The position numbers and the translations under genes are program-made. Shown piece after piece: positions 1 through 64,000 of a stretch of 64,000 bases of DNA (within the stretch, counting starts at the first letter, position 1; each line of letters starts with the position of its first letter). This DNA comes from Prauserella cavernicola (GTDB lineage: Bacteria; Actinomycetota; Actinomycetes; Mycobacteriales; Pseudonocardiaceae): positions 992,001-1,056,000 of the forward strand of contig NZ_JAENJH010000001.1 of the NCBI RefSeq assembly GCF_016595675.1, given 5' to 3'. Below the pieces are notes generated by a model. It saw nothing but the letters and a program-made list of their open reading frames with translations, had not been told where the DNA came from and did not search any database.

Positions 1-2
1 CC

Positions 3-1058
3 GACATCGCGCTGGCGTCCGGTTCGCCGGTGGATCCCGAGCGCATGGAGTTCGACCTCGTGATCGTCGGCGCGGGGCCGGCCGGGCTGTCGGCGGCCAT
101 GTACGGCGCGTCGGAGGGGTTCAGCACCCTCGTGATCGACGAGGGCGGGCTCGGTGGTCAGGCCACCTCCAGCTCGCTGATCCGCAACTACCTCGGTTTC
201 CCCCGTGGCGTCAGCGGCCGCCGCCTCGCACAGCAGGCGTACGACCAGGCGTGGGTGTTCGGCGCGAAGTTCGCGTTCATGCAGGGCGCGGTCGATCTGG
301 CCCGGCGGGACGGCGAGCTGGTCGTGACACTGTCGCACGGCGCGCGGGTGCGCTCCCGCGCGGTGCTGCTGGCGACGGGCGCGAGCTATCACGAGCTCGG
401 CGTGCCCGCGCTGGAGGCGCTCAGCGGCGCCGGAGTCTTCTACGGCGGCCCGACCTCCGAGGCGCCCGCGATGTCCGGCCGCGACGTCTACGTGCTCGGC
501 GGAGGGAACTCGGCCGGGCAGGCGGCGCTGTACCTCGCGCGCTACGCCCCGCGCGTGACCCTGGTGGTGCGCGGCGAGTCACTGCTCTCGGGCATGTCGC
601 TCTATCTGGCGCGCGAGGCCGAGGCGACGCCGGGGCTGCGGGTCCGGACCGGCACCGAGATCGTCGGCGGCGGAGGCGAGGGCAGGCTGGAGCACCTCGT
701 GCTGCGCGACCGCGCGACCGGCGACGAGCAGACCGTGGCCGCGGACGCGCTGTTCATCATGATCGGGGCACGGCCGCACACGGCGTGGCTGCCGCCGGAG
801 GTCGCCACCGACGAGCACGGCTTCGTCCTCACGGGAACCGACGTCGGCGACATCTGGCCACTCGAGCGCGACCCGCATCTGCTCGAGACGAGCCTGCCCG
901 GTGTCTTCGCGGCGGGCGACGCCCGGCACGGCTCGGTGAAGCGCGTGGCCTCCGCCGTCGGCGAGGGCTCGGTGGCGATCCAGTTACTGCACCGCATGTT
1001 CGCGGCCCACGAACTGCACCCCCGAGGCCGAGCCCGAGAACCCGCCCCCACCCCCTGA
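3..1058 (+). CDS. Thioredoxin-reductase-like FAD/NAD(P) oxidoreductase, 5' end outside window
   Basis: The frame is open from the window edge, so the N-terminus is missing. Counting from the GTG at 30, the FAD-binding GAGPAG motif lies at residues 14-19, the NAD(P)-binding GGGNSA at about 157-162, and a FAAGDA motif near residue 293. The phrase SLIRNYLGFPRGVSG marks the actinobacterial TrxB-like flavoproteins that often follow an N-terminal cyclic-nucleotide-binding or other regulatory domain; the open frame upstream of residue 1 fits such a fusion, which is inference. There is no CxxC between the two nucleotide-binding domains (YGGP occupies that place). It therefore cannot reduce thioredoxin by the classical dithiol route, and its electron acceptor is unknown. 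The gene is convergent with the next one, with a palindrome between them. Confidence 0.85.
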   Translation, partial: DIALASGSPVDPERMEFDLVIVGAGPAGLSAAMYGASEGFSTLVIDEGGLGGQATSSSLIRNYLGFPRGVSGRRLAQQAYDQAWVFGAKFAFMQGAVDLARRDGELVVTLSHGARVRSRAVLLATGASYHELGVPALEALSGAGVFYGGPTSEAPAMSGRDVYVLGGGNSAGQAALYLARYAPRVTLVVRGESLLSGMSLYLAREAEATPGLRVRTGTEIVGGGGEGRLEHLVLRDRATGDEQTVAADALFIMIGARPHTAWLPPEVATDEHGFVLTGTDVGDIWPLERDPHLLETSLPGVFAAGDARHGSVKRVASAVGEGSVAIQLLHRMFAAHELHPRGRAREPAPTP

Positions 1059-1084
1059 CCACCCCGCGCCCCCGCATTCGCCGA

Positions 1085-1139
1085 TGCGGTGAAGGGCACC
1101 TTTACTGCGTTCAACGCAGTAAAGGTGCCCTTCACCGCA
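1085..1139. repeat. 55-bp perfect palindrome, copy 1; likely bidirectional terminator
   Basis: Two perfectly complementary 27-nt arms (1085-1111 and 1113-1139) are separated by a single C at 1112. The core of the left arm is GTGAAGGGCACCTTTACTGC. It lies between two convergent genes, 26 bp after the stop of the flavoprotein and 24 bp before the stop of the minus-strand gene. A near-identical copy lies at 62344-62398, again between convergent genes. The position suggests it ends transcription from both sides. There is no T-run. Confidence 0.85.
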
Positions 1140-1163
1140 GTCTGGGGCAGTCAGTGGGGGCAG

Positions 1164-1727
1164 TCAGCGGGACGGTGGACGGGGCATGGTGGGCGGCTTC
1201 GGGCAGGCTTTCTGGACTACGATCTCGGCGTCGGGGAACTCCTGGCCCAACGGCTCCTCGAGCTGCGTCGCCGTGGTGCCCTCGCGCGCCATCGCCAGCA
1301 CGGTGGCGCCCATGTCCTCCGGACTGACGATGTTCAGCATCTCGGGCTGATCGGCGTAGACCTCCCGGAAATCCTCGAAGGTCTCGGCCTGGGTGCGCTC
1401 CCGCACGCTCTCGAACCGGTCGTCGTCGCTCAGCTGCCGCGCGACCTCCCGCATCGTGCCATCGGCGTCGTCGTCCTCGAAGTACAGACTGACCTGCCGC
1501 ACGCAGGAGTCGTACTGCTCCGGCGTCAGCACCTGGATCCCCGCCTCGTACGGCGATTTCCGCGCCTGCCCCGGATCGTCCCCTTCGTCCGGACCACCGG
1601 CCCACACCAGCGCGCCCACTCCGAATCCCGCGCCCAGTGCCACGACGGTCAGCGCGACCATGAGCCACCACACGACACGCGGCGTGCGGGGCCGACCGGG
1701 GTACTGCGTGCTCGACTCGATGCTCAC
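1164..1727 (-). CDS. Hypothetical single-pass membrane protein
   Basis: 187 aa from a GTG at 1727. The longer frame upstream runs antisense through the next gene and is not credible. A short cytoplasmic N-terminus (about 20 residues, rich in R and P) is followed by one hydrophobic segment (about residues 22-43, WWLMVALTVVALGAGFGVGA). An acidic extracytoplasmic domain follows, with two cysteines (one in YDSCVRQ, one in QKACPKPP near the end) that could pair. No family recognised. It is divergent from the LtrA gene with an 85-bp shared promoter region. Confidence 0.7.
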   Translation of the reverse strand: MSIESSTQYPGRPRTPRVVWWLMVALTVVALGAGFGVGALVWAGGPDEGDDPGQARKSPYEAGIQVLTPEQYDSCVRQVSLYFEDDDADGTMREVARQLSDDDRFESVRERTQAETFEDFREVYADQPEMLNIVSPEDMGATVLAMAREGTTATQLEEPLGQEFPDAEIVVQKACPKPPTMPRPPSR

Positions 1728-1812
1728 GCGCTCAGCGTGGCAGGTTCCCGCGGGCGAGGACGTGCGATGGCACCCACCGGACACCACCCGGAGCAGGGCG
1801 CATGATGACCGG

Positions 1813-2961
1813 GTGAGCGAGACACGGGCGCCCGCGGAGCGCGGGGCGAGCTGGCTGGAGCTGTTCTTCGACCTCGTGGTGGTGGCCGCGATCGTGCAGC
1901 TCGCCCATCTCCTGCACGGACACGCGGTGCACGGCGAGGACGTGCTCCGGTTCGCGTTGCTGTACTTCGCGATCTGGCAGACGTGGGCGGCGTTCACGCT
2001 GTACTCCAACGTGGCCGCGGAGAGCACGCGCAGACGGACGATGTTCGTCGGGATGGGCGGGATCGCCGTGATGGCCGCGGCCGTGCCTGGCGCGTTCTCC
2101 GAGCACGCCGAGGTGTTCGCGGTCGCCTACGTGGTCACCAGGATCGTGTCCTCCAACGTGTGGCAGCACCGGGGACAGCTGCTCGCCGCGTGGCCGCTGG
2201 CCCACTTCGGTGGCGGGCTCGTGCCGTGGATCGTGTCACTGTGGACGGACGGTCCGACCAAGTACGTGCTGTGGGCCATCGGGCTCGGCATCGACCTGGT
2301 GGCCACCGTCCTGCTCGGACCGGAACGCTTCGAGCGCGGGCTCAGCCATCGCGCGCGCAGGCAGGAGCGGCGCGAGCGCAGGCACGGCCGCCGGGCGATG
2401 CCGCGGCTGAAGGTCGCCGAGGTCGAACAGCCGCACCTGGTGGAGCGGATGGGGCTGTTCGTGATCATCGTGCTCGGCGAGGGTGTGCTGCAGATGGTGC
2501 GGACCGCCGAGGAGGCGGACTGGGACCTCGAGCTCGCCGTCGCCGGGTTCGCCGGGTTTCTGTTGCTGATCGCCCTGTGGTGGCAGACGTTCCAGTACGG
2601 CTTCGGCCGCGCCTCCGACACGCGCAGGATTAATCTCACGATGGTGGTGCACTTCGTGATGACGGCGACGATCACGATGATCGCGGCCGGTCTGGGCGGC
2701 ACCGTCGGAGCGCCGGGGCGGCCGCTCGATCCCGGCCTGCTGTGGGTGCTGTGCGGGGCCGTCGCGGTGTACGCGGGAGCGTCGACCCTGCTGTCGGTGC
2801 GGCCGCGGTACTGGGCGGCAGGCGCGCTGGTGGTGGCGGCGGCGCTGGTGCTCGGCGCGCTGGGCGGCGAGCTGCGCGCGTGGGCCGTCGCGGTGGCCGT
2901 CACGGTCGTGATGCTCGCCCAGGTCGGCCTGCTGGCGATGACGCGCCTCCGTACAGATTGA
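1813..2961 (+). CDS. ltrA: Low temperature requirement protein A (LtrA) family membrane protein
   Basis: 382 aa. The GTG at 1813 is chosen because the family signature WLELFFDLVVVAAIVQLAH starts 15 residues later, at the position usual for LtrA. The frame runs open further upstream without a better start. About ten hydrophobic segments are visible, with a basic cytoplasmic loop around residues 175-200 (RARRQERRERRHGRR). A second family motif, GLFVIIVLGEGVLQ, follows. LtrA proteins are multi-pass membrane proteins of unclear function, first linked to growth of Listeria at low temperature. The gene appears monocistronic. Confidence 0.88.
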   Translation: MSETRAPAERGASWLELFFDLVVVAAIVQLAHLLHGHAVHGEDVLRFALLYFAIWQTWAAFTLYSNVAAESTRRRTMFVGMGGIAVMAAAVPGAFSEHAEVFAVAYVVTRIVSSNVWQHRGQLLAAWPLAHFGGGLVPWIVSLWTDGPTKYVLWAIGLGIDLVATVLLGPERFERGLSHRARRQERRERRHGRRAMPRLKVAEVEQPHLVERMGLFVIIVLGEGVLQMVRTAEEADWDLELAVAGFAGFLLLIALWWQTFQYGFGRASDTRRINLTMVVHFVMTATITMIAAGLGGTVGAPGRPLDPGLLWVLCGAVAVYAGASTLLSVRPRYWAAGALVVAAALVLGALGGELRAWAVAVAVTVVMLAQVGLLAMTRLRTD

Positions 2962-2995
2962 TGCATTTGAGGCATGGATCAGCGCCCACTTTCGT

Positions 2996-3025
2996 TTGAT
3001 AGCCCAGGTCAGCGCTCCCTAGTGT
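2996..3025 (+). promoter_or_regulatory. Predicted sigma-70-type promoter for the ridA operon
   Basis: TTGATA (2996-3001), an 18-bp spacer and TAGTGT (3020-3025) lie about 40 bp upstream of the GTG start at 3067. This is the only AT-rich stretch in the gap. Prediction by eye only. Confidence 0.4.
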
Positions 3026-3066
3026 CTGCTGTGTTCTGACCCGCTTCGGACGAAGGAGTCCGCACA

Positions 3067-3474
3067 GTGAACAGGCGAAGCATCCATGTCGACGGGTTCT
3101 CGCACGAGAACCCGGTCCCGGCGGCGAGCCGGATCGGCGATCTCGTCGCCACCGGCGCCGTGCACGGTGGCGGCAGGGGAAGCGATCCGGGCGAGTTCCC
3201 GGCGGACTTCGGCGACCAGGCCGCCGCGATGTTCGACCGCGTCGCGGCGATTCTCGCCGCGGCGGGCGGCAGCCTCGACGACGCGCTCAAGTTCTCCCTG
3301 CGACTCTCCGCGGCGGAGCACCGCGCCGAGCTGAACCGGCAGTGGTGCACCCTGTTCCCCGACGCGGAGTCCCGGCCTGCCCGCCAGGTCAGCATCGGCA
3401 CGACCCAGCCGCACATCCTCGTCCAGTGCGAGGTGCTCGCGGTCATCGCCGGGAACGGAGGCGACGATGCCTGA
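3067..3474 (+). CDS. RidA (YjgF/YER057c/UK114) family protein
   Basis: 135 aa, GTG start with a strong ribosome site (GAAGGAG, 3051-3057). It has the family length and fold signature: an N-terminal strand (SHENPVPAASRIGDLVATGAV), a central helix with GGSLDDALKF, and the C-terminal PARQVSIG...VQCEVLAV block that carries the Arg and Glu of the active site. RidA proteins hydrolyse reactive enamines/imines, and paralogues in catabolic operons often deaminate pathway intermediates. It overlaps the next gene by 8 nt and is co-transcribed with an amidohydrolase and an MFS transporter, so a pathway-specific role is more likely than housekeeping. Confidence 0.85.
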   Translation: MNRRSIHVDGFSHENPVPAASRIGDLVATGAVHGGGRGSDPGEFPADFGDQAAAMFDRVAAILAAAGGSLDDALKFSLRLSAAEHRAELNRQWCTLFPDAESRPARQVSIGTTQPHILVQCEVLAVIAGNGGDDA

Positions 3475-4354
3475 GTACGCCCTGTACGACTCGCAACCCC
3501 GCGAGCCCCGGCTGCCGTCGCCGCCGGGCGCGTGTGACAGCCAAACCCACATTTTCTCCGACGCCGCACGCTTTCCGACCAAACCGGACGCCGCCTACGT
3601 CGTGCTCGAGGCTACCGTCGAGGAAATGCTGCGCATGCACAAGACGCTCGGCATCGAGCGCGGCGTCATCGTGCAGTCCACCGCCTACGGCACCGACCAC
3701 GGCGCGCTGATCGAGGCACTGCGGATCGCGGGGCCGTCCTACCAGGGCTGCGGCGTCGTCGACGACTCGGTCGACGACGCGCAGCTGGAACGCATGCACG
3801 AGGCCGGTGTCCGCGGCGCGCGGTTCAACTTCCATCCGAAGCTCAAGAACGCGCTGCCCACGCCGGAGCAGGTGAAGCGCACCGCCGAACGCGTGGTGCC
3901 GCTGGGCTGGCACCTCAAGCTGCACATGAACGGCCTGGACCCGCGCGAGGTCACGCCGCTGCTCGCCGACGTCGACACCGACGTGGTGATCGACCACATG
4001 GGACCGTTGCAGTACGGCCACGGCCTCGACGACCCGCATTTCCGGCACGTGCTGGAGCTGCTAGAGCGCGGCAACTGGTGGGTGATGCTGTCCAACGGCG
4101 ACCGCCGCTCGGTCGCCGGGTACCCGTGGGACGACGCCACGGCCTACGCCCGCGCCTACGTGGAGCACGCGCCCGACCGCGTGCTGTGGGCCACCGACTG
4201 GCCGCATCCGCTGCACCAGGGGCCCGTGCCCAACGACGGTGACCTGCTCGACCTGCTCGCCCGCTACGCCCCGGACGCCGAGGCACGACACCGGATCCTG
4301 GTCACCAACCCGCAGCGGCTCTTCGGTTTCCCCGGCGGTGGGCACGATGAGTGA
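3467..4354 (+). CDS. Amidohydrolase-2 family lactonase/hydrolase (LigI-like)
   Basis: 295 aa, ATG start overlapping the end of ridA. It is a TIM-barrel metal-dependent hydrolase of the 2-pyrone-4,6-dicarboxylate lactonase group: CDSQTHIF replaces the usual DxHxH, GARFNFHPK follows in the middle, then VVIDHMG (His) and the C-terminal LWATDWPHP with the catalytic Asp. These are the group's signatures. Enzymes of this group hydrolyse lactones of dicarboxylic acids. The substrate is uncertain; a role with the RraA-family aldolase at 7544 (LigI/LigK pairing in protocatechuate 4,5-cleavage) is possible, but no LigJ hydratase is seen. Confidence 0.78.
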   Translation: MPEYALYDSQPREPRLPSPPGACDSQTHIFSDAARFPTKPDAAYVVLEATVEEMLRMHKTLGIERGVIVQSTAYGTDHGALIEALRIAGPSYQGCGVVDDSVDDAQLERMHEAGVRGARFNFHPKLKNALPTPEQVKRTAERVVPLGWHLKLHMNGLDPREVTPLLADVDTDVVIDHMGPLQYGHGLDDPHFRHVLELLERGNWWVMLSNGDRRSVAGYPWDDATAYARAYVEHAPDRVLWATDWPHPLHQGPVPNDGDLLDLLARYAPDAEARHRILVTNPQRLFGFPGGGHDE

Positions 4355-5684
4355 ACGCGACGTGACCGCCACACCGGCGCAGAGCCCCGACCGGCTCTCC
4401 CCCGCCCACCGCAAGGCACTCGGCGCCGCCGTGCTCGGCTGGACCGTCGACATGTACGACCTGCTGGTGATCCTGCACGTCGCGTCCTACGTGTCGGCGG
4501 CGTTCTTCCCCGCCGAGGCGGGTTCGCTCGTGGGCCTGACCGCGACCTACGCCGCGTTCGCGGTGAGCCTCGTCGTGCGCCCGCTGGGCGCGCTGGTGTT
4601 CGGCTCGTTCGCCGACCGCGCCGGGCGCAGGCCCGCGATGGTGCTGGCCGTGATCGGCGCCGGCGCCGCGACGGCGCTCATGGGCGTCCTGCCAGGGGTC
4701 GCGACCCTCGGGTTCGTCGCGCCGGTGCTGCTGATCGTGCTGCGCATCGTGCAGGGACTGTTCGTCGGCGGCATCACGGCCTCGACCCACACCCTCGCCA
4801 CCGAGTCGCTGCCCGAGCGCTGGCGCGGGATGGCAGCGGGACTGATCAAGGGCGGTGGCGCGAGCCTGGCCGTGGTCCTGATCAACCTGCTGGTGATCGC
4901 GCTGGTCGCACTGCTGGGCCAGGACGCGTTCGCGAGCTGGGGCTGGCGCGTTCTCTTCGTGGTGGCACTGGCCGGATCGCTGCTGAACTACCTCGTGCTG
5001 CGCAGGGTCGAGGAGTCGCCCGCGTGGGTCGCGCGCAACGCCGCCCGCGACACCTCCGCCGCGAAGATCCGGCCCGGCCGGGCACTGTTCTCCCGCCAGT
5101 GGCGCACCGTCACACTGGCCGCCGTCGCCATCGTGTTCACCGCCTCCGCGCCCTACTACCTCACCACGGGCATCCTGCCGACGGTCTACAAGCAGGTGCT
5201 GAACATGTCGCAGGACTCGGCGAGCCTGTTCCTGATCGTCAACGTGGTGCTGTCGGCGGCGGTCGCCGTGGTGTGCGGGCATCTCAGCCAGCGGGTGGGC
5301 CGCAGGAAGGTCTTCCTCGTCTCCGGCACGGCCTGTCTGGTGCTGATTCCCGGGCTGTACCTGGTGATGTCGACCGGGCCGGGCGAGTGGCTGTTGCTGG
5401 TGTGCGGCGCCCTGATGGTGATGGCCTCCGGCGCGATCAGCGCGCCGCTGATCATCTTCGTCAACGAGCTGTTCCCCACCGAGATCCGCTCCACCGCCAC
5501 GGCGTTCTCCTGGAACGTCGGTTACGGGCTCAGCGGCATGCTGCCCACCCTGGTGACGGGCATCAGCGCGGGCGTCTCGTCGATCATCCCGACACTGATC
5601 GCGGTCAGCGCGGTGCTCTCGGTGGTGTTCTTGATCCTGACCGTGCGAGCCAAGGAGACGCGCGGTGCGCTCAACGAGAGCTGA
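4347..5684 (+). CDS. MFS transporter (metabolite/aromatic acid-proton symporter)
   Basis: 445 aa, 12 predicted membrane segments. Start is the ATG at 4347, overlapping the amidohydrolase stop by 8 nt. The motif DMYDLLVILH in segment 1 and the loop GSFADRAGRRPAM between segments 2 and 3 are the MFS A-motif of the sugar/organic-acid (benzoate, shikimate) carriers. It completes the ridA-amidohydrolase operon and presumably brings in the substrate. Its last 14 nt overlap the convergent LysR gene. Confidence 0.85.
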   Translation: MSERDVTATPAQSPDRLSPAHRKALGAAVLGWTVDMYDLLVILHVASYVSAAFFPAEAGSLVGLTATYAAFAVSLVVRPLGALVFGSFADRAGRRPAMVLAVIGAGAATALMGVLPGVATLGFVAPVLLIVLRIVQGLFVGGITASTHTLATESLPERWRGMAAGLIKGGGASLAVVLINLLVIALVALLGQDAFASWGWRVLFVVALAGSLLNYLVLRRVEESPAWVARNAARDTSAAKIRPGRALFSRQWRTVTLAAVAIVFTASAPYYLTTGILPTVYKQVLNMSQDSASLFLIVNVVLSAAVAVVCGHLSQRVGRRKVFLVSGTACLVLIPGLYLVMSTGPGEWLLLVCGALMVMASGAISAPLIIFVNELFPTEIRSTATAFSWNVGYGLSGMLPTLVTGISAGVSSIIPTLIAVSAVLSVVFLILTVRAKETRGALNES

Positions 5685-6591
5685 CGGGCGGCGCGAGCCA
5701 GCCCTGCTCACGAGCGGCGCGCTGGAGCGTCTCGGCGAACAACACCACCGACGGCCGCGCGTCCAGGCGGTGGACGAGCCGCACGGGCAGGTGGGCGAAC
5801 TCGTCCACCACCGGCACGAAGGCGATGCCCGAGGGATGGGTCAGCCCGGCCGAGGCGGGCAGCAGTGCCACGGCGTTCTTCTGCCGCTGCAGAGCCATGA
5901 TCCGGTTGCCGGGCACGGTGTTGCGCACCGTGTTCGGTTCGAAACCCGCGGCGTCGAAGACGTCGTCGAGCAGTGCCTGGTAGCCGGGCGCGAGCGACAC
6001 GGGCGTGGTGACGAAGCGTTCGTCGCGCAGCTCCACCAGTTTCGCCTCGGTCCGGCCCGCCAGCGGGTGGGTCTCCGGCATGGCGACCACCAGCGACTCG
6101 TGGCGCAGCAGCAACGACGTCACGTCCGGATGGTCCGGGTGGTAGCGGACGAGCCCGCAGTCCCAGTCGCGGCGCAGCACACCGGAGAGCACGTCGGACT
6201 CCCACAGTTCCACCGCCTCCACCGTGACGTCCGGCAGCGTCCGCTCCACCTGGCCGAGCAGCACCGGCAACGTCTCGTAGCCGACGGAGAGGGTGTAGGC
6301 GAGGCGGATCGTGCCGCTGGTTCCGTCGGCGGTGCGCACCGCCCGCCCGACGGCCGCGTCGAGCCGGCGCAGCACGTCGCCCACCTCCACGGCGAACTCC
6401 TGCCCCGCGGGAGTGAGGCGCACGTTGCGACTGTCCCGGACGAACAGCTGCACGCCCATCCGCCGTTCCAGCCGCTTGATCCGCTGGCTCAGCGCGGGCT
6501 GCTCGATGTGCAGACGTGCCGCGGCACGGGCGAAGTGCAGTTCGTCGGCGAGCACGACGAACGAGCGCAACACCGCGACGTCCACGTCCAT
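5671..6591 (-). CDS. LysR-family transcriptional regulator
   Basis: 306 aa, the usual LysR length. The winged helix-turn-helix spans about residues 1-60 (LRSFVVLADELHFARAAARL...QPALSQRIKRLE), followed by a periplasmic-binding-like effector domain (about 90-300). It is divergent from the dapA-like operon with only 47 bp between start codons, the classic LysR arrangement. It probably controls that operon and itself. It may also affect the convergent ridA-MFS operon, but nothing in the sequence shows this. Confidence 0.88.
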   Translation of the reverse strand: MDVDVAVLRSFVVLADELHFARAAARLHIEQPALSQRIKRLERRMGVQLFVRDSRNVRLTPAGQEFAVEVGDVLRRLDAAVGRAVRTADGTSGTIRLAYTLSVGYETLPVLLGQVERTLPDVTVEAVELWESDVLSGVLRRDWDCGLVRYHPDHPDVTSLLLRHESLVVAMPETHPLAGRTEAKLVELRDERFVTTPVSLAPGYQALLDDVFDAAGFEPNTVRNTVPGNRIMALQRQKNAVALLPASAGLTHPSGIAFVPVVDEFAHLPVRLVHRLDARPSVVLFAETLQRAAREQGWLAPPVSSR

Positions 6592-6638
6592 CCCGCGATC
6601 GTAACCACCCCCACGACGACCCCGGAGAGGAACACTTG

Positions 6639-7547
6639 ATGGCTGATGAGAAGAAGCGGCTGCGCGGCTCGATCGCCCCGCTGGTCACCCCGTTCGACAA
6701 CGACGGCGGGCTCGACCTGCCGACGTTGCGCCGCCTGATCGAGCACCACGTCGAGGCGGGCAGCCACGGGGTCTCCGTCACGGGCACCACCGGTGAGCCG
6801 GGCGCGCTGACCCTCGACGAGCGGCTCAGGATGATCGACGCGGCGTCCGAGACGCTCGACGGCAGGCTGCCGTTCGTTCCCGGCACCGGCACCCACCAGC
6901 TGCCGGACACGATCGCGATCACCAAGCGCGCCGCCGAGGCCGGCGCCGACGCCGCGCTCGTGATCGTGCCCTATTACGCCAGGCCGACCCAGGAGGGTCT
7001 CTACGCCTGGTACCGCGACATCGCCGAGGCCGTGGACATCCCGATCCTGATCTACAACATCCCCTCGCGGACCGGGGTCGAGATCTCGCCGGAGACGGTG
7101 GGCAGGTTGTGGCGTGACGTGCCGAACATCGTCGGCATGAAGGAGGCGAGCCCGGACTTCGCCCACGCCAACTTCGTGCTGCGCGAGACCGGGCCGGAGT
7201 TCCTGCTGTTCTCCGGGCTCGAGGCGCTGTGCTTCCCGCTGCTGGCCATCGGTGGCGCCGGGTTCATCAGCGTCACGGCGAACCTGGTGCCGCGCGAGAT
7301 CGCCCGGCTCTACGACGCGGTCGCGGAAGGACAGTGGGACGAGGCGCGCGAGCTGCACTTCCGGCTGCTCGACCTCAACGACGTGGTGCTCACCGAGACC
7401 AACCCGACGGCGGTCAAGTGGCTGATGTCCGAGGCCGGGCTGATCGGCCCCGGGCTGCGCGCGCCGCTCGTGCCGCTCTCGGAAGCGGGCAGGCGGAAAG
7501 TCGGCGCCGCCGCGCGCTCGTGGGGACTGCTGGAGGGCGCACTGTGA
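6639..7547 (+). CDS. Dihydrodipicolinate synthase (DapA/NAL) family aldolase or dehydratase
   Basis: 302 aa, ATG start with GAGAGG 8-9 bp upstream. Signature residues of class I aldolases of the N-acetylneuraminate lyase superfamily are present: the TTGEPGAL loop at residues 50-57, Tyr139 in YNIPSRTG and the Schiff-base Lys168 in GMKEAS. The lysine-pathway DapA is usually next to dapB and prefers GTTGEsATL. The catabolic context with an RraA homologue and a flavin reductase suggests a different 2-oxoacid aldolase or dehydratase. First gene of a translationally coupled operon. Confidence 0.82.
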   Translation: MADEKKRLRGSIAPLVTPFDNDGGLDLPTLRRLIEHHVEAGSHGVSVTGTTGEPGALTLDERLRMIDAASETLDGRLPFVPGTGTHQLPDTIAITKRAAEAGADAALVIVPYYARPTQEGLYAWYRDIAEAVDIPILIYNIPSRTGVEISPETVGRLWRDVPNIVGMKEASPDFAHANFVLRETGPEFLLFSGLEALCFPLLAIGGAGFISVTANLVPREIARLYDAVAEGQWDEARELHFRLLDLNDVVLTETNPTAVKWLMSEAGLIGPGLRAPLVPLSEAGRRKVGAAARSWGLLEGAL

Positions 7548-8284
7548 CCGTCTCGACCGACTCGACCTGGGCACCCGTGCCCGCCGACGTCGACGCGAAC
7601 CTGACCGGCGTCAGCACGGCGACGGTCGCGAGCCAGCTGCTCAAGCTCGGGCTGCGCGACCAGTTCCTCGCCGGAGTGCGCCCGCTGCGGCCCGGGCAGC
7701 GGCTGATCGGCGCGGCGTGGACGTTGCGGACGATCCCGGCGCGGGAGGACCTCGAGGGTCTGCTGCCCGGCACCAAGCCGGTCGCGGGACTGTCGCTGTT
7801 CGACGCGATCGAGTCGACGCCCGACGGCGCCGTGCTCATCGTGGACGGGCACGGTCAGTCGCGCACCGCCACGGGCGGCGACATCCTCGCCGAACGGCTG
7901 CGGGTGCGTGGCGCGCGCGGGCTCGTCACCGACGCGGGACTGCGCGACGTCGCGGGCCTGGCCGAGACGGGGCTGCCGTGCTACTCGGCCGGCGCCACGG
8001 CCAACGTCAGCAGGGCGTATCTGCGCGTGGTGGAGCAGGACGTGCCGATCGGCTGCGGCGGCGTCGCCGTCTACCCCGGCGACGTGCTCGTCGGCGACGA
8101 CGACGGCGTGCTCGTGGTACCGAAGGAGTACGCCTCGCAGGTGGCCGCGGGCGCTGCGGAGCAGGAGGGCCTGGAACGCTTCATCGGCGAGAAGGTGCGC
8201 GCGGGAGCGTCGCTGCGGGGCCTGTACCCGGCCTCGGCCGAACTGCTGGCCGAGTACCGCGCGAGCACCGAGGAGCGGCGATGA
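7544..8284 (+). CDS. RraA-family aldolase (4-hydroxy-4-methyl-2-oxoglutarate/4-carboxy-4-hydroxy-2-oxoadipate aldolase type)
   Basis: 246 aa, GTG start inside GTGA that overlaps the upstream stop. The RraA core is clear: GGDILAERLRVRGARGLVTDAGLRDVAGL contains the Gly-rich loop and the Arg-Asp pair that hold pyruvate and metal, followed by YPGDVLVGDDDGVLVVP near the end. Members either cleave 2-oxo-4-hydroxy acids to pyruvate plus a second oxoacid or are non-catalytic RraA inhibitors of RNase E. Operon context favours the aldolase. A second RraA domain in this window is fused to a dehydrogenase (54361-55719). Confidence 0.82.
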   Translation: MTVSTDSTWAPVPADVDANLTGVSTATVASQLLKLGLRDQFLAGVRPLRPGQRLIGAAWTLRTIPAREDLEGLLPGTKPVAGLSLFDAIESTPDGAVLIVDGHGQSRTATGGDILAERLRVRGARGLVTDAGLRDVAGLAETGLPCYSAGATANVSRAYLRVVEQDVPIGCGGVAVYPGDVLVGDDDGVLVVPKEYASQVAAGAAEQEGLERFIGEKVRAGASLRGLYPASAELLAEYRASTEERR

Positions 8285-8955
8285 CCACCGTCCTGCCCGC
8301 ATCGCTGACCCCCGAGCAGACCTACCGGCTGCTCACCGGCGTCGTCGTGCCGCGCCCGATCGCGTGGGTGAGCACGCTGTCGGACGAGGGCGTGCTGAAC
8401 CTGGCTCCGTTCAGCTGCTTCACCTTCGTCTCCAACTCCCCGCCGATGCTGGGCATCAACGTCGGGCGCAAGGCGGGGCGCCGCAAGGACACCGGGCGCA
8501 ACATCCACGACCGCGGCGAGTACGTGGTGCACATCCCCGACGAGTCGATGGTCGAGGCCGTGCACCTCAGCGCGGTCGAGCACCCGCCCGCCACCAGCGA
8601 GGTCGAGCTGCTCGGACTCGAGACCGTCGAGTCCGACCTGGTCTCCGTGCCCCGGCTGGCATCCGCGGCGATCGCGCTCGAATGCCGCCTGCACTCGGCC
8701 ACCGAGTACGGGCGGACCGGCGCGGAGTTCCTCGTCGGCGAGGTGGTGGCCTTCCACGTGCGCGACGGCCTGCTGGAGAACGGGAAGATCGACACGGCGG
8801 CGCTCGCGCCGATCGCCCGCCTCGGTGGACCGAACTACGCCGGGCTCGGCGCGGTCACGACGATGTCCGCGATCGCGCAGACCCCGAAGTCGGTGCTCAG
8901 CGAGTCCGGCGCCACCGGTCAGTCAGCTCAATCAGCTCAGTCAGCCGGTTCCTGA
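8281..8955 (+). CDS. Flavin reductase-like, FMN-binding split-barrel protein
   Basis: 224 aa, ATG start in an ATGA overlap with rraA-like. The N-terminal VVVPRPIAWVSTLSDEG...NLAPFSCFTFVS block is the FMN-binding split barrel of the DIM6/NTAB flavin reductase family. Such proteins reduce flavin for a partner monooxygenase or act directly on small substrates; no monooxygenase is seen in this operon. The last dozen residues are a low-complexity tail (repeats of S-A-Q) encoded where the gene overlaps the convergent hypothetical at 8937. Confidence 0.82.
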   Translation: MTTVLPASLTPEQTYRLLTGVVVPRPIAWVSTLSDEGVLNLAPFSCFTFVSNSPPMLGINVGRKAGRRKDTGRNIHDRGEYVVHIPDESMVEAVHLSAVEHPPATSEVELLGLETVESDLVSVPRLASAAIALECRLHSATEYGRTGAEFLVGEVVAFHVRDGLLENGKIDTAALAPIARLGGPNYAGLGAVTTMSAIAQTPKSVLSESGATGQSAQSAQSAGS

Positions 8956-9443
8956 CCGGGAAAAGGCACGTCGACCGCGCTGCAGTAACGCTCCCAGAGC
9001 TCTGCTGCGCGGTCGGCGGGCCAGCCCGCCTCGATCAGCACGGCCACCAGCAGGATTCGGGCGACCCCGGCCGCGAGGTCGGGGTGCTGCCCGCGCAGGC
9101 GCATGGCCGCGGCCTGTGGCCCCGCGCGGATGTAGTCGTGCAGCACCAGGCTCATAGCGCGTTCGGACGGTGATCGACCGCTGGCCGCCTCGAGGAAGCG
9201 GTCGGCGGCGGAGTCGCCGTCGGCCACCGGATCGCCAGCCACCAGCACGCTGATCGCGGCCAGCGCGAGCTCGTGCCGGGCGACGGGCGCATGGGTGTCG
9301 GCGTGGTCGACGAGCCAGTCGACGCACTCGGTGGTTCCGGTCTTGCAGGCGTCGTCGAGCGTGGCGGCCAGCAACAGCGGCATCGGAGGCCGCACCCGCG
9401 GCGTCCGGCTGTCCAGCCATCTCTCGAGCGGATTCCTGGTCAT
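8937..9443 (-). CDS. Hypothetical protein
   Basis: 168 aa, ATG start. No family recognised. The sequence is helical and Ala-rich with repeated Leu-Ala-Ala stretches, soluble, no signal or membrane segment; it resembles a helical-repeat regulatory protein, but this is a guess. It overlaps the 3' tail of the flavin reductase by 19 nt. The overlap contains three staggered TCA triplets, so its exact C-terminus would be sensitive to a small slip. Confidence 0.6.
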   Translation of the reverse strand: MTRNPLERWLDSRTPRVRPPMPLLLAATLDDACKTGTTECVDWLVDHADTHAPVARHELALAAISVLVAGDPVADGDSAADRFLEAASGRSPSERAMSLVLHDYIRAGPQAAAMRLRGQHPDLAAGVARILLVAVLIEAGWPADRAAELWERYCSAVDVPFPGQEPAD

Positions 9444-9661
9444 CGCACTCCCCTCGCGATGCGCCCTGCGCAGGGCGTCCTGACGGCGGTGTTGCTGAGG
9501 GGGTTGCAGGGAGTCTAGTACCGCTCACTCGACGGAGTGACAGTGGGCCGTCAAGAGGACGTCAAAGCCCGCCCCTGGACCGTCAGGCCGGTGGCAACGA
9601 CCCCGGCGGCACCGCCGTCGCGCGGTGGACTGTGCTCATGACGGTCCAGCGGAGGCGCGCC

Positions 9662-10003
9662 ATGCCCGGCGAGATCGGATTCCCGTGCGGGGTCGCGATG
9701 GGCGCGCTCCTGTGTCTGATCTCGGTGGCCGCGGGAGGGACCGGCGCGCCGTGGGTGGTGCTCGGCGTGTTCGCCGTGGGCTGCGCGGCGGTCGGAGCCG
9801 CCACGACGCTGCCCGCCTCCGCCGCGACCGCGTGCTGGTGCTGGGCCCTCTACGCGGGCTTCGTCGTCGGCAGGACGGCACAGCTCGTCTTCGACACCCG
9901 CACGGCGGTGGCGGCCGTGGTGCTGCCGGTCGTCGTCCTGGCGGCGAGCAGGCTGCCGCTCACAACCCTCCTGGCGCGACGAGGCCGGTCTCATAGGCGA
10001 TGA
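9662..10003 (+). CDS. Small multi-pass membrane protein
   Basis: 113 aa. The ATG at 9662 is chosen over earlier GTG/ATG codons (9632, 9638) because GGAGG lies at 9651-9655. Four hydrophobic segments fill most of it (about residues 8-26, 31-50, 54-70, 80-97), with a basic C-terminus. No family recognised. It ends inside the LuxR remnant on the other strand. Confidence 0.55.
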   Translation: MPGEIGFPCGVAMGALLCLISVAAGGTGAPWVVLGVFAVGCAAVGAATTLPASAATACWCWALYAGFVVGRTAQLVFDTRTAVAAVVLPVVVLAASRLPLTTLLARRGRSHRR

Positions 10004-10263
10004 CGACAAGCTGCGACCGGTGTGGTGAGCAGCCTGCCGACGCGTGTCCGGGCCGTGGCGGCGCTCCTGACCAGCGACTCGGCGATCTCGGCAGTGGACC
10101 GGCCTGGAGCGAGGGCTGCGGCCCGCACGACGGCGAGTGCGAGCAGCGCGTCGTCGTGGGCGACGATCCGCATCGGCCGCCCGCGGGTCGTCGGAGCGGT
10201 GTCCTCGAACAGGAATCCGGCGGCTCCAGCCCGGCGCGGCGGCGAGGGTGTCCGACGTAAAGC
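9991..10263 (-). pseudogene. Remnant of a NarL/LuxR-type response regulator
   Basis: An open stretch on the minus strand encodes AGAAGFLFEDTAP, equivalent to the RAGAxGFLLKD end of a receiver domain. It continues through LALAVVRAAALAPGRSTAEIAESLVRSAATARTRVGRLL, which matches the LuxR helix-turn-helix (normally NxEIAxxLxxSxxTVKxHVxxIL). The family Glu-Ile-Ala is kept, but the recognition helix is altered. The normal receiver N-terminus is missing and the frame simply runs out of the preceding MmgE/PrpD gene. Upstream limit is uncertain. Best read as a decayed gene fragment; a short 60-aa product from the ATG at 10173 cannot be excluded. Confidence 0.55.
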
Positions 10264-10286
10264 GACCCCGATGTGCCCCGAGAGGA

Positions 10287-11660
10287 TCAGCTCCCGGCCG
10301 CGTCGGAGAGCGCGCGCACCGCCGACATCTGCACGGTGTCACCGTCCAGCACGCCCCGCACCGCGGCGTCGGCCGCGTCGGCGGGGATCCCCGCGTCGGC
10401 GCAGTTCTGCCGGAACTTCCCGGCCACGCGCCCGGCGCCCCAGGGCCGCGTGCCGTTGCCATCGACGTCCTCGACCCGCACCACGCGCGTCGTGCCGTCG
10501 TCCCATTCGGCCTCGAGCTCGGCCGGGAACACCGTGGGATAGCCCGAATCGGTCCAGGGTTCCCACTCCATACGCGAGGCGAAGCGCACCACCTCGGCGT
10601 CGGGCTCGCCGGTGAAGTCGTCGAGCCCCACCCGGCCGCGCACCGCGCGCAGCGCCACGACATACGGCAGGCTCCACCGGGCCTCGTCGGCGCGCACCGG
10701 GCTCTGCTTGCGATCCCACGGCAGCGCGATGACGTGCTCCTGGCCCTCGGGCACCCGGCACAGCACCCGCCGCAGCCTGCGGTGCTCGCCTTCGGCCAGC
10801 CCCAGCCTGCCGATCGCCTCGACGAACGGATGCAGGAAGTGACAGCACGGCAGGCCCTTGAACGCCGCGTCAGCGAGATACCAGTGGGAGCCGAGGCCGG
10901 CCACCGACTCCCGGAACCGCTCGGCGGCGGAGGCATCCCTGGCGTAGAGGCCGAAGAATCCGCGCTCGCCCTCGAACACCGTCGACGCGCCGGTGATGCC
11001 GCCCCGCACGAGCTGCACGGCCGACACCGCGGCCTGCGCCGCGATGCCCGCCTGGGCCGCCTTGCTGCTGGTGCCGCCGGCCAGGAACGTGAAGTTGCCC
11101 GCGGAGAAGCTGGCCGCGACACCGGCCACGTCGATCAGCCGGGCCGGATCGAGCCCGCTCACGAGCGCGGCGGCGAGTGCTCCCGCGATCGGGCCCGCCA
11201 CCGACGTGCCCTGGAAACCGACCCGCTGGAACCCGCTCGGACTGGCCAGGCCGAGCCGCACCAGCACCTCCCAGCCCAGCGCGAAGGCCCTGACGACGTC
11301 GCGGCCGTCGGCTCCGGTGTCCTCGGCCATGGCCAGTACCGCGGGCGCCAGCACGCTGCTGCCGTGCATGACCGAGCCTGTGTGGGTGTCGTCGTACTCC
11401 AGCGAGTGGATGAGCGTGCCGTTGATCAGCGCGGCCTCGGCCGGTCCGGCACCGGTGGCGGCACCGAGCACCGTGGCCTTCCCCGGCGTGGCGGGCCGCA
11501 GCCCCCGCGCCGGTCCCCGCCGCGACGCGGCCAGGCCCACGCCGATCGCGTCGAGCAGGTGCAGCCGCGCGGCGGTCTCGATCTCGGCGGGCAGCGTGCT
11601 CGGCAGCGACGCGATCCGCTCCACGAGCGATTCGGCGACGGTGCGCTCCTCCGGCGGCAT
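10287..11660 (-). CDS. MmgE/PrpD family protein 2
   Basis: 457 aa, ATG start sharing one base with the stop of MmgE/PrpD protein 1. Family landmarks: the N-terminal LHLLDAIGVGLAA, the mid-domain HSLEYDDTHTGSVMHGSSVLAPAVLAMAE and the FKGLPCCHFLHPFVEA motif. MmgE/PrpD enzymes are 2-methylcitrate dehydratases, cis-aconitate decarboxylases and related hydro-lyases or epimerases of branched di/tricarboxylates. It is the last gene of a five-gene operon. The pair is not a simple duplication: the two copies are clearly diverged. Confidence 0.85.
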   Translation of the reverse strand: MPPEERTVAESLVERIASLPSTLPAEIETAARLHLLDAIGVGLAASRRGPARGLRPATPGKATVLGAATGAGPAEAALINGTLIHSLEYDDTHTGSVMHGSSVLAPAVLAMAEDTGADGRDVVRAFALGWEVLVRLGLASPSGFQRVGFQGTSVAGPIAGALAAALVSGLDPARLIDVAGVAASFSAGNFTFLAGGTSSKAAQAGIAAQAAVSAVQLVRGGITGASTVFEGERGFFGLYARDASAAERFRESVAGLGSHWYLADAAFKGLPCCHFLHPFVEAIGRLGLAEGEHRRLRRVLCRVPEGQEHVIALPWDRKQSPVRADEARWSLPYVVALRAVRGRVGLDDFTGEPDAEVVRFASRMEWEPWTDSGYPTVFPAELEAEWDDGTTRVVRVEDVDGNGTRPWGAGRVAGKFRQNCADAGIPADAADAAVRGVLDGDTVQMSAVRALSDAAGS

Positions 11661-13039
11661 CAGGCTCCTTCCCCGAGCAGGGTGGCGAGCACGTCGCCCA
11701 GCGGGGCGTCCAGCTCGAGTGTCCGGCCGGGATCGGTCAGTGCCCGCGCCCCGGCGGCGAAGCCGGGTCGCAGGTCCGCGGTGAGCGTCCCGAACTTGGT
11801 GAGCAGGTCCTCGCGCGAAAACGGCCGGTCCGGACCGCCCGCCGCGGAGAGCACGGTCTGTTCGTGCGCGGTGCCGTCGGCGAGCACGACCCGCACCGTC
11901 GAGGGGCGATCGTGCGGCGCCGCGGGCACGTCGGTCCACTCCTCGACGCGCACCAGCCGCCGCAGGCGCGCGGTGCCCGGCTCCCGCAACGAGGGCGCGC
12001 CGAACACCGCGACTCCGGTGTCGCGTGTGGACAGTACGGTCGCCACGGCGTGGGGCAGCGAGAACCGGCCCGCGAGCGTGGTCGCGGGTTCGGCGTTGCG
12101 CAGGGCCGCGGCCAGCGGGTGGGTGCGCACCTCGATCGCGGCGATCGCCGACGCATCGGCGGGCAGCCTGCTCACGAGCTCACCCGCCGCCTCGACGGTC
12201 GAGTGCAGGTACTGGCAGCAGGCGTAGGGCTTCTGGTACCCGTCCTCGACGCCGTAGCGCTCGCCGAGCCCGTCGGTGAGCTGCGACTCGGCCGCCGTGG
12301 CTCCACCGGCGTCGGCGAACACCTCGCGCAGGACCTCAGGTGCGGCGGTGAGCCCCGCCGCGGCCGAGTCCGCCGCGGCGAAACCCAGCTGTGCGCCCGC
12401 GCCCGCCCACGCGTTGCGGACGGTCGCGCCGTCGACGGCGTGGGAGAACGGGCCCGACGGCGACATCGACGCGGCACCCAGCACGGTCCGCGCGAACCGC
12501 TCGGCGGGCAGGCGGCGGGCCGCGGCGAGCGCGGCCGCCGCGCCGATCGGCGACAGCGTGGCGTGCGGGTGGCGTACCAACGGCAGCGGCGGCCGGTACG
12601 CCCGCGCGACCCGCGTCACCACCTCGTAGCCCGTCACCAGCGCGACGAGCAGGTCACCGAACGTCCCGCCCTCGGCCTCCACCTCCGCGAGCGCCGAGGG
12701 CAGCGTGTAGAGGGAACCGTGGCACGTCGCGGGCCGGTAGCCGCCGTCGAGCTCGGTCCAGTTGGCCGCGATCGCGTTGGCGAAGGCGGCCCGCCTGCGC
12801 TCGGCCCGCCCGCCCGGCCTGCCGACCACGGTCGACTCCGCACCGGGCGCGGCCACGGCCTGCTCGGAGATCGCCCCGACCTCGGCCTCGGCGTGCGCGG
12901 TGAGCATCGCGGCGAGGTCGTCGCACACGATGGTCACGGCGGTGCGCAGGACGTGCTCGGGCAGCGCGGCCGCGCCACGCTGGGCGGTGTCCGACGCCCA
13001 CGACAGGAGCTCGGCCGTGCGCACGGCGGTGTCAGCCAC
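11660..13039 (-). CDS. MmgE/PrpD family protein 1
   Basis: 459 aa from the GTG at 13039, preceded by GGGAGG. The frame upstream overlaps the MFS gene and lacks a ribosome site. It has the family fold signatures: an N-terminal helical domain, NWTELDGGYRPATCHGSLYTLPSALA in the active-site region, and YQKPYACCQYLHSTVEAAGEL. Expected chemistry is hydration/dehydration or decarboxylation of a branched-chain di- or tricarboxylate. It overlaps the MFS gene upstream by 8 nt. The CHG and CCQYLH variants differ from protein 2, so the two may form a heteromer or act on successive intermediates. Confidence 0.85.
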   Translation of the reverse strand: MADTAVRTAELLSWASDTAQRGAAALPEHVLRTAVTIVCDDLAAMLTAHAEAEVGAISEQAVAAPGAESTVVGRPGGRAERRRAAFANAIAANWTELDGGYRPATCHGSLYTLPSALAEVEAEGGTFGDLLVALVTGYEVVTRVARAYRPPLPLVRHPHATLSPIGAAAALAAARRLPAERFARTVLGAASMSPSGPFSHAVDGATVRNAWAGAGAQLGFAAADSAAAGLTAAPEVLREVFADAGGATAAESQLTDGLGERYGVEDGYQKPYACCQYLHSTVEAAGELVSRLPADASAIAAIEVRTHPLAAALRNAEPATTLAGRFSLPHAVATVLSTRDTGVAVFGAPSLREPGTARLRRLVRVEEWTDVPAAPHDRPSTVRVVLADGTAHEQTVLSAAGGPDRPFSREDLLTKFGTLTADLRPGFAAGARALTDPGRTLELDAPLGDVLATLLGEGA

Positions 13040-14381
13040 GAGCGCCTCCCGCTGGATCGGGCACCTCGGACACCTCGGCGGCCTCGGCACGCGTGGCGGC
13101 GACGTGCCTGCGGTGCGCCAGTGCGGCACAGGTGGCGGCCACCAGCGACAGTCCGACGATGTAGGCGGCCATCGCGGTGTTGCTGCCGGTCACGCTGTAG
13201 AGCCAGGTGGCGATGAACGGCGTCGTGCCGCCGACGATCGTGGTGGGCAGCGCGTAGCTCAGCGACGCGCCGGTGTAGCGGGTCTTCGCGGGGAACAGCT
13301 CGCAGTAGATGGCGGGCTGCGGCGCGTAGGCCGCGGACTGCACCAGTGCGAGGCCGATGATCATGCCGAGCAGGATCACCAGCGAGTTGCCCGTCTCGAT
13401 CATCGCGAAGTAGGGGAACGCGAACGCCGCCGCCAGAAGGGCACCGATCATCACCTGGCGCCGCAGCCCGATGCGGTCGGCGAGCCAGCCGAACAGCGGG
13501 ATGGAGACCAGGTAGCACAGCGAGACGATCGTCAGGTGGTTGAGCGTCTCGCCCTTCGGCACGTCGAGGTTGTCGGTGACGTAGGCGAGCGTGTAGGTGG
13601 CCACCGTGTAGTACAGGGCGTTGTTGGCCGCGGCCAGGCCCGCGCCGAGCAGCACCGAGCGCCAGTCCTCACGCAGCACGTCGAGCACCGGCATCGCGGC
13701 GACGGCGCCTTTTTCCTTCGTCTCCTCGAAGTCGTCCGACTCGGCCAGACCCCGGCGGATGGCCAGGCCCACGACGACGATCACCGCGCTGGCGAGGAAC
13801 GGGATGCGCCAGCCCCAGTCGCCGAAGGCGTCGCCGCTGATCGCCGACGAGCCCGCGATCACGAGGCTGGCCAGCAGGAGACCGGCCGGCGAGCCGAGCT
13901 GGGTCGAGGACCCGAACAGGCCCTTGCGCTTGGCGGGCGCGTTCTCTACAGACAACAGTGCGGCGCCGCCCCACTCACCGCCGAGCGCGATGCCCTGCGC
14001 GACCCGGCACACCGTCAGCAGCACGGGCGCCCAGACGCCGATCGAGTCGTAGGACGGGATCAGACCGATGACCACGGTCGCACCGCCCATGATCAGCAGC
14101 GTGGCTATGAGCACGTTCCGTCGCCCGAGCCGGTCACCGAAGTGTCCGAACAGGACACTGCCGATCGGGCGGGCGAGGAATCCGACCGCGAACGTCGCGA
14201 ACGCGGCCAGTGTCCCGAGCACACCCTCCTGCGTCGGGAAGAAGACGTCACCGAAGACCAGTGCCGCGGTGGTGCCGTAGATGAAGAAGTCGTACCACTC
14301 GAGCGTGGTGCCCGCGAAGCTGCCGAGCGCGGCTCGCCTGGACTGGGCCGACGAGGGACCGGACGAGGTGGATGTGGACAC
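13032..14381 (-). CDS. MHS-family MFS transporter (metabolite:H+ symporter)
   Basis: 449 aa, GTG start with AGGAG 10 bp upstream. The N-terminus TLEWYDFFIYGTTAALVF and the loop GHFGDRLGRRNVL are signatures of the metabolite:H+ symporter branch (shikimate, proline/betaine, citrate, tricarballylate carriers). Twelve hydrophobic segments. Middle gene of the GntR-linked operon; it shares 8 nt with the downstream MmgE/PrpD gene. Confidence 0.88.
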   Translation of the reverse strand: MSTSTSSGPSSAQSRRAALGSFAGTTLEWYDFFIYGTTAALVFGDVFFPTQEGVLGTLAAFATFAVGFLARPIGSVLFGHFGDRLGRRNVLIATLLIMGGATVVIGLIPSYDSIGVWAPVLLTVCRVAQGIALGGEWGGAALLSVENAPAKRKGLFGSSTQLGSPAGLLLASLVIAGSSAISGDAFGDWGWRIPFLASAVIVVVGLAIRRGLAESDDFEETKEKGAVAAMPVLDVLREDWRSVLLGAGLAAANNALYYTVATYTLAYVTDNLDVPKGETLNHLTIVSLCYLVSIPLFGWLADRIGLRRQVMIGALLAAAFAFPYFAMIETGNSLVILLGMIIGLALVQSAAYAPQPAIYCELFPAKTRYTGASLSYALPTTIVGGTTPFIATWLYSVTGSNTAMAAYIVGLSLVAATCAALAHRRHVAATRAEAAEVSEVPDPAGGARG

Positions 14382-14416
14382 GGGGGATCTCCTGGAAGAG
14401 GTCGGGCGGGGTGGAG

Positions 14417-15835
14417 TCAGGCGGGATGCGCGGCGGCGTGCCCGCCGGCGAGCATCCCCAGTCCGAGTGCGCTGAGCAGACCGTTGCCGGAGGAGTAGCC
14501 GGAGCCTCCCGACCGGCCACTGACCCCGGCCGCGACGCCACCGGTCGCGTAGACGCCGGACAGCGGGCCGGCGGGGCCGAGCACGCGGGCGTGCTCGTCG
14601 ACCTGGACCCCGCCCTGAGTGTGGAACAGCGCGGGCACCGCCTTGACCACCGCGTACGGGGCCGTCAGCGGGCCGCGGCCCCAGTCCGTGCGGCCGAACG
14701 GGTCGGTGGCGGTTCCGGAGGCGGCGGCCTCGACGGTGTCGAGCGTGCGCGCGAGTTCGGCGGCGTCCACGCCGAGGATCCCGGCCAGCGCGGCGGCGTC
14801 GGCCGCCTCCTTGACCCCGCCCGCGGCGAGCAGGTCGGCGAACTCCTCCTCGTGCGCGGCCACGGAGTCGCGGATGCCGGCGTCGAACACGACGTGCACG
14901 GGTCCTTCCGCCCTGGCGACCTCGGCGGCGAAGCCCGAGTAGCCCGCGGACTCGTCGCCGATGCGCCGCCCGTTGCCGTCGACGAGAAAGCCGCCGTGCT
15001 CGACGGTGGTCCACGACGTGATCGAACCGTGCGGGCTGGCGACCGCCGCGTAGCCCTGGAACGCGGCCTCGTTGCCCATCGACGCACCGAGGTCGAGTAG
15101 CCATCGCACGGCCTCGCCGGTGCTGCCGTGCGCGCCGAGGTACTCCAGCCCGGAGGCCTGCGGGGCGAAGCGCGCGATCAGCTCGGGGTCGGCGCCGAAG
15201 CCGTTCGCGGCCAGCACCACCGCGCGGCAGCGCAGGGTGTAGGTCCCCGAGCGACCTCCGGACACCACCACTCCCCTGACCGCGCCGTCCTCGACGACGA
15301 GCCGGTCGACCGGCGAGTGGGTCAGCACCTCCACGTCGGCGGCCTTGGCCGCGCGCAGCAGGTCCGCGATCAGGGCGTGCCCCTTGCGCGAGGGCGGCGC
15401 GTGCAGGCGCGGCACGCTGTGGCCCACGTGCTTGTAGTCGGTGATCAGCCGCAGATCCACGGCGTGGGAGTCGACCAGCCACTCCACGAGCGGGGCGCTG
15501 GCCTCGGCCAGGATCCGCACCAGGTCCTCGGCGTCGTGCGGGCCGGACTGGCGCAGCAGGTCGGTGGTGAGCCGCTCGGGCGAGTCGTCGATGCCGGCGT
15601 CGCTCTGCCAGCGGCTGCCCGCGCCGGGTACCGAACCGGTGGAGGCCGCGGTGTTGCCGCCGGGCCGTTCCTCCTTCTCCAGCACGACGGCGCTGGCGCC
15701 CCCGTCGGTCGCGGCGAGCGCCGCGGCCAGTCCGGCGCCGCCCGCCCCGACGACGACCACGTCCACGTCCACGTCCACGTCGGTGTCGGTGTCCTGTCCG
15801 CCCTGCTCGGCGAAGTGTTGCTGCGGCTCGTGCAC
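14417..15835 (-). CDS. FAD-dependent dehydrogenase, fumarate-reductase/KstD/tricarballylate-dehydrogenase family
   Basis: 472 aa, GTG start with AAAGGA just upstream. The FAD-binding VVVGAGGAGLAAALAA begins at about residue 26, with a catalytic capping domain in the middle, and the C-terminal QGGVQVDEHARVLGPAGPLSGVYATGG and SGYSSGNGLLSALGLGMLAG close the FAD site. The family oxidises or reduces a C-C bond next to a carboxyl or keto group. With MmgE/PrpD and MHS genes it resembles the TcuA part of tricarballylate use, but no TcuB-like electron-transfer subunit is present. The N-terminal VDVDVD is encoded by hexanucleotide repeats just before the first strand. Confidence 0.82.
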   Translation of the reverse strand: MHEPQQHFAEQGGQDTDTDVDVDVDVVVVGAGGAGLAAALAATDGGASAVVLEKEERPGGNTAASTGSVPGAGSRWQSDAGIDDSPERLTTDLLRQSGPHDAEDLVRILAEASAPLVEWLVDSHAVDLRLITDYKHVGHSVPRLHAPPSRKGHALIADLLRAAKAADVEVLTHSPVDRLVVEDGAVRGVVVSGGRSGTYTLRCRAVVLAANGFGADPELIARFAPQASGLEYLGAHGSTGEAVRWLLDLGASMGNEAAFQGYAAVASPHGSITSWTTVEHGGFLVDGNGRRIGDESAGYSGFAAEVARAEGPVHVVFDAGIRDSVAAHEEEFADLLAAGGVKEAADAAALAGILGVDAAELARTLDTVEAAASGTATDPFGRTDWGRGPLTAPYAVVKAVPALFHTQGGVQVDEHARVLGPAGPLSGVYATGGVAAGVSGRSGGSGYSSGNGLLSALGLGMLAGGHAAAHPA

Positions 15836-15861
15836 GGCCGGTCCTTTCTGGTTCTCGACGC

Positions 15862-17199
15862 TCAGACGGTCCGCAACGCGGTACCGCGGGTCTCGGTGAG
15901 GGTCAGTGCGGTCGCGGCGCTGACGACGGCCGCGGCGATCAGGAACCACGCCGGCGCCAGCGAGTTCCCGGTGATGTCCAGCAGCCACAGGCAGATCAAC
16001 GGCGCGGTGCCGCCGACGGCCATGCTGGCGAGGTTGAAGCCCAGCGCGATGCCGGTGTAGCGCACCCGCGAGGGGAACATCTCCGCGAACGTCGCGAAGA
16101 CCACGCCCATCAGCGCCGACTCGGGCAGGCCGAGCACGACCTGCGCGCCGAGCGCGAGCGGGTAGGAGGACGCGCTCATCAGCGCGAAGCACGGCAGTGC
16201 GAGCAGTCCGAACGCGACAGCGGCGCCGAACAGCAGGGGCTTGCGGCCCCAGCGGTCGGCGAGGTGGCCGAACAGCGGCATCGCCAGGCACGACACGACC
16301 AGGGTCGTGGTGGTGGACCAGAACGCGGCGTCGGCGGTGAAGCCCGCGGTGCGCTGCAGATGCGTCGAGGCGTAGACGTAGACGACGTAGTAGCCGGCGA
16401 AGAGCAGGGTCGACAGGCCCAGAGTGCGCAGCAGCCCGGGCAGGTGCGCGCGCAGGAGCTCGGCGGCGGGCGCGCCCGCGATGCCGTCGCCCGAGGACAG
16501 TTCCTCGTCGCTCACCGAATCCTCGAGCCGGAACCGGATCCACAGGCCCACCAGGCCCAGCGGCAGACTCAGCAGGAACGGCACCCGCCAGCCCCAGTCG
16601 GCCAGCTGTTCCTCGGTGAGCACCGAGTTGAGCGTCGCGACGGTGACCGACGCGAGCAGCGCGCCGGTGAGCGCGCCGAGCTGCACGGTGGAACAGAGGA
16701 AGCCGCGGTGGCGCGGAGGGGACTTCTCGGCGACGTAGGCCGCGGCGCCGCCGACCTCACCACCGGAGGCGAGGCCCTGCACACACCGGGCGGCCACGAG
16801 CAGGAACGCCGCGCCGACACCGATGGCGGCGTAGGTGGGCAACAGTCCGATCGCGACGGTGGCCACACACATCGACAGGATCGTCGCCGCGAGGATGCGC
16901 GAGCGGCCGAGCTTGTCGCCGAGGTGGCCGAAGATGAGCCCGCCCAGCGGCCGCAGCACGAACGCCGCGGCGAACGTCGCGAAGGTGGCGAGCAGGGCCG
17001 TTGTCGGATCTGTGCCGCTGGCGAAGAAGACGACCGACAGGACCGTGGCCAGGTAGCCGTAGATCCCGAAGTCGTAGTACTCGACCACCGAGCCGACCAG
17101 GCCCGCGGACACGACCCGCGGGTCGATGGTCTCCGGCACCTCTGCCTGCCCTGCGCCGTCCGCGGGCACGGCGGGAGTGGGTCGCCCGTCGAGCTCCAT
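15862..17199 (-). CDS. MHS-family MFS transporter, first gene of the GntR-linked operon
   Basis: 445 aa, ATG start with AAGGAGGTG, one of the best ribosome sites in the window. EYYDFGIYGYLATVL and GHLGDKLGRSRIL are MHS motifs; 12 membrane segments. A second MHS carrier in the same operon (13032-14381) suggests uptake of two related acids, or an import/export pair. A 12-bp palindrome (17276-17287) lies 77 bp upstream of the start and is the likely regulator site. Confidence 0.88.
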   Translation of the reverse strand: MELDGRPTPAVPADGAGQAEVPETIDPRVVSAGLVGSVVEYYDFGIYGYLATVLSVVFFASGTDPTTALLATFATFAAAFVLRPLGGLIFGHLGDKLGRSRILAATILSMCVATVAIGLLPTYAAIGVGAAFLLVAARCVQGLASGGEVGGAAAYVAEKSPPRHRGFLCSTVQLGALTGALLASVTVATLNSVLTEEQLADWGWRVPFLLSLPLGLVGLWIRFRLEDSVSDEELSSGDGIAGAPAAELLRAHLPGLLRTLGLSTLLFAGYYVVYVYASTHLQRTAGFTADAAFWSTTTTLVVSCLAMPLFGHLADRWGRKPLLFGAAVAFGLLALPCFALMSASSYPLALGAQVVLGLPESALMGVVFATFAEMFPSRVRYTGIALGFNLASMAVGGTAPLICLWLLDITGNSLAPAWFLIAAAVVSAATALTLTETRGTALRTV

Positions 17200-17275
17200 C
17201 GTCAGCACCTCCTTGTCCTGCCGACACGGCCACGGTCGTCCGCGCCGTGGCCCCACGCTCCGCTATCCACTGACA

Positions 17276-17287
17276 ACTGTCAACAGT
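17276..17287. promoter_or_regulatory. Predicted GntR operator, site A (ACTGTCAACAGT)
   Basis: A 12-bp palindrome, ACTGT-CA-ACAGT, between the MFS operon and gntR. The same word in inverse orientation occurs at 17345-17356, and a copy with one change at 21237-21248. The TGT-NN-ACA core fits operators of FCD-type GntR proteins. It lies upstream of the minus-strand MHS operon. Confidence 0.65.
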
Positions 17288-17344
17288 TTGAGCGTGAAAG
17301 TCTTCGTACTGGTCAAATCAGCCCTGTCGGCGCTACCTTCTCTT

Positions 17345-17356
17345 ACTGTTGACAGT
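17345..17356. promoter_or_regulatory. Predicted GntR operator, site B (ACTGTTGACAGT)
   Basis: Reverse complement of site A, 69 bp from it. It lies 81 bp upstream of the gntR start codon, so site B probably serves autoregulation while site A controls the divergent operon; both together could support looping. Prediction from sequence repetition. Confidence 0.65.
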
Positions 17357-17436
17357 TGAAGGGGTGCGTTGGCCGAGCGCACGCGCATGACAGGATTTCC
17401 GCAAACGGGTCGCGGCACCCGCGCGAAGGAGACCGG

Positions 17437-18117
17437 ATGACCGAGCAGACTCGCCCGACCAAACTGGGCAGGCTGGCCACCTACGCGGACCGGACCCTGC
17501 CGGTGCTGCGCGAGATGATCCTCGACGGCAAGCTGCCCCCCGGCGAACGGCTCAACGAGGTGCACCTGTCCCAGGCGCTGGGTATCAGCAGGGGCCCGCT
17601 CCGCGAGGCCATCAACCGGCTCGCGGTCGAGGGCCTGGTCGAGGCCGTCACTCATCGCGGCGTCTACGTGCGCTCGTTCTCCGCGCGCGAGCTCTCCGAC
17701 TTCTACGAGCTGCGCGTCGCGCTGGAGACCCACGCCGCGCGGCTCGCCGCCCGCTATGCGCCGCAGGAACGGATCGACGAACTCAGCCACATGCTCGACG
17801 AGACCGAGCAGGCGATGGGCAACGACGCGGCGGGCGCCTACCCGGCGAGCCCGGATTTCCACGCGCGCCTCTCGCGCCTCGCGGCCAATCCCCCGCTGCT
17901 GCAGTCGCTCACCGAGGTCGGCAGGAAGATCCAGCTCGCCAGGGCACGCTCGGCGCACCAGCCCCAGCGCGCCCGCGTCGCCCTCGACGAGCACAGGGCG
18001 ATCACGGCCGCGCTGTCGGCGCGCGACGGCGAACACGCCGCCGCACTGCTGGAAGCGCACCTCACCAGCTCGCTCAACAACGCGCTCGCGGTGCTGCGCG
18101 CCGCCGAGCCGAAGTAA
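17437..18117 (+). CDS. GntR-family (FCD domain) transcriptional regulator
   Basis: 226 aa, ATG start with AAGGAG 8 bp upstream; an earlier in-frame start at 17356 would lie in the operator and is rejected. The winged helix-turn-helix lies at about residues 15-75 (ISRGPLREAINRLAVEGLVEAV) and the all-helical FCD ligand domain at about 85-220 with acidic/His residues (DFHARL, LDEHRAI) that could bind a metal and a carboxylate ligand. It sits between two operons that carry the same upstream palindrome and is their likely repressor, responding to a pathway acid. Confidence 0.88.
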   Translation: MTEQTRPTKLGRLATYADRTLPVLREMILDGKLPPGERLNEVHLSQALGISRGPLREAINRLAVEGLVEAVTHRGVYVRSFSARELSDFYELRVALETHAARLAARYAPQERIDELSHMLDETEQAMGNDAAGAYPASPDFHARLSRLAANPPLLQSLTEVGRKIQLARARSAHQPQRARVALDEHRAITAALSARDGEHAAALLEAHLTSSLNNALAVLRAAEPK

Positions 18118-18118
18118 C

Positions 18119-18143
18119 GCACCGCCCGCACCCCGGGCGGTGC
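18119..18143. terminator. Bidirectional hairpin terminator between gntR and the isochorismatase-like gene
   Basis: A perfect 10-bp stem (18119-18128 with 18134-18143, 5-nt loop) begins one base after the gntR stop and ends 2 bp before the stop of the convergent gene. No T-run, as usual in this GC-rich context. Confidence 0.7.
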
Positions 18144-18145
18144 GC

Positions 18146-18850
18146 TCACCGGCCCGCGGGCTCCGGCAGGGCCGCCAGCAGTGTGTCTGTCGTCGTGACA
18201 TCGGCATACTTCTGCGCCATGTCGAAGAGATTGACCTCGTGCACCACCGGGCTCCGGTCGTACACGGCGTCGGCGGGAACGCTGACGCGGAAGTTGTACG
18301 AGAACGCGTCGGCGACGCTGGAACGCACACAGCCGGAAGTGGTGCAGCCGGTGACCACCAGCGAGTCGGCGCCCGCCTCCACGAGGTAGCTGACCAGCGG
18401 AGTGCCGAAGAACGCGCTCGGATGCCGCTTGGGCACCAGCACGTCGCCCTCGGCCGGAGCGACCTCGGCGACGAACTCGTAGCCCTTCGCCGGGATATCC
18501 ATGATCCCCGGCACCTTCGCGCCGAGCCTGCCGTAGTCGTAGTTCTGTTTCGGCGCGACATGCGGGTACAGGATCGGCCAGCCGTTCTCGCGGAACCGCG
18601 CCACCAGCTTCGCGATCTGCCCCACCGCGGCCCAGCCGGTCTCGCCGCAGCTGGTCGGGAACTCCTCCACCGCGGTCTCGAACGCCGCCGGAGTGGTGCC
18701 GACCGTGCGGTACTGGACGTCGATGATCAGCAGGGCTGGTCTGCTGCCGAGCCCCACCGGCTTGCCGAACCCGGCAAGCTCGTAGCGGCGGGTGGTCAGC
18801 TCGTCGATGACACCGGCGCCGCCCACCGTCCACGGATCCTGTGCTGTCAT
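18146..18850 (-). CDS. Isochorismatase-family hydrolase (maleamate/N-carbamoyl amidohydrolase type)
   Basis: 234 aa, ATG start with GGAGGA. The cysteine-hydrolase triad is visible: Asp44 in LLIIDVQ, Lys in VPKRHPSAFFGT, and the nucleophile Cys in VVTGCTTSGCVRSS. The long N-terminal extension before the Asp and the SAFFGT/GCTTSGCVR motifs are those of N-carbamoylsarcosine amidase, maleamate amidohydrolase (NicF) and peroxyureidoacrylate amidohydrolase-like members. It therefore likely hydrolyses a linear amide or carbamoyl group. It follows the hydantoinase-like gene with a 4-nt overlap, so it may act on the ring-opened product. Confidence 0.85.
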   Translation of the reverse strand: MTAQDPWTVGGAGVIDELTTRRYELAGFGKPVGLGSRPALLIIDVQYRTVGTTPAAFETAVEEFPTSCGETGWAAVGQIAKLVARFRENGWPILYPHVAPKQNYDYGRLGAKVPGIMDIPAKGYEFVAEVAPAEGDVLVPKRHPSAFFGTPLVSYLVEAGADSLVVTGCTTSGCVRSSVADAFSYNFRVSVPADAVYDRSPVVHEVNLFDMAQKYADVTTTDTLLAALPEPAGR

Positions 18851-20259
18851 GCGTCCTCCTTCAGGGTGTCGGCGTGCGCGAGCGCCGCGGCGCCACCGCG
18901 CGAGCGCGACAGGTACGTGCCCGCCGGCGTCGACGACAGCACTCCGTCGCGGACGGCGAAGTGGCCGCGGACGATCGTGTGCACGACGCGCAGCGGGATC
19001 TCGGTGCCCTCCCACGGGGAGTACTCGGCGGCCGAGTGCTGCTGCTCCGCCCGCACCGTGGTGCCGCGGTTCGGGTCCACGACGGCGAGATCGGCGTCCG
19101 AGCCCACGCGGATCGTGCCCTTGCGGGGAAACAGTCCGAACAGGCGCGCGGCGCGCGTGCTCGTGGCGTCCACGAGCCGTTCCAGGTCGATGCCCCTGCG
19201 CAGGCCCTCCCCCACGACGGTCGGGAGCACCAGGCCGGTGCCGGGGAACCCCGCGGATGCCGACCAGATGTCCTTCTCCTTCGCGGTGCGGTGCCGCGCG
19301 TTGTGGTCGGAGCCGACCGTGTCGACCGCACCGGTACGCAGGCCCTCCCACAGCGCCTCGACGTCCTCGGTGTGCCGCAGCGGCGGGTTGACCTTGCCGT
19401 AGGTGCCGCAGTCGGAGTCGGTCGTGAGCGTGAGGTACTGCGTGCAGGTCTCGGTGAACAGGTTCTCGTAGGCCGAGCGCTGCAACGTCATGGCGTTCAG
19501 CGCCGCCCGGCTGCTCGTGTGCACCGCGTAGACCGACGCGCCGGTGACGCTCGCGAAGTAGGCCACGCGCTGCACGGCCTCGGCCTCCACCACGGGGGGC
19601 CTGCTGCGGTACCACGCCTCCAGCGGTGAGACAGACTCGTCCTTCGGCTGGCCGCGCAGCTTCCACACCAGCTCGATGTTCTCCGGGTGCGGGTTCACCA
19701 TCGCGCCCGCGTCGGCCGCGCGGCCGAGCAGGTCGTACATGTAGGCGTCGTCGTTTCCCGGCAGGCCGAGGTACTTGCCCTCGTCGCCGCGGAAGTTCAT
19801 GAAGAACTTGAAGCTCGCGACGCCGAGTTCGCGCACGTAGTCCGGGATCGCGGCCACCTGCTCGTCGGTGCCGAGTACGAAGTGGAAGCCGTAGTCGGTG
19901 TGCGAGTTGCCCGCCATCGCGGCGGCCGAGCCGGGAAAGACCTGCTCGTAGGGATCGGCGCTCATCAGGTACACGAGCATCGAGGTGATGCCGCCAGCGG
20001 CCGCCGACGCCGTCTCCAGCGAGGCGTCGTCCGCCTCGCGCGGCACCCGGATGTCCTTGCCCAGATGGACGTGCGGGTCGATGCCGCCGGGCAGCACGAC
20101 GTGGCCGCCGAGGTCGGCCTCCTCGCGCGCGGCGACGGTCGTGCCCGGCGCCACCAGCCCGCTGATGACACCGTCGGTGATGAGGATGTCCAGGTCCTGC
20201 AACCCGGCGCCGTGCTGGAAGACCCTGCCGCCGCGCAGCCTCAGGTCGTGGGTGGTCAT
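18847..20259 (-). CDS. Dihydropyrimidinase/hydantoinase-like cyclic amidohydrolase
   Basis: 470 aa, ATG start. All binuclear-metal ligands of the cyclic amidohydrolase family can be placed: His63 and His65 (GGIDPHVHLG), the carboxylatable Lys151 (ASFKFFMNF), His191 (NPHPEN), His247 (AVHTSS) and Asp318 (GSDHNAR). Enzymes of this family open hydantoins, dihydropyrimidines, cyclic imides and allantoin. The downstream partner is an isochorismatase-like amidase rather than the usual beta-ureidopropionase, so the ring is more likely a cyclic imide/amide or an atypical hydantoin than a pyrimidine. Overlaps its upstream neighbour by one base. Confidence 0.85.
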   Translation of the reverse strand: MTTHDLRLRGGRVFQHGAGLQDLDILITDGVISGLVAPGTTVAAREEADLGGHVVLPGGIDPHVHLGKDIRVPREADDASLETASAAAGGITSMLVYLMSADPYEQVFPGSAAAMAGNSHTDYGFHFVLGTDEQVAAIPDYVRELGVASFKFFMNFRGDEGKYLGLPGNDDAYMYDLLGRAADAGAMVNPHPENIELVWKLRGQPKDESVSPLEAWYRSRPPVVEAEAVQRVAYFASVTGASVYAVHTSSRAALNAMTLQRSAYENLFTETCTQYLTLTTDSDCGTYGKVNPPLRHTEDVEALWEGLRTGAVDTVGSDHNARHRTAKEKDIWSASAGFPGTGLVLPTVVGEGLRRGIDLERLVDATSTRAARLFGLFPRKGTIRVGSDADLAVVDPNRGTTVRAEQQHSAAEYSPWEGTEIPLRVVHTIVRGHFAVRDGVLSSTPAGTYLSRSRGGAAALAHADTLKEDA

Positions 20260-21146
20260 CAGCTGCTCGCCTCCCCGCTCGCCGCGTACTCCTGCTCGAG
20301 CCGGTCGAAGTCGGGCTTGCGCACCAGGGACTGCCGGTCGTTCCAGCTGATCATCAGCTCACCCGCCTCGCGCGTGTCGCCGTGCTTGTTGAGGTGCGCG
20401 AGGACCTCGCGCATGCCGACCACCGCGCCGCGCATGGTCGCGTTGGCGTAGAGCGCGATCGTGAACCCGAGCTCACCCAGTTCGCCGCGCGACAGCAGCG
20501 GGGTTTTGCCACCCTCGACCATGTTGGCCACGTGGGTACCGGGGACCTGCGTGGTGATGTGGCGCATCTCCTCGACGCTCTCGGGCGCCTCGACGAAGAG
20601 GATGTCGGCGCCGGCCTCGAGATAGGCCGCCGCGCGGTCGCACGCCGCGTCCAGGCTCTCGGCGGCACGGGCGTCGGTGCGGGCCACGATGAGCAGGTCG
20701 TCGTCGCGCCGGGCGTCGACCGCGGCGCGCACCTTGCCCACGAACTCGCCCTTCGAGACCACCTCCTTGCCGGCGAAGTGCCCGCACTTCTTGGGGCTCA
20801 CCTGGTCCTCAAGCTGGATCGCCGCGGCTCCAGCCCGCTCAAGGCGGCGCACGGTGCGCTGGACGTTCAGCGCGTTGCCGAAACCGGTGTCGGCGTCGAC
20901 GACCACCGGAATGCCGACCACGTCGGCGATGGCGTCGACGTGACCGCACAGCTCGTCCAGCGAGAGCAGACCGTGGTCCGGCATCCCGAGGTAGGTGTTG
21001 GTCACGCCCGCGCCGGTGACGTACACGGCCGGATACCCCGCGTCCTCCACGACACGGGCGGCGAGCGCGTTCGCCGCGCCCGGCAGCAGCAACGGCTGCT
21101 CCGCGGATTCGACGAGGGCGCGAAGTGTGCGCGCCGGGCTGGTCAT
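20259..21146 (-). CDS. Isocitrate lyase/PEP mutase superfamily C-C lyase (2-methylisocitrate or dimethylmalate lyase type)
   Basis: 295 aa, ATG start. The catalytic loop SPKKCGH (Cys121) is present, so this is a true lyase rather than a phosphonate mutase, which lacks the Cys. Metal ligands Asp84/Asp86 (VDADTGFG) and Glu113 (QLEDQ) are in place. The KKCGH version and length fit methylisocitrate, 2,3-dimethylmalate or oxaloacetate-type lyases that release pyruvate or a related oxoacid. First gene of the three-gene operon; its leader carries the third operator copy 90 bp upstream. A hydratase that could make its substrate (MmgE/PrpD) is in the sister operon. Confidence 0.85.
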   Translation of the reverse strand: MTSPARTLRALVESAEQPLLLPGAANALAARVVEDAGYPAVYVTGAGVTNTYLGMPDHGLLSLDELCGHVDAIADVVGIPVVVDADTGFGNALNVQRTVRRLERAGAAAIQLEDQVSPKKCGHFAGKEVVSKGEFVGKVRAAVDARRDDDLLIVARTDARAAESLDAACDRAAAYLEAGADILFVEAPESVEEMRHITTQVPGTHVANMVEGGKTPLLSRGELGELGFTIALYANATMRGAVVGMREVLAHLNKHGDTREAGELMISWNDRQSLVRKPDFDRLEQEYAASGEASS

Positions 21147-21236
21147 GAAACCTCCCCGAGTTGGTCCGTCTCTGGACAGGCTCGCGGATCCAGGACCGGA
21201 CCGCGTGCTCCCGCAACCCTGACCCCAATTCTGCCA

Positions 21237-21248
21237 ACTGTCAACACT
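21237..21248. promoter_or_regulatory. Predicted GntR operator, site C (ACTGTCAACACT)
   Basis: Matches site A at 11 of 12 positions and lies 90 bp upstream of the lyase operon start. Its presence links this operon to the GntR regulator 3.5 kb away across a terminator. Confidence 0.6.
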
Positions 21249-21266
21249 TCACGTCGACCCTCGAAC

Positions 21267-21520
21267 CGCGAGTCCCCCACTCAGGCGCGCGAGTCCCCCG
21301 CTCTGGAGCGCGAGTCCCCCACTCCAGCACGCGAGTCCCCCGCTCGGGCACGCGAGTCGTGCACTCCTGACCGCGACTTGTGCGCTCGGCCGCGGTTGCC
21401 AGCGCCGAGACGGCTCACGAGCGGGCAACTCGGCGACCCGAGCGACCCATTGGCACCCGGAGCGGGCAACTCGGCGTCCTGAGTGGGGGACTCGCGCGCC
21501 TGGGTGGGGGACTCGCGCGG
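21267..21520. repeat. Array of about 20-bp degenerate repeats in inverted halves
   Basis: The left half (21267-21390) holds six head-to-tail units based on GCGAGTCCCCCACTC, with a period of about 20 bp, decaying to the right (the last reads GCGACTTGTGCGCTC). The right half (from about 21419 to 21520) has four related units in the opposite orientation: two reading GAGCGGGCAACTCGGCG, then GAGTGGGGGACTCGCG and GGGTGGGGGACTCGCG. The 384-bp gap between the lyase and TetR genes (21147-21530) holds site C and this array, no gene. It can fold into one large cruciform. Function unknown. Confidence 0.8.
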
Positions 21521-21530
21521 CGTGGGACGG

Positions 21531-22103
21531 TCAGGTGGCTTCGGGCGGGGCCATCGCGGCGATCGCCGTGATGGTGGCGTGCACCAGCGCGCGGTTCAGC
21601 GGTGCGCGCCGGAAGGTCTGGTGCATCGGCCAGCCCTCCACGAGCGCGTCGAGCGCCGCACACACGTGCGGCGGGAAGTGCAGGGCGAGACTGTCCTGGC
21701 TACGGTCGAGCCAGGTTCTGGCGGTCTCGGCGACGGCCCGGTTGTGGTTGGCGTAGGAGTACATCTCGAAAATCAGCGTCATCCGCCGGGCGGTGGCGTA
21801 CTCGGGCCCGCAGATCAGGTCGACGACGGCGGCGCAGGCCTCGCTCGTGGTCGTCGCCTCCCCCAGTGCCGCGCGGTAGTTGCGCGACATGCCGTCGGCG
21901 AGCCGGGCGAAGGCCTGTTCCAGGATGTCGTCGAGCCCGTCGAAGTAGTAGGTCAGCGAGCCGAGCGGCACCTCGGCGCAGGCCGCGATGCGCCGGTGGG
22001 TGGTCCGGTGCACGCCGTGCTCGGCGACGGCGTCCAGCGCGCCGTCGAGGATTCGCTGCCTGCGCAGCGGGTCGTTGGGCACCTGCCGCCGTGTTCCACC
22101 CAT
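21531..22103 (-). CDS. TetR-family transcriptional regulator
   Basis: 190 aa. The ATG at 22103 is preceded by AGGAAAG; a longer frame to 22157 would begin inside the operator. The helix-turn-helix is at about residues 15-60 (ILDGALDAVAEHGVHRTTHRRIAACAEVPLGSLTYYFDGLDDIL). The rest is a helical ligand domain. It is divergent from an MFS transporter across 109 bp with two tandem palindromes, so it most likely represses that transporter and itself. Confidence 0.88.
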   Translation of the reverse strand: MGGTRRQVPNDPLRRQRILDGALDAVAEHGVHRTTHRRIAACAEVPLGSLTYYFDGLDDILEQAFARLADGMSRNYRAALGEATTTSEACAAVVDLICGPEYATARRMTLIFEMYSYANHNRAVAETARTWLDRSQDSLALHFPPHVCAALDALVEGWPMHQTFRRAPLNRALVHATITAIAAMAPPEAT

Positions 22104-22137
22104 GCTCGTCGTCTTTCCTGTGACCAAGCGCTCGCCG

Positions 22138-22180
22138 AAGTGTGTATGACTGTACACATCGAAGTGTGTACGGTTGTACA
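22138..22180. promoter_or_regulatory. Tandem TetR operators
   Basis: Two 19-bp direct repeats, 22138-22156 and 22162-22180, 24 bp apart (AAGTGTGTATGACTGTACA and AAGTGTGTACGGTTGTACA). Each holds an inverted pair GTGTA-N6-TACAC (second copy ends TACAG). Position is between the TetR and MFS starts. The 24-bp spacing is slightly over two helical turns. Confidence 0.7.
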
Positions 22181-22212
22181 GTCTTTGGTCGTTCGCCCGT
22201 GGGGAGCTCGCT

Positions 22213-23403
22213 GTGCCCGGTCAGACGCCGCAGCGCCGTAATGCGCTGTTCGTGCTGTTTCTCCTGCCCGGCTTGGGAATCTCGTCGTGGGTCACGCGCA
22301 CGCCCGACGTGCGCGACCTGCTCGAGGCCTCCACGGCGCGCATGGGGTTCATCCTGTTCGGCCTGTCGGTGGGTTCGATGCTCGGCATCCTGTCCTCGGG
22401 CCCGCTGGTGACCCGGTGGGGCACCCGGCCGGTGATGGCGGCTGGCCTGGCGGGCGTGGCACTCGGCTGCGGGCTCATCGGCCTCGGCGCCGCGACGTCT
22501 CAGGACCTCGTCGTGGCCGCCGGACTCGCCGTCTTCGGGCTCGGCATGGGCGGCGGCGAGGTCGCGATGAACATCGAGGGCGCCGACATCGAACGCCTCC
22601 TCGGCCGCTCGGTGCTGCCCGCCCTGCACGGGTTCTTCAGCCTGGGCACCGTCGTGGGCGCGGTGGCCGGGATGACGCTCACCTCGACCGACTTCCCCGT
22701 GCTCCCCCACCTGGCGCTGATGGCGGTGCTCGTGCTGGCGGGAACCGCCGCCGCGATCCGGTACGTGCCCTCGGGTGTGGGCCGCCGCGCCCGCGACACC
22801 GCGCACGCGCGGCGGGACGCCTCGCGACCCGCGGTGTGGAAGGACTCGCGGCTGCTGCTGATCGGCTGCATCATCCTGGCGCTCGCGCTGGCCGAGGGCA
22901 CCGCGAACGACTGGCTGCCGCTGGTGATGGTCGACGGGCACGGCTTCGACGCGGCACTCGGCTCGGCGGTGTACGCGGTGTTCGCCGCCTCGATGACGGT
23001 GGGCCGCTTCGCGGGCGGCTGGTTCGTCGACCGCTTCGGCCGCGCGGCCGTGCTGCGCGCGAGCGCGCTGACCAGCGCCGCGGGCCTGGCCCTGGTGATC
23101 TTCGCCGACAACCAGGTGCTGGCCGCCGCCGCGGTGATCCTGTGGGGACTCGGGGCCTCGCTCGGGTTCCCGGTCGCGCTCTCGGCCGCGGGTGACTCCG
23201 GCGACGACTCCGCGGCCAGGGTCTCGCTCGCGGCGACGGTCGGCTACGTCGCGTTCCTCGTGGGGCCACCGATTATCGGCCTGCTCGGCGAGGAGGTCGG
23301 GCTGCGCTACGCGCTGATCTTCGTGCTCGTGCTGGTCGCCGCGGCGTCACTGGCGGCACCGGCGGCCCGCCCCGTGACCGACCGGAAGGTCCCGGCGAAG
23401 TGA
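22213..23403 (+). CDS. MFS transporter (YbjJ/FucP-like) controlled by TetR
   Basis: 396 aa from the GTG at 22213, chosen because GGGGAG ends 7 bp upstream; an upstream in-frame start at 22174 lies in the operator. Twelve hydrophobic segments, with LVTRWGTRPVM and GWFVDRFGRAAVL in the two A-motif positions. It resembles the group with E. coli YbjJ, often exporters or sugar carriers. TetR control suggests efflux, which is inference. Confidence 0.85.
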   Translation: MPGQTPQRRNALFVLFLLPGLGISSWVTRTPDVRDLLEASTARMGFILFGLSVGSMLGILSSGPLVTRWGTRPVMAAGLAGVALGCGLIGLGAATSQDLVVAAGLAVFGLGMGGGEVAMNIEGADIERLLGRSVLPALHGFFSLGTVVGAVAGMTLTSTDFPVLPHLALMAVLVLAGTAAAIRYVPSGVGRRARDTAHARRDASRPAVWKDSRLLLIGCIILALALAEGTANDWLPLVMVDGHGFDAALGSAVYAVFAASMTVGRFAGGWFVDRFGRAAVLRASALTSAAGLALVIFADNQVLAAAAVILWGLGASLGFPVALSAAGDSGDDSAARVSLAATVGYVAFLVGPPIIGLLGEEVGLRYALIFVLVLVAAASLAAPAARPVTDRKVPAK

Positions 23404-23410
23404 GCGCGCG

Positions 23411-24211
23411 TCAGGCCAGCCAGCCGAAGGAGTCGCGGGTGTCCGGGGTGGTCGGCTTGTACTCCGCGCCGACGCGGCCGGAGTAGCCCGCCTCGCGCAG
23501 GGCGTCCAGGCACTCGTCCAGCGGCAGGGTGCCGCTGCCCGGCTCGCCGCGGCCGGGGTCGTCGGCGACTTGCACGTGCCCGATCCGGTCCACGTGAGCC
23601 GTCGCCGCGGCGACGAGGTCCTCTCCGTTGTGCCCCAGGTGGAAGGTGTCGAACAGCAGAGACACACCCTCGGTGTCCATCAGGTCGAGCACGGCCAGCG
23701 CCTCGGCGACCGTCGTGATCGGATAGTCACCGTTGAGACCCCGGGCCAGCGGCTCCAGCAGCACGGTGCCGCCGAACGCCGACACCGCGGCCGTGGCCTC
23801 ACGGAAGACGCCTGCCGCGACCTCGGCCGCCTGCTCCGCGGACTGTCCCGGCGCGAGCTGACCGTAGAGCAGGTTGAAGTGCCTGCATCCCGTGCGCTCG
23901 GCCACCTCGCCCACCAGCTCGATGTTGGCCCGCAGTTCGTCGTGCCGCTCGGCGTGGATCGCCATCCCGCGTTGTCCGGCCGGCATGTCACCGGCCCAGA
24001 AGTTGAGCCCGGTCAGCCGCAGGCCCGCGCCGTCGAGTGCCGCGAGCACCGCGTCCAGCCCGGCACGCGGTGGCACTCCGACGGGAAACGGCCACCACGA
24101 CTCCACGGCGTCGAAGCCCGCGTCGCGCGCGGCGGCGAACCGGTCGAGGTAGTCCAGCTCGGGGAACAGGATCGAGACGTTGGCGCTGACGTCCAGTCCG
24201 TGATGACGCAC
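23411..24211 (-). CDS. hyi: Hydroxypyruvate isomerase family protein
   Basis: 266 aa, GTG start with AAGGAG. A sugar-phosphate-isomerase-like TIM barrel: N-terminal ANVSILFPELDYLDRFAAARDAGFDAVESWWPF, the metal/acid motif LLEPLARGLNGDYPITT (Glu), LLFDTFHLGHNGED (Asp, His), and HVQVADDPGRGEPGSG. These match Hyi, which converts hydroxypyruvate to tartronate semialdehyde. It is 11 bp downstream of the reductase that uses tartronate semialdehyde, so the two form a glyoxylate/glycerate branch. Glyoxylate carboligase is not in the window. Confidence 0.85.
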   Translation of the reverse strand: MRHHGLDVSANVSILFPELDYLDRFAAARDAGFDAVESWWPFPVGVPPRAGLDAVLAALDGAGLRLTGLNFWAGDMPAGQRGMAIHAERHDELRANIELVGEVAERTGCRHFNLLYGQLAPGQSAEQAAEVAAGVFREATAAVSAFGGTVLLEPLARGLNGDYPITTVAEALAVLDLMDTEGVSLLFDTFHLGHNGEDLVAAATAHVDRIGHVQVADDPGRGEPGSGTLPLDECLDALREAGYSGRVGAEYKPTTPDTRDSFGWLA

Positions 24212-24222
24212 CCGGTGCTCCT

Positions 24223-25110
24223 TCAGCCGTTGACGGCGATGCCGTTGAGGGCCGCGGCGAGTCCGTAGAGCGCGGAGTGGTCGAGCGCACCGTCGCCGCG
24301 CGCCTTCACCGACGCGACCAGCGTCGACAGCAGACTGGTCGCGGGCAGCGCCAGTCCCTGCTCGCGCACGGCCTGCGTCACGATGCCGAGATCCTTGTCG
24401 TGCAGGTCGATCCGGAAGCCCGGCGTGAAGTCGCCCTCGAGCATGTTCGCGCGTTTGCGTTGCAGCACCGTGCTTCCGGCGAGTCCGCCGCCGAGCACGT
24501 CCAGTGCCGCGGGCAGGTCCGCGCCGTGCGCGCGCAGGAACACGAGCGCCTCGGCGAGCATCTGCAGGTGACCGGCGACCATGAGCTGGTTCGCCGCCTT
24601 GACCACCTGGCCCGCACCGGCTTCGCCGACGTGCACGATCGTGGCGCCGACGACGTCGAGCAACGGCCGCACGGTCGCGAGGGTGTCGGCGTCGCCACCG
24701 ACCATGATGGACAGTGCTCCCTCGACCGCGCCCGCCTCGCCGCCGCTGACCGGAGCATCCAGGCAGCCGACGCCGGCCTCCGCGGCAGCCGCGTGCACCC
24801 GCAGCGACTCGGCGGGGCTGATCGTGCTGTGGTCGACCAGGACGGCGCCCGGCTCCATCGCGGCGAGCACGCCGTCCTCGCCGTCGATCGCGTCGAGCAC
24901 GGCGGCGCCGTCCGTCAGCACGGTGAACACGACCTCGGCTCCGGCACAGGCGTCGCGCACCGAGTCGACGACGGTGCCGCCGGTGTCCTCGGCCCTGGCC
25001 CGGGACTCCGCGGATCGCCCGTACACGCGGACCTCGTGCCCGGCCCTGACGAGGTTGGCCGCCATCGGCCGGCCCATCACACCCGGACCCACGAACCCGA
25101 TCACCGTCAT
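24223..25110 (-). CDS. glxR: 2-hydroxy-3-oxopropionate (tartronate semialdehyde) reductase
   Basis: 295 aa, ATG at 25110 with GGAGG 8 bp upstream. Beta-hydroxyacid dehydrogenase family: NAD(P) motif GFVGPGVMGRPMA at the N-terminus, substrate motif DAPVSGG (119-125), catalytic Lys171 in GAGQVVKAANQ, and the C-terminal KDLGIV motif. The neighbour Hyi supports tartronate semialdehyde as substrate, giving D-glycerate. It lacks the GxTxA-type loop seen in the paralogue at 35033, underlining that the two have different substrates. Confidence 0.85.
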   Translation of the reverse strand: MTVIGFVGPGVMGRPMAANLVRAGHEVRVYGRSAESRARAEDTGGTVVDSVRDACAGAEVVFTVLTDGAAVLDAIDGEDGVLAAMEPGAVLVDHSTISPAESLRVHAAAAEAGVGCLDAPVSGGEAGAVEGALSIMVGGDADTLATVRPLLDVVGATIVHVGEAGAGQVVKAANQLMVAGHLQMLAEALVFLRAHGADLPAALDVLGGGLAGSTVLQRKRANMLEGDFTPGFRIDLHDKDLGIVTQAVREQGLALPATSLLSTLVASVKARGDGALDHSALYGLAAALNGIAVNG

Positions 25111-25174
25111 CCCCGAGACCTCCAGCTCATCGACATCATCGACACCGTCGTGGCAGGCGAGTTTACAGAGGCGA

Positions 25175-25207
25175 GCGCGGCCGGCCCCGGCCAAGGACCG
25201 GCCGCGC
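25175..25207 (-). terminator. Hairpin terminator downstream of HelD
   Basis: Perfect 10-bp stem (25175-25184 with 25198-25207) and a 13-nt loop, 6 bp after the helD stop on the minus strand, in the 102-bp gap before glxR. Confidence 0.65.
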
Positions 25208-25212
25208 GGGTG

Positions 25213-27408
25213 CTACCGGCTCACCGCGCCGGCGATCGCCGTCAGCCCGGTCAGCGCGGACGGCAGCGGGTCCCGGTGCAGGACGCCGAGCCGCTGCGTG
25301 GCACGGGTGAGCGCGACGTAGAGCTCCGCCGCGCCACGCGGGCCGTCGGCGAGGATGCGCTCCGGGTCCACCACCAGGACGGCGTCGAACTCCAGCCCCT
25401 TCGTCTCCGAGGCGGGCACCGCGCCGGGCACGTCGCGCGGCCCGATCACGACGCTGGTTCCCTCGCGGCCGGCCTCCTCGCGCGTGAACTCCGCGATCGC
25501 CGTGGTCAGCTCACCGTCGGTGACGGCCCTCGACCACGGCTGGACACCGCACGAGCGCACCGACTCGGGCGGCCGGACCCCGGGTGCGAACTCAGCGAGC
25601 AGCGAGGCCGCGACGGCCATGATCTCGGCCGGAGTGCGGTAGTTCACGGTCAGCGACCGGTACTCCCACCGGCCCGGCACGTACCGCTCCAGCATCGAGC
25701 CCCACGACCTCGCCCCGGCCTCCGACCGGCGCTGCGCGAGATCACCGACCACGGTGAACGACCGGTTCGGGCACCGCCGCATCAGCACTCGCCAGTCCAT
25801 TTCGGACAGCTCCTGCGCCTCGTCGACGACGACGTGCCGGTAGGTCCAGTCCCGGTCCGCCGCGGCGCGTTCGACGAGCTCGCGAGTGTCCTGCTCGACG
25901 AACCGGTCGGCCAGGTCCTTGGCGAAGAGCAGGTTCTCCGCCGCCAGCCCGATGTCCTCGTCCTGCTCCTCGCGGTCGAGCGCCATGATGTCCATCACGC
26001 CCTCGGCGTACTCGGCCTCCGCCTGCCGCTCCCGCTCGGCCGCCCGGTCCACCGCCTGCTCGGCGGCCTTGTCGCGGCCAAGCAGGTCGACCAGCTCGTC
26101 GAGCAGCGGCACGTCCGAGACCGTCCACGCGTCGCCGTCGGCACGCCAGAGTGCCTCGTCGGCCCCCGCGGCGCGCAGTCGTTCGCGCGACTCGTACAGC
26201 GGGCCCAGCAGGCTTTCCGGCGTGAGGATCGGCCACAGCCGCTCGAGCGTGGCCGCGAACAGCTCGTCCTCTGCGAGCTGTGCGAGGAGGTCGCCGCGCA
26301 GGTCCTCCCAGGCCTCCCGGTCGTCGCGGGTCAGCCAGTCCCTGCCGATCCGGCCGATGGCCCGCTCCGTGAGCACGTAGGTGACGATCTCGGTGAACAC
26401 CGCGCGCGCCTCGTTGTGGGGCAGTCCGCTGGAGCGCGCCTCCTCCCGCGCCCACTCCGCGGTCGCGGCGTCGATGCGCACCGTGACGTCGCCCAGTTCG
26501 ATCGGCACCGGCTCCTCCGGCAGCCGCTGCCGGTCCGCGATCGCCGCCGCGAGCACGTCCAGCATCGCCAGCGACCCCTTGAGCCACGCCGCCCGCGGGC
26601 CGTCGTCGGCCGTGACCCGCAGCCCCGGCACGAGATCGCCGGGGGTCATGAACACGACGTCGGACTCCCCCAGCGACGGCAGCACCTGACCGATGTGGTG
26701 CAGGAACGCCGGGTTGGGCCCGACCACGAGCACGCCGTGGCGTTCCATCCGCTCCCGCTGGGTGTAGAGCAGGTAGGCGACGCGGTGCAGTGCCACCACG
26801 GTCTTGCCGGTGCCGGGGCCGCCCTCGATCACGACCACGCCCGCGTGGTCGAGCCGGATGATCTCGTCCTGCTCGGCCTGGATCGTCGCCACGATGTCGC
26901 GCATCCCCTCCCCTCGCGGCGCGTTGACCGCCGCGAGCAGGGCCGCGTCGCCGTGTTCGTCGCCGCCGAGCCTGCCGAACACCTCGTCGGTGAAGTCGGC
27001 GAGATGCCTCCCCCTCGTGTGGAACTGCCTGCGTCTGCGCATGTCCTCCGGGCTCACCGCGGTGGCGACGTAGAACGCGCGCGACGCGGGCGCCCGCCAG
27101 TCGAGCAGCAGGGGTTCGTAGTCGTCGTCCTCGTCGAAGAGCCCGATCCGGCCGATGTAGCGCCGTTCGCCCGAATCGGTGTCCAGCCGGCCGAAACACA
27201 ATCCGTTGTCCACGACGTCCAGCCGCCGCATCTGCCTGGCCAGCGCACGCACTTCCACGTCGCGTTCCATGGCCAAGGTCCCATTCGCCCCCAAAGCCGC
27301 CTCGTACTCCCCTTTCGTCCGCGCCCGCTCGGCGTCCAGCCGCGCGTAGAGCCCCGCCACGTAGCTCCGTTCGGACCGCAGTTCCTCGTCGTACCCCTGA
27401 GTTGACAC
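25213..27408 (-). CDS. helD: HelD-family RNA polymerase recycling motor (UvrD/Rep-like helicase fold)
   Basis: 731 aa, GTG start with GGAGGGG. An N-terminal coiled-coil region (about 1-80, ELRSERSYVAGLYARLDAERARTKGEYEAAL) precedes a split motor domain: Walker A in GGPGTGKTVVALHR (about residue 205), Walker B-type DEAQ in VVVDEAQELSEMDW, VVGDLAQ, NYRTPAEIM, ETKGLEFDAVLVVDPE and ELYVALTRATQRL. HelD proteins pry RNA polymerase off DNA; HelR homologues in actinomycetes protect against rifamycins. The long acidic insertion between Walker A and B is typical. No recognisable rifamycin-associated element is seen upstream. Confidence 0.9.
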   Translation of the reverse strand: MSTQGYDEELRSERSYVAGLYARLDAERARTKGEYEAALGANGTLAMERDVEVRALARQMRRLDVVDNGLCFGRLDTDSGERRYIGRIGLFDEDDDYEPLLLDWRAPASRAFYVATAVSPEDMRRRRQFHTRGRHLADFTDEVFGRLGGDEHGDAALLAAVNAPRGEGMRDIVATIQAEQDEIIRLDHAGVVVIEGGPGTGKTVVALHRVAYLLYTQRERMERHGVLVVGPNPAFLHHIGQVLPSLGESDVVFMTPGDLVPGLRVTADDGPRAAWLKGSLAMLDVLAAAIADRQRLPEEPVPIELGDVTVRIDAATAEWAREEARSSGLPHNEARAVFTEIVTYVLTERAIGRIGRDWLTRDDREAWEDLRGDLLAQLAEDELFAATLERLWPILTPESLLGPLYESRERLRAAGADEALWRADGDAWTVSDVPLLDELVDLLGRDKAAEQAVDRAAERERQAEAEYAEGVMDIMALDREEQDEDIGLAAENLLFAKDLADRFVEQDTRELVERAAADRDWTYRHVVVDEAQELSEMDWRVLMRRCPNRSFTVVGDLAQRRSEAGARSWGSMLERYVPGRWEYRSLTVNYRTPAEIMAVAASLLAEFAPGVRPPESVRSCGVQPWSRAVTDGELTTAIAEFTREEAGREGTSVVIGPRDVPGAVPASETKGLEFDAVLVVDPERILADGPRGAAELYVALTRATQRLGVLHRDPLPSALTGLTAIAGAVSR

Positions 27409-27654
27409 TCGCCCCTCCGTGCCGCTAAACTGAGACCAAGTTCGGCGGGTTTTCCTTTGTTTCCAGGAAGACACGCCGATTTTTTATTGTCCCCCTCATG
27501 TCAAGTCGGCCCCTTCTCGGCGCGACGGATCGCTCCTCTTCGGACACCCGCCCACAACGGCGCGAGGAGACCGAGCGCGCCGGCGCCGACGCGGGCAGAC
27601 TCGAACACGGCCGTCGTGCTCGACGACCGAATCCGGACACGGAGGAGAACACCC
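27409..27654. other. Gap with AT-rich leader upstream of helD
   Basis: No gene. From 27421 to 27500 the sequence is much richer in A/T than its surroundings, including a T6 run at 27480-27485 and short T-rich blocks. On the minus strand a perfect TTGACA lies at 27499-27504, but no -10 hexamer at 17-18 bp is evident. Probably the helD promoter/leader. Confidence 0.4.
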
Positions 27655-28071
27655 ATGGCCGACACCTCGGATTTCAACCAGCGGATCATCGCCGAGTTCC
27701 GGGAGAACCACGGCAAGGTCGGCGGGCCGTTCGAGGGCGCACCCCTGCTGTTGCTGCATTCCACCGGCGCGCGTAGTGGAGCGCCGCGGGTGAACCCGAT
27801 GATGTATCTGCGTGACGGCGAGCGCTATCTCGTCTTCGCGTCCAAGGCGGGCTCCGACCACAACCCCGACTGGTTCTGGAACCTGCGCGCCCATCCCGAC
27901 GCTCGCATCGAGCTGGGTGATCGCACCCTCGACGTGCACGCCGTGGAACTGACGGGAGCCGAGCGGGACGAGAAGTACCGCACCCAGGCCGGGCTGTACC
28001 CCGGCTTCGCCGACTACGAGCGCAAGACCGAGCGCGTTATCCCGGTCGTCGCACTCGTCCCGGCCTGGTAG
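27655..28071 (+). CDS. Deazaflavin (F420)-dependent nitroreductase-like protein, Ddn family
   Basis: 138 aa, ATG start with GGAGGAG 8 bp upstream. The block PLLLLHSTGARSGAPRVNPMMYLRDGERYLVFASKAGSDHNPDWFWNLRAHPDARIEL is the split-barrel core of the Ddn/DUF385 family. Members use F420H2 to reduce quinones or nitro compounds. It is a single gene, convergent with the MatC carrier. Confidence 0.88.
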   Translation: MADTSDFNQRIIAEFRENHGKVGGPFEGAPLLLLHSTGARSGAPRVNPMMYLRDGERYLVFASKAGSDHNPDWFWNLRAHPDARIELGDRTLDVHAVELTGAERDEKYRTQAGLYPGFADYERKTERVIPVVALVPAW

Positions 28072-28104
28072 TCGACCGGCCACTCGGCTCGACGGTCGGC
28101 ATCC

Positions 28105-29391
28105 TCACGCACCCGGCAGCACGAACACCAGGCACGTCGTGACAGGGGCCACCACGATGAGTGAGAAACCCCAGGCCAGCAGCTGCCGGAACACGCGGTC
28201 GCGTTGTGACTCCGGGGAGTTGGCGACCACGAGCGCGCCGGTCGACGACAACGGGCTGGCGTCCACCACGAGCGACGAGATGGCCAGCGCCGTGATCAGC
28301 GCCGTCGCGCTCAGCGTGCTGTCGCCGAGCAGCGGCACCGCCAGCGGAATGAGCGCGCCCAGCATCCCGATCGTCGAGGCGAAGGCCGAGCCGAGCGCCC
28401 CGATCCCGCAGATGATCAGCGCCGCCACGATCGGCACCCCGACGGCGGCGACTCCGCGGCCGAGATACTCGAGCGTGCCGAGCGACTGCAACAGCTCGAC
28501 GTAGGTCAGCGTGCCGCAGACCAGCAGCACCGTCGGCCACGCGACCTGCGGCACCGCGCGCCTGCCCGCCGCCGGACTGGCGATCGACAGGGCCACGGCC
28601 ACCGTCATGGCGAGCACGCCGATGTTCACCTCGAACGCGAGTGCCCCGACGGCGAGTACGACCAGCCCGGCCAGTGTCGCCAGCCGGTGCCCGTTCAACC
28701 GGCTCCCGGCTACGGCGGGAGCCGTGGTGGCGCCGGGCCCGGAGGTGCGCACCACCGCGGGCTCCCGAGCCGAGGTCCGCACACCGGCGAGCCGCGATCC
28801 TCCGAAGAGGACGAACCCCACGGCGCCGAGCAGCACGTTGAACACCGCCGACCCCGCGAACAGCAGGCCAGGGTCGATCGAAAGGCCGTTGCGCTCGACG
28901 ACGGCGTTGCTCAGGCTCCCGAGCACGCTGCTCGGCGCCAGCCCGCCCGCGGCGCCGCCGTTGACGACCATGAGTCCCATCAGCAACGGGTTGATGTCGT
29001 AGCGGCGCGCGAACTCCAGCGCCACCGGTGCGAGCACGGCGATCACGGCGACCAACGGGGCTCCCGCCATCGCCAGCAGCCCGGTGACCACGAACATCAC
29101 CCACGGGACGAGCACGAGCCGCCCGCGTACCAGCCGCACACCCGCTGACGTGAGCCACGTGATCGTGCCGTTGTCGCGGGCGATGGCGAACAGGTACGTG
29201 ACGCCGACCAGGGTGAGGAACAGCTCGGCGGGGAATCCGTCGCTGATCACCCGCTCCACCGGTACGCCGGCGACGAGCGAGCCGACCACGAACGCGGCGA
29301 CGAACGCCACGGCACCCATGTTGACATCGAGCAGTGTGGTGGTAGCGAAGACCACCAGCAGGCCGATCAGCGCGACGAGTTCGACGGGCAT
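28105..29391 (-). CDS. MatC-like dicarboxylate carrier (ion transporter superfamily)
   Basis: 428 aa, ATG start 3 nt after the stop of a small upstream ORF. Ten to twelve membrane segments; the N-terminus DVNMGAVAFVAAFVVGSLVAG is the MatC N-terminal domain of malonate/dicarboxylate carriers. VNGGAAGGLAPSSVLG and VDASPLSSTGALVVAN are the paired re-entrant motifs of the superfamily. It is divergent from nothing directly but shares a regulatory word upstream (29530-29540) with the gntR-suyAB region, so a C3-C4 acid or sulfonate is a reasonable substrate. Confidence 0.82.
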   Translation of the reverse strand: MPVELVALIGLLVVFATTTLLDVNMGAVAFVAAFVVGSLVAGVPVERVISDGFPAELFLTLVGVTYLFAIARDNGTITWLTSAGVRLVRGRLVLVPWVMFVVTGLLAMAGAPLVAVIAVLAPVALEFARRYDINPLLMGLMVVNGGAAGGLAPSSVLGSLSNAVVERNGLSIDPGLLFAGSAVFNVLLGAVGFVLFGGSRLAGVRTSAREPAVVRTSGPGATTAPAVAGSRLNGHRLATLAGLVVLAVGALAFEVNIGVLAMTVAVALSIASPAAGRRAVPQVAWPTVLLVCGTLTYVELLQSLGTLEYLGRGVAAVGVPIVAALIICGIGALGSAFASTIGMLGALIPLAVPLLGDSTLSATALITALAISSLVVDASPLSSTGALVVANSPESQRDRVFRQLLAWGFSLIVVAPVTTCLVFVLPGA

Positions 29392-29394
29392 CGC

Positions 29395-29508
29395 TCAGCC
29401 CTCCCCGCGCTCGGCCGCGCGCTCAATGGACTGTGGGGATCTCCGTCGCGCCGAGTTCGCGAACCTCTCTGCCGGTGCTTCTGCGGAACCTCGTCGTACC
29501 GCGGCCAT
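29395..29508 (-). CDS. Possible 37-aa leader ORF upstream of the MatC carrier
   Basis: An ATG at 29508 with GGGAGG 5 bp upstream starts a 37-residue Arg/Ala/Glu-rich reading frame whose TGA lies 3 nt before the MatC start (TGAGCGATG), so translation would be coupled. No membrane segment, no family recognised. It could be a small protein or a translation-coupling leader. The good ribosome site is the main support. Confidence 0.4.
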   Translation of the reverse strand: MAAVRRGSAEAPAERFANSARRRSPQSIERAAERGEG

Positions 29509-29529
29509 CCGATCCTCCCTCGTGGTAAG

Positions 29530-29540
29530 AGGTCGTACCA
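29530..29540 (-). promoter_or_regulatory. Predicted FadR-type GntR operator upstream of the MatC operon
   Basis: On the minus strand TGGTACGACCT, inside an 18-bp inverted arrangement (29523-29540, TGGTA-N8-TACCA). It differs by one base from the word at 30536-30546. It lies about 20 bp upstream of the small ORF. Confidence 0.5.
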
Positions 29541-29676
29541 CTGAGGTTGTACAGTGCGAGGTCGGCGGTGACAAGACTCAGCCAGCCCGCGCCACCGCCC
29601 ACGGGAGTGCCGACGTGCGCGGACCGCACGGAAAAAGAATCCGAAGTCCTTTGTGGATTGAGGAGCCCCGAGGCGG

Positions 29677-30423
29677 TCAGCCCTGTTCGGGCTCCGCCCG
29701 GCGCTGGTCCTCGTGCAGCCTGGCCATCGCCGCCTTGCGAGCACCGTTGATGTGGGTCTTCACGGCACGCCTGGCCGCGGCCGGATCTCCCCCGAGCACC
29801 GCGTCGAGGATGCGCCGGTGATCGTCCCTCGACCTCTCGAGCCTGCCCGGCACGCGCAGCGTGGTCTCCATACCGCGCGACAGGATCTCCTGAAGCACCG
29901 TGAGGGTCCGCGTCATGAACCGGTTGCCCGCCGCCTCGACGATGCGCATGTGGAACGCGGCGTCGAGCTCCTGCAGCGTGTTCCAGTCGACCGGGTCCTC
30001 GCGGGTCGCGGCGTCGAGCTGTTCGTAGGCCCGCAGCACCGCGGCGAGCTTGTCCTTGTCGCCGTTGCTCGCCGCCCACCCGGCCGCTGGCAGCTCCAGC
30101 ACCTCGCGCATGTCGAAGAGCTCAACGAGACTCATCTCCTCGGTGACCATCGCCTCGCGCAGAGTGCGAGTGGTCGCGGGGTCGGCCACGAACACACCGG
30201 AGCCGTGCCGCACCTCGACGTGACCCTGCGCCTTGAGTGAGCGCAGGGCCTCGCGCAGCGACGGCCTGCTCACCCCGAGCAACGCGGCCAGCTCGCGTTC
30301 GGGTGGCAGCCGGTCGCCGGGACGCAGCCGCTCACCGGCGATGACCTCGAGGATCTGGCCGGAGATCCGGTCCGACACCATTCCTCGTTCCAGCCGCGTC
30401 CACATCTGCGCGTCAGCACTCAC
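29677..30423 (-). CDS. FadR-type GntR transcriptional regulator
   Basis: 248 aa from the GTG at 30423, which has GGGAG at the right distance; the GTG two codons earlier does not. The winged helix-turn-helix is at about residues 15-75 (LPPERELAALLGVSRPSLREALRSLKAQGHVEV) and the helical FCD domain at about 90-230. It is divergent from the suyAB-like genes with two TGGTAAGACC words in between, so it is the probable local regulator of the locus and of the MatC carrier. Confidence 0.87.
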   Translation of the reverse strand: MSADAQMWTRLERGMVSDRISGQILEVIAGERLRPGDRLPPERELAALLGVSRPSLREALRSLKAQGHVEVRHGSGVFVADPATTRTLREAMVTEEMSLVELFDMREVLELPAAGWAASNGDKDKLAAVLRAYEQLDAATREDPVDWNTLQELDAAFHMRIVEAAGNRFMTRTLTVLQEILSRGMETTLRVPGRLERSRDDHRRILDAVLGGDPAAARRAVKTHINGARKAAMARLHEDQRRAEPEQG

Positions 30424-30446
30424 GAACACTCCCAGTCACTCGCCTT

Positions 30447-30457
30447 TGGTAAGACCA
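30447..30457. promoter_or_regulatory. Predicted GntR operator (TGGTAAGACCA)
   Basis: A perfect TGGT-N3-ACCA palindrome, the classic FadR-subfamily layout, 23 bp upstream of the gntR start. Part of a longer GGTAA-N6-TTACC arrangement. Confidence 0.65.
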
Positions 30458-30535
30458 CTTTACCTCTGTCTCGATCAGGACGCGACGCACCCCTTGCCCA
30501 CCGCCGATTCGCGGGCTACGGTCGTCCGCGTCCAG

Positions 30536-30546
30536 TGGTAAGACCT
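30536..30546. promoter_or_regulatory. Predicted GntR operator (TGGTAAGACCT)
   Basis: Identical to the site at 30447 for the first ten bases; lies 17 bp upstream of the suyA-like start, overlapping the expected promoter or leader. Confidence 0.6.
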
Positions 30547-30563
30547 CTAGCCAAGGGAGCGAC

Positions 30564-30872
30564 ATGGCGAAGGCAAGCGGACCTCCGGGCTATCTCGCCC
30601 ATCACGACGGAGACCTGGTGGCGGTCGCGGTGCGCGACCTGGAGCCCGGCCCCGTCGAGGGCGGATACCTGCGCGGACCGGAGAACGTGACCATCGAGTT
30701 GCTCGAAGCGGTCCCCCTCGGGCACAAACTGGCGCTGGTCGACATCACCGAGGGCCAGGACGTCATCGAGTACGGACAGCGGGTCGGCATCGCGACCGCA
30801 GACATCGCCAAGGGCGGCTACGTCCATGTGCACAACGTGAGGAGCGCGCGGTGGCAGAACAGCGTGGCCTGA
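30564..30872 (+). CDS. suyA: SuyA-like small subunit of (2R)-sulfolactate sulfo-lyase (UxaA/SAF domain)
   Basis: 102 aa, ATG start with AAGGGAG. A single SAF domain: LAHHDGDLVAVAVRDLEPG at the start, PLGHKLALVDITEGQDVIEYGQRVGIATADIAKGGYVHVHNVRSARW at the end. In altronate/galactarate dehydratases this domain is fused to the large one; the split form with a ~390-aa partner is that of SuyA. The HVHN motif is in the active site of the family. Overlaps suyB by 22 nt. Altronate-type or other sugar-acid dehydratase cannot be fully excluded. Confidence 0.78.
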   Translation: MAKASGPPGYLAHHDGDLVAVAVRDLEPGPVEGGYLRGPENVTIELLEAVPLGHKLALVDITEGQDVIEYGQRVGIATADIAKGGYVHVHNVRSARWQNSVA

Positions 30873-32014
30873 CCGGATTCCGCCGGGAGAACGGCGCGGT
30901 CGGCATCCGTAACCACACCATCATCCTTCCCGTCGACGACCTGTCGAACGCCGCGGCGGAGGCGGTCGCGGCCGTGGTGCCGGGCACCCTCGCGCTGCCG
31001 CACGCCTACGGGCGGCTGCAGTTCGGACCCGACCTCGACCTCACCTTCCGGACGCTGATCGGCACCGGATGCAATCCGAACGTCGCCTCCGTGGTGGTGA
31101 TCGGGATCGAGCCGAACTGGACCGAGAAGGTCGCCGACGGTATCGCCAAGACCGGTAAGAAGGTCCGTGCGTTCTCCATCGAGCGACACGGCGACCTGCG
31201 CACCGTCGAGGCCGCCGCGCGTGTGGCGGCGGAGTTTCTGCGCGACGACTCCGAGAAGCGGCGCGAAGCGGTGCGGCGCGACGAGGTCATGCTCTCGATC
31301 AAGTGCGGCGAGTCCGACACCACCAGCGGGCTTGGTTCGTGCCCGACCACGTCCGAGGCCGTCGACCGCTGGGTGGATGCGGGCGGCACCGTGCTGTTCG
31401 GCGAGACCAGCGAGCTCACCGGCGGCGAGCAGCTGATCGCCCAGCGCTGCGTCGACGAGTCGGTGCGCGCACGGTTCCAGGAGATCTACGACAACTACAT
31501 CGAGATGATCGAGCGCACCGGGGCCAACCTGCTCGGGTCGCAGCCGACGCAGGGCAACATCCGCGGCGGCCTCTCGACCATCGAGGAGAAGGCGATGGGC
31601 AACATCGCCAAGACCGGCAGCAAGCCGGTGGTCGGCGCGCTCGACTCCGCCGAGGCGCCCGCCTCCGGCCCCGGGTTGTACTTCATGGACACCTCCTCGG
31701 CCGCGGCGGAGTGCGTCACACTGATGGCCGCGGCGGGCGCGGTGGTCCACCTGTTCCCCACCGGGCAGGGCAACGTGATCGGCAATCCCATCGAGCCCGT
31801 GGTCAAGCTCAGCGCCAACCCGCTGACCACAGAGACGATGTCCGAGCACATCGACCTGGACTGCTCGGGGCTGCTGCGCCAGGAGTACGACCTCACCACG
31901 GCGGGTGACCAGCTGATGGAGGTCATCGACCGCACGGTCAACGGCAGGCTCACGTGCGCCGAGTCGCTCGGCCACCGCGAGTTCGTGCTCACCAGGCTCT
32001 ACCCCAGCGCCTGA
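30851..32014 (+). CDS. suyB: SuyB-like large subunit of (2R)-sulfolactate sulfo-lyase
   Basis: 387 aa, GTG start within suyA. The UxaA C-terminal family: GFRRENGAVGIRNHTIILPVDDLSNAAAEAV, GTLALPHAYGRLQFG, GTGCNPN, KCGESDTTSG and FPTGQGNVIGNPIEPVVKLSANP. From memory, these blocks follow proteobacterial SuyB closely, more than altronate dehydratase, which is fused and about 495 aa. With SuyA it would split (R)-sulfolactate into pyruvate and sulfite. The downstream dehydrogenases are those expected for sulfolactate. No sulfite oxidase or exporter is seen nearby, so sulfite must be handled elsewhere. Confidence 0.78.
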   Translation: MAEQRGLTGFRRENGAVGIRNHTIILPVDDLSNAAAEAVAAVVPGTLALPHAYGRLQFGPDLDLTFRTLIGTGCNPNVASVVVIGIEPNWTEKVADGIAKTGKKVRAFSIERHGDLRTVEAAARVAAEFLRDDSEKRREAVRRDEVMLSIKCGESDTTSGLGSCPTTSEAVDRWVDAGGTVLFGETSELTGGEQLIAQRCVDESVRARFQEIYDNYIEMIERTGANLLGSQPTQGNIRGGLSTIEEKAMGNIAKTGSKPVVGALDSAEAPASGPGLYFMDTSSAAAECVTLMAAAGAVVHLFPTGQGNVIGNPIEPVVKLSANPLTTETMSEHIDLDCSGLLRQEYDLTTAGDQLMEVIDRTVNGRLTCAESLGHREFVLTRLYPSA

Positions 32015-32079
32015 GAATCCCCGCGGTCGCCGGGCCCACCCGGCCCGGCGACCCGGAATCCGTCTCGAGAGGACAGACG

Positions 32080-33504
32080 ATGTCGCAGATGGCGACGACA
32101 CTCATCGCCGGTGACTGGCACCGGGCCGGCGAGCCGCGCGAGATCCGCAACCCCGTCGACGGCTCCGTGGTGGGCCACGTCGACTACGCGGGCGCCGAAC
32201 AGGCACGCGCGGCGGCGGACGCGGCGGCCACGGCGTTCGGTGCGTGGTCGCACACGCCCGCCCGCGCCCGCGCCGACGTGCTGCTGGGGGCCGCCGAGCT
32301 GATCTCGCAGCGGGCCGAGCGCATCGGCACGCTGCTGGCCGCCGAGGCGGGCAAGCGCGCCCCCGAGGGCGTCGGGGAGCTGCGCTTCTCCGCCGAGTAC
32401 TTCCGCTGGTTCGCCGAACAGTGCCGCCGCCCCAGCGGCGAGGTGCGCCCGCACGAGGCGCCAGGCCGCAGGCACCTCACCATCCGCAGACCCGCGGGTG
32501 TGGTCGCGAGCCTGACCCCGTGGAACTTCCCGTGCTCGATCCAGGCGCGCAAGCTGGCTCCCGCGCTGGCCGCGGGCTGCACCGTGGTGGCGCGGGTCTC
32601 GGAGAAGGCGCCGCTCGCCGCCACCGAACTGGTGCGCTGCCTCACCGACGCGGGCCTGCCGCCCGGCGCGGTCAACCTGGTACACGGTCCCGCCGCCGCG
32701 ATCACCGACGCCTACCTCGACCACCCCGCCGTGCGGGTCGTGTCGTTCACCGGCTCCACCGAGGTCGGCCGCTCGATCATGGCGAAGGCCTCCACGCGGG
32801 TCGTGCGGCCGCTGCTGGAACTCGGCGGCAACGCGCCCTTCATCGTCTTCGGTGACGCCGACCTCGACGCCGCGGTGGAGGGCGCAGTGCTCGCCAAGTT
32901 CCGCAACACGGGGCAGTCGTGCATCGGCGCCAACCGCTTCTACGTGCACACCGAGGTCGCGCAGGAGTTCACCAGCCGCTTCGCCGAGGCCGTCGACGCG
33001 ATGTCGATCGGCGACGGGCTCGCCGACCCCGTGCCGGATCTGGGTCCCTGCATCGACGACACGCGTGTGGCCGCGGTCGACCGCATGGTCGAGGAGGCGC
33101 TCGCCGCGGGAGCCAAGCGGGTGACGAAGGAGCGCGTGCCGCCGTCGGGTTCCTTCGCCGCGCCGGCGCTGCTGGTGGACGTGCCCCGCCACACCGCGCT
33201 CGCCCGCGACGAGGTCTTCGGCCCCGCGGCCGCGATCTTCACCTTCCGCGACGAGGACGAGGTGGTGGCCGAGGCCAACGCCACCGAGATGGGCCTTGCC
33301 GCCTACTGCTACACGCGCGACTCGTCCCGCACGTGGCGGATGGCCGAGCAGCTCGACGCCGGGATCCTCGGCATCAACAACGCGCTGCCCAGCGTCGCGT
33401 TCGCCCCGATGGGCGGCAGCAAGCAGTCGGGACTCGGCAGGGAGGGAGCCGAGCTGGGACTCGAAGAGTTCGAAGAGACCCGCTACATCTCGCTCGGGAT
33501 CTGA
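32080..33504 (+). CDS. NAD(P)-dependent aldehyde dehydrogenase (candidate sulfolactaldehyde dehydrogenase)
   Basis: 474 aa, ATG start with GAGAGGACAG. Catalytic residues of the superfamily are present: Asn149 (PWNF), Glu247 (LELGGN) and Cys281 (NTGQSCIGANR); FTGSTEVG is the nucleotide-binding turn. It belongs near succinate-semialdehyde dehydrogenases (GabD-like), the group that includes sulfolactaldehyde dehydrogenase of the sulfo-Entner-Doudoroff pathway. The usual KPSE cofactor motif reads ARVSE, so the conserved Lys that contacts the adenosine ribose is changed to Arg. In this operon it would oxidise sulfolactaldehyde to sulfolactate (inference). Confidence 0.82.
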   Translation: MSQMATTLIAGDWHRAGEPREIRNPVDGSVVGHVDYAGAEQARAAADAAATAFGAWSHTPARARADVLLGAAELISQRAERIGTLLAAEAGKRAPEGVGELRFSAEYFRWFAEQCRRPSGEVRPHEAPGRRHLTIRRPAGVVASLTPWNFPCSIQARKLAPALAAGCTVVARVSEKAPLAATELVRCLTDAGLPPGAVNLVHGPAAAITDAYLDHPAVRVVSFTGSTEVGRSIMAKASTRVVRPLLELGGNAPFIVFGDADLDAAVEGAVLAKFRNTGQSCIGANRFYVHTEVAQEFTSRFAEAVDAMSIGDGLADPVPDLGPCIDDTRVAAVDRMVEEALAAGAKRVTKERVPPSGSFAAPALLVDVPRHTALARDEVFGPAAAIFTFRDEDEVVAEANATEMGLAAYCYTRDSSRTWRMAEQLDAGILGINNALPSVAFAPMGGSKQSGLGREGAELGLEEFEETRYISLGI

Positions 33505-33563
33505 CCCGGGTACCTCCACCGTCTCCGGTGCCGTCGCCGCCACCGCACGAGAGGACCGCCGAC

Positions 33564-35033
33564 ATGGCAGAGCAGCCGGACACCCGGCCCGTCATCCGCT
33601 CACCCCAGGACGTCAACGACCTGATCAACTCGGGACGAGCGAAAGGAGGAAAGTCCGGCGCTATCACGTTCATCGCGCTCGGCGGCATCTTCATCGACGC
33701 CTACGACTTCTCCTCGATCGCGTTCGGACTCAAGGACATCACCGAGAGCTTCCAGCTCACGGCATTCCAGGAAGGTGCGGTCGCCGCCTCGATCATGATC
33801 GGGGCGCTGCTGGGCGCACTGGTCGGCGGTTACCTCGTCGACCGGCTCGGCCGCTACAAGCTGTTCATGGCCGACATGCTCTTCTTCGTGGTCGCCGCGA
33901 TCGCGTGCGCGGTGGCACCGAACTTCGAGACGCTCACCGGAGCCAGACTGCTGATGGGCATCGGCATCGGCATCGACTTCCCGGTGGCGCTCGCGTTCAT
34001 CGCGGAGTTCAACGCCCTGCGCGGCAAGGGAAGCAAGGTATCGCTGTGGCAGCCGATGTGGTATCTCGCCACCGGTTCGGCGTTCCTCGTGCTGCTGCCG
34101 CTGTACTTCCTCATCCCCGACGACGGGCACGAGCACCTGTGGCGCTGGGCCGTCGGCTTCGGGGCGGTGCCCGCGCTGGTCGTGATGCTGGTGCGGCACA
34201 AATACATGGACGAGTCGCCGAGCTGGGCCGCGAGCCAGGGCGACCTGCACCGGGCCGCGGGGATCCTGCACCGCTCCTACGGCATCGAGGTGCGCGTGGA
34301 GCAACCACCGGAGCAGACCGTGAAGGAACGCCGTGGCGCCGGCGACATCATCGCCGAGTTCGCCCGGTTGTTCAGCCCCCGCTACCGGGCCCGCACGATA
34401 CTGGCCGCGACGGTCAGTTTCTGCCAGTCGATCCAGTACTACGCGGTGGGGTTCGCGCTGCCGGTGATCATTTCCGGGTTCCTGCACCAGGACCGGCTCA
34501 CCTCGATTCTCGGCCCACTGGTGTTCAACCTCGTCTTCGGTGTGCTCGGCGGACTGCTGGGCGTGCGGCTGGCCAACCGGCTCGGCTCGTGGAAGCTCTC
34601 GGCCAGCGGGTTCGCGATCTGCCTTGCGGCGCTGACCGGGCTCGGCCTGCTCGGCTCGCCGGAGGGAACGTGGCCGCTCGCGCTGTCCGGACTGCTGCTC
34701 GGCGCGTTCGTCTTCTTCCACTCCTACGGGCCCGGCGCGCAGGGGATGACGATGGCGACGCTGAGCTATCCGACGTCGTTGCGCGGGGTCGGCGGCGGCT
34801 TCGGCCAGGCCGTGCTGCGCATCGGCTCGATGCTGTCGCTGCTGTGGTTCCCCACGCTCAGCGCGTCACTGGGCACCGGGGTGTACTTCGTGGTCGCTGT
34901 GGCGCCCGTGCTCGGGCTCATCGTGCTGGCGCTCATCCGGTGGGAGCCCGTTGGAGTCGACGTCGATGCCGAGGAAGCAGCCGACCAGGCCGCCGCTTCC
35001 ACGCAGAACCACTTGATCGGCAAGGAGAAGTGA
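33564..35033 (+). CDS. MFS transporter of the sulfolactate locus
   Basis: 489 aa, ATG start with GAGAGGA. The N-terminal soluble stretch (about 30 residues) is followed by ALGGIFIDAYDFSSIAFGLKDITESF and GGYLVDRLGRYKLFMAD, motifs of the sugar/organic-acid MFS branch; 12 segments. It lies between the aldehyde dehydrogenase and the reductase, so it is the likely importer of the sulfonate or its precursor. The stop shares one base with the next start. Confidence 0.85.
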   Translation: MAEQPDTRPVIRSPQDVNDLINSGRAKGGKSGAITFIALGGIFIDAYDFSSIAFGLKDITESFQLTAFQEGAVAASIMIGALLGALVGGYLVDRLGRYKLFMADMLFFVVAAIACAVAPNFETLTGARLLMGIGIGIDFPVALAFIAEFNALRGKGSKVSLWQPMWYLATGSAFLVLLPLYFLIPDDGHEHLWRWAVGFGAVPALVVMLVRHKYMDESPSWAASQGDLHRAAGILHRSYGIEVRVEQPPEQTVKERRGAGDIIAEFARLFSPRYRARTILAATVSFCQSIQYYAVGFALPVIISGFLHQDRLTSILGPLVFNLVFGVLGGLLGVRLANRLGSWKLSASGFAICLAALTGLGLLGSPEGTWPLALSGLLLGAFVFFHSYGPGAQGMTMATLSYPTSLRGVGGGFGQAVLRIGSMLSLLWFPTLSASLGTGVYFVVAVAPVLGLIVLALIRWEPVGVDVDAEEAADQAAASTQNHLIGKEK

Positions 35034-35920
35034 TGGTCAGCAAAATCGGTTTCATCGGCGCGGGAAACATGGGAGGCGCCGTCGCCCGCAGGCTCGCGGG
35101 CGGTGGTCACGACGTGCACGTGTACGACCTCTCCCCCGCCGCCGTGCAGTCGTGCGAGCAGGCCGGGGCGGTGGCCGCCGGATCGGCCTCGGCGGCGGTG
35201 CACGACGCCGACGTGGTGTTCACGAGCCTGCCGATGCCCGAGCACGTGCTCGCGACGTGGACCCGGCTCGCGCCCGAGCTGGCGGAAGGGGCGATCGCCG
35301 TCGACGTGTCCACGATCGATCCCGGCACCGTGGAGCTGGCGACCGCCGCCGTCGGCGAGCACGGCCACCCGTTCGTCACGTGCGCACTCGGCAAGACACC
35401 CGCCGCGGCGGAGCGGGGCGAGATCCCGTTGTTCGTCGGCGGTCCCGGCGACGCGGTGTCGGCGCTGCGGCCGCTGTTCGAGCGCATCGGCGAGGCCACC
35501 CACCGGTTCGAGAGCGCGGGCGCCGCCGCGATGTTCAAGCTGATCTCCAACCTGGTGGGCATGACCAACGTCGCGGTGCTGGCCGAGGGCTACGTGCTCG
35601 CCAGGGCCGCGGGGATCACGCCCGAGCAGTTCGGCGCCGCGCTCGCCGACACCGGGGCCGCCTCGTTCCAGTCGCAGGTGCGACTGCCGTGGCTGATGGC
35701 GGGCGACTACGAGGCCCGCTTCGGTGTGGAACTGGCCGCGAAGGACGTGCGGCTCGCTCTCGACGCCGGCGCACGGCAGGGCATCCCCTCTCCCGTTGCG
35801 GCGCAGGGGCTCGCGCAGCTGCTGTCGGCCGTCGCCCACGGCTACGGAGGGCAGGACGCGGTGGCCGTGGCGAAGGTGCTCGACCCGGACGGCAAGCTGC
35901 TGGGGACCACCGATGACTGA
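35033..35920 (+). CDS. Beta-hydroxyacid dehydrogenase, YihU (sulfolactaldehyde reductase)-like
   Basis: 295 aa, ATG start in TGATG with AAGGAG. NAD(H) motif GFIGAGNMGGAVARR at the start and catalytic Lys169 in AAAMFKLISNL. The substrate loop, usually DxPVSGG in 3-hydroxyisobutyrate and tartronate-semialdehyde enzymes, reads LGKTPAAAERGEIPLFVGG (about residues 119-137). This is the layout of E. coli YihU (GRTSANA), where the Arg helps bind the sulfonate; here Lys121 takes that place. This supports sulfolactaldehyde/dihydroxypropanesulfonate as substrate. Alternative: another acid semialdehyde reductase. Confidence 0.75.
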   Translation: MVSKIGFIGAGNMGGAVARRLAGGGHDVHVYDLSPAAVQSCEQAGAVAAGSASAAVHDADVVFTSLPMPEHVLATWTRLAPELAEGAIAVDVSTIDPGTVELATAAVGEHGHPFVTCALGKTPAAAERGEIPLFVGGPGDAVSALRPLFERIGEATHRFESAGAAAMFKLISNLVGMTNVAVLAEGYVLARAAGITPEQFGAALADTGAASFQSQVRLPWLMAGDYEARFGVELAAKDVRLALDAGARQGIPSPVAAQGLAQLLSAVAHGYGGQDAVAVAKVLDPDGKLLGTTDD

Positions 35921-36884
35921 GCGGATCGACATCCTGGTGAGCGAGGACGTCTGGGGCGCCGCGTTCGAACAGCTGACCACGCGCTACCAGGTGGTGCGCG
36001 AACCCGGGCTGTGGCAGGACCCCGAGCGGCTGGCCGGTCAGGTCCGGCGCAGCAGGGCGCTGGTGGTCCGCAACCGGACGCGGGTGGACCGGGCGCTGCT
36101 GACCGCGGGCGAGCGGCTGACGGTCGTCGCGAGGGCGGGTGTGGGCCTGGACAACATCGACCTGCCCGCCGCCGACGAGGCGGGCGTGGTGGTGACGGCT
36201 CCGTTGGGCGCCAACGCGGTCAGCGTGGCCGAACACACGCTCGGCCTCGCGCTGACGCTCGCGCGGGGCACCGTGCGGCTCGACGCCGACTGTCGCGCGG
36301 GCGGCTGGCGGCGCGCGCCCGGCCGTGAGCTGCGTGGCGGCACCTGGGGACTGCTCGGCTGCGGCGCCACCGCGCGGGCCTGCGGGGAGCTGGCCGCCGC
36401 TCTGGGCATGCGGGTGCTCGCCCACGACCCGTACCTCGACCCGGCGCACCCGGCACTGGCCACCGCGCGGATCGAACTGGCGCCGCTGGAGCGGGTGGTG
36501 GCCGAGGCCGACGTGCTCTCGTGCCACCTGCCCGCCACCGCGGACACCACGGGACTGGTGAACGCGGACCTGCTGGCGCGGATGCGGCCCTCGGCGCTGT
36601 TCGTCAACGCCGGGCGCGGCGAAGTGGTGGACGAGGACGCGCTCGCCGACGCGCTGGAGGCCGGAACCCTCGGCGGCGCGGCGCTCGACGTGCGCGCGAG
36701 CGAACCACCGAGGCCCGGCAGGCTGGAGAAACTGGACAACGTGGTGCTCACCCCGCACATAGCGGGTATCACGGCGCAGAGCCAGGCGCTGATCGCCCGC
36801 ACCCTCGCCGACGACCTCGACGCGGTGCTCAGCGGTGGGCGGGCGAGTTCCTCGGTGGGCACGGCGAAGGAGGCACGGTCGTGA
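35913..36884 (+). CDS. D-2-hydroxyacid dehydrogenase, SlcC-like ((S)-sulfolactate dehydrogenase candidate)
   Basis: 323 aa, ATG start overlapping the reductase by 8 nt. Phosphoglycerate-dehydrogenase family without the C-terminal ACT domain: nucleotide motif WGLLGCGATARACGE, catalytic Arg235 (NAGRGEVVDE), Glu264 (RASEPP) and His282 (TPHIAG). The third Gly of GxGxxG is Ala. Known (S)-sulfolactate dehydrogenase SlcC belongs to this family and works together with ComC to convert (S)- to (R)-sulfolactate via sulfopyruvate. Context supports that role. Confidence 0.75.
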   Translation: MTERIDILVSEDVWGAAFEQLTTRYQVVREPGLWQDPERLAGQVRRSRALVVRNRTRVDRALLTAGERLTVVARAGVGLDNIDLPAADEAGVVVTAPLGANAVSVAEHTLGLALTLARGTVRLDADCRAGGWRRAPGRELRGGTWGLLGCGATARACGELAAALGMRVLAHDPYLDPAHPALATARIELAPLERVVAEADVLSCHLPATADTTGLVNADLLARMRPSALFVNAGRGEVVDEDALADALEAGTLGGAALDVRASEPPRPGRLEKLDNVVLTPHIAGITAQSQALIARTLADDLDAVLSGGRASSSVGTAKEARS

Positions 36885-37897
36885 CGGAGACGGTGGAGTC
36901 GGCGGAGACACTCGCGAGCGCATTGCTCACCGCGGCGGGCATGGAACCGGCCAGGGCGCGCACGAGCGCGCGCTGCATCGTGATGGCCGACGTGTGGGGC
37001 ATCGGCTCACACGGGCTGATGCGGCTGCCCTACTACCTGCAGCGGATGGTGGCGGGCGGCTACCCGGCCGACGCGGAGCTGCGGGTCGTCGACGACACCG
37101 GCCCGGTCGTGTCGGCCACCGGTGGCGGCGGGCTCGGGCACTGGCAGCTCTGGCAGTCGGCCGAGCTCGCCGCACAACGCTGCGGGCAATACGGGATCGG
37201 TGCCGTGTCGGTGGCCGACTCGGGGCACTGCGGCGCGCTCGGTCTCTATACGGTGCCGGGACTGCGGCACGGCCTGCTGACACTCGCGTTCTCCAACGGG
37301 CCCGCCGTGATGCCGCCGTGGGGCGGCGCGAAACCACTGCTGTCCACCTCGCCGCTGGCCGCGGGGATCCCGACCCGGCCACGTCCTGCGATCGTCGACA
37401 TGGCCACCAGCGCGGTGGCGCGCGGCAAGATCGCCGCGCACGCCCGTAGCGGAACCCGCCTGCCCGAGGGCTGGGCGCTCGCGGCCGACGGCACGCCGAC
37501 GATCGATCCGCAGGAGGCGCTGTACGGAATGCTGGCACCGCTGGGCGGGGCGAAGGGCTTCGCGCTCGCGCTGCTGGTGGAGTCGATCGCGGGCGGGCTG
37601 GCCGGGCCCAACCTCGCGGCGGACGTGCCGGACATGTTCACCGAGTCGGACGCACCGAGCCCGCAACGCATCGGGCACGTGCTGCTCACCCTCGACCCGG
37701 CACGCTTCACCGGCGACGGCGACGCGGCGGCCAGGCGTCTCGACCGGCTGGCGGCCTCGGTCGAGGACGCGGGCGGCAGGCTCCCCGGCCGCGACCGGGT
37801 GCTGCCCGACGACGTCGACCCTGGCGTCGCGCTGGCGATCGACGACAAGACCGTGCGGGAGCTGCGGGAGTGGGCGGACCGGCTGGGCGTGGGCTGA
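36881..37897 (+). CDS. Malate/L-lactate dehydrogenase family, ComC-like ((R)-sulfolactate dehydrogenase candidate)
   Basis: 338 aa, GTG start in a GTGA overlap. Type-2 malate/lactate dehydrogenase fold (unlike classical Rossmann): SHGLMRLPYYLQRM (43-56), catalytic His116 in VADSGHCGALGLY, and DMATSAVARGKI. ComC and other sulfolactate dehydrogenases belong here. It ends the operon; its stop codon lies in a palindrome shared with the convergent SDR gene. Paired with the SlcC-like gene it would complete the two-dehydrogenase racemisation described for sulfolactate degraders. Confidence 0.77.
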   Translation: MTETVESAETLASALLTAAGMEPARARTSARCIVMADVWGIGSHGLMRLPYYLQRMVAGGYPADAELRVVDDTGPVVSATGGGGLGHWQLWQSAELAAQRCGQYGIGAVSVADSGHCGALGLYTVPGLRHGLLTLAFSNGPAVMPPWGGAKPLLSTSPLAAGIPTRPRPAIVDMATSAVARGKIAAHARSGTRLPEGWALAADGTPTIDPQEALYGMLAPLGGAKGFALALLVESIAGGLAGPNLAADVPDMFTESDAPSPQRIGHVLLTLDPARFTGDGDAAARRLDRLAASVEDAGGRLPGRDRVLPDDVDPGVALAIDDKTVRELREWADRLGVG

Positions 37898-37908
37898 GGG
37901 CCTCAGCC
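37892..37908. terminator. Short palindrome holding both convergent stop codons
   Basis: GGCTGAG-GGC-CTCAGCC, a perfect 7-bp stem that includes the TGA of the ComC-like gene (37895-37897) and the TGA of the minus-strand SDR (37903-37905). Possibly a minimal bidirectional terminator; short. Confidence 0.45.
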
Positions 37909-38727
37909 GGGTGCCGGGAACCGGCCCGAGCGCACCGCGCCCACGACGCCGCCGTCCACGAGCAGGTCCGTGCCGGTGACGAACGCGGCACCGGGGCCGA
38001 GCAGGAACCCGGCGGCCGCGGCGACGTCGTCGGGCGTGCCCACGCGCCCGGTGCCCGAGGCGCCGATCATCGTCCGCATGACCGAGCCGGTCTCACTGGC
38101 GAGTTCCTGCCTGCCCATCGGGGTGGCGATGACACCGGGGCTGAGCGAGTTGACCCGCGCGCCGCGCGCACCCCAGGCCGTGGCCGCCGAGCGCACCAGG
38201 ACTTGGTCGGCGCGCTTGGCCTGCGCGTACGCGGTGGCGGGATCGCGCGGAGCCACGAACGGCAGCGAGAGCAGCTCGTCGACGGGAGTCGCGGCGAGCG
38301 TGCGCTCCTGCTCGGGTGTGAACGGCGACGCCAGCTGCCCCGCCATGCTGGCGATCACCACGCCCGCGCCGCCCTCGGCGATCACCCCGCCGAACTCCTC
38401 CAGCACAAGGGCGACCCCGAGCAGGTCCACCCGCAGGATCGCCTCGGCGGAAGCCTGCGCAGGGGAAAGTCCCGCGGTGTGGGCGACCTGCTCGACCGGC
38501 CCCAGCTCCGCCGCGGCGCGGGCCAGCGCGGCCACGGACTCGCGGGAGGAGACGTCCACCCGACGCGCCGTGACTTCGTGGCCGTCGGCGCGCAGGGTCT
38601 CGGCGGCCGCGTCGAGCGTGCGCTCGTCGAAGTCGGCCAGCAGCAGGGACCGGCCGGGACCCTGTCTGCGCGCGATCGCGCGTCCGATGCCGCCTACACC
38701 GAGGACGACCGCCACTGCTCTGCTCAT
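37903..38727 (-). CDS. Short-chain dehydrogenase/reductase
   Basis: 274 aa, ATG start. The nucleotide motif LGVGGIGRAIARR is shorter than the classical TGxxxGIG, and the active-site pair YAQAKRAD (YxxxK) and the C-terminal SLSPGVIATPMGRQE are intact. The N-terminus is trimmed and starts right at the first strand. It is divergent from a TetR gene across 95 bp and is its likely target. Substrate unknown; not clearly part of the sulfolactate operon. Confidence 0.82.
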   Translation of the reverse strand: MSRAVAVVLGVGGIGRAIARRQGPGRSLLLADFDERTLDAAAETLRADGHEVTARRVDVSSRESVAALARAAAELGPVEQVAHTAGLSPAQASAEAILRVDLLGVALVLEEFGGVIAEGGAGVVIASMAGQLASPFTPEQERTLAATPVDELLSLPFVAPRDPATAYAQAKRADQVLVRSAATAWGARGARVNSLSPGVIATPMGRQELASETGSVMRTMIGASGTGRVGTPDDVAAAAGFLLGPGAAFVTGTDLLVDGGVVGAVRSGRFPAPG

Positions 38728-38810
38728 GTCCCGCTCCCTGTTCGGCGGCCCCGCCCTGGAGACGGAGACCACGGTGGATGAACGTTTCCGGCGGCAGCGG
38801 ACCGACGGCA

Positions 38811-38816
38811 TAGACT
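38811..38816 (+). promoter_or_regulatory. Predicted -10 element for a leaderless tetR transcript
   Basis: TAGACT ends 7 bp before the ATG at 38823 and no Shine-Dalgarno sequence precedes that ATG, the usual layout of actinobacterial leaderless genes. No good -35 hexamer. Confidence 0.4.
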
Positions 38817-38822
38817 GTGCCG

Positions 38823-39404
38823 ATGCCCGTGCCCCGATCCCTCGACCGCCGCAGCCGCCGGTCGCGCGCGGCCCTGGAGTCCGCGCTGCTGGAGCTGATC
38901 GCCGAGCGCGATCTGACGCAGCTCGCGGTCTCCGACGTGACCGGACGCGCCGACGTGCACCGCTCGACGTTCTACGAGCACTACACCGATGTGCACGACC
39001 TGGCCGCGTCGGCGTGCACCTCGATGTTCGACGAGCTGCTGTCGGCGACCTCGCGACTGTCCACCGGCGACGGCACCGCGGACTCGGCGCGGGACTCGCT
39101 GACGACGGTGTTCGCCCACGTCGCCGAGCACCGGCGGCTGTACCGGTCGCTGCTGGGCCCCGACGGCAGTGCCCGCGTGCTCAACCACCTGCTGGAGCGC
39201 ACCGCGGACTCCGTGCGCCACGGCATGGCCGAGTCGGGCGCGAAGTCCACATCGGACTCTTCGCCGGTGTCGGCGTTCCTGGCGGGAGCGCTGCTCGGCG
39301 TCATCATCGACTGGCTGCGGCGGGACTGTGGACAGGATCCGGAACGGCTTAGCGAAGCGGTGTGGCCGCACCTGATCGCCGCTACCGGGGCGACGCGGCG
39401 CTGA
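38823..39404 (+). CDS. TetR-family transcriptional regulator
   Basis: 193 aa from the ATG at 38823; a GTG two codons earlier (38817) is also possible but lies too close to the predicted -10 element. The N-terminal helix-turn-helix reads ALLELIAERDLTQLAVSDVTGRADVHRSTFYEHYTDVHDL, then a helical C-terminal domain of the AcrR type. It probably regulates the divergent SDR. Confidence 0.85.
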   Translation: MPVPRSLDRRSRRSRAALESALLELIAERDLTQLAVSDVTGRADVHRSTFYEHYTDVHDLAASACTSMFDELLSATSRLSTGDGTADSARDSLTTVFAHVAEHRRLYRSLLGPDGSARVLNHLLERTADSVRHGMAESGAKSTSDSSPVSAFLAGALLGVIIDWLRRDCGQDPERLSEAVWPHLIAATGATRR

Positions 39405-39632
39405 CCCGCTCACCAGCGCTCCGGCACTTCCCGCAGATCCGGGCAGCAGGCCCTCGACACGGCGCAGCTCACCGGGCACCACGGCCGGTTCGAACAACGG
39501 CACCGCTTCTCCCCCCCCCACACATCGGACGATCGCGCGGCCGTCACCGGATGGCGGCCCATCCGGTGACGTCCTCGCTATCCTACAGATGTCGGAGAGA
39601 CTCGAAGTGTCGCTGTGTTCCCGAAAGCACGC
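39405..39632. other. Gap between tetR and the TRAP/SDR operon end
   Basis: 228 bp without a plausible gene on either strand. Composition is mixed, with a run of nine C (39512-39520) and no clear repeat. Both neighbours end here. Confidence 0.5.
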
Positions 39633-39657
39633 GAGGCCCCGGCTCCACCGGGGCCTC
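39633..39657 (-). terminator. Hairpin at the end of the TRAP operon
   Basis: Perfect 10-bp stem GAGGCCCCGG (39633-39642) with CCGGGGCCTC (39648-39657) and a 5-nt loop. It begins in the last codon of the SDR and includes two bases of its stop. Likely intrinsic terminator for the minus-strand operon, possibly also for tetR. Confidence 0.65.
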
Positions 39658-40429
39658 AGCCGATCGCGGCGCCGCCACAGACCTTCAGCACCTGGCCGGT
39701 GACGAACGCCGCGCCCGGCGAGGCCAGGTAGGCCACGGCCGCGCCGACCTCCTCCGGCTCGCCCATCCGCTGGATCACCTGGTCGTCGAGCGCGTAGGTG
39801 ACCGACGTGGTCAGCGGGGTGGCGATCGGACCGGGAGCCACCGAGTTGCACGTGATCCCGTACGGGCCGACCTCCTTGGCCAGCCACTTGGTCAGCGCGA
39901 TGACGCCGCCCTTGGACGCGGCGTAGGCGGGGCCCGACCGGCCAGCGCCCTCGCCGCCCGAGCGGGGGCCGCCCATGATCCCGGAGATCGAGCTGATGTT
40001 GATGATCCTGCCCTCGCCCCGGTCCTTCATGTGCGGATGCACGGCGGCGCGGCTGTAGAGGAACATGCCGTGCAGGTTGGTGTCGAGATCGCGGTGCCAC
40101 TCGCCCTCGGTCAGTGCGTCCAGCCCGGCGCGACTCGCCGTGCCCGCGTTGTTCACCAGCACGTCGATCTTGCCGAACTCGGCGACGAGCTCGTCCACCG
40201 AGCGCCGGACCTCGTCCTCGTCGCGTACGTCGACCTTGCGGTAGGCGAAGCGCTGCGCCGGGAACTCCTCTCGCAGCTCGGCCACCGGGTCGACGTCGTC
40301 GGCGAGGTCCACCACCAGCACGTCGGCGCCCTGGCCCGCGAGGACCCTCGCGGTGGCCAGTCCGATACCCCTGGCGCCTCCGGTGACGAGTGCGACCTGT
40401 CCGGCGAGGTCGAACGGGTTCACGGCCAT
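39656..40429 (-). CDS. SDR-family oxidoreductase (FabG-like)
   Basis: 257 aa, ATG start. Classical SDR: TGGARGIGLATA (Rossmann turn), NNAG, catalytic Ser in SSISG, and YAASK. Last gene of the TRAP operon (27 bp after dctM). It likely oxidises an alcohol of the imported acid. A 12-residue Gly-rich insertion (GGPRSGGEGAGRSG) between the Ser and Tyr sites is longer than usual. Confidence 0.85.
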   Translation of the reverse strand: MAVNPFDLAGQVALVTGGARGIGLATARVLAGQGADVLVVDLADDVDPVAELREEFPAQRFAYRKVDVRDEDEVRRSVDELVAEFGKIDVLVNNAGTASRAGLDALTEGEWHRDLDTNLHGMFLYSRAAVHPHMKDRGEGRIINISSISGIMGGPRSGGEGAGRSGPAYAASKGGVIALTKWLAKEVGPYGITCNSVAPGPIATPLTTSVTYALDDQVIQRMGEPEEVGAAVAYLASPGAAFVTGQVLKVCGGAAIG

Positions 40430-40456
40430 CTTCTCCCCTCCCTGGAATGGAACACG

Positions 40457-41797
40457 CTAGAAACCGAGCAGATCGGGCAGCCAGTTGGACAGTGCGGGCA
40501 CGTAGGACACGAGCAGCACCACCACGAGCCCCGCGACGAAGAACGGCCGGATGCCCTTGACCACCTCGACGAGCGAGATGCGCGCGATCCCGGCGGCCAC
40601 GAACAGGTTCACGCCCACGGGCGGTGTCACCAGTCCCAGCGCCAGGTTCACGACCATCAGCACGCCGATGGTGGTCACGTCGACGCCGACCTCGAGCAGG
40701 ACCGGCGCGATGATCGGGATGAACAGGTACAGCGCCGACACCGCGTCGATGAACGCGCCCACCACGAGCAGCAGGATGACCGCCAGCAGGATGATGAGGT
40801 ACTTGTTGTCGGTCAGCCCGAGCAGTGCGTCGGACACGCCCGCCGCGATGTCGTTGACGGTCACCACGTAGGCGAACACCGAGGCCGCACCGACGATGAG
40901 CATCACCACGGCCGACTGCGCCGCCGCCGTCGTGAAGATCCGGTACAGCTGCGCGGGCTTGATCTCGCGGTAGAACAGCATCCCGACGAGCAGCGCGTAC
41001 GTGGCGGCGACCACCGCCGACTCGGTGGGCGTGACGATCCCGCCGTAGATTCCGCCGAGGATGATCACCGGCAGCAGCAGCCCGGGAAGCGCCTTGCCGA
41101 CCGCGCGGACGAAGCTTTCCTTCTGGGGTCCATCTCCGCCGGTGACCGCGGGCGCCTGCGCGGCGCCGGGACCGCCCGAGGTGGCCATGGCGGGCGCCTT
41201 CCTCGGCAGGAACAGGCACGCGATCACCAGTGCGACGGCCAGCATGATGCCCGGCACGACGCCCGCCACGAACAACCGGACGATCGAGACGCCCGAGAAG
41301 TCGCTGACGACCACGGCGAAGATGATGAACGCGATGCTCGGCGGCACGATGATGCCCATCGAGCCCGCGGTGGCCATGAGCGACGACGCGTGCCGCGCGG
41401 AGTAGCCCTGGCGGATCAGCGCCGGGATCAGGATGGAGCCGATCGCGGCGACCGTCGCGGGCCCGGAGCCGGAGATCGCGGAGAAGAAGAACGCCGCCAC
41501 GATCACCACGATCGCCAGGCCGTGCTTGCGCTGCCCCACACACGCGTGGGCGAAGTCGACGAGCCTGCGGGAGATGCCCGCGTACTCCATGATCACGCCC
41601 GCGAGGATGAAGAACGGGATCGCCAGCAGGGTCTCCGACGACACCGACGAGACGAACACGCTCGGCACCAGCGACAGCTCACCGAGCCCGCCCATCACCA
41701 CCAACGAGCACACCGCGGACACGCCGAGCGCGAACGCCACCGGCACGCCCAGCATCAGCAGGACGAGAAACGCTCCGAAGAGAACTACCCCGATCAC
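40457..41797 (-). CDS. dctM: TRAP transporter large permease (DctM)
   Basis: 446 aa, GTG start overlapping dctQ by 4 nt. Eleven to twelve membrane segments with DctM signatures: IPFFILAGVIMEYAGISRRLVDFAHACVGQRKHGLA, FFSAISGSGPATVAAIGSILIPAL, and NLALGLVTPPVGVNLFVAAGIA. A cytoplasmic Gly/Ala/Pro linker near the middle (about residue 215-230) is longer than usual. Works with DctQ and DctP for sodium-driven uptake of an organic acid. Confidence 0.92.
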   Translation of the reverse strand: MIGVVLFGAFLVLLMLGVPVAFALGVSAVCSLVVMGGLGELSLVPSVFVSSVSSETLLAIPFFILAGVIMEYAGISRRLVDFAHACVGQRKHGLAIVVIVAAFFFSAISGSGPATVAAIGSILIPALIRQGYSARHASSLMATAGSMGIIVPPSIAFIIFAVVVSDFSGVSIVRLFVAGVVPGIMLAVALVIACLFLPRKAPAMATSGGPGAAQAPAVTGGDGPQKESFVRAVGKALPGLLLPVIILGGIYGGIVTPTESAVVAATYALLVGMLFYREIKPAQLYRIFTTAAAQSAVVMLIVGAASVFAYVVTVNDIAAGVSDALLGLTDNKYLIILLAVILLLVVGAFIDAVSALYLFIPIIAPVLLEVGVDVTTIGVLMVVNLALGLVTPPVGVNLFVAAGIARISLVEVVKGIRPFFVAGLVVVLLVSYVPALSNWLPDLLGF

Positions 41798-42303
41798 CGG
41801 CCGTCCTCCTCGTTGTCGTCGCTGATCGCGGCGTCGGCGGTCGTCGTGCGGAACCCGGCCCTGCCAGCCTGGATCGTGCGGTAGGCGCCGAGCAGCGCCC
41901 CGACCGGCAGCGCGATCGTGAACAGCCACTGCGGCACGCCGATGGACGGTGTCGCCCTGCCTCGCTCCGCCTGCTGCAGGGCCAGTTCGAGCCCGAAGAC
42001 CAGCAGCACGGCGAGGAACACGAGGATCGACAGCGTGATGAGCACGGTCATGGTGGCGCGCACGGCGCCGCGGGCGCGTTCGTGCAAGGCGCTGAAGCCC
42101 AGGTGCGCGCCCTCTCGCAGCCCGATCACCGCGCCCATCATGAGCATCCACACCGCGAGGTTCACGGTGAGCTCGGAGGTGAAGGCGAGCGAGGCGTTGA
42201 GGAAGTAGCGGGACAGGACGTTGACGAAGGCCACGAGGGCCACGGCGGCGAACGGAATCGCGGCCAGCAGGTTCTCGACGGTGGCGAGGCGACGGTCGAA
42301 CAC
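41794..42303 (-). CDS. dctQ: TRAP transporter small permease (DctQ)
   Basis: 169 aa, GTG start two bases after the dctP stop. Four membrane segments in the DctQ pattern, including VNVLSRYFLNASLAFTSELTVNLAVWMLMMGAVIGLREGAHLGF. The C-terminus is acidic. Partner of DctM and DctP. Confidence 0.9.
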   Translation of the reverse strand: MFDRRLATVENLLAAIPFAAVALVAFVNVLSRYFLNASLAFTSELTVNLAVWMLMMGAVIGLREGAHLGFSALHERARGAVRATMTVLITLSILVFLAVLLVFGLELALQQAERGRATPSIGVPQWLFTIALPVGALLGAYRTIQAGRAGFRTTTADAAISDDNEEDGR

Positions 42304-42305
42304 GC

Positions 42306-43313
42306 TCAGCTCCCCGGGTTCACGGCCGAGGTCAGGGTCTCGCCCCAGACCGGCTCGTACTCGTCGTAGAGCGGCTGCATCGCCGTCCGGAAGGCGTTCA
42401 CCTGCTCGTCGGTGAGCCGGGTGACGTCCATGAGCCCGGCGTGCCGGTCGATCTCGGTCTGTTCGAGGTCGCGGCTTGCCTGGACCTGGAAGTCGTTGGC
42501 CTCCTCGGCGGCGTCGAGCACGATCCGCTGGTCGGCCTCACCGAGCGAGTCGAACAGCTCCTGGTTCATGCCGAGCACCAGCGGGTCGTAGACGTAGTTC
42601 CAGACCGTGAGGTACTCCTGCACCTCGGCCAGGCCGGACGACGCGATCACGTCCATCGGGTTCTCCTGGCCCTCGATGGTCCCCTGCTGCAGCGAGGTGA
42701 AGACCTCCGAGAAGTTCATCGTGGTCGGGTTGGCGCCCATCCCGCGGTAGATGTCGGTGAACAGCCCGATGCCGGGGATCCTGATCTTGATGCCGTCGAG
42801 GTCGTCCGGCGTGCGGACGGGTCGGACGTTGTTGGAGACCTGGCGGAACCCGCTCTCGCCGAAGCCGAGCATCTTCACGCCGTACTCCGCGCACAGATCC
42901 TCGTAGGCCTCGCGCGCACCGCTCTCGATGGCGCGGTCGGCGTCCTCGTAGTCCTGGTACAGGAACGGGGCGTTGATGGCACCGAACCGGGGGTCGATGC
43001 CCGCGTAGATGATCGTGGAGTTGTAGGAGAAGTCCTTGCTCCCGCTCATCAGCTGCTCGACACCCGCGGCCGGGTCGCCCGCCGAGAGCTGCTCGCTGGT
43101 GAACACCTTCAGTTGCATCCGGCCGTCCGACTCGCGTTCGAGCGCGTCGGCGAACCGCTGGGAAGCCTGGTACCACGTGGACGACTCACCGGTCGTGACC
43201 GTCATGTTCCAGGTGTGGACCTCATCGCCGGGCACCGCGGCCACCGGCCCACATCCGCTCAGTGCCAGGCAGGCCAGCACGGCGACGCCGCGCAGCCGGC
43301 GCTTCGACATCAT
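42306..43313 (-). CDS. dctP: TRAP transporter substrate-binding lipoprotein (DctP)
   Basis: 335 aa, ATG at 43313 with GGAG 8 bp upstream. The N-terminal signal ends in the lipobox LSGC (Cys at about residue 21), so it is membrane-anchored rather than free periplasmic, as expected in a monoderm. The DctP core is clear: EQLMSGSKDFSYNSTIIYAG, the conserved Arg in SGFRQVSNNVRPVRTPDDLDGIKIRIPG, and SLQQGTIEGQENPMDVI. Ligand unknown, likely a carboxylate. First gene of the operon, downstream of the GGTCC operator. Confidence 0.9.
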   Translation of the reverse strand: MMSKRRLRGVAVLACLALSGCGPVAAVPGDEVHTWNMTVTTGESSTWYQASQRFADALERESDGRMQLKVFTSEQLSAGDPAAGVEQLMSGSKDFSYNSTIIYAGIDPRFGAINAPFLYQDYEDADRAIESGAREAYEDLCAEYGVKMLGFGESGFRQVSNNVRPVRTPDDLDGIKIRIPGIGLFTDIYRGMGANPTTMNFSEVFTSLQQGTIEGQENPMDVIASSGLAEVQEYLTVWNYVYDPLVLGMNQELFDSLGEADQRIVLDAAEEANDFQVQASRDLEQTEIDRHAGLMDVTRLTDEQVNAFRTAMQPLYDEYEPVWGETLTSAVNPGS

Positions 43314-43400
43314 TGTCCGTTCTCCTCGTCCGCTCCGATGGGAGGCCCACTGATGGTGGGAGGAGCCGGTCACCGAAGTCAATGCCGCTTCGCGATCTCT

Positions 43401-43417
43401 GGTCCACATTATGGACC
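43401..43417. promoter_or_regulatory. Predicted IclR operator 1 (GGTCCACATTATGGACC)
   Basis: Perfect 6-bp arms GGTCCA/TGGACC around CATTA, between dctP and iclR. A second copy lies at 43511-43527. Position suits repression of the TRAP operon. Confidence 0.65.
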
Positions 43418-43455
43418 GTTGCGAGGTCGTCGGTTCTCTGCTCATCATGGTTCTC

Positions 43456-44337
43456 ATGAGCGCCGATGCCGAGCCGCGACCGTTGCGAGAACGCGGCAAC
43501 CTCGCTCGACGGTCCGCATCATGGACCATCGCGCACGCCACGGAGACGGGCGCCGAGCCGGCGGGCGCGCAGAGCATCCAGCGGGCGCTCGTGCTGCTGA
43601 ACCTCGTGGCCGTGCTGGCGCGGGACCGGCCGGGCGGGGTGTCGCTGTCCGAGCTGACCCGGGTCAGCGAGCGACCGAAGGCGAGCGTGCGGCGGGTGCT
43701 GCTGGCACTCGTGCAGGCCGGCTACGTCGAACAGGATCCCGAGACCTCGCGCTACCGCCTCGGCCTGCAGGCGGCCGTGCTCGGTGAGCTCGCGAGCCAG
43801 GGCGCCGACCGGCTCGGCGCGGTCAGCACCGACAGCCTCATCCGACTGTCCGATGTGTCCTCGGACACCGCGTTCCTCACCGTGCGGCACGGCAGCTACG
43901 CGGTGTGCGCGCGCAGGCAGGAGGGACCGGGCCCGATTCGCAACTACGCGCTCGCCGTGGGCGACCGTCACCCGCTCGGCGTGGGTGCGGGCAGCCTGGC
44001 GCTGCTGAGCGCGCTACCCGACGACGAGGTCGCCGCGGTGCTCTCCGCCACGGCGGCCGCCCGCGCGCAGTACCCGCGCTTCGACGACGAGACGCTGCAC
44101 CGTCTGGTGCGGCGCTCGCGCAAGGCGGGCTACGCGCTCAACGACGGCCTGTTCATCGCGGGCTCGTGGGCCGTGGGCGTCGTGGTCCGCGACGCCGACG
44201 ACCGACCCGTGGCCGCGCTCAGTGTCGCGACCATCGCAGAACGCCTGGGCAGACAGCGCCGGGAGGAACTCGTCGAGGTCCTGCAGCGCGAAGCCGAGAC
44301 CATGCACACCGCACTCACCCGGAGGACCCAGCCATGA
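43456..44337 (+). CDS. IclR-family transcriptional regulator
   Basis: 293 aa from the ATG at 43456; ATGs at 43411 and 43447 are alternatives and none has a Shine-Dalgarno site. The helix-turn-helix starts with QSIQRALVLLNLVAVLARDRPGGVSLSELTRVSERPKASVRRVLLALVQAGYVEQD, followed by the effector domain (about 110-285). Between the start and the HTH the gene contains the second operator copy, so the true start or an internal promoter is unclear. It is translationally coupled to the thiolase-like gene by ATGA and divergent from the TRAP operon. Confidence 0.83.
   Translation: MSADAEPRPLRERGNLARRSASWTIAHATETGAEPAGAQSIQRALVLLNLVAVLARDRPGGVSLSELTRVSERPKASVRRVLLALVQAGYVEQDPETSRYRLGLQAAVLGELASQGADRLGAVSTDSLIRLSDVSSDTAFLTVRHGSYAVCARRQEGPGPIRNYALAVGDRHPLGVGAGSLALLSALPDDEVAAVLSATAAARAQYPRFDDETLHRLVRRSRKAGYALNDGLFIAGSWAVGVVVRDADDRPVAALSVATIAERLGRQRREELVEVLQREAETMHTALTRRTQP
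43511..43527. promoter_or_regulatory. Predicted IclR operator 2, inside the iclR reading frame
   Basis: GGTCCGCATCATGGACC, 15 of 17 bases as operator 1, 110 bp away. It lies in codons 19-24 of the annotated gene. Either the gene starts later than it appears or the site acts as a downstream roadblock. Confidence 0.55.
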
Positions 44338-45506
44338 CCACCTCGCCCAGCATCATCGGATGGGCGCACTCCGCGTTCGGCAAGGCGGCCGAACCCGACG
44401 TGGAGGCTCTGCTCGCGTCCGTCACCGGCTCGGCGCTCGACCACGCCGGGGTCGGCGCGGGCGAGCTCGACGGCGTGTTCGTCGGCGTCTTCAACGGCGG
44501 TTTGTCCCGCCAGGGTTTCGAGGCCGGGCTGGTGGGTTCGGGCCGTCCCGAGCTGGCACGGGTTCCCGCCCTGCACGCCGAGAACGCGTGTGCCACGGGC
44601 TCGGCCGCGCTGTACGCGGCGCTGGACTTCGTGCAGTCGGGGCGCGGCAGGATCGCGCTCGTCGCGGGGGCGGAGAAGATGACCACCGCGCGGCCGGAGG
44701 TGCTCAACGACGCGCTGCTCACCGCCTCCTACCGCCGGGAGGAGGAGCAGGCGGGCAGCTTCGCCGGGGTGTTCGCCGACATCGCGCGGAGCTACTTCGA
44801 GCGCTACGGCGACCACCGCGAGACGCTGGCCCGCATCGCGGCGAAGAACCACCGCAACGGCGTCGACAACCCGCACGCACACCTGCGTAAGGACGTCGGC
44901 TTCGACTTCTGCAACGAGGTGTCCGACCGCAACCCGCTCGTCGCGGACCCGTTGCGCCGTACCGACTGCTCGCTGGTGTCCGACGGCGCCGCCGCGGTGG
45001 TCGTGGCCGCGCCGGACGTCGCGGCCTCCGCACAGCGCGCCATCACGTGGCGCGCTCGCGCGCAGGCCAACGACCACCTGCCGCTGAGCCGCAGGGACGA
45101 CGTGCTCGAGTTCGCCGGGGCCAGGGACGCGTTCGCGCGCGCCATGGCGGCGGCGGGATCGGGACTGTCCGATCTGGACCTGATGGAGACCCACGACTGC
45201 TTCACCATCGCCGAGCTGCTGCAGTACGAGGCGTTCGGCCTCACCGAACCGGGCAAGGGCGCCACCGCCCTCGACGCGGGGCTGACCGAGCGGACCGGCA
45301 CGCTGCCGGTGAACCCCTCGGGCGGGCTCAAGGCCAAGGGGCACCCGATCGGCGCGACGGGCATCTCCCAGCACATCATGGCGTCGCTGCAACTGACCGG
45401 TGAGGCGGGCGGCATGCAGGTCGAGGGCGCGCAGCTCGCGGGCGTGTTCAACATGGGCGGCGTCGCCGTGGCCAACTACTTCTCCGTGCTGGAGCGGCTC
45501 CGGTGA
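44334..45506 (+). CDS. Thiolase/SCP2-like acetyl-CoA acetyltransferase family protein
   Basis: 390 aa, ATG in an ATGA overlap. Non-classical thiolase group: the nucleophile-region motif ENACATGSAALYAALDFVQSG, VSDGAAAVVV, METHDCFTIAELLQYE (His) and the C-terminal NPSGGLKAKGHPIGATG (His). In SCP2-type thiolases the final CxG Cys is often replaced, and here the C-terminus reads NMGGVAVAN. It may cleave or form a beta-ketoacyl-CoA made by the ligase and SDR next to it. Confidence 0.83.
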   Translation: MTTSPSIIGWAHSAFGKAAEPDVEALLASVTGSALDHAGVGAGELDGVFVGVFNGGLSRQGFEAGLVGSGRPELARVPALHAENACATGSAALYAALDFVQSGRGRIALVAGAEKMTTARPEVLNDALLTASYRREEEQAGSFAGVFADIARSYFERYGDHRETLARIAAKNHRNGVDNPHAHLRKDVGFDFCNEVSDRNPLVADPLRRTDCSLVSDGAAAVVVAAPDVAASAQRAITWRARAQANDHLPLSRRDDVLEFAGARDAFARAMAAAGSGLSDLDLMETHDCFTIAELLQYEAFGLTEPGKGATALDAGLTERTGTLPVNPSGGLKAKGHPIGATGISQHIMASLQLTGEAGGMQVEGAQLAGVFNMGGVAVANYFSVLERLR

Positions 45507-47071
45507 ACGCACCCAACCGGCGTGCGGTCAACCTGGCGCACCTGCTCACCGCCACGGCCCGCAGACTGCCCGGCCACGACGCGCTGGTGCACGGCCCGGC
45601 ACGGCTCACCTGGGCCGAGTTGAACGACCGTGTCGACGCCGTGGCGGCGGAGCTGCGCCGCCGGGGCGTCGGGCGCGGCGACGCGGTGCTCGTGCACTCC
45701 CCCAACCACGTCGAGCTGGTCACGACGATGTTCGGCGTGTGGCGGGCCGGTGCGGTGTTCGCCCCGGCCAACTACCGGCTCACGCCGGCCGAGGTGGCCG
45801 GGCTGGCCGAGCTCACCCGGCCGACGGCACTGGTGTGCCACGTGGACTACGCGGGGCACGCGGCGGCCGTCGCCGACGTGGCCGAACTGCGTGGCGGCAC
45901 GCTGTGGCTCGGCGCCGAGCCGGGTGCCGGCGACGCGCTGGCGTCGCTGCCGCCCGCCGGTCCGCAGGCCGACGAGGCGGTGCGCGACGGCGACCACGCC
46001 TGGTACTTCTTCACCTCCGGTACCAGCGGCAGGCCGAAGGCCGTGGTGCTGACGCACGACCAGATGGGCTTCGTGGTCAACAACCACCTGTGCGACCTGA
46101 TGCCGGGCCTCGGCGAGTCCGACGCCCAGATCGTGGTGGCACCGCTCTCGCACGGCGCGGGCGTGCACCTGCTGCCACAGGTCGCGCGCGGCGCGAAGAC
46201 CGTGCTGCCCACCTCGGCGAGCCTGGACCCGGCCGAGATCTGGCGGCTGGTCGAGGCCGAGCGGGTGACCAATGCGTTCACCGTGCCGACGATCCTCACG
46301 GCGCTGACGCAGTCGCCCGAGGCGGCGGGCCGCGACCTCTCGTCGCTGCGGTACGTGATCTACGCGGGCGCACCGATGTACCGGACCGACCAGGAACGCG
46401 CCCGCGAGGTGCTCGGGGACGTGCTCGTGCAGTACTACGGGCTCGGCGAGGTCACCGGCAACATCACGGTGCTGCCCCCGGCCCAGCACGGCCGCCCCTC
46501 CCCTGACGGCGTCGAGTTCGGCACGTGCGGGTATCCGAGGACCGGCATGCAGGTGAGCATCCAGGACTCCGAGGGCGCCGAGCTCCCTGCCGGCGAGCAG
46601 GGCGAGATCTGCGTGGCGGGACCGGCGGTGTTCGCCGGGTACCTCAACAACGACGAGGCCAACGCCGCATCGTTTCGGGACGGCTGGTTCCGCACCGGCG
46701 ATCTCGGCATGGTCGACGGCGAAGGCTACGTCTACGTGACCGGCCGCGCCTCCGACATGTTCATCTCCGGCGGGTCCAATGTGTACCCGAGGGAGATCGA
46801 GGAACGCCTGCTGCGCCATCCGTCGGTCGCCGAGGTGGCCGTGGTCGGTGTGCCGGACCCGAAGTGGGGCGAGATCGGCGTCGCCGTGTGCGTGGCCGAC
46901 GGCGGCCCCGCCGACGACGAGGACCTGCGGTCGTGGCTGTCGGAGACGCTGGCCCGGTACAAGATCCCGAAGCGGTTCGTGTGGTGGGACGACATCCCGA
47001 AGTCCGGCTACGGCAAGGTCGTCAAGCGCACGATCCGCGAGCGCCTCGAGCACGACCGGGCGGCGTCGTGA
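45503..47071 (+). CDS. Acyl-CoA synthetase (AMP-dependent ligase)
   Basis: 522 aa, GTG start in a GTGA overlap. ANL superfamily: P-loop-like YFFTSGTSGRPKAVVLTHDQM, adenine motif YYGLGEVTG, hinge/AMP motif GWFRTGDLGMVDGEGYVYVTGRASDMFISGGSNVYPREIEE, and the C-terminal catalytic Lys in IPKSGYGKVVK. It activates a carboxylic acid, probably the one brought in by the TRAP transporter. Confidence 0.9.
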   Translation: MNAPNRRAVNLAHLLTATARRLPGHDALVHGPARLTWAELNDRVDAVAAELRRRGVGRGDAVLVHSPNHVELVTTMFGVWRAGAVFAPANYRLTPAEVAGLAELTRPTALVCHVDYAGHAAAVADVAELRGGTLWLGAEPGAGDALASLPPAGPQADEAVRDGDHAWYFFTSGTSGRPKAVVLTHDQMGFVVNNHLCDLMPGLGESDAQIVVAPLSHGAGVHLLPQVARGAKTVLPTSASLDPAEIWRLVEAERVTNAFTVPTILTALTQSPEAAGRDLSSLRYVIYAGAPMYRTDQERAREVLGDVLVQYYGLGEVTGNITVLPPAQHGRPSPDGVEFGTCGYPRTGMQVSIQDSEGAELPAGEQGEICVAGPAVFAGYLNNDEANAASFRDGWFRTGDLGMVDGEGYVYVTGRASDMFISGGSNVYPREIEERLLRHPSVAEVAVVGVPDPKWGEIGVAVCVADGGPADDEDLRSWLSETLARYKIPKRFVWWDDIPKSGYGKVVKRTIRERLEHDRAAS

Positions 47072-47970
47072 CCGCGCGGCGGGCCGGTGTCCCCCTGGTC
47101 CATCCCGGACCGGTGGCCGCCGAACGCATCGTGTCGGTGCCGACGAGCGTGTCCGTGGTGCGGGCCGAACTGGCACCGGGAACCGTGGTGTCGCAGGGAC
47201 TCTGGGCGCTCGCCCAGGCCGCGGGGTGTCAGGGCGCGAGCGCCGAGCTGGCCCACGGATGCTTCGGCACGCTGCGCTACGTCCACCCGGCGATCGGCAC
47301 CGACGGCGAGCGGCCCGCGACGTTCAGCGCGACCGTCGAGCCCGCCGCACCCGGCTTCGTGGCCAGCGGTACGGCCACGGTCGGCACCCGCGACGGCGCG
47401 GCGTTCACGCACCTGCACGCCACCTGGCTCGACGGCGAGGGCCGGCTGCGTGGCGGGCACCTGCTGCCGGAGACCACGGTCGGCGCCGTACCGATCCAGG
47501 TGACGCTGCGCGCGCAGCACGACGTCGCGCTGCTCAGCGAGGCCGACGCCGAGACGTCGATGCCGGCGTTCACGCCCCACCCGGTCGCCTCCGGCCGCGA
47601 CGACGACACCGGCGACGCGCGGGCGGTCATGTCGCGCGTGCGGCCCGGCGTCGACCTGCACGACGCGGTGGCCGAGGTCGTCGCCCGCGCCGGGTTCGGC
47701 TCGGCGATCGTGCGGGCCAGCCTCGGCAGTGTGGTGGGAGCGCGCCTGCGCTCCGGCGCGGGCCGGATCGTGGAGGCCGACTGGCCCGCCACGGAGTTCA
47801 CCACGCTCAGCGGCACGGTCACCGGCACGGACGGCGGGCCGCCGGAGGTGCTGCTGACCGGCTCGCTGGTCGACCTCAACGGGCGCGTGCACTCCGGCGT
47901 CGTGCTGCCGGGGCAGAACCCCGTGGCTGTGACGTTCGAGCTCTACGTCGAGGAGGCGGCGCATGGGTGA
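47068..47970 (+). CDS. Two-domain PCC/DUF296 protein
   Basis: 300 aa, GTG start in a GTGA overlap. Two tandem domains of the plants-and-prokaryotes-conserved (PCC, DUF296) fold are visible. The first (about 20-165) has HGCFGTLRYVHPA and FTHLHATWLDGEGRLRGGHL, with the His cluster that defines the family. The second (about 190-295) is degenerate: it keeps GFGSAIVRASLGSVVGARL and GSLVDLNGRVHSGVVLPG but lacks the His pair. Function of bacterial PCC proteins is poorly known. Its place between an acyl-CoA ligase and an SDR suggests an enzyme acting on the CoA ester or free acid. Confidence 0.75.
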   Translation: MTARRAGVPLVHPGPVAAERIVSVPTSVSVVRAELAPGTVVSQGLWALAQAAGCQGASAELAHGCFGTLRYVHPAIGTDGERPATFSATVEPAAPGFVASGTATVGTRDGAAFTHLHATWLDGEGRLRGGHLLPETTVGAVPIQVTLRAQHDVALLSEADAETSMPAFTPHPVASGRDDDTGDARAVMSRVRPGVDLHDAVAEVVARAGFGSAIVRASLGSVVGARLRSGAGRIVEADWPATEFTTLSGTVTGTDGGPPEVLLTGSLVDLNGRVHSGVVLPGQNPVAVTFELYVEEAAHG

Positions 47971-48757
47971 GCGACTGGCCGGGCAGGTCGCGATCGTGTT
48001 CGGCGGCGGTGGTGGCGAGGGCGGCGTCAGCAACGGCCAGGCCGCGGCGATGACCTACGCGCGCGAGGGCGCCGCGGTCGCCGTGGTGGACCTCAACCCG
48101 GCGGCGGCGCGGCACACGACCGGCGCCGTCCACGCCGAGGGCGGTACCGCGGTGGCGCTCACGGCCGACGTGACCGACGGCGACTCCGTGGCCGGGGCGG
48201 TCCGGCGGGCGGCCGAGGAGCTGGGGCCCGCGGACATCCTGCACAACAACGTCGGCGCGACCGTGCTCGGCGGCCCCGTCGACCTCGACTACGACCAGTG
48301 GCGGCGGGCGTTCGCGATCAACGTCGACAGCGTGTTCCTGACGTGCAAACACGTGCTGCCCGCGATGATCGAGCGCGGCCGCGGCGCGATCGTGAACGTG
48401 TCGTCGGCCGCGGCGCTGCGCCACATCGGCTACGCCTACCCGGCCTACATGGCGGCCAAGGCCGCGGTGAACCAGGTGACCGTCTCGCTCGCGCTGACCC
48501 ATGCCGCACAGGGGATCCGCGCCAACTCGGTGGCTCCCGGCTACATCGACACCCCGCTGGTGCGCAGGCAACTGGCCTCGCAGGCGGACTCGATCGACGA
48601 CCTGCTCGCCACGCGGAACGCGGCCAGCCCCACCGGGCGCATGGGAACGCCGTGGGACGTCGCCAACGCCTGCCTGTTCCTGGTCTCGCCCGAGGCCGCC
48701 TACGTCAACGCGGTGTGCCTGCCCGTCGACGGTGGCCTGGTGATGAGCGCGAGCTGA
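47963..48757 (+). CDS. SDR-family oxidoreductase
   Basis: 264 aa, ATG start overlapping the PCC gene by 8 nt. The cofactor loop FGGGGGEGGVSNGQAAAMTYAREGA is an atypical, Gly-rich variant of TGxxxGIG; the NNVG, SSAAA and YMAAK catalytic elements are present, and APGYIDTPLV follows. Likely 3-hydroxyacyl or alcohol dehydrogenase of the same pathway. Last gene of the iclR operon. Confidence 0.85.
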   Translation: MGERLAGQVAIVFGGGGGEGGVSNGQAAAMTYAREGAAVAVVDLNPAAARHTTGAVHAEGGTAVALTADVTDGDSVAGAVRRAAEELGPADILHNNVGATVLGGPVDLDYDQWRRAFAINVDSVFLTCKHVLPAMIERGRGAIVNVSSAAALRHIGYAYPAYMAAKAAVNQVTVSLALTHAAQGIRANSVAPGYIDTPLVRRQLASQADSIDDLLATRNAASPTGRMGTPWDVANACLFLVSPEAAYVNAVCLPVDGGLVMSAS

Positions 48758-48763
48758 CGCGGC

Positions 48764-49225
48764 TCAGGCCGTGCACGTGGCCTGCCTGCTCGGTCCCTCG
48801 CCGAGCAGCAGCACCGCGCCGCTGCCGCCCGTCGCCGTGCACGCGATCTGCTCGGCCGCCACAGTGGACAGTTGCGACGGCGGCACCGACACGGTCACCA
48901 CCGCGCGGCCCGCGTCGTCCGTGGTCACCGTGAACGGCGCGGCCTCCGCGGGCACCTCGTTGCGCAGTCCCCGCGCGCGTTCGGCCGCGGTGGGGCCGGC
49001 GGCCAGCTGCGCGAGCGAGTCGGCCGGAAAGCGCGGAGTGTCGTCGCGCGCGATGGGAAACAGCTCGCCCCGCAACAGGAAGTACACCTCGATCGGCATT
49101 CTCCCCTCCGCCGCGCCGCTGGGTGGGGAGATGCCGTAGATGACGCCGCTCGGCTGCACCCCGCAGCCGGCGAGCGCCACCAGCACGGCGGCGCCCAGCG
49201 ACGCCAGGATCCTGGTGCACCTCAT
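48764..49225 (-). CDS. GerMN-like lipoprotein of the AfsQ-like operon
   Basis: 153 aa, ATG start overlapping the kinase stop. A lipoprotein signal ends at VALAGC (Cys at about residue 21), followed by a GerMN-like domain (IEVYFLLRGELFPIARDDTP...LAQLAAGPTAAERARGLRNEVP). Small lipoproteins next to actinomycete kinases (for example CseA, AfsQ3) tune the sensor at the membrane outer face; a similar role is inferred. Confidence 0.78.
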   Translation of the reverse strand: MRCTRILASLGAAVLVALAGCGVQPSGVIYGISPPSGAAEGRMPIEVYFLLRGELFPIARDDTPRFPADSLAQLAAGPTAAERARGLRNEVPAEAAPFTVTTDDAGRAVVTVSVPPSQLSTVAAEQIACTATGGSGAVLLLGEGPSRQATCTA

Positions 49226-50658
49226 GACCGCGCCTCCTGCTCCGGGTCGTGCGCCCGGCGTGGCAGGCGCAGCGTGAACACGGCCCCGCCGTCGGCGGAG
49301 GAGGCCGCGCTGAGCTCACCCCGGCGAGCGCCGTCGTGGTGCAGCACGGCGTTCTCGCGCGCGATCGCCAGCCCGAGCCCGCTGCCCTCGGAGCGCGTCC
49401 TCGCCGCGTCGGCCTTGTAGAAGCGGTCGAACACGTGCGGCAGCACCGCGGCGTCGAGCCCGGGACCGTGGTCGCGCACCTCGATCGTGACCCACTCCGG
49501 GTCGGCGGCCAGCCGCACCGAGACCGGCGGCGCGCCGTGACGCAGCGCGTTGCCGACCAGGTTGGCCACGACGACGTCGATCCGGCGGGGGTCCACCACG
49601 GCGCTCACCTCGGGCAGGTCGGTCTCGACCCGCTCGGCGAAGCCCCGCGATCGCAGGCTCGCCCGCACCAGCGCGGCCACGTCCACCTCGTCCAGTTCGA
49701 GCGCCGCGGCGCCGGAGTCGAACCTGCTGATCTCCATCAGATCGTTGACCAGCCGGGTGAGGTTGTGGGCCTCCTGGCTGACCAGCCGGGCCGCCCTGCC
49801 GAGCTCGTCGGGCAACGTGTCGGCGTCCTCGTCGAGGATGTCCGCCACCGCGGCCACCGCGGCCAGCGGGGTGCGCAGCTCGTGCGAGACGTCGGCCACG
49901 AAGCGCCGCGCGTCCGCCTCCATCGCCTGCAGCCGGTCGACATGCTGTTCCAGTTCGGCCGCCGTGTGGTTGAAGGTGTGCGCCACCTCGGCGAGTTCGT
50001 CGGAGCCACGGACCGAGATCCGGGTCGCGAGGTCGCCCTCCCCCAGCCTCCGGGCGGCGTCGCCGAGCTCCCGGACCGGCCGCAGCACTCCGCGCGCCGC
50101 CAGCAGCGCCAGCCCGATCGCCACCACGAGCGCGGCGCCACCGATGAGCCACGCGTTGCGGGCCAGCTCCTCGATGCTGAGCTGCTCGCCGAGCAGGCTG
50201 CGCACGGTGTAGACCTCGATACCGGTCGGCATGACGTTGCCGTCCGTTCCCACGACGAGCAACGGCGTCCCGATGACGAGGACCGGGTGGCCGTCCCGCA
50301 CCACGCGCTGCCACGCGATCTGGCCGCCTGTCACGGCCCGCCGCAGCTCCCCCGGGATGTCGGCGGGGTTCAGCCCGGGAGATTGCAGCTCGCCCCTGAT
50401 CGCGACCGACGAGGTCTCGCGGTCGGACACGGCGGAGGCGATCTCGGTGAGCCCCGCCTCGTCCGGTTCGGTGTCCGGCAACGGGTACAGGGCCTCCAGC
50501 CGCGTCGTCATGCCCTCGACGGCGGCGTCCTGCGCCTGCTGCAGGACCAGGTTGCGCGACTGCACGTAGCTCGCTCCGGCCACCGCCACGGCGGTGAGCA
50601 CGCTCAGCAGCGCGAACGCGAGCAGCAACCGGGTCCGCAGGCCCCAGGCGCGCCTCAC
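49222..50658 (-). CDS. afsQ2: Sensor histidine kinase, AfsQ2-like
   Basis: 478 aa, GTG start overlapping the regulator by 4 nt. Two membrane segments (about 12-33 and 168-189) flank an extracellular sensor of about 135 residues. HAMP domain (about 190-245), HisKA with His259 in DVSHELRTPL, and HATPase motifs NLVGNALRHG, DHGPGL and GSGLGLAI. Family assignment to AfsQ2 rests mainly on the AfsQ1-like partner. Confidence 0.85.
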   Translation of the reverse strand: MRRAWGLRTRLLLAFALLSVLTAVAVAGASYVQSRNLVLQQAQDAAVEGMTTRLEALYPLPDTEPDEAGLTEIASAVSDRETSSVAIRGELQSPGLNPADIPGELRRAVTGGQIAWQRVVRDGHPVLVIGTPLLVVGTDGNVMPTGIEVYTVRSLLGEQLSIEELARNAWLIGGAALVVAIGLALLAARGVLRPVRELGDAARRLGEGDLATRISVRGSDELAEVAHTFNHTAAELEQHVDRLQAMEADARRFVADVSHELRTPLAAVAAVADILDEDADTLPDELGRAARLVSQEAHNLTRLVNDLMEISRFDSGAAALELDEVDVAALVRASLRSRGFAERVETDLPEVSAVVDPRRIDVVVANLVGNALRHGAPPVSVRLAADPEWVTIEVRDHGPGLDAAVLPHVFDRFYKADAARTRSEGSGLGLAIARENAVLHHDGARRGELSAASSADGGAVFTLRLPRRAHDPEQEARS

Positions 50659-51329
50659 AACGGCCCGAAGCGGTACCCGAATCCGCGCACCGTCTGCACG
50701 TACACCGGCGCCGCCGAGTCGTCCTCGATCTTCGCGCGCAGCCGTTGCACGCACGCGTCGACGAGCCGAGAGTCACCGAGATATCCCTGGTCCCACACCG
50801 ATTCCAGCAGCTGCTGACGGCTGTGCACGCGGCCGGGCGTCGCCGACAGCTCCAGCAGCAGCCGCAGCTCGGTGGGGGTCAGCCCGACCCGGTCGCCCTT
50901 CCTGCTCACCACCAGGCCCGACCGGTCGATCGAGAGGTCCCCGTAGCGGTCCGGCGCCGCCTGCTCGCGGCTCGTGCGCCGCAGCACCGCACGGATGCGC
51001 GCCTCCAGGACTCTGGCCTGCACCGGCTTGATCACGTAGTCGTCGGCGCCCGCCTCCAGCCCGGCCACCACGTCCATGTCGTCACCGCGGGCGGTGAGCA
51101 TGATGATCGGCACCTCGCCGGCGGCCTGGATGCGGCGGCAGACCTCGAAGCCGTCGATGCCGGGCAGCATGAGGTCCAGCACGACGACGTCGGGCGGCTC
51201 GGTGCGCAGCCGGTCCAGACCGCTCTCCCCCGACTCCGCCGCGTCGACCCGGTAGCCCTGCCTGCTCAGGGCCAGCTCGAGCCCCTGCCGCACGGCCGCG
51301 TCGTCCTCGATCAGCAACACCCGTGACAC
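50655..51329 (-). CDS. afsQ1: OmpR-family response regulator, AfsQ1-like
   Basis: 224 aa from the GTG at 51329; a GTG at 51344 overlaps the PAP2 stop and has no ribosome site. Receiver with Asp52 (VLDLMLPGIDG) and Lys101, then a winged helix with GLTPTELRLLLELSATPGRVHSRQQLLESVWDQGYLGDSRLVDACVQRLRAKIED. GLEAGADDYVIKPVQARVLEARIRAVLRR is very close to Streptomyces AfsQ1 as I remember it. AfsQ1/Q2 controls antibiotic production and nutrient stress. Confidence 0.83.
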   Translation of the reverse strand: MSRVLLIEDDAAVRQGLELALSRQGYRVDAAESGESGLDRLRTEPPDVVVLDLMLPGIDGFEVCRRIQAAGEVPIIMLTARGDDMDVVAGLEAGADDYVIKPVQARVLEARIRAVLRRTSREQAAPDRYGDLSIDRSGLVVSRKGDRVGLTPTELRLLLELSATPGRVHSRQQLLESVWDQGYLGDSRLVDACVQRLRAKIEDDSAAPVYVQTVRGFGYRFGPL

Positions 51330-51340
51330 GCCGCCGAGTA

Positions 51341-51979
51341 TCACAGGCGGCTCCGCGCGCCGCCCGTCGACCAGAACGCCAGGCAGCCCAGCGCTCCGGC
51401 GAGCAGCACCGCGCCGAGTACGTCGCTGAGGCGGTGCCAGCTCGCGATCATCGTGGCGCCGCCGACCGCGGCCACCGCCACCAGCCCCGGCACCGCGGCC
51501 CACCAGCGGGCGCGCGGGGGCAGCACGAGCAGGACGGCCAGCACGACCGCCGTCGCCGCGGCGACGTGCCCGCTGGGAAAGCTGTTGTGCGTGCTCGACC
51601 CGGCGATGCCGAGATCGGGCCGCTGCACGAGGTTCTTCAGCACTCGCGCGCCCGCGATCGAGCACGCGAACAGCACCACGCCCGCGACCGCGCCGCGGAT
51701 GCGCCCGCCCAGCGCGCCGGCCAGGAGCACCCCGGCGAGCACGGCGGCCAGCACCAGCGGATCACCCGCCACCGCCAGCAGCGCCGTCGCCGACTCGACG
51801 AGCTCCGCGTCGCGGCCGGGGCCGTGCAGCAGGCTCTGGTCCAGGTCCTGGCCACCGGGCGTGCCCAGGAACACCGCCCCCGTCAGCAGCAGGCCGAGCA
51901 GACACGCCGCGGCCGCCAGCAGCAGGGCGATCCTGTTGTCTCTCCCGGCCCGCTCCGGAGCCCGTACATCCGCTACCAC
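51341..51979 (-). CDS. PAP2-family membrane phosphatase
   Basis: 212 aa, GTG start. About five to six membrane segments. Active-site motifs of the phosphatidic acid phosphatase type 2 family: Lys115 to Arg120-Pro121 (KNLVQRP), PSGH (135-138), and SWHRLSD (180-186) with the catalytic His and Asp. Likely substrate is undecaprenyl pyrophosphate or another lipid phosphate. It is 11 bp upstream of the response regulator and probably co-transcribed. Confidence 0.87.
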   Translation of the reverse strand: MVADVRAPERAGRDNRIALLLAAAACLLGLLLTGAVFLGTPGGQDLDQSLLHGPGRDAELVESATALLAVAGDPLVLAAVLAGVLLAGALGGRIRGAVAGVVLFACSIAGARVLKNLVQRPDLGIAGSSTHNSFPSGHVAAATAVVLAVLLVLPPRARWWAAVPGLVAVAAVGGATMIASWHRLSDVLGAVLLAGALGCLAFWSTGGARSRL

Positions 51980-52122
51980 CGGTTCAGTCTCGGCTCGCGA
52001 TGTCCCCGCACCGTGCTCGTCATGTCATGGTTGTGTCACAGAATCGCCCGACCGCGGGGCTGTCGACGAACTGTGACACGCGTGGCGAACAGCGCGCACA
52101 TTCGACGTCGACCGTGGTGTGC

Positions 52123-52683
52123 ATGGACGAACCACGGACCGCCCGCGACCGGCTCCTCGCCGCCGTCACGGTGCTGCTCGGCATCCTCTTTCTGCTGCCA
52201 GCGCTGCTCTGGCGGCCTCACCGGGCCCGCGAGCTGGCCTGCGGGTGGGCACTGGGCCTGCGGTTTCCCACCGAGGACCTCTCCGGGCTGACCGAGGGCG
52301 CGCGCGCCGCGTTCACCGCCGCCCGCACCGAGGCGTTCTGGCGGCATGGCCAGCTCGTCGGGCTCACGTCGGGACACCGCGATCCCGCGACGCAGCAACG
52401 GCTCTTCGACGAGGAGGTGCGCCGGTCCGGATCGGAGGCCGCGGCGAGGCTGCTGGTGCTGCCGCCCGAGCAATCGCGCCACGTCAAGGGAATCGCACTC
52501 GACGTCCGCCCGCGCGAGGGCGCCCGGTGGCTCGAGGAACACGGCGCAGGCCACGACCTCTACCGCACCTACGACAACGAATGGTGGCACTTCGAACACC
52601 GGCCCGAGACCGGTGGAATGCCGCCGCGCCGGGTCTCGGATCCCGGCGCGGCGGCGCGTCCGCGTGCGGCGGTCTACTCCTGA
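52123..52683 (+). CDS. VanY/DdcY-type D-alanyl-D-alanine carboxypeptidase-like protein
   Basis: 186 aa, ATG start. One N-terminal membrane anchor (about residues 11-30) then a small zinc peptidase domain: TSGHRDP (83-88), first zinc motif SRHVKGIALDV (His120, Asp127) and EWWHFE (His156). All LAS-family ligands are present. It may trim peptidoglycan stems. Its end overlaps a convergent membrane protein by 10 nt. Confidence 0.83.
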   Translation: MDEPRTARDRLLAAVTVLLGILFLLPALLWRPHRARELACGWALGLRFPTEDLSGLTEGARAAFTAARTEAFWRHGQLVGLTSGHRDPATQQRLFDEEVRRSGSEAAARLLVLPPEQSRHVKGIALDVRPREGARWLEEHGAGHDLYRTYDNEWWHFEHRPETGGMPPRRVSDPGAAARPRAAVYS

Positions 52684-52931
52684 GCCTCGTCCTGATCCTT
52701 CGGCATGAGGTAGCCGCCGACGAAACCGACGAGGCCGAAGACGACGCCGGCGGTGATACTCGGGACGAGCAGCGCGTCGGCGGCCCACGAGACCCAGGAC
52801 GCCTGCAGGAACAGCACTCCGACGACCTGGGTTCCCACCAGGATCGTCGCGAGGGCGAGAAAGATCAGCAGGGTCACGACGAACGCGGCCCGGCACACGG
52901 TCTGCGCACGGTCTGCAAGTGCGGTGGTCAT
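52674..52931 (-). CDS. Small two-segment membrane protein linked to the TRAP-type permease
   Basis: 85 aa, ATG start. Two hydrophobic segments (about 13-42 and 48-75) and an acidic tail. It is 34 bp downstream of the permease gene in the same operon, so it may serve as its small subunit. No family recognised with confidence. Confidence 0.65.
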   Translation of the reverse strand: MTTALADRAQTVCRAAFVVTLLIFLALATILVGTQVVGVLFLQASWVSWAADALLVPSITAGVVFGLVGFVGGYLMPKDQDEAQE

Positions 52932-52965
52932 GTCGGTTCCTCTCTGGCGAATGCGGCCGGGCGGG

Positions 52966-54309
52966 CTAGTAGACGACGGGCAGGACGCCCCAGGCGATGA
53001 GGCAGCCGATGGCGAGGATCGGCACCATGTAGAAGACGATCAGCGGCACGAACGTCTTCTCCGGTTTGGCTCCCGTGAGACCCGCGGCGACGAAGATCGA
53101 ACCCGACGAGGGCGGCGAGGCGCCCTCGGTGGAGGCGAACACGAGGATCGCGGTGACGGCCAGCACGGGGTCGACCCCGACCGAGATCAGCGCGAACAGC
53201 GACACCTGACCCACCGCGGTGAGCGTCGCCGTCGACGACAGCGGCCCGGCCACGACCGCGACGAGCACGGCCACCAGCAGCACCATCACGTACTTGTTGA
53301 GCTGGTACCCGGCCAGGATGGTGTCGATGTCGTCGGCCAGCCCGAGCCCGCTGAGCACCTCGCTGGCGGCGACGGCGAAGAACAGCAGCGCCCCGATGGT
53401 CGTGAAGCGCGGCATCGCCTCGGAGAGCCAGTCGCCCCAGGCCCTCGCCCCGCTCGGGAGCGAGCGGCGGCCGACGAGCAGGGCGAGCCCGGTGACCAGG
53501 ATCGGGATCCAGGTCAGGATCGAGATGTCGCCGATCGAGTCGCCGAGCGGGCTGCTCGCGGTCAGGAAGTCCGCGACGGGCCCGACGGTGATCGCGATCG
53601 GAACGATGGCGCCGAGCACGATGATCAGTGCGGTGCCACCGTCCCGCAGCGCACGGCGCAGCGGCTGCAGGTCCTCGGCGGACGCGCGCTGGATCTTGTC
53701 GCGCCGGACGAAGTAGATGACGAGCAGCGCGCGCCACAGCACCTGGTACAGGCCCGCGCACAGCAGCGCGAGGTAGATCTCGCCGGTGGTGACGAGCGAA
53801 CCGGCGAAGCCGATCATGATGACCATCGACGCGCTGGGCGGCAGCGCGGCGCCGAGGCCACCGTTGCCTGCCAGGACCGTGGCGCTGCGTTCCGGGGACC
53901 AGCCAGTGCGGACCATCCAGGGCCCGGTGAAGGCGCCCGTGGCCGCGGTGTTGCCGGAGTTGGACCCGGACAGCGAGCCCATGACGGCAGAGCCCGCGGT
54001 GTCGACCAGCGCCGGGCCGCCTCGCACCCGCCCGACGAGCGAGTTCAGGATGGCGAGGAGCTTGTGGATCAGCCCGGTGCGGTCGACGACGTAGGCCATG
54101 AACACGAAGGCCAGCGCGGCGTACAGGACTTCCTGGTCCAGCGCGTCGCGCAAGCCGGTGAGCAGTGCTTGCGGCGCGCTGGTGCCCGCGAAGGCCGCGG
54201 TGACCAGCAGGCCGAGGAGCATGGCCTCGCCCATGTTCCGTTTGAAGGCGACGTTCCAGACGATGATGACGGCGATGAACGCGCCGAGCGCGATGAGCCC
54301 GGTGGGCAT
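52966..54309 (-). CDS. TRAP-type large permease-like transporter (ion transporter superfamily)
   Basis: 447 aa, ATG start. About 11-12 membrane segments. Two long Gly/Ser/Asn-rich loops (GSLSGSNSGNTAATGAFTGPW and FASTEGASPPSSGSIFVAAGL) are the re-entrant substrate sites of the DctM-like superfamily. No DctP gene is in the operon, so it may work alone or with the 85-aa protein. It presumably imports the substrate of the fusion enzyme upstream. Confidence 0.72.
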   Translation of the reverse strand: MPTGLIALGAFIAVIIVWNVAFKRNMGEAMLLGLLVTAAFAGTSAPQALLTGLRDALDQEVLYAALAFVFMAYVVDRTGLIHKLLAILNSLVGRVRGGPALVDTAGSAVMGSLSGSNSGNTAATGAFTGPWMVRTGWSPERSATVLAGNGGLGAALPPSASMVIMIGFAGSLVTTGEIYLALLCAGLYQVLWRALLVIYFVRRDKIQRASAEDLQPLRRALRDGGTALIIVLGAIVPIAITVGPVADFLTASSPLGDSIGDISILTWIPILVTGLALLVGRRSLPSGARAWGDWLSEAMPRFTTIGALLFFAVAASEVLSGLGLADDIDTILAGYQLNKYVMVLLVAVLVAVVAGPLSSTATLTAVGQVSLFALISVGVDPVLAVTAILVFASTEGASPPSSGSIFVAAGLTGAKPEKTFVPLIVFYMVPILAIGCLIAWGVLPVVY

Positions 54310-54360
54310 GGGGTTTCCCCTCTTCGGCGTTGGAGCGGGGTGGACAGGGACGGGAGGGGA

Positions 54361-55719
54361 CTAGCCGGCGACGCGTTCGCCGAGGATCGTCCGGTATCGG
54401 GAAGCTTCGTCGTCGAGCACCGCGCGGGTGCGCGCGAGGGTGCGTTCGGCCTCGGCCAGCGGCACCACGATCACGCCGTCGGCGTCGGCGACCACGAGGT
54501 CGCCGGGGTGCACGACCACACCTCCGACCGACACGTCGGTGCCGAGCCGGTACGGCCCGGACTTGTAGGGCCCGGCGGGCGAGGTGCCCACCGCCCACAC
54601 GGGGAAGCCAGCCTCGCGCAGGGCACCGACGTCGCGGACGGCGCCGTCGATGATCATGCCGCGCACTCCCCTGTTGATCGCGCGGTGGGCGATGAGCTCG
54701 CCGATCAGCGCCCGCGAGGCGTCGCCGCCGCCGTCGACGACCAGCACGTCGCCGGGACGGGCCGAGGCCAGCGCCCGGTGGATGCCCTTGTTGTCGCCCG
54801 GCCTGCACAGCACGGTCAGCGCTCTGCCAGCCAGGTGGGCGTCCGGCCACATCGTGCGCACCCGGGGGTGGACGACGCCGAGCCGGTCCCGGGAGTCGCC
54901 GATCGCGGCGGTGGGAACCTGCGCGTAGCCGTCGAGCAGGGAGTCCAGAGTGGACGGTGTTGTGCGGCTCAGCGCGAGGTGACGGTTGGCGACGGCCGTG
55001 GTGACGACGGGTGCGACGCCCAGTGAGGCGACGAGGTCGGCGGCCGCCTCGGACTCGTGGGCGCGGCGCAGAGCGTGCTTGCGGGTGCCCCGGTCGAGAC
55101 GGTCGAGCGCGCTCTCGCCGTCGACGAGCGCGGCGGAGATCTGTGCCCGGACCCAGTCGGTCTCGCCCGCGGCGTTCCCGGCGTCCATGGCCTCGGTGAT
55201 CACCGCGCCGAGGCCCTTCATGAACACCGTCCGCAGGATCTTGCGGCGGGAGGCGGCGCCGGGCTGCCCGCCGATCGCGTCGACGGAGCCGCCGAGCGTG
55301 CGGAACAGCTCCGCGACGTCGTCGGCGACCGGGCCGGACACGATCAGTGCCGTGCTCGGGCCGAACTGGGGCACCGAGCCGATCACAGCGACGTCGGCGT
55401 AGCGCGGCGCGGCGTCACCGAGCGCCTCTCCGACCTCCTGTTTGCGCTGCGGCGAGGCGGCGTTGAGGTCGGCGTAGAACGCGTCGGACTCCAGGTGGGG
55501 TGCGGCGTCGGCGGCCACGCTCACCGCGTGCGCACCGGTCACCAGGCTGAGGACCAGCTTCGCGCCCCGCACCGCGTCGGCCACGCTCGCCGCCCGGGTG
55601 ACGCCCTGCGGCGTCGGGGAGTCGGCCGGGTCGTACGCCGCGACCGTGGCACCGGTCGCGGCGAAACCCGCCGCGTAGATCGTTCCGGCCTCGCCAAGGC
55701 CCAGCACTGCGATCCTCAT
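54361..55719 (-). CDS. Fusion: NAD-binding 6-phosphogluconate/hydroxyacid dehydrogenase-like domain + RraA aldolase domain
   Basis: 452 aa, ATG start with AAGGAT. Residues 1-250 form a dehydrogenase of the 6PGDH/DUF1932 type: GLGEAGTIYAAG (7-18), DLNAASPQ, GSVPQFGPSTALIVSG and Lys160 in RRKILRTVFMKG. Residues 258-452 form an RraA domain with GELIAHRAINRGVRGMIIDGAVRD (340-363) and VHPGDLVVADADGVIVVP. There is no frameshift or stop between them. A two-step enzyme that oxidises a hydroxyacid to an oxoacid and then cleaves it to pyruvate is a natural reading; the substrate is unknown. Confidence 0.82.
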   Translation of the reverse strand: MRIAVLGLGEAGTIYAAGFAATGATVAAYDPADSPTPQGVTRAASVADAVRGAKLVLSLVTGAHAVSVAADAAPHLESDAFYADLNAASPQRKQEVGEALGDAAPRYADVAVIGSVPQFGPSTALIVSGPVADDVAELFRTLGGSVDAIGGQPGAASRRKILRTVFMKGLGAVITEAMDAGNAAGETDWVRAQISAALVDGESALDRLDRGTRKHALRRAHESEAAADLVASLGVAPVVTTAVANRHLALSRTTPSTLDSLLDGYAQVPTAAIGDSRDRLGVVHPRVRTMWPDAHLAGRALTVLCRPGDNKGIHRALASARPGDVLVVDGGGDASRALIGELIAHRAINRGVRGMIIDGAVRDVGALREAGFPVWAVGTSPAGPYKSGPYRLGTDVSVGGVVVHPGDLVVADADGVIVVPLAEAERTLARTRAVLDDEASRYRTILGERVAG

Positions 55720-55733
55720 TGACCATCCTTGAT

Positions 55734-55746
55734 TATCACTCTATGA
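55734..55746. promoter_or_regulatory. Predicted IclR operator, left copy (TATCACTCTATGA)
   Basis: Exact reverse complement of 55826-55838, 92 bp apart, placed 15 bp upstream of the fusion gene. The mirror placement at both ends of the 130-bp divergent region points to one dimeric regulator acting on both promoters. The gap is clearly AT-richer than its surroundings. Confidence 0.68.
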
Positions 55747-55825
55747 TATTGCCACTCACTTGGTGAGAGTCTTAATCACGGTGCGAGCGCCGGTCAAGGC
55801 AATCGGCGGAAAATGAGGCAACTTC

Positions 55826-55838
55826 TCATAGAGTGATA
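55826..55838. promoter_or_regulatory. Predicted IclR operator, right copy (TCATAGAGTGATA)
   Basis: Exact inverse of the left copy; ends 11 bp before the IclR ATG, where it would block transcription or translation initiation of iclR (autoregulation). Confidence 0.68.
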
Positions 55839-55849
55839 GGTTCGACGGC

Positions 55850-56611
55850 ATGACCGCCGCCAACACCAGCACGATGCGCTCGGTCCACCGCGCGTTCGAA
55901 GTACTGCAGGTGCTCGAGCTCGCCCAGCAGCCGCTGCGGCTGACCGACCTCGCCCAGCGCGCGGGCCTGCACGTGGCCACCACCCAGCGCCTGGTCAACG
56001 TCCTCACCGAGCACGGCTACGCCAGCAGGCACGCGGGCGGCTACACGGCGGGACCGGCCGCGCTGTCGACCGCGCACGCCTTCGCGACGACGAGCCCGCT
56101 GCGGCTCGTGGCCAGGCCCGTGCTCGAGCAGATCGCGACGACCTCGGGCCTCACGGCGTCGCTCTACGTGCGGGTGCAGGACAACCGGGTGCTCATCGAC
56201 CGCGTCGAGGGCGGGCAGCGGCCGCAGTACTCACTGCCGATCGGCGAACGGCTGCCGCTCTACCCCGGCGCCGCGGGCAAGGTGTTCCTCTCCGGCGGCG
56301 ACACCGACCTCGAGGCCGTGGCCAAGGAACTGGACCCGGTCACGCTCGCGGACGGCACGGCGCTCGACGCGGCCGCGATCCACGCGGACCTCAAGCAGGT
56401 CACCGAGCACGGGTTCGCGATCTCGGTGGACGAGCGTCAGTTCGGCACCACCGCGGTGGCCACGCTGATCACCGACGGCGCCGGGCGCGCGCTCGGTTCA
56501 CTCGGTCTCAGCGGATCGACGAGCTCCATGCGAGATGTCCACACCACCGCGCTGCCCGCCGACGTCCGGCGGGCCGCCCACACCATCGGAGCCCGCGTCC
56601 CCGCCACCTGA
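55850..56611 (+). CDS. IclR-family transcriptional regulator
   Basis: 253 aa, ATG start. The helix-turn-helix is at about residues 10-65 (SVHRAFEVLQVLELAQQPLRLTDLAQRAGLHVATTQRLVNVLTEHGYASR), then the IclR effector domain (about 80-250, YVRVQDNRVLIDRVEG...PLYPGAAGKVFLS). Divergent from the fusion-enzyme operon with mirror-image operators. Its last 114 nt overlap the minus-strand VanZ-like gene. Confidence 0.88.
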   Translation: MTAANTSTMRSVHRAFEVLQVLELAQQPLRLTDLAQRAGLHVATTQRLVNVLTEHGYASRHAGGYTAGPAALSTAHAFATTSPLRLVARPVLEQIATTSGLTASLYVRVQDNRVLIDRVEGGQRPQYSLPIGERLPLYPGAAGKVFLSGGDTDLEAVAKELDPVTLADGTALDAAAIHADLKQVTEHGFAISVDERQFGTTAVATLITDGAGRALGSLGLSGSTSSMRDVHTTALPADVRRAAHTIGARVPAT

Positions 56612-57091
56612 CGCACGGCCGGCGAGCGCGGTCGTGGCGAAGGCCAGGACAGCGGCGACGAGAGCGCCGAGCGTGTTCATCGCCCAGTCGTTGGTGTCGC
56701 AGGCGCGGCCGATGGCGGGCACCAGCGCCTGCAGCGCCTCGATGCCGGCCGACAGGACGGCGCCGGTGGCGAGCGCCGGCAGCGGGCGGCGCAGCGCGAG
56801 CGCCGCGAAGTAGACCGGAGGTACGAACAACGCCACGTTGGCGACCAGCTCCACCCTTCCCGGCGTGGGCACCGCGAACTGCACGGTGCACCTCACGGTG
56901 TCGAGCTGGCTCGTCGCGGGCACGAGGGTCAGCGCGGCGACCGGTACCAGCGCCAGCGCCGCGAGCAGCCACAGCGTTCGCCACCTGCGCCACCGGAGCA
57001 GCAGGTAGCCGACGGCGGCGCACGCGAGCGAGATCAGCACCGCCGCGCCGAACACCAGTGACGCGTGCTCCACCAGGAGGTTGGTGATCAT
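56498..57091 (-). CDS. VanZ-family membrane protein
   Basis: 197 aa from the ATG at 57091; an ATG at 57121 adds ten residues and is possible. Four to five membrane segments with the VanZ core TPGRVELVANVALFVPPVYFAALALRRP and the acidic SAGIEALQALVPAIGRACDTNDWAMNTLGALVA motif. The Gly-rich tail (about residues 165-197) is encoded antisense to the end of iclR and is probably dispensable. VanZ homologues are linked to glycopeptide tolerance. Confidence 0.8.
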   Translation of the reverse strand: MITNLLVEHASLVFGAAVLISLACAAVGYLLLRWRRWRTLWLLAALALVPVAALTLVPATSQLDTVRCTVQFAVPTPGRVELVANVALFVPPVYFAALALRRPLPALATGAVLSAGIEALQALVPAIGRACDTNDWAMNTLGALVAAVLAFATTALAGRASGGGDAGSDGVGGPPDVGGQRGGVDISHGARRSAETE

Positions 57092-57740
57092 CGAGGGCCG
57101 ATCGTACGGGGACGGCACCATCTCGGCGGTGGCCGGGCCGCCCGTGCGCGGTGGGATTCGCCACCCGGGGTGAGAGATCGTGGGCACGACGTGACGGCCG
57201 CGATCGGCCGCCACTGCCTGGCCTCGCCGCTCCGGAGTGCCCGCCGCGATGCTGGTGGCGGCGATCGCGGTGGAGATCGCCGCCGTCACCCGGAGCCGGG
57301 CGGCCGCGCCGGGTACCGGCCGCGAGCACGTCCCTGACCGGACGGCCGTCTGGTTTGCTCCCTGTGGCCGCCGGGTAGCTCGAAAGCAACCTGCCGCCGG
57401 CTCTTGGGCGCGCAGCACTGGCCAGGCGGCCGTCGTCCAGCAGCGGGCGCCGGCACGCCGCGGTCATGTCGGCCTGGCGATTCCACTTGCGATCAGGCAC
57501 CGGGATGACCACGGGCGGAGTCCGGCAGCCGGTGTTGGTCCCGGGTTCGTTGGTCGCAGGCCAGCCGCGGTGTGTTCACGGACTGGGCAGCACACCGCGG
57601 CGGTGCCCCCGGGGCGGCCGGTTGGGGTGCGCCCCACCGGCCGCCCTCCCCGTCTCGTCACACGGTGTTTGTTCTGGGCACCGGGGCGGGTAGCCGCAGG
57701 TACTTGATCTTCGTCCCTAAGCGAGCCCGGAGAGACCGTC
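57092..57740. other. 649-bp gap without a convincing gene
   Basis: Short frames on both strands lack family features and codon pattern. The middle part (about 57280-57500) has lower third-position GC bias than neighbouring genes. The only clear structure is the hairpin at 57612-57646. Long leader of the FUSC gene, decayed gene or untranslated RNA are all possible. Confidence 0.5.
57612..57646. terminator. Long GC hairpin upstream of the FUSC gene
   Basis: GGGCGGCCGGT (57612-57622) pairs perfectly with ACCGGCCGCCC (57636-57646); inside, GGGG/CCCC closes a TGCG loop, giving about 15 bp with one bulged base. It lies 95 bp before the FUSC start with no upstream + strand gene, so it could be a leader attenuator rather than a gene-end terminator. 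Confidence 0.55.
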
Positions 57741-58961
57741 GTGAGCGAGCACACCGAAACGCGGCCCAGCCGGCCACAGCGCACCGAGGTCGCCCAGCAG
57801 GGGCGGCCGGCCCGAGTCCGGCAGTGGACCACCCGCGCACTGGGCACCGACGGCCACGAGCGTCACCTCGTGGCCTTCGTGCTGAAGAGCACCATCGCCG
57901 CGACGGCGGCCTGGGCCGTGTCCTACTACGCACTAGACGCCGAATCGGCGGCCTTCGCGCCGTTCTCGGCCGTGCTGATGCTGCAGGTGACCGTCTACCA
58001 GTCGGTGTGGCACTCCCTGCGCTACGTCGCCGCGGTGGCGGCGGGCGTCGCGGTGCAGCTCGTGTTCGGTTTCGTGCTCGGCGCGGGGCTGGCGACCTTC
58101 GCGCTCGTCGCCGTGACGGCCGCCGTGATCGGCCGCTGGCGGCGGCTCGGCACCGAGGGCGCCCAGGTATCGACGGCGGCGTACTTCGCGTTCTCCACCT
58201 TCGTCACCGCGGCCAGCGGGGCGGAGCGCCTCGGCCAGCTCGGGGAGATCATCGCGCTGGTCGTGCTCGGCTGCGGAATCGGCGTGCTGGTCAACCTCGT
58301 GGTACTGCCCCCGCTGCGGTACCGCAGCGCCGAGTACGGCGTCCAGACACTCTCGCACTCCCTGTGCGATCTCATCAGTGACATGTATCCCGCGCTGCGG
58401 CAAGGAGAACTCGACGGCGAGCGCGCGGCGCACTGGCGTGATCGTGCCTCGCGGCTGGGCCCGCTCGTGGCTCAGGCCCAGTCCTCGGTCCACCTCGCGA
58501 GGGAGAGCAGCTACTACAACCCTCGGCGGCTGCTCCGGCGGCACGCGGGCCACGGCACGTTCCACGGCTACCAGGCGGTGATCGACGCGCTCGAGCGCGT
58601 GACCTACCAGATCGGGTCCATGACCCGCAGCCTCACGCAGTGTCCGATGGAGGACGACGGACCCGAGCACGCCGAGTTCTTCCGCCATTACGGCGACCTG
58701 CTCGCCGCGCTCGCCCACATCACCAACCTGTTCAGCAGCCTCGACGAGGACGAGCTCGAGGACCAGGCGCCGGAGCTGTGCGCGGCGGCGGGCGAGGCCC
58801 AGGAGGAGCACCGCCGACTCGCCGAGTACTCGGACTCGCTGCCACTGGCCGATCCCGCACAGCCCTACGGGATCCTGCTCGCCGAGGCCACGCGGCTCAT
58901 GGAGGAGGCGCAGTACACCTGCGACGTCCTGCAGAGCGCGGTGGACGACGCGCGGGACTGA
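57741..58961 (+). CDS. FUSC-family (aromatic acid exporter-like) membrane protein
   Basis: 406 aa, GTG start with GGAGAG. An N-terminal basic tail (about 45 residues) precedes four to six membrane segments (about 45-195) of the ArAE/FUSC type, including LMLQVTVYQSVWHSLRYVAAVAAGV. The C-terminal half (about 210-406) is a soluble, helical, acidic cytoplasmic domain. Family members export aromatic or phenolic acids. Single gene. Confidence 0.8.
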   Translation: MSEHTETRPSRPQRTEVAQQGRPARVRQWTTRALGTDGHERHLVAFVLKSTIAATAAWAVSYYALDAESAAFAPFSAVLMLQVTVYQSVWHSLRYVAAVAAGVAVQLVFGFVLGAGLATFALVAVTAAVIGRWRRLGTEGAQVSTAAYFAFSTFVTAASGAERLGQLGEIIALVVLGCGIGVLVNLVVLPPLRYRSAEYGVQTLSHSLCDLISDMYPALRQGELDGERAAHWRDRASRLGPLVAQAQSSVHLARESSYYNPRRLLRRHAGHGTFHGYQAVIDALERVTYQIGSMTRSLTQCPMEDDGPEHAEFFRHYGDLLAALAHITNLFSSLDEDELEDQAPELCAAAGEAQEEHRRLAEYSDSLPLADPAQPYGILLAEATRLMEEAQYTCDVLQSAVDDARD

Positions 58962-59014
58962 GGCCGCCCGGAAACTCCGTCGACAGGGATGCGCCGCGCT
59001 GCCACAGTTCCCGC

Positions 59015-59953
59015 ATGGTGGAGCTCGACGAGGCCGACATCCGGCGGATGCAGGAACTGGCACAGCGGGTGATGGCGCTGCGGCCGGAACTGCTGAACGG
59101 CGACGCGACCGTCGGTGAGCTGGCCTGGTGCTGGGCCAAGGACGTGGACGCGCTGGGCCGGTTCTGGCGGCACCGGTTCTGGTTCGCCGACGACCGGCTC
59201 GCCGCGTGGGCGTGGGTGCACCTTCCCCACCCGATCACGCGCGGCGACGGGACGGTGCGCGAGGTCGAGGAGGCCAACCTGGTCTGGCAGACCGACCCGG
59301 ACCGGCCGGAGCTGCTGCACGAGATCCTGGACTTCTACGACGAGGTGGCAGGCGATGCCGACCGCCTGCTGAACCTCCAGTCAGCCGACGACCACGCGCG
59401 CACCACTGTGGCCGAGCACGGCTACGAGTTCGACGCGGAGGAAGCCTCGGACAACGGTTCCTGGGTGCAGTTCAACTCCCGGGAGCTGACCGACGTGCCG
59501 GATCCGGTGCTGCCGGAGGGTTTCCGGTTCCGGACGGCCGAGGACGTCTCCCCCGCCGACGCCGTCGCGGCGCACCGGGCGGCGTGGCCCCGGTCCGGTC
59601 TCTCCGAGGCGGCGTTCGAACGGGTCCAGCGGACCTGGCCGTACCGCGCCGATCTGCACGTGCTGGTCGAGGCGCCGGACGGCACGCTCGCCGCGACCGC
59701 CATCAGCTGGCTGGACGAGGCCACGAACACCGCCGAGTTCGAGCCCGTCGGCACCCACCAGGAGTTCCGGCGGCAGGGCCTGTCGACCGCGTTGCAGCTG
59801 CACGGCATGCGGCTCGCCAGGGCGGCCGGGGCCAGTCGAATGCTCGTCGCCTGCCTCGGCGCGCCCGCTCACCCCGCGGCCAGAAACCTCTACCACGGCC
59901 TCGGTTTCCGCGAGTTCACGCGGGACGTGCCGCAGATCAAACGCGCACGGTGA
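59015..59953 (+). CDS. GNAT-family N-acetyltransferase
   Basis: 312 aa, ATG start. Tandem arrangement: an N-terminal degenerate GNAT-like half (about 1-150) and a C-terminal GNAT domain with the acetyl-CoA motif ATAISWLDEATNTAEFEPVGTHQEFRRQGLSTALQLHGMRLARAAGASR and NLYHGLGFRE. The CoA loop reads RRQGLS (R/QxxGxG/A). Substrate unknown. Confidence 0.82.
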   Translation: MVELDEADIRRMQELAQRVMALRPELLNGDATVGELAWCWAKDVDALGRFWRHRFWFADDRLAAWAWVHLPHPITRGDGTVREVEEANLVWQTDPDRPELLHEILDFYDEVAGDADRLLNLQSADDHARTTVAEHGYEFDAEEASDNGSWVQFNSRELTDVPDPVLPEGFRFRTAEDVSPADAVAAHRAAWPRSGLSEAAFERVQRTWPYRADLHVLVEAPDGTLAATAISWLDEATNTAEFEPVGTHQEFRRQGLSTALQLHGMRLARAAGASRMLVACLGAPAHPAARNLYHGLGFREFTRDVPQIKRAR

Positions 59954-59958
59954 CGCGA

Positions 59959-59994
59959 CGGCTCGTGGGGCGGGAGCACCCACCCCACGAGCCG
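59959..59994. terminator. Bidirectional hairpin terminator
   Basis: Perfect 12-bp stem CGGCTCGTGGGG (59959-59970) with CCCCACGAGCCG (59983-59994), 12-nt loop, between the GNAT stop and the stop of the convergent secreted protein. Confidence 0.75.
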
Positions 59995-60011
59995 CCCCCT
60001 GCCACCGGTGG

Positions 60012-60344
60012 CTACGCCCGCGTGGCGTCCGCGATCGGCTCGGCCGGCACGCCCTCTCCCGGCTCCACCGGCTGAGCGGGCTCGCACTCGATCGGCTCGG
60101 CGGGCACGGACGGCACACCGGGCGGCACGGGCAGCGTCGGCACCGTCTCGATGGGCTCGGCGGGCACGCCCTCACCGGGCTCCACCGGCTGGGCGGGCTG
60201 GCAGCTGGCGGGCGGAGTGGGCACGTCCGCCACCTGCCGGCCCGCGGGAGTATCCGCGCCGCTGGCGAACGCCGCGCCGCCGGTGCCGAGCACGATGGCC
60301 AGACCGCCCACGACCGTGGCGAGCTTCCGCGACATCGATGGCAT
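60012..60344 (-). CDS. Secreted Pro/Glu-rich repeat protein
   Basis: 110 aa, ATG at 60344 with AAGGAAGG; an ATG at 60335 is an alternative. Sec signal peptide (KLATVVGGLAIVLGTGGAAFA, cleavage near residue 27). The mature part contains two near-identical units CxPAQPVEPGEGVPAEPI (once CQ, once CE) and a shorter PSVPAEPI between them. Each long unit has one Cys. The repeats are also similar at DNA level, so copy number could change by recombination. No enzyme domain. It is divergent from a two-component system that may control it. Confidence 0.7.
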   Translation of the reverse strand: MPSMSRKLATVVGGLAIVLGTGGAAFASGADTPAGRQVADVPTPPASCQPAQPVEPGEGVPAEPIETVPTLPVPPGVPSVPAEPIECEPAQPVEPGEGVPAEPIADATRA

Positions 60345-60368
60345 GAGGGATTCCTTCCTTCGGTTCCT

Positions 60369-60412
60369 GCCCGGCGGTGTCCCGCCGGGCGAGGGCGGCC
60401 ATCCGGGCCGCC
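60369..60412. promoter_or_regulatory. Twin hairpins in the divergent region upstream of the two-component system
   Basis: First stem of 9 bp (60369-60377 with 60382-60390, loop TGTC), then 3 bp later a second stem of 7 bp (GGCGGCC 60394-60400 with GGCCGCC 60406-60412, loop ATCCG). They lie 25 bp upstream of the secreted-protein start, in its leader, and about 115 bp upstream of the response regulator. A terminator/attenuator or stabilising leader is possible. Confidence 0.5.
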
Positions 60413-60528
60413 GTCGGGATCAAGGAGGCCAGATCGCGGTTATCGTCACCGTCTGGTGATCTCCATATGCGGGCCATAGGTCCCCTCGGCGATCATCTGG
60501 TCCGGACCACGGGAGAGGGGACGACACG

Positions 60529-61191
60529 GTGCGGGTACTGGTGGTGGAGGACGAGGTCTTCCTCGCCGAGGCGTTGCAGTCCGGCCTCCGCGCGGAGGGC
60601 ATGGCGGTGGACCTCGCCCACGACGGCGCGACCGCGCTGGAGCACGTGTCGGTGAACGACTACGACGTGGTGGTGCTGGACCGCGATCTGCCCGAGGTGC
60701 ACGGCGACGACGTGTGCAGGCAGGTGGTGGCCGATCGCCCGGAGTGCCGGGTGCTGATGCTCACCGCGGCGGGCGGGCTCAGCGACAAGGTCGACGGGCT
60801 GCGGCTCGGCTCCGACGACTACCTCGTCAAGCCGTTCGACTTCCCCGAGCTCGTCGCCCGTCTGCACGCGCTGCGCAGGCGCGCGGCGCCCGCGCTGCCG
60901 CCGGTGCTGACCTTCGGCGACCTCCGGCTCGATCCCTCCCGCCGCGACGCGCGCCGCGCCGACCGCCCGTTGCGCCTGACGCGCAAGGAGTTCGGCGTGC
61001 TCGAGGCGCTCCTGCGCGCGGACGGAGCCGTACTCAGCGCGGAGCACCTGCTGGAGAAGGTGTGGGACGCGCACGCCGACCCGTTCACCAACGCCGTGCG
61101 CATCACCGTCTCCACGCTGCGCCGCAAACTCGGTGACCCGCCGATCCTGCACACCGCCACCGGGGTCGGCTACCACCTCGCGGCGCCATGA
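60529..61191 (+). CDS. OmpR-family response regulator
   Basis: 220 aa, GTG start with GGGAGAGGGG upstream. Receiver with phospho-acceptor Asp51 (VVVLDRDLPEVHG) and Lys101 (LVKPFDFPEL), then an OmpR winged helix (RLTRKEFGVLEALLRADGAVLSAEHLLEKVWDAHADPFTNAVRITVSTLRRKLG). Coupled to its kinase by a 4-nt overlap. Divergent secreted repeat protein is a candidate target. Confidence 0.9.
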   Translation: MRVLVVEDEVFLAEALQSGLRAEGMAVDLAHDGATALEHVSVNDYDVVVLDRDLPEVHGDDVCRQVVADRPECRVLMLTAAGGLSDKVDGLRLGSDDYLVKPFDFPELVARLHALRRRAAPALPPVLTFGDLRLDPSRRDARRADRPLRLTRKEFGVLEALLRADGAVLSAEHLLEKVWDAHADPFTNAVRITVSTLRRKLGDPPILHTATGVGYHLAAP

Positions 61192-62351
61192 CGGTCTCCG
61201 AATCGGTGCGAGGCAACAGGCTGTCGATCCGCGTCCGGCTCACCCTGCTCTACGGCGGCATGGTGTTCGCCAGCGGCGTCGTGCTGTTGCTCATGGTGTA
61301 TCTGCTGATGCGGTTCATCCCGAACTACGACATCCGCGAAGCACAGCTGGCGGTGGCGCCCGCGATACCGGCGAACCCGACCGACCAGCGCCCCACGCCG
61401 ATTCCCACCATCGCCAGCAAGGACGACGTGCTGGCGGTGCTGCTGCAGCTCTCCGGCCTCGCGCTGCTCGGGCTGGCGCTGATCGCGTTCCTGCTCGGCT
61501 GGATCATCGCGGGCCGCATCCTCGCGCCCGTCCACCGGATCACCAGCGCCGCGCGCACCGTCGCCGGACACACACTGCACGAACGCATCCAGCTCGACGG
61601 GCCGAAGGACGAGTTCACCGAACTCGCCGACACCATCGACACGATGCTCGACCGGCTGCACACGAGTTTCCAGGCGCAGCAACGCTTCGCGGCCAACGCG
61701 TCCCACGAGCTGCGGACCCCGCTGGCCACCACGCGCACCATGCTGCAGGTCGCCCTGGCCCGCCCACAGGATCACGACCTGGCCACGCTCGCGCCCAAGC
61801 TGCTCGCCACCAACGAACGCAGTATCACGACCGTGGAGTCGTTGCTGACGCTGTCGCGGGCCGATCACGGCGTCGCCGAGCCCATGCTCGTCGACATCGC
61901 CTCCGTGGCGGCGCACGCGGTGGACCAGGTGCGGGCGGAGGCGGAGTCGCGCCGGATCGGACTGGCCACCGACCTGCGTCCGGCCACTGTGGACGGCGAC
62001 GGGGATCTGGTGCACCACCTGCTGCTCAACCTCTTACACAACGCCGTCCGGCACAACCATCCCGGCGGCGCAGCACGGCTGAGCACCACGAGCTGGAACG
62101 GCGCCGCCGTGATCACGGTGACCAATACCGGCGAACCCGTCTCCGCGGCCGAGGCCGCCCGGCTGTTCGAGCCGTTCCACCGCGGGGCCGCCCGCACGCG
62201 CGGGGCGGGTCACGGGCTCGGGCTCACCCTGGTGCGCACCATCGCGCACAGCCACCACGGCACCGCCACGGCGATGCCGAACGCCGGGGGCGGGCTCACC
62301 ACCACCGTCGTCCTGCCCCTGCGCCAGGCTGAGCACCCCAGAATGCGGTGA
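61188..62351 (+). CDS. Sensor histidine kinase
   Basis: 387 aa, ATG start in ATGA-type overlap. Two membrane segments (about 21-43 and 88-108) with a short extracellular loop of about 45 residues, HAMP, HisKA with His173 (NASHELRTPLA) and HATPase motifs NLLHNAVRHN, NTGEPV and GAGHGLGLTLV. The last two codons and the stop (ATG CGG TGA) are provided by the 55-bp palindrome, whose insertion probably changed the C-terminus. Confidence 0.88.
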   Translation: MTVSESVRGNRLSIRVRLTLLYGGMVFASGVVLLLMVYLLMRFIPNYDIREAQLAVAPAIPANPTDQRPTPIPTIASKDDVLAVLLQLSGLALLGLALIAFLLGWIIAGRILAPVHRITSAARTVAGHTLHERIQLDGPKDEFTELADTIDTMLDRLHTSFQAQQRFAANASHELRTPLATTRTMLQVALARPQDHDLATLAPKLLATNERSITTVESLLTLSRADHGVAEPMLVDIASVAAHAVDQVRAEAESRRIGLATDLRPATVDGDGDLVHHLLLNLLHNAVRHNHPGGAARLSTTSWNGAAVITVTNTGEPVSAAEAARLFEPFHRGAARTRGAGHGLGLTLVRTIAHSHHGTATAMPNAGGGLTTTVVLPLRQAEHPRMR

Positions 62352-62398
62352 AGGGCACCTTTACTGCATTGAACGCAGTAAAGGTGCCCTTCACCGCA
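62344..62398. repeat. 55-bp palindrome, copy 2
   Basis: Same element as 1085-1139; arms 62344-62370 and 62372-62398 around a single G. One base of the left arm differs (A at 62368 against G in copy 1), making an A/C mismatch on the + transcript and a G-U pair on the minus transcript. The stop codon of the kinase lies inside it (62349-62351), and the convergent methyltransferase ends 28 bp away. Confidence 0.85.
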
Positions 62399-62425
62399 GA
62401 GGCTTGGACCTCCGGGGCTCAGGTG

Positions 62426-63457
62426 TCAGGACTGGGTTGCTTCCAGGAGCTGGAATCCCGTGCCACCGTGGAGTTCGTGCACCGCGAGCAGGCTCAGGCC
62501 CGCGGAGCCGCAGAGGTGCTCGAAGTCGGCGCGGGTCCGTTCCCGGCCCCCGACGTTGACGAGCATGTTGAGGTCGCTGAGGTAGAAGCCCTCCACCGAA
62601 CCCGGCGGCACCAGCTCGGGCAGCACCGGCTCCACGATCAGCACCCGTCCCCCGGCGCCGAGCGCCGTCCGGCAGTGACGCAGGATCGTGGCCGCCCGCT
62701 CGTCATCCCAGTCGTGGATGATGCTCTTGAGCAGGTAGGCGTCCGCTCCGGCCGGTACCCCCTCGAAGAAGTCCCCCAACTCGATCGACACCCGGTCGGT
62801 CAGTCCCTGCCGTTCGAGGTTCGCGGCGGCCTCGCGGGCGCCCGGCTCGGTGTCGAACACGACGCCGCGCGGAGCCGGATGTGCCTGCAGCACCGCGGAG
62901 AGCAGGGTGCCGTCCCCGCCGCCGACGTCGACGATCGTGTGGAAGTTCCCGAAGTCGTACGCCGACGGCAGGGCACCCGCCACGACCCGCGTCCCCTGTG
63001 ACATCGACGCGTTGAACAGGGCCGAGAGCTCCGGGGAGTCGGCGAGGTGGTCGAAGAACGACGTGCCGAACTCGGTCTCGAAACTGGTCTCGCCGGTGCG
63101 CAGGCTCTGCTCCAGGTGCCGCCAGCCCGCGAGCATCACGGGATCGCTGAACATGCGCGCGAGGGCATGGACCGATCGCGGGTGGTCCCGCAGCAGGTGC
63201 CGGCCCGCCGGGGTCAGCGAGAACCCGTCGCCGGACTCGGCGCACACGCCGAGCCCGGCGAGCGCACGAAGCAGCCTCAGCAGGTTCTCCTCCGGGATGC
63301 CCGCCGGCTCCGCCAGCTCGCCCGGCGAGCGCGTGCCGTCGCCGATGGCCTCGACGAGGTCCAGCCGCAGCGCCACCGAGATCACCTGCGTGCTCATCAT
63401 TCCGAAGACCTGGCGGCGCAGCCGCAGCAGCTCCTCGCCGGTCGCTTCGTCGCTCAT
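62426..63457 (-). CDS. SAM-dependent O-methyltransferase (plant/TcmO-like class I with dimerisation domain)
   Basis: 343 aa, ATG start with AGGAG. N-terminal winged-helix dimerisation domain (about 10-95: ISVALRLDLVEAIGDGTRSPGELAEPAGIPEENLLRLLRALAGLGVC) and SAM-binding domain with VDVGGGDGTLLSAVL, DTEPGA and HDWDDERAATILRHC (catalytic His region). This is the family of tailoring methyltransferases in antibiotic pathways (TcmN/O, CrtF, DmpM types). Overlaps the thioesterase by 4 nt, so it tailors the product of a cluster beyond the right edge. Confidence 0.88.
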   Translation of the reverse strand: MSDEATGEELLRLRRQVFGMMSTQVISVALRLDLVEAIGDGTRSPGELAEPAGIPEENLLRLLRALAGLGVCAESGDGFSLTPAGRHLLRDHPRSVHALARMFSDPVMLAGWRHLEQSLRTGETSFETEFGTSFFDHLADSPELSALFNASMSQGTRVVAGALPSAYDFGNFHTIVDVGGGDGTLLSAVLQAHPAPRGVVFDTEPGAREAAANLERQGLTDRVSIELGDFFEGVPAGADAYLLKSIIHDWDDERAATILRHCRTALGAGGRVLIVEPVLPELVPPGSVEGFYLSDLNMLVNVGGRERTRADFEHLCGSAGLSLLAVHELHGGTGFQLLEATQS

Positions 63458-64000
63458 GAGGTGCTCCTGCCTGTCGTGTCGATGTCCGCTCGTAGCGTCA
63501 CCCGGCGCAGCAGCGCGAGCACGTCGGCCGCGTGGGGCACCAGGTAGAAGTGATCGCCGGGGAGTCGGTGCAGCGCGAAGGACGCTGCGGTGACCTCCTG
63601 CCACGCGCTCGCCAGCGCGTCGTCGACCTCGGTGTCCTCGGTGCCGATGACCGCCGTGACCGGGCAGCGCAGCAGCGGTCCCGGCGCGGGCCGGTACGTC
63701 TCGGCGAACCGGTAGTCGGTCCTGATCGCGGGCAGGAACAGCTCGCGCAGCTCCTGGTCGCGCAGGAGTTCGCCGTCGGTGCCGCCGAGCCGCACCAGCT
63801 CGTCGACCACGGCCTCGTCGTCGCGCAGGTGGACGTCACCGGTGAGCCGCCGCGAGGGGGCGCGCATGCCCGAGACCACGAGCGCGCCCGGGTCCGGGCC
63901 TATACCCGCCTCCAGCCGCCGCGCGGTCTCGTACGCCACGAGCGAGCCCAGGCTGTGTCCGAAGAGGACGACCGGCCGGTCGTCGAGGGCTGCGACCGCC
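63454..64000 (-). CDS. Type II thioesterase (alpha/beta hydrolase), N-terminus outside window
   Basis: The frame is open to the right edge; 181 residues are visible. The nucleophile elbow GHSLGSLVAYE (Ser) lies at the edge, and the Asp (IGTEDTEVDD) and His (LPGDHFYLVP) complete the triad of GrsT-type external thioesterases that edit PKS/NRPS carrier proteins. The family is about 250 aa, so about 65-75 residues are missing. It suggests a modular polyketide or peptide cluster to the right. Confidence 0.87.
   Translation of the reverse strand, partial: AVAALDDRPVVLFGHSLGSLVAYETARRLEAGIGPDPGALVVSGMRAPSRRLTGDVHLRDDEAVVDELVRLGGTDGELLRDQELRELFLPAIRTDYRFAETYRPAPGPLLRCPVTAVIGTEDTEVDDALASAWQEVTAASFALHRLPGDHFYLVPHAADVLALLRRVTLRADIDTTGRSTS

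Follow-up and report, generated by a model that had tools for sequence, protein, structure and literature searches.

Introduction

The degradation of plant and algal sulfolipid yields dihydroxypropanesulfonate (DHPS) and sulfolactate among its major products, and the sulfur cycle depends on which organisms mineralise them. A DhpA-SlaB-SuyAB pathway has been demonstrated in Desulfovibrio sp. DF1, where a COG2084 dehydrogenase converts DHPS to sulfolactaldehyde, a GabD-type enzyme takes this to sulfolactate, and SuyAB yields pyruvate and sulfite (PMC6278857). Cupriavidus pinatubonensis has a single cluster, hpsRNOUP-suyAB, with an MFS carrier and a DHPS catabolism that also ends in SuyAB (PMC11382572). 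SlcC, ComC and SuyAB have been proposed for Paracoccus wurundjeri from proteomics and homology, and there, as in Chromohalobacter (as cited in the same paper), two dehydrogenases are proposed to invert sulfolactate before SuyAB acts (PMC12421959). Li et al. (2023) drew attention to DHPS gene clusters of Actinobacteria in which the gene for an SLA dehydrogenase lies close to one for a PF03446 enzyme (PMC10599462). SuyAB-based DHPS use, in the portions of this literature that were compared, is described from proteobacteria and desulfobacteria (PMC11382572, PMC6278857).

Here we describe a seven-gene operon in a 64,000-nucleotide stretch of the Prauserella cavernicola genome (the window). In DF1, which lives anaerobically, the sulfite is reduced to H2S; locus tags set its dhpA and slaB apart from suyAB, dhpA has an ABC transporter as neighbour, and the available text names no SlcC or ComC (PMC6278857). 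The window operon, by contrast, unites its DhpA-like, SlaB-like and SuyAB-like genes with SlcC-like and ComC-like genes and an MFS gene. The C. pinatubonensis cluster, as far as its description was accessible, has HpsN, HpsO and HpsP without DhpA or a separate SlaB (PMC11382572). The P. wurundjeri and Chromohalobacter routes are fed by sulfofucose or sulfolactate, and the accessible part of that paper names no DhpA and assigns no SLA dehydrogenase in P. wurundjeri (PMC12421959). The main text of Li et al., in the part available, lacks the term SuyAB and describes no regulon (PMC10599462); it is possible that some of their clusters overlap the window operon. The original prediction took this gene combination to be unfamiliar as one operon. 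It is less unusual than that, for DhpA-SlaB-SuyAB (PMC6278857), SlcC/ComC/SuyAB (PMC12421959) and the actinobacterial clusters (PMC10599462) precede it. The parts and the chemistry are known from other bacteria; the single-operon arrangement and the shared operator are new details. If our reading is correct, the DhpA route of DHPS mineralisation, shown only in an anaerobe in the literature portions compared, would reach the actinomycetes, and the locus would give cultured actinomycetes a specific, testable route for DHPS and sulfolactate.

Results and discussion

Gene order and proposed pathway

The operon (30564-37897, plus strand) diverges from a FadR-type GntR/FCD regulator gene (29677..30429, minus strand; Pfam GntR and FCD) and encodes, in order, SuyA, SuyB, an aldehyde dehydrogenase, an MFS carrier, a beta-hydroxyacid dehydrogenase, and SlcC-like and ComC-like dehydrogenases. 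All genes named in the original prediction are there, each with an open frame. Neighbouring genes overlap at four of the six junctions (suyA/suyB by 22 bases, MFS/dhpA by 1, dhpA/slcC by 8 and slcC/comC by 4), the other two being gaps of 65 and 59 bases, and the expected Pfam family was found for every operon protein except SuyA. Because Rhodococcus koreensis R85, Pseudonocardia kunmingensis and two same-genus genomes share the identical seven-gene order and the divergent GntR gene, this order is not a product of chance.

We propose that this one operon, under one regulator, very probably serves the use of DHPS and sulfolactate with release of sulfite. DHPS would be imported by the MFS carrier and oxidised with NAD+ to sulfolactaldehyde by the DhpA-like enzyme, as its clade suggests. 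The aldehyde dehydrogenase would then generate sulfolactate, in the S form at least, and the SlcC-like and ComC-like enzymes, judging from family and context, would convert (S)- to (R)-sulfolactate through sulfopyruvate. Finally, SuyAB, in a predicted Fe2+-dependent reaction, would split (R)-sulfolactate into pyruvate and sulfite. Bound to two GGTAAGACC sites, GntR would keep both the operon and its own gene repressed until it is released by a sulfonate of the pathway. We consider this scheme as a whole, read from sequence, to be likely, and the originally proposed route to pyruvate and sulfite gains backing from the SuyB tree, from an operator that links modules in several relatives, and from exporter-type genes.

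The originally proposed start of the locus, 29395, includes the gap behind the GntR gene. Immediately outside sits a MatC_N/CitMHS-type permease gene (28105..29391, minus strand; Pfam MatC_N, 4.6e-47, and CitMHS), a possible accessory importer of C3 acids or sulfonates. Two same-genus genomes have it close to the operon as well (84-85% identical), as does P. kunmingensis (64%). A short putative remnant of a DctA-type symporter gene (29476..29544, minus strand; a 23-residue tblastn match, 83% identical) has intact counterparts in two sister genomes (L125:6386-7768, 460 aa; L126 match, 92%). TRAP-type genes (named by eye) and an SDR gene at 39656-43577 might have provided DHPS uptake and HpsO, but they were excluded because the SDR is 35% identical to HpsO, sister L125 carries different genes after comC, and the window scan placed no operator core close to them.

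The GntR regulator and its predicted operator

The strongest new evidence is the predicted operator GGTAAGACCNCT, which occurs twice in the 7.2-Mb genome, both times in the GntR-suyA gap. The window holds two copies of GGTAAGACC against 0.10 expected: putative site 1 (30448..30456, plus strand) lies about 19 bases ahead of the GntR start and putative site 2 (30537..30545, plus strand) directly upstream of suyA, and both are conserved in relatives. A scan of the same gap for a sigma-70 promoter and a terminator found neither. Of the 15 fetched loci of the host's family, 14 have a GntR homologue no more than 10 kb away from SuyB.

A whole-genome search of 11 of the 16 SuyB-positive genomes (all but G040, G056, G081, G147 and G268) returned 29 matches to the operator pattern versus 5 to the reversed pattern. 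Within 10 kb of suyB lie 21 of these; one precedes an unlinked MFS-DhpA pair (G018), one an MFS paralogue (G115), and the remaining six are not explained by these contexts. Part of the relatives have the 9-base core at separate modules: besides suyAB, it stands ahead of slcC-comC (L007), ALDH-MFS-DhpA (L134, L136), MFS-DhpA (L137, L198, L199), MatC/TauE (L008), a Na_sulph_symp/TauE pair (L134-L137) and an SSF permease followed by TauE (L007, L130), and in P. kunmingensis it lies between the MatC-type permease and a TauE-type gene. The same predicted GntR sites precede importers and a TauE-type exporter in some relatives. In L011-L013 the core does not stand ahead of suyA, and its exact form is missing from 8 of the 27 scanned sequences (L010, L014, L015, L020, L029, L131, L132 and L133), among which L132 has a DhpA-like gene.

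SuyB was found in 16 of 297 genomes of the host's family (E up to 1e-100) and a DhpA-like gene in 10 (E up to 1e-40), nine of them common to both (Fisher p = 2.6e-12, kinship uncorrected). The tenth DhpA-like genome, G269, carries ALDH-MFS-DhpA-SlcC-ComC on a contig that ends 175 bases before the ALDH match. On balance, we favour a model in which, among some Actinobacteria, one GntR repressor controls a C3-sulfonate regulon built of modules. SuyAB-SlcC-ComC would form its core, to which the SLA dehydrogenase and the MFS-DhpA pair are added; DHPS would be mineralised by the DhpA route, and the racemase pair would act on (S)-sulfolactate; DhpA would be a separate DHPS-dehydrogenase family in which a Lys/Ser/Gly signature replaces the Arg/Asn/Ser of YihU. 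A GntR protein with a defined predicted operator can help to locate scattered pathway genes.

A candidate DHPS dehydrogenase

The beta-hydroxyacid dehydrogenase (35033..35920, plus strand; PF03446/PF14833) is probably DhpA, a DHPS dehydrogenase as in Desulfovibrio DF1. It belongs to a clade of 14 enzymes of SuyAB loci plus PDB 9k2j that is separate from YihU (support 100/100), a placement that used desulfobacterial COG2084-type enzymes near SuyAB, its clade mates at 41-43% identity, in place of DF1's own DhpA. L115 (the window's own copy), L122 (partial) and a tblastn fragment from L087 were omitted from this tree, and full E. coli GarR stands in for the last. Its identity to YihU is 27%, and in the alignment Lys, Ser and Gly occupy the positions of YihU Arg123, Asn174 and Ser178, the residues of the sulfonate site. 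On the NCBIfam model for YihU, PRK15461, it scores 115.7 bits against a cut-off of 348, and two desulfobacterial relatives also fall below this cut-off (130.5 and 151.1 bits).

The original prediction called this protein a YihU-like reductase. An operon for sulfolactate and sulfolactaldehyde only, in which such a reductase makes overflow DHPS, is an unlikely reading, the likeliest of the alternatives: the Pfam family is common to YihU-type enzymes, the YihU model is among the NCBIfam matches, and several relatives carry SuyAB-SlcC-ComC without a DhpA-like gene, consistent with a standalone sulfolactate core. The family membership holds, but YihU identity is ruled out by the separate clade and the substituted residues. 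The DhpA-like gene also travels with the MFS gene, and in G018 and G056 it lies under the same operator core, unlinked to SuyAB. The nearest described activity, that of DF1 DhpA (itself 27% identical to YihU), is oxidation of DHPS, as given in the accessible part of its report (PMC6278857). Since the enzyme falls in a DhpA-type clade rather than with YihU, DHPS oxidation is expected, not DHPS production. The Lys/Ser/Gly signature may distinguish enzymes that oxidise DHPS from those that reduce sulfolactaldehyde, a distinction not provided by family names alone. The structure model of the protein is middling (mean pLDDT 71.5).

Aldehyde dehydrogenase and MFS carrier

The aldehyde dehydrogenase (32080..33504, plus strand; PF00171, succinate-semialdehyde dehydrogenase type), a proposed SlaB-like sulfolactaldehyde dehydrogenase, falls in a clade of 12 SuyAB-linked enzymes (support 100/99; duplicates L006, L095, L096 and L101-L103 omitted). 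Four of the 16 aldehyde dehydrogenases near SuyB sit outside this clade; one of the four, from Desulfovibrio sp. MES5, clusters with GabD of E. coli. Arg171 and Arg289 of RlGabD have been proposed to bind the sulfonate (PMC10599462, in the part available); the window enzyme has this pair, but so do E. coli GabD and two paralogues from the same genome as the window. In every one of 12 actinobacterial loci (window, L001, L008, L125, L126, L132, L134, L136, L137, L198-L200), the gene for the MFS carrier (33564..35033, plus strand; Pfam Sugar_tr and MFS_1), a proposed DHPS importer, lies next to the DhpA-like gene. A thirteenth, Rhodococcus jostii RHA1, has a truncated MFS match and a displaced aldehyde dehydrogenase in two pieces, and the stretch examined in each of the MFS-DhpA genomes G018, G056 and G115 showed no aldehyde dehydrogenase of this kind.

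Less probable still is a sulfolactate/sulfopyruvate core whose main supply is a different sulfonate, for instance cysteate, with the ALDH-MFS-DhpA block serving a different hydroxyacid. Core and block are separable in evolution, the aldehyde dehydrogenase has no discriminating sulfonate signature, and the substrate of 9k2j cannot be deduced from its record title, 3-hydroxyisobutyrate dehydrogenase and nothing more; a literature search for the code found no paper containing it. Against this reading, the same rare operator sequence precedes both core and block in several genomes, and the two occur together in 9 of the 10 genomes with a DhpA-like gene.

A probable SuyAB sulfo-lyase

Within the preferred DHPS-to-sulfite route, the SuyAB step is the strongest assignment. 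The candidate suyA (30564..30872, plus strand) overlaps suyB (30851..32014, plus strand; Pfam GD_AH_second and GD_AH_C), and the predicted (R)-sulfolactate sulfo-lyase is a split enzyme, with a small SAF-type subunit adjoining a UxaA-type large, catalytic subunit. SuyA has no Pfam match at 1e-5, but it matches the N-terminal portions of two proteins, galactarate dehydratase and the altronate hydrolase of structure 3k3s. The original prediction had made phylogeny against sugar-acid dehydratases its main refuting test; the window protein lies within SuyB, where it and 98 others (99 rows) split from nine sugar-acid and other UxaA-family rows with an SH-aLRT of 100, in a quick tree that has this support without bootstrap and long outgroup branches. 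The anchors, relatives of tested proteins from Cupriavidus, Paracoccus and Desulfovibrio, fall in the sister half and not next to the window protein; duplicates and partial copies (L006, L030, L095-L109, L127, L129) were omitted. Among the best 60 of 314 records in a plasmid search, the first 13 are 57.6-84% identical to SuyB and the next 39.5%, the highest value for a non-SuyB record. SuyB is 62.5% identical to a suyB product of C. pinatubonensis HN-2 (plasmid record H3) whose gene has hpsN and hpsO as neighbours, and the DHPS cluster described for this species likewise has suyAB with hpsN and hpsO (PMC11382572, available part).

A split sugar-acid dehydratase in an operon for aldonic or aldaric acids is very improbable and, for the SuyAB-like pair, ruled out by the SuyB tree: the superfamily is the same, and both the sole NCBIfam match (TIGR03248) and the nearest solved structure (6u7l, TM 0.76-0.77 by query length) are galactarate dehydratase, but the match reaches 141 bits against a cut-off of 731, two split UxaA-type loci carry other genes (dihydrodipicolinate-synthase-type and alpha-ketoglutaric semialdehyde dehydrogenase), and the operator is common to sulfite-exporter-type genes in relatives. 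The structure models yielded little past the fold.

Proposed sulfolactate dehydrogenases and candidates for sulfite disposal

The proposed (S)-sulfolactate dehydrogenase SlcC is a D-2-hydroxyacid dehydrogenase (35913..36884, plus strand; PF02826/PF00389) whose best NCBIfam model is phosphoglycerate dehydrogenase (242 bits, cut-off 454), and the proposed (R)-sulfolactate dehydrogenase ComC is an Ldh2-family enzyme (36881..37897, plus strand; PF02615) whose best model is L-sulfolactate dehydrogenase (188 bits, cut-off 500). Of 80 SuyB loci, 35 have a homologue of SlcC and 39 one of ComC at a distance of no more than 10 kb from SuyB; a non-SuyB locus of Variovorax, L089, also carries a hydroxyacid and an Ldh-family dehydrogenase.

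HpsN was not found in this genome, which has one HisD-family match at 38%. An HpsN route was also considered for the sister genomes L125 and L126, where a HisD-family gene after comC is 44-46% identical to HpsN. His126 is the mark of HpsN (PMC11382572, in the part available), and because the aligned motif in L125 is GRYPL, without His126, this gene is not HpsN.

As originally predicted, the window contains no match to TauE, YeiH/sulfate-exporter or SorA markers. Sulfite-exporter-type genes occur in 19 of the 80 SuyB loci (23 by TauE markers), many of which are incomplete, a YeiH-type exporter gene lies 3' of comC in eight, all actinobacterial, and a TauE-type gene is present in 9 of the 15 fetched loci of the host's family. 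The best match to the relatives' TauE in this genome is weak (26 bits). Elsewhere in the genome are five PF00174 genes, one of them SorA-type (219 bits, cut-off 600), and a YeiH/LysR pair; the SorA-type gene and this pair are candidates for sulfite disposal outside the window.

Operon organization and the predicted lyase

The operon, in the 7.2-Mb genome of P. cavernicola (the window being positions 992001-1056000 of its contig), comprises seven genes on the plus strand at 30564-37897, which encode, in this order, SuyA-like and SuyB-like proteins, an aldehyde dehydrogenase, an MFS carrier, and beta-hydroxyacid, D-2-hydroxyacid and Ldh2-type dehydrogenases. A FadR-type GntR gene is divergent from them. 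With overlaps of 1 to 22 bases at four of the six junctions and gaps of 65 and 59 bases at the other two, the seven genes likely share one transcript. The identical gene order with the divergent GntR gene is also found on a Rhodococcus koreensis plasmid, in Pseudonocardia kunmingensis and in two same-genus genomes.

A quick 108-row tree, scored by SH-aLRT without bootstrap and with long outgroup branches, upholds the SuyAB-like assignment of the original prediction: a branch with support of 100 parts 99 SuyB rows, the window protein among them, from nine other UxaA-family proteins that include E. coli UxaA and GarD. Since the anchors (Cupriavidus, Paracoccus and Desulfovibrio) form the sister group of the window's group, function is carried across one split of this tree, and at that distance we predict that the window protein is SuyB. 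In line with its superfamily, its predicted fold resembles that of galactarate dehydratase. No second SuyB-family member was found in the genome at E up to 1e-3. A plasmid search matched 314 records; among the best 60, identity to the window protein runs from 57.6 to 84% for the top 13 and drops to 39.5% at the next record. One plasmid match (62.5%), from Cupriavidus pinatubonensis HN-2, belongs to a locus with hpsN and hpsO, the arrangement of suyB given for C. pinatubonensis JMP134 in the available part of PMC11382572.

A split UxaA-type pair of Variovorax sp. PBL-E5 (locus L089:3714-9268), 37.8% identical to SuyB, sits on a long branch adjoining the SuyB clade. Accompanied by a hydroxyacid dehydrogenase, an Ldh-family enzyme and a tricarboxylate-type binding protein, it is perhaps a lyase acting on another substrate.

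Dehydrogenases of the operon

The beta-hydroxyacid dehydrogenase had been described as a YihU-like reductase, an assignment that the comparison does not bear out. Among solved structures, 9k2j is closest to it in sequence (214 bits, versus 93 for YihU), and in a tree of 23 proteins the window enzyme forms a clade (support 100/100) with 9k2j and 13 enzymes from SuyAB loci, eight actinobacterial and five from Desulfovibrionales or Desulfobulbaceae. YihU, GarR and six paralogues from the same genome fall outside. We take Arg123, Asn174 and Ser178 of YihU to be its sulfonate contacts; at these positions all 14 SuyAB-locus enzymes of the clade, and 9k2j, carry Lys, Ser and Gly. The five desulfobacterial members are 25-29% identical to YihU, and DhpA of Desulfovibrio DF1 is described, in the accessible portion of PMC6278857, as an NAD+-dependent, DHPS-oxidizing member of COG2084 with 27% identity to YihU. 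We propose, from a comparison to which the DF1 sequence itself is external, that the window enzyme is DhpA-like and not YihU.

The aldehyde dehydrogenase groups with 11 other SuyAB-locus enzymes (support 100/99); one member of this clade comes from Chloroflexota, the rest from the family or other Actinobacteria. The closest paralogue of the window enzyme in the genome stands at 43%. The clade excludes four further aldehyde dehydrogenases encoded near SuyB, one of which, from Desulfovibrio sp. MES5, groups with E. coli GabD. The Arg pair proposed in the available text of PMC10599462 is present in the window enzyme and also in E. coli GabD and two paralogues from the same genome.

Both the SlcC-like and the ComC-like protein score below the NCBIfam cut-offs. 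Within 10 kb of SuyB, an SlcC-like gene is found in 35 of 80 loci and a ComC-like gene in 39; in the 15 fetched family loci the counts are 15 and 14, the contig of the remaining locus stopping before the comC position. GabD converts (S)-sulfolactaldehyde to (S)-sulfolactate (PMC11382572, in part), whereas SuyAB acts on the R form, a mismatch that would account for the retention of the SlcC/ComC pair beside SuyAB. The stereochemistry of the window pathway could nevertheless go either way, since GabD-2 of Ruegeria pomeroyi is named in the available part of PMC11131964 as active on both enantiomers.

A proposed sulfolactate core with entry modules

An aldehyde dehydrogenase gene is present in seven of the 15 family loci and an MFS-DhpA pair in six. 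In a 297-genome family sample (genomes with G-numbers), SuyB occurs in 16 genomes and the DhpA-like gene in 10, nine having both; in the tenth DhpA-like genome a contig ends just before ALDH-MFS-DhpA-SlcC-ComC. The DhpA-like module is rare, given that P. cavernicola alone passed 1e-70 among 394 genomes of the class. The aldehyde dehydrogenase occurs without the MFS-DhpA pair in loci L013, L020, L131 and L133, and MFS-DhpA without an aldehyde dehydrogenase nearby in G018, G056 and G115. This distribution is consistent with entry modules being exchanged around a core for sulfolactate.

In eight actinobacterial loci (L011, L012, L014, L016-L019 and L030), SuyAB-SlcC-ComC lacks a DhpA or ALDH match and is followed by a YeiH-type exporter; several hosts are, judging by name, presumably freshwater lineages.

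A predicted operator shared by the modules

We propose that the split pathway modules are one regulon under a shared predicted operator. The GntR-suyA gap holds two copies of GGTAAGACC, with 0.10 expected in the window, and both are conserved in relatives; the site resembles FadR-family operators. Across the entire genome GGTAAGACCNCT occurs twice, both times in this gap. A search of 11 of the 16 SuyB-positive family-sample genomes gave 29 matches to it, versus five for the reversed pattern, and 21 of these matches are no more than 10 kb from suyB. One match precedes an MFS-DhpA pair far from suyAB (G018) and one an MFS paralogue (G115); six are without explanation, two of these being the same place in two sister genomes.

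In genomes with split modules, the 9-base core of the operator is found upstream of slcC-comC in Amycolatopsis taiwanensis, ALDH-MFS-DhpA in G095 and G132, and MFS-DhpA in G115, G018 and G056. It also stands before MatC and TauE genes in P. kunmingensis, before a Na_sulph_symp gene and TauE in G095, G031, G115 and G132, and before an SSF permease, then TauE, in A. taiwanensis and G233 (Pfam names were tested on loci L134, L007, L008, L009 and L026, and other genes named by similarity). The exact core is absent from eight of 27 sequences scanned, including L132, which has a DhpA-like gene, and in L011-L013 it is present but not before suyA; different sites may serve other GntR variants.

Neither the reactions nor the enzyme families of the operon are new, and DHPS clusters that pair an SLA dehydrogenase with a PF03446 enzyme have been reported in Actinobacteria (PMC10599462, in part). 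Literature searches, mostly among open-access papers, yielded no text placing DhpA, SlaB, SlcC, ComC and SuyAB in one operon and none describing a GntR regulon for them.

Sulfite handling

Sulfite-linked genes near SuyB offer an independent link, and such exporter- or oxidase-type neighbors support the pathway. Genes of this type lie within 10 kb of SuyB in 19 of 80 loci, or 23 with TauE markers, many loci being incomplete. TauE-type genes, assigned by Pfam on five loci, occur in nine of the 15 family loci and, among the 80, in L007, L008, L009, L026 and L031. A YeiH-type gene lies 3' of comC in eight of the 80, all actinobacterial, and a YeiH/LysR pair adjoins suyB or GntR in G095, G132, G115, G056 and R. 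jostii RHA1. The window itself gave no match to exporter or sulfite-oxidase markers, in agreement with the earlier statement that none is nearby. Far from the window or on other contigs, the genome encodes a YeiH/LysR pair and five PF00174 proteins, of which one is SorA-type with a score of 219 bits against a cut-off of 600.

Flanking genes and rearranged copies

An SDR gene and TRAP-type transporter genes (named by eye) adjoin the operon at 39656-43577, with no operator core near, and the genes after comC in the sister-genome locus L125 differ from them. There (L125:16113-19938), comC is followed by a LacI-type regulator, a HisD-family enzyme and a metabolite/H+ symporter, and the HisD-family match is likewise present in the corresponding stretch of L126, from the second sister. 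The L125 enzyme, possibly a dehydrogenase, has the motif GRYPL, which differs from both the HpsN and HisD motifs in the available part of PMC11382572.

Between the MatC-type permease and GntR genes, at 29392-29676, lies a 23-codon remnant of a DctA-type symporter gene, which is a 460-aa gene in one sister and a 92% match in the other; it was apparently lost recently in the window's lineage. On plasmid pRHL1 of R. jostii RHA1 (L201:8748-24385) the operon copy is rearranged, with YeiH/LysR adjoining GntR-SuyAB, the MFS match truncated, and the aldehyde dehydrogenase gene split in two and moved to the neighborhood of a TauE-type gene.
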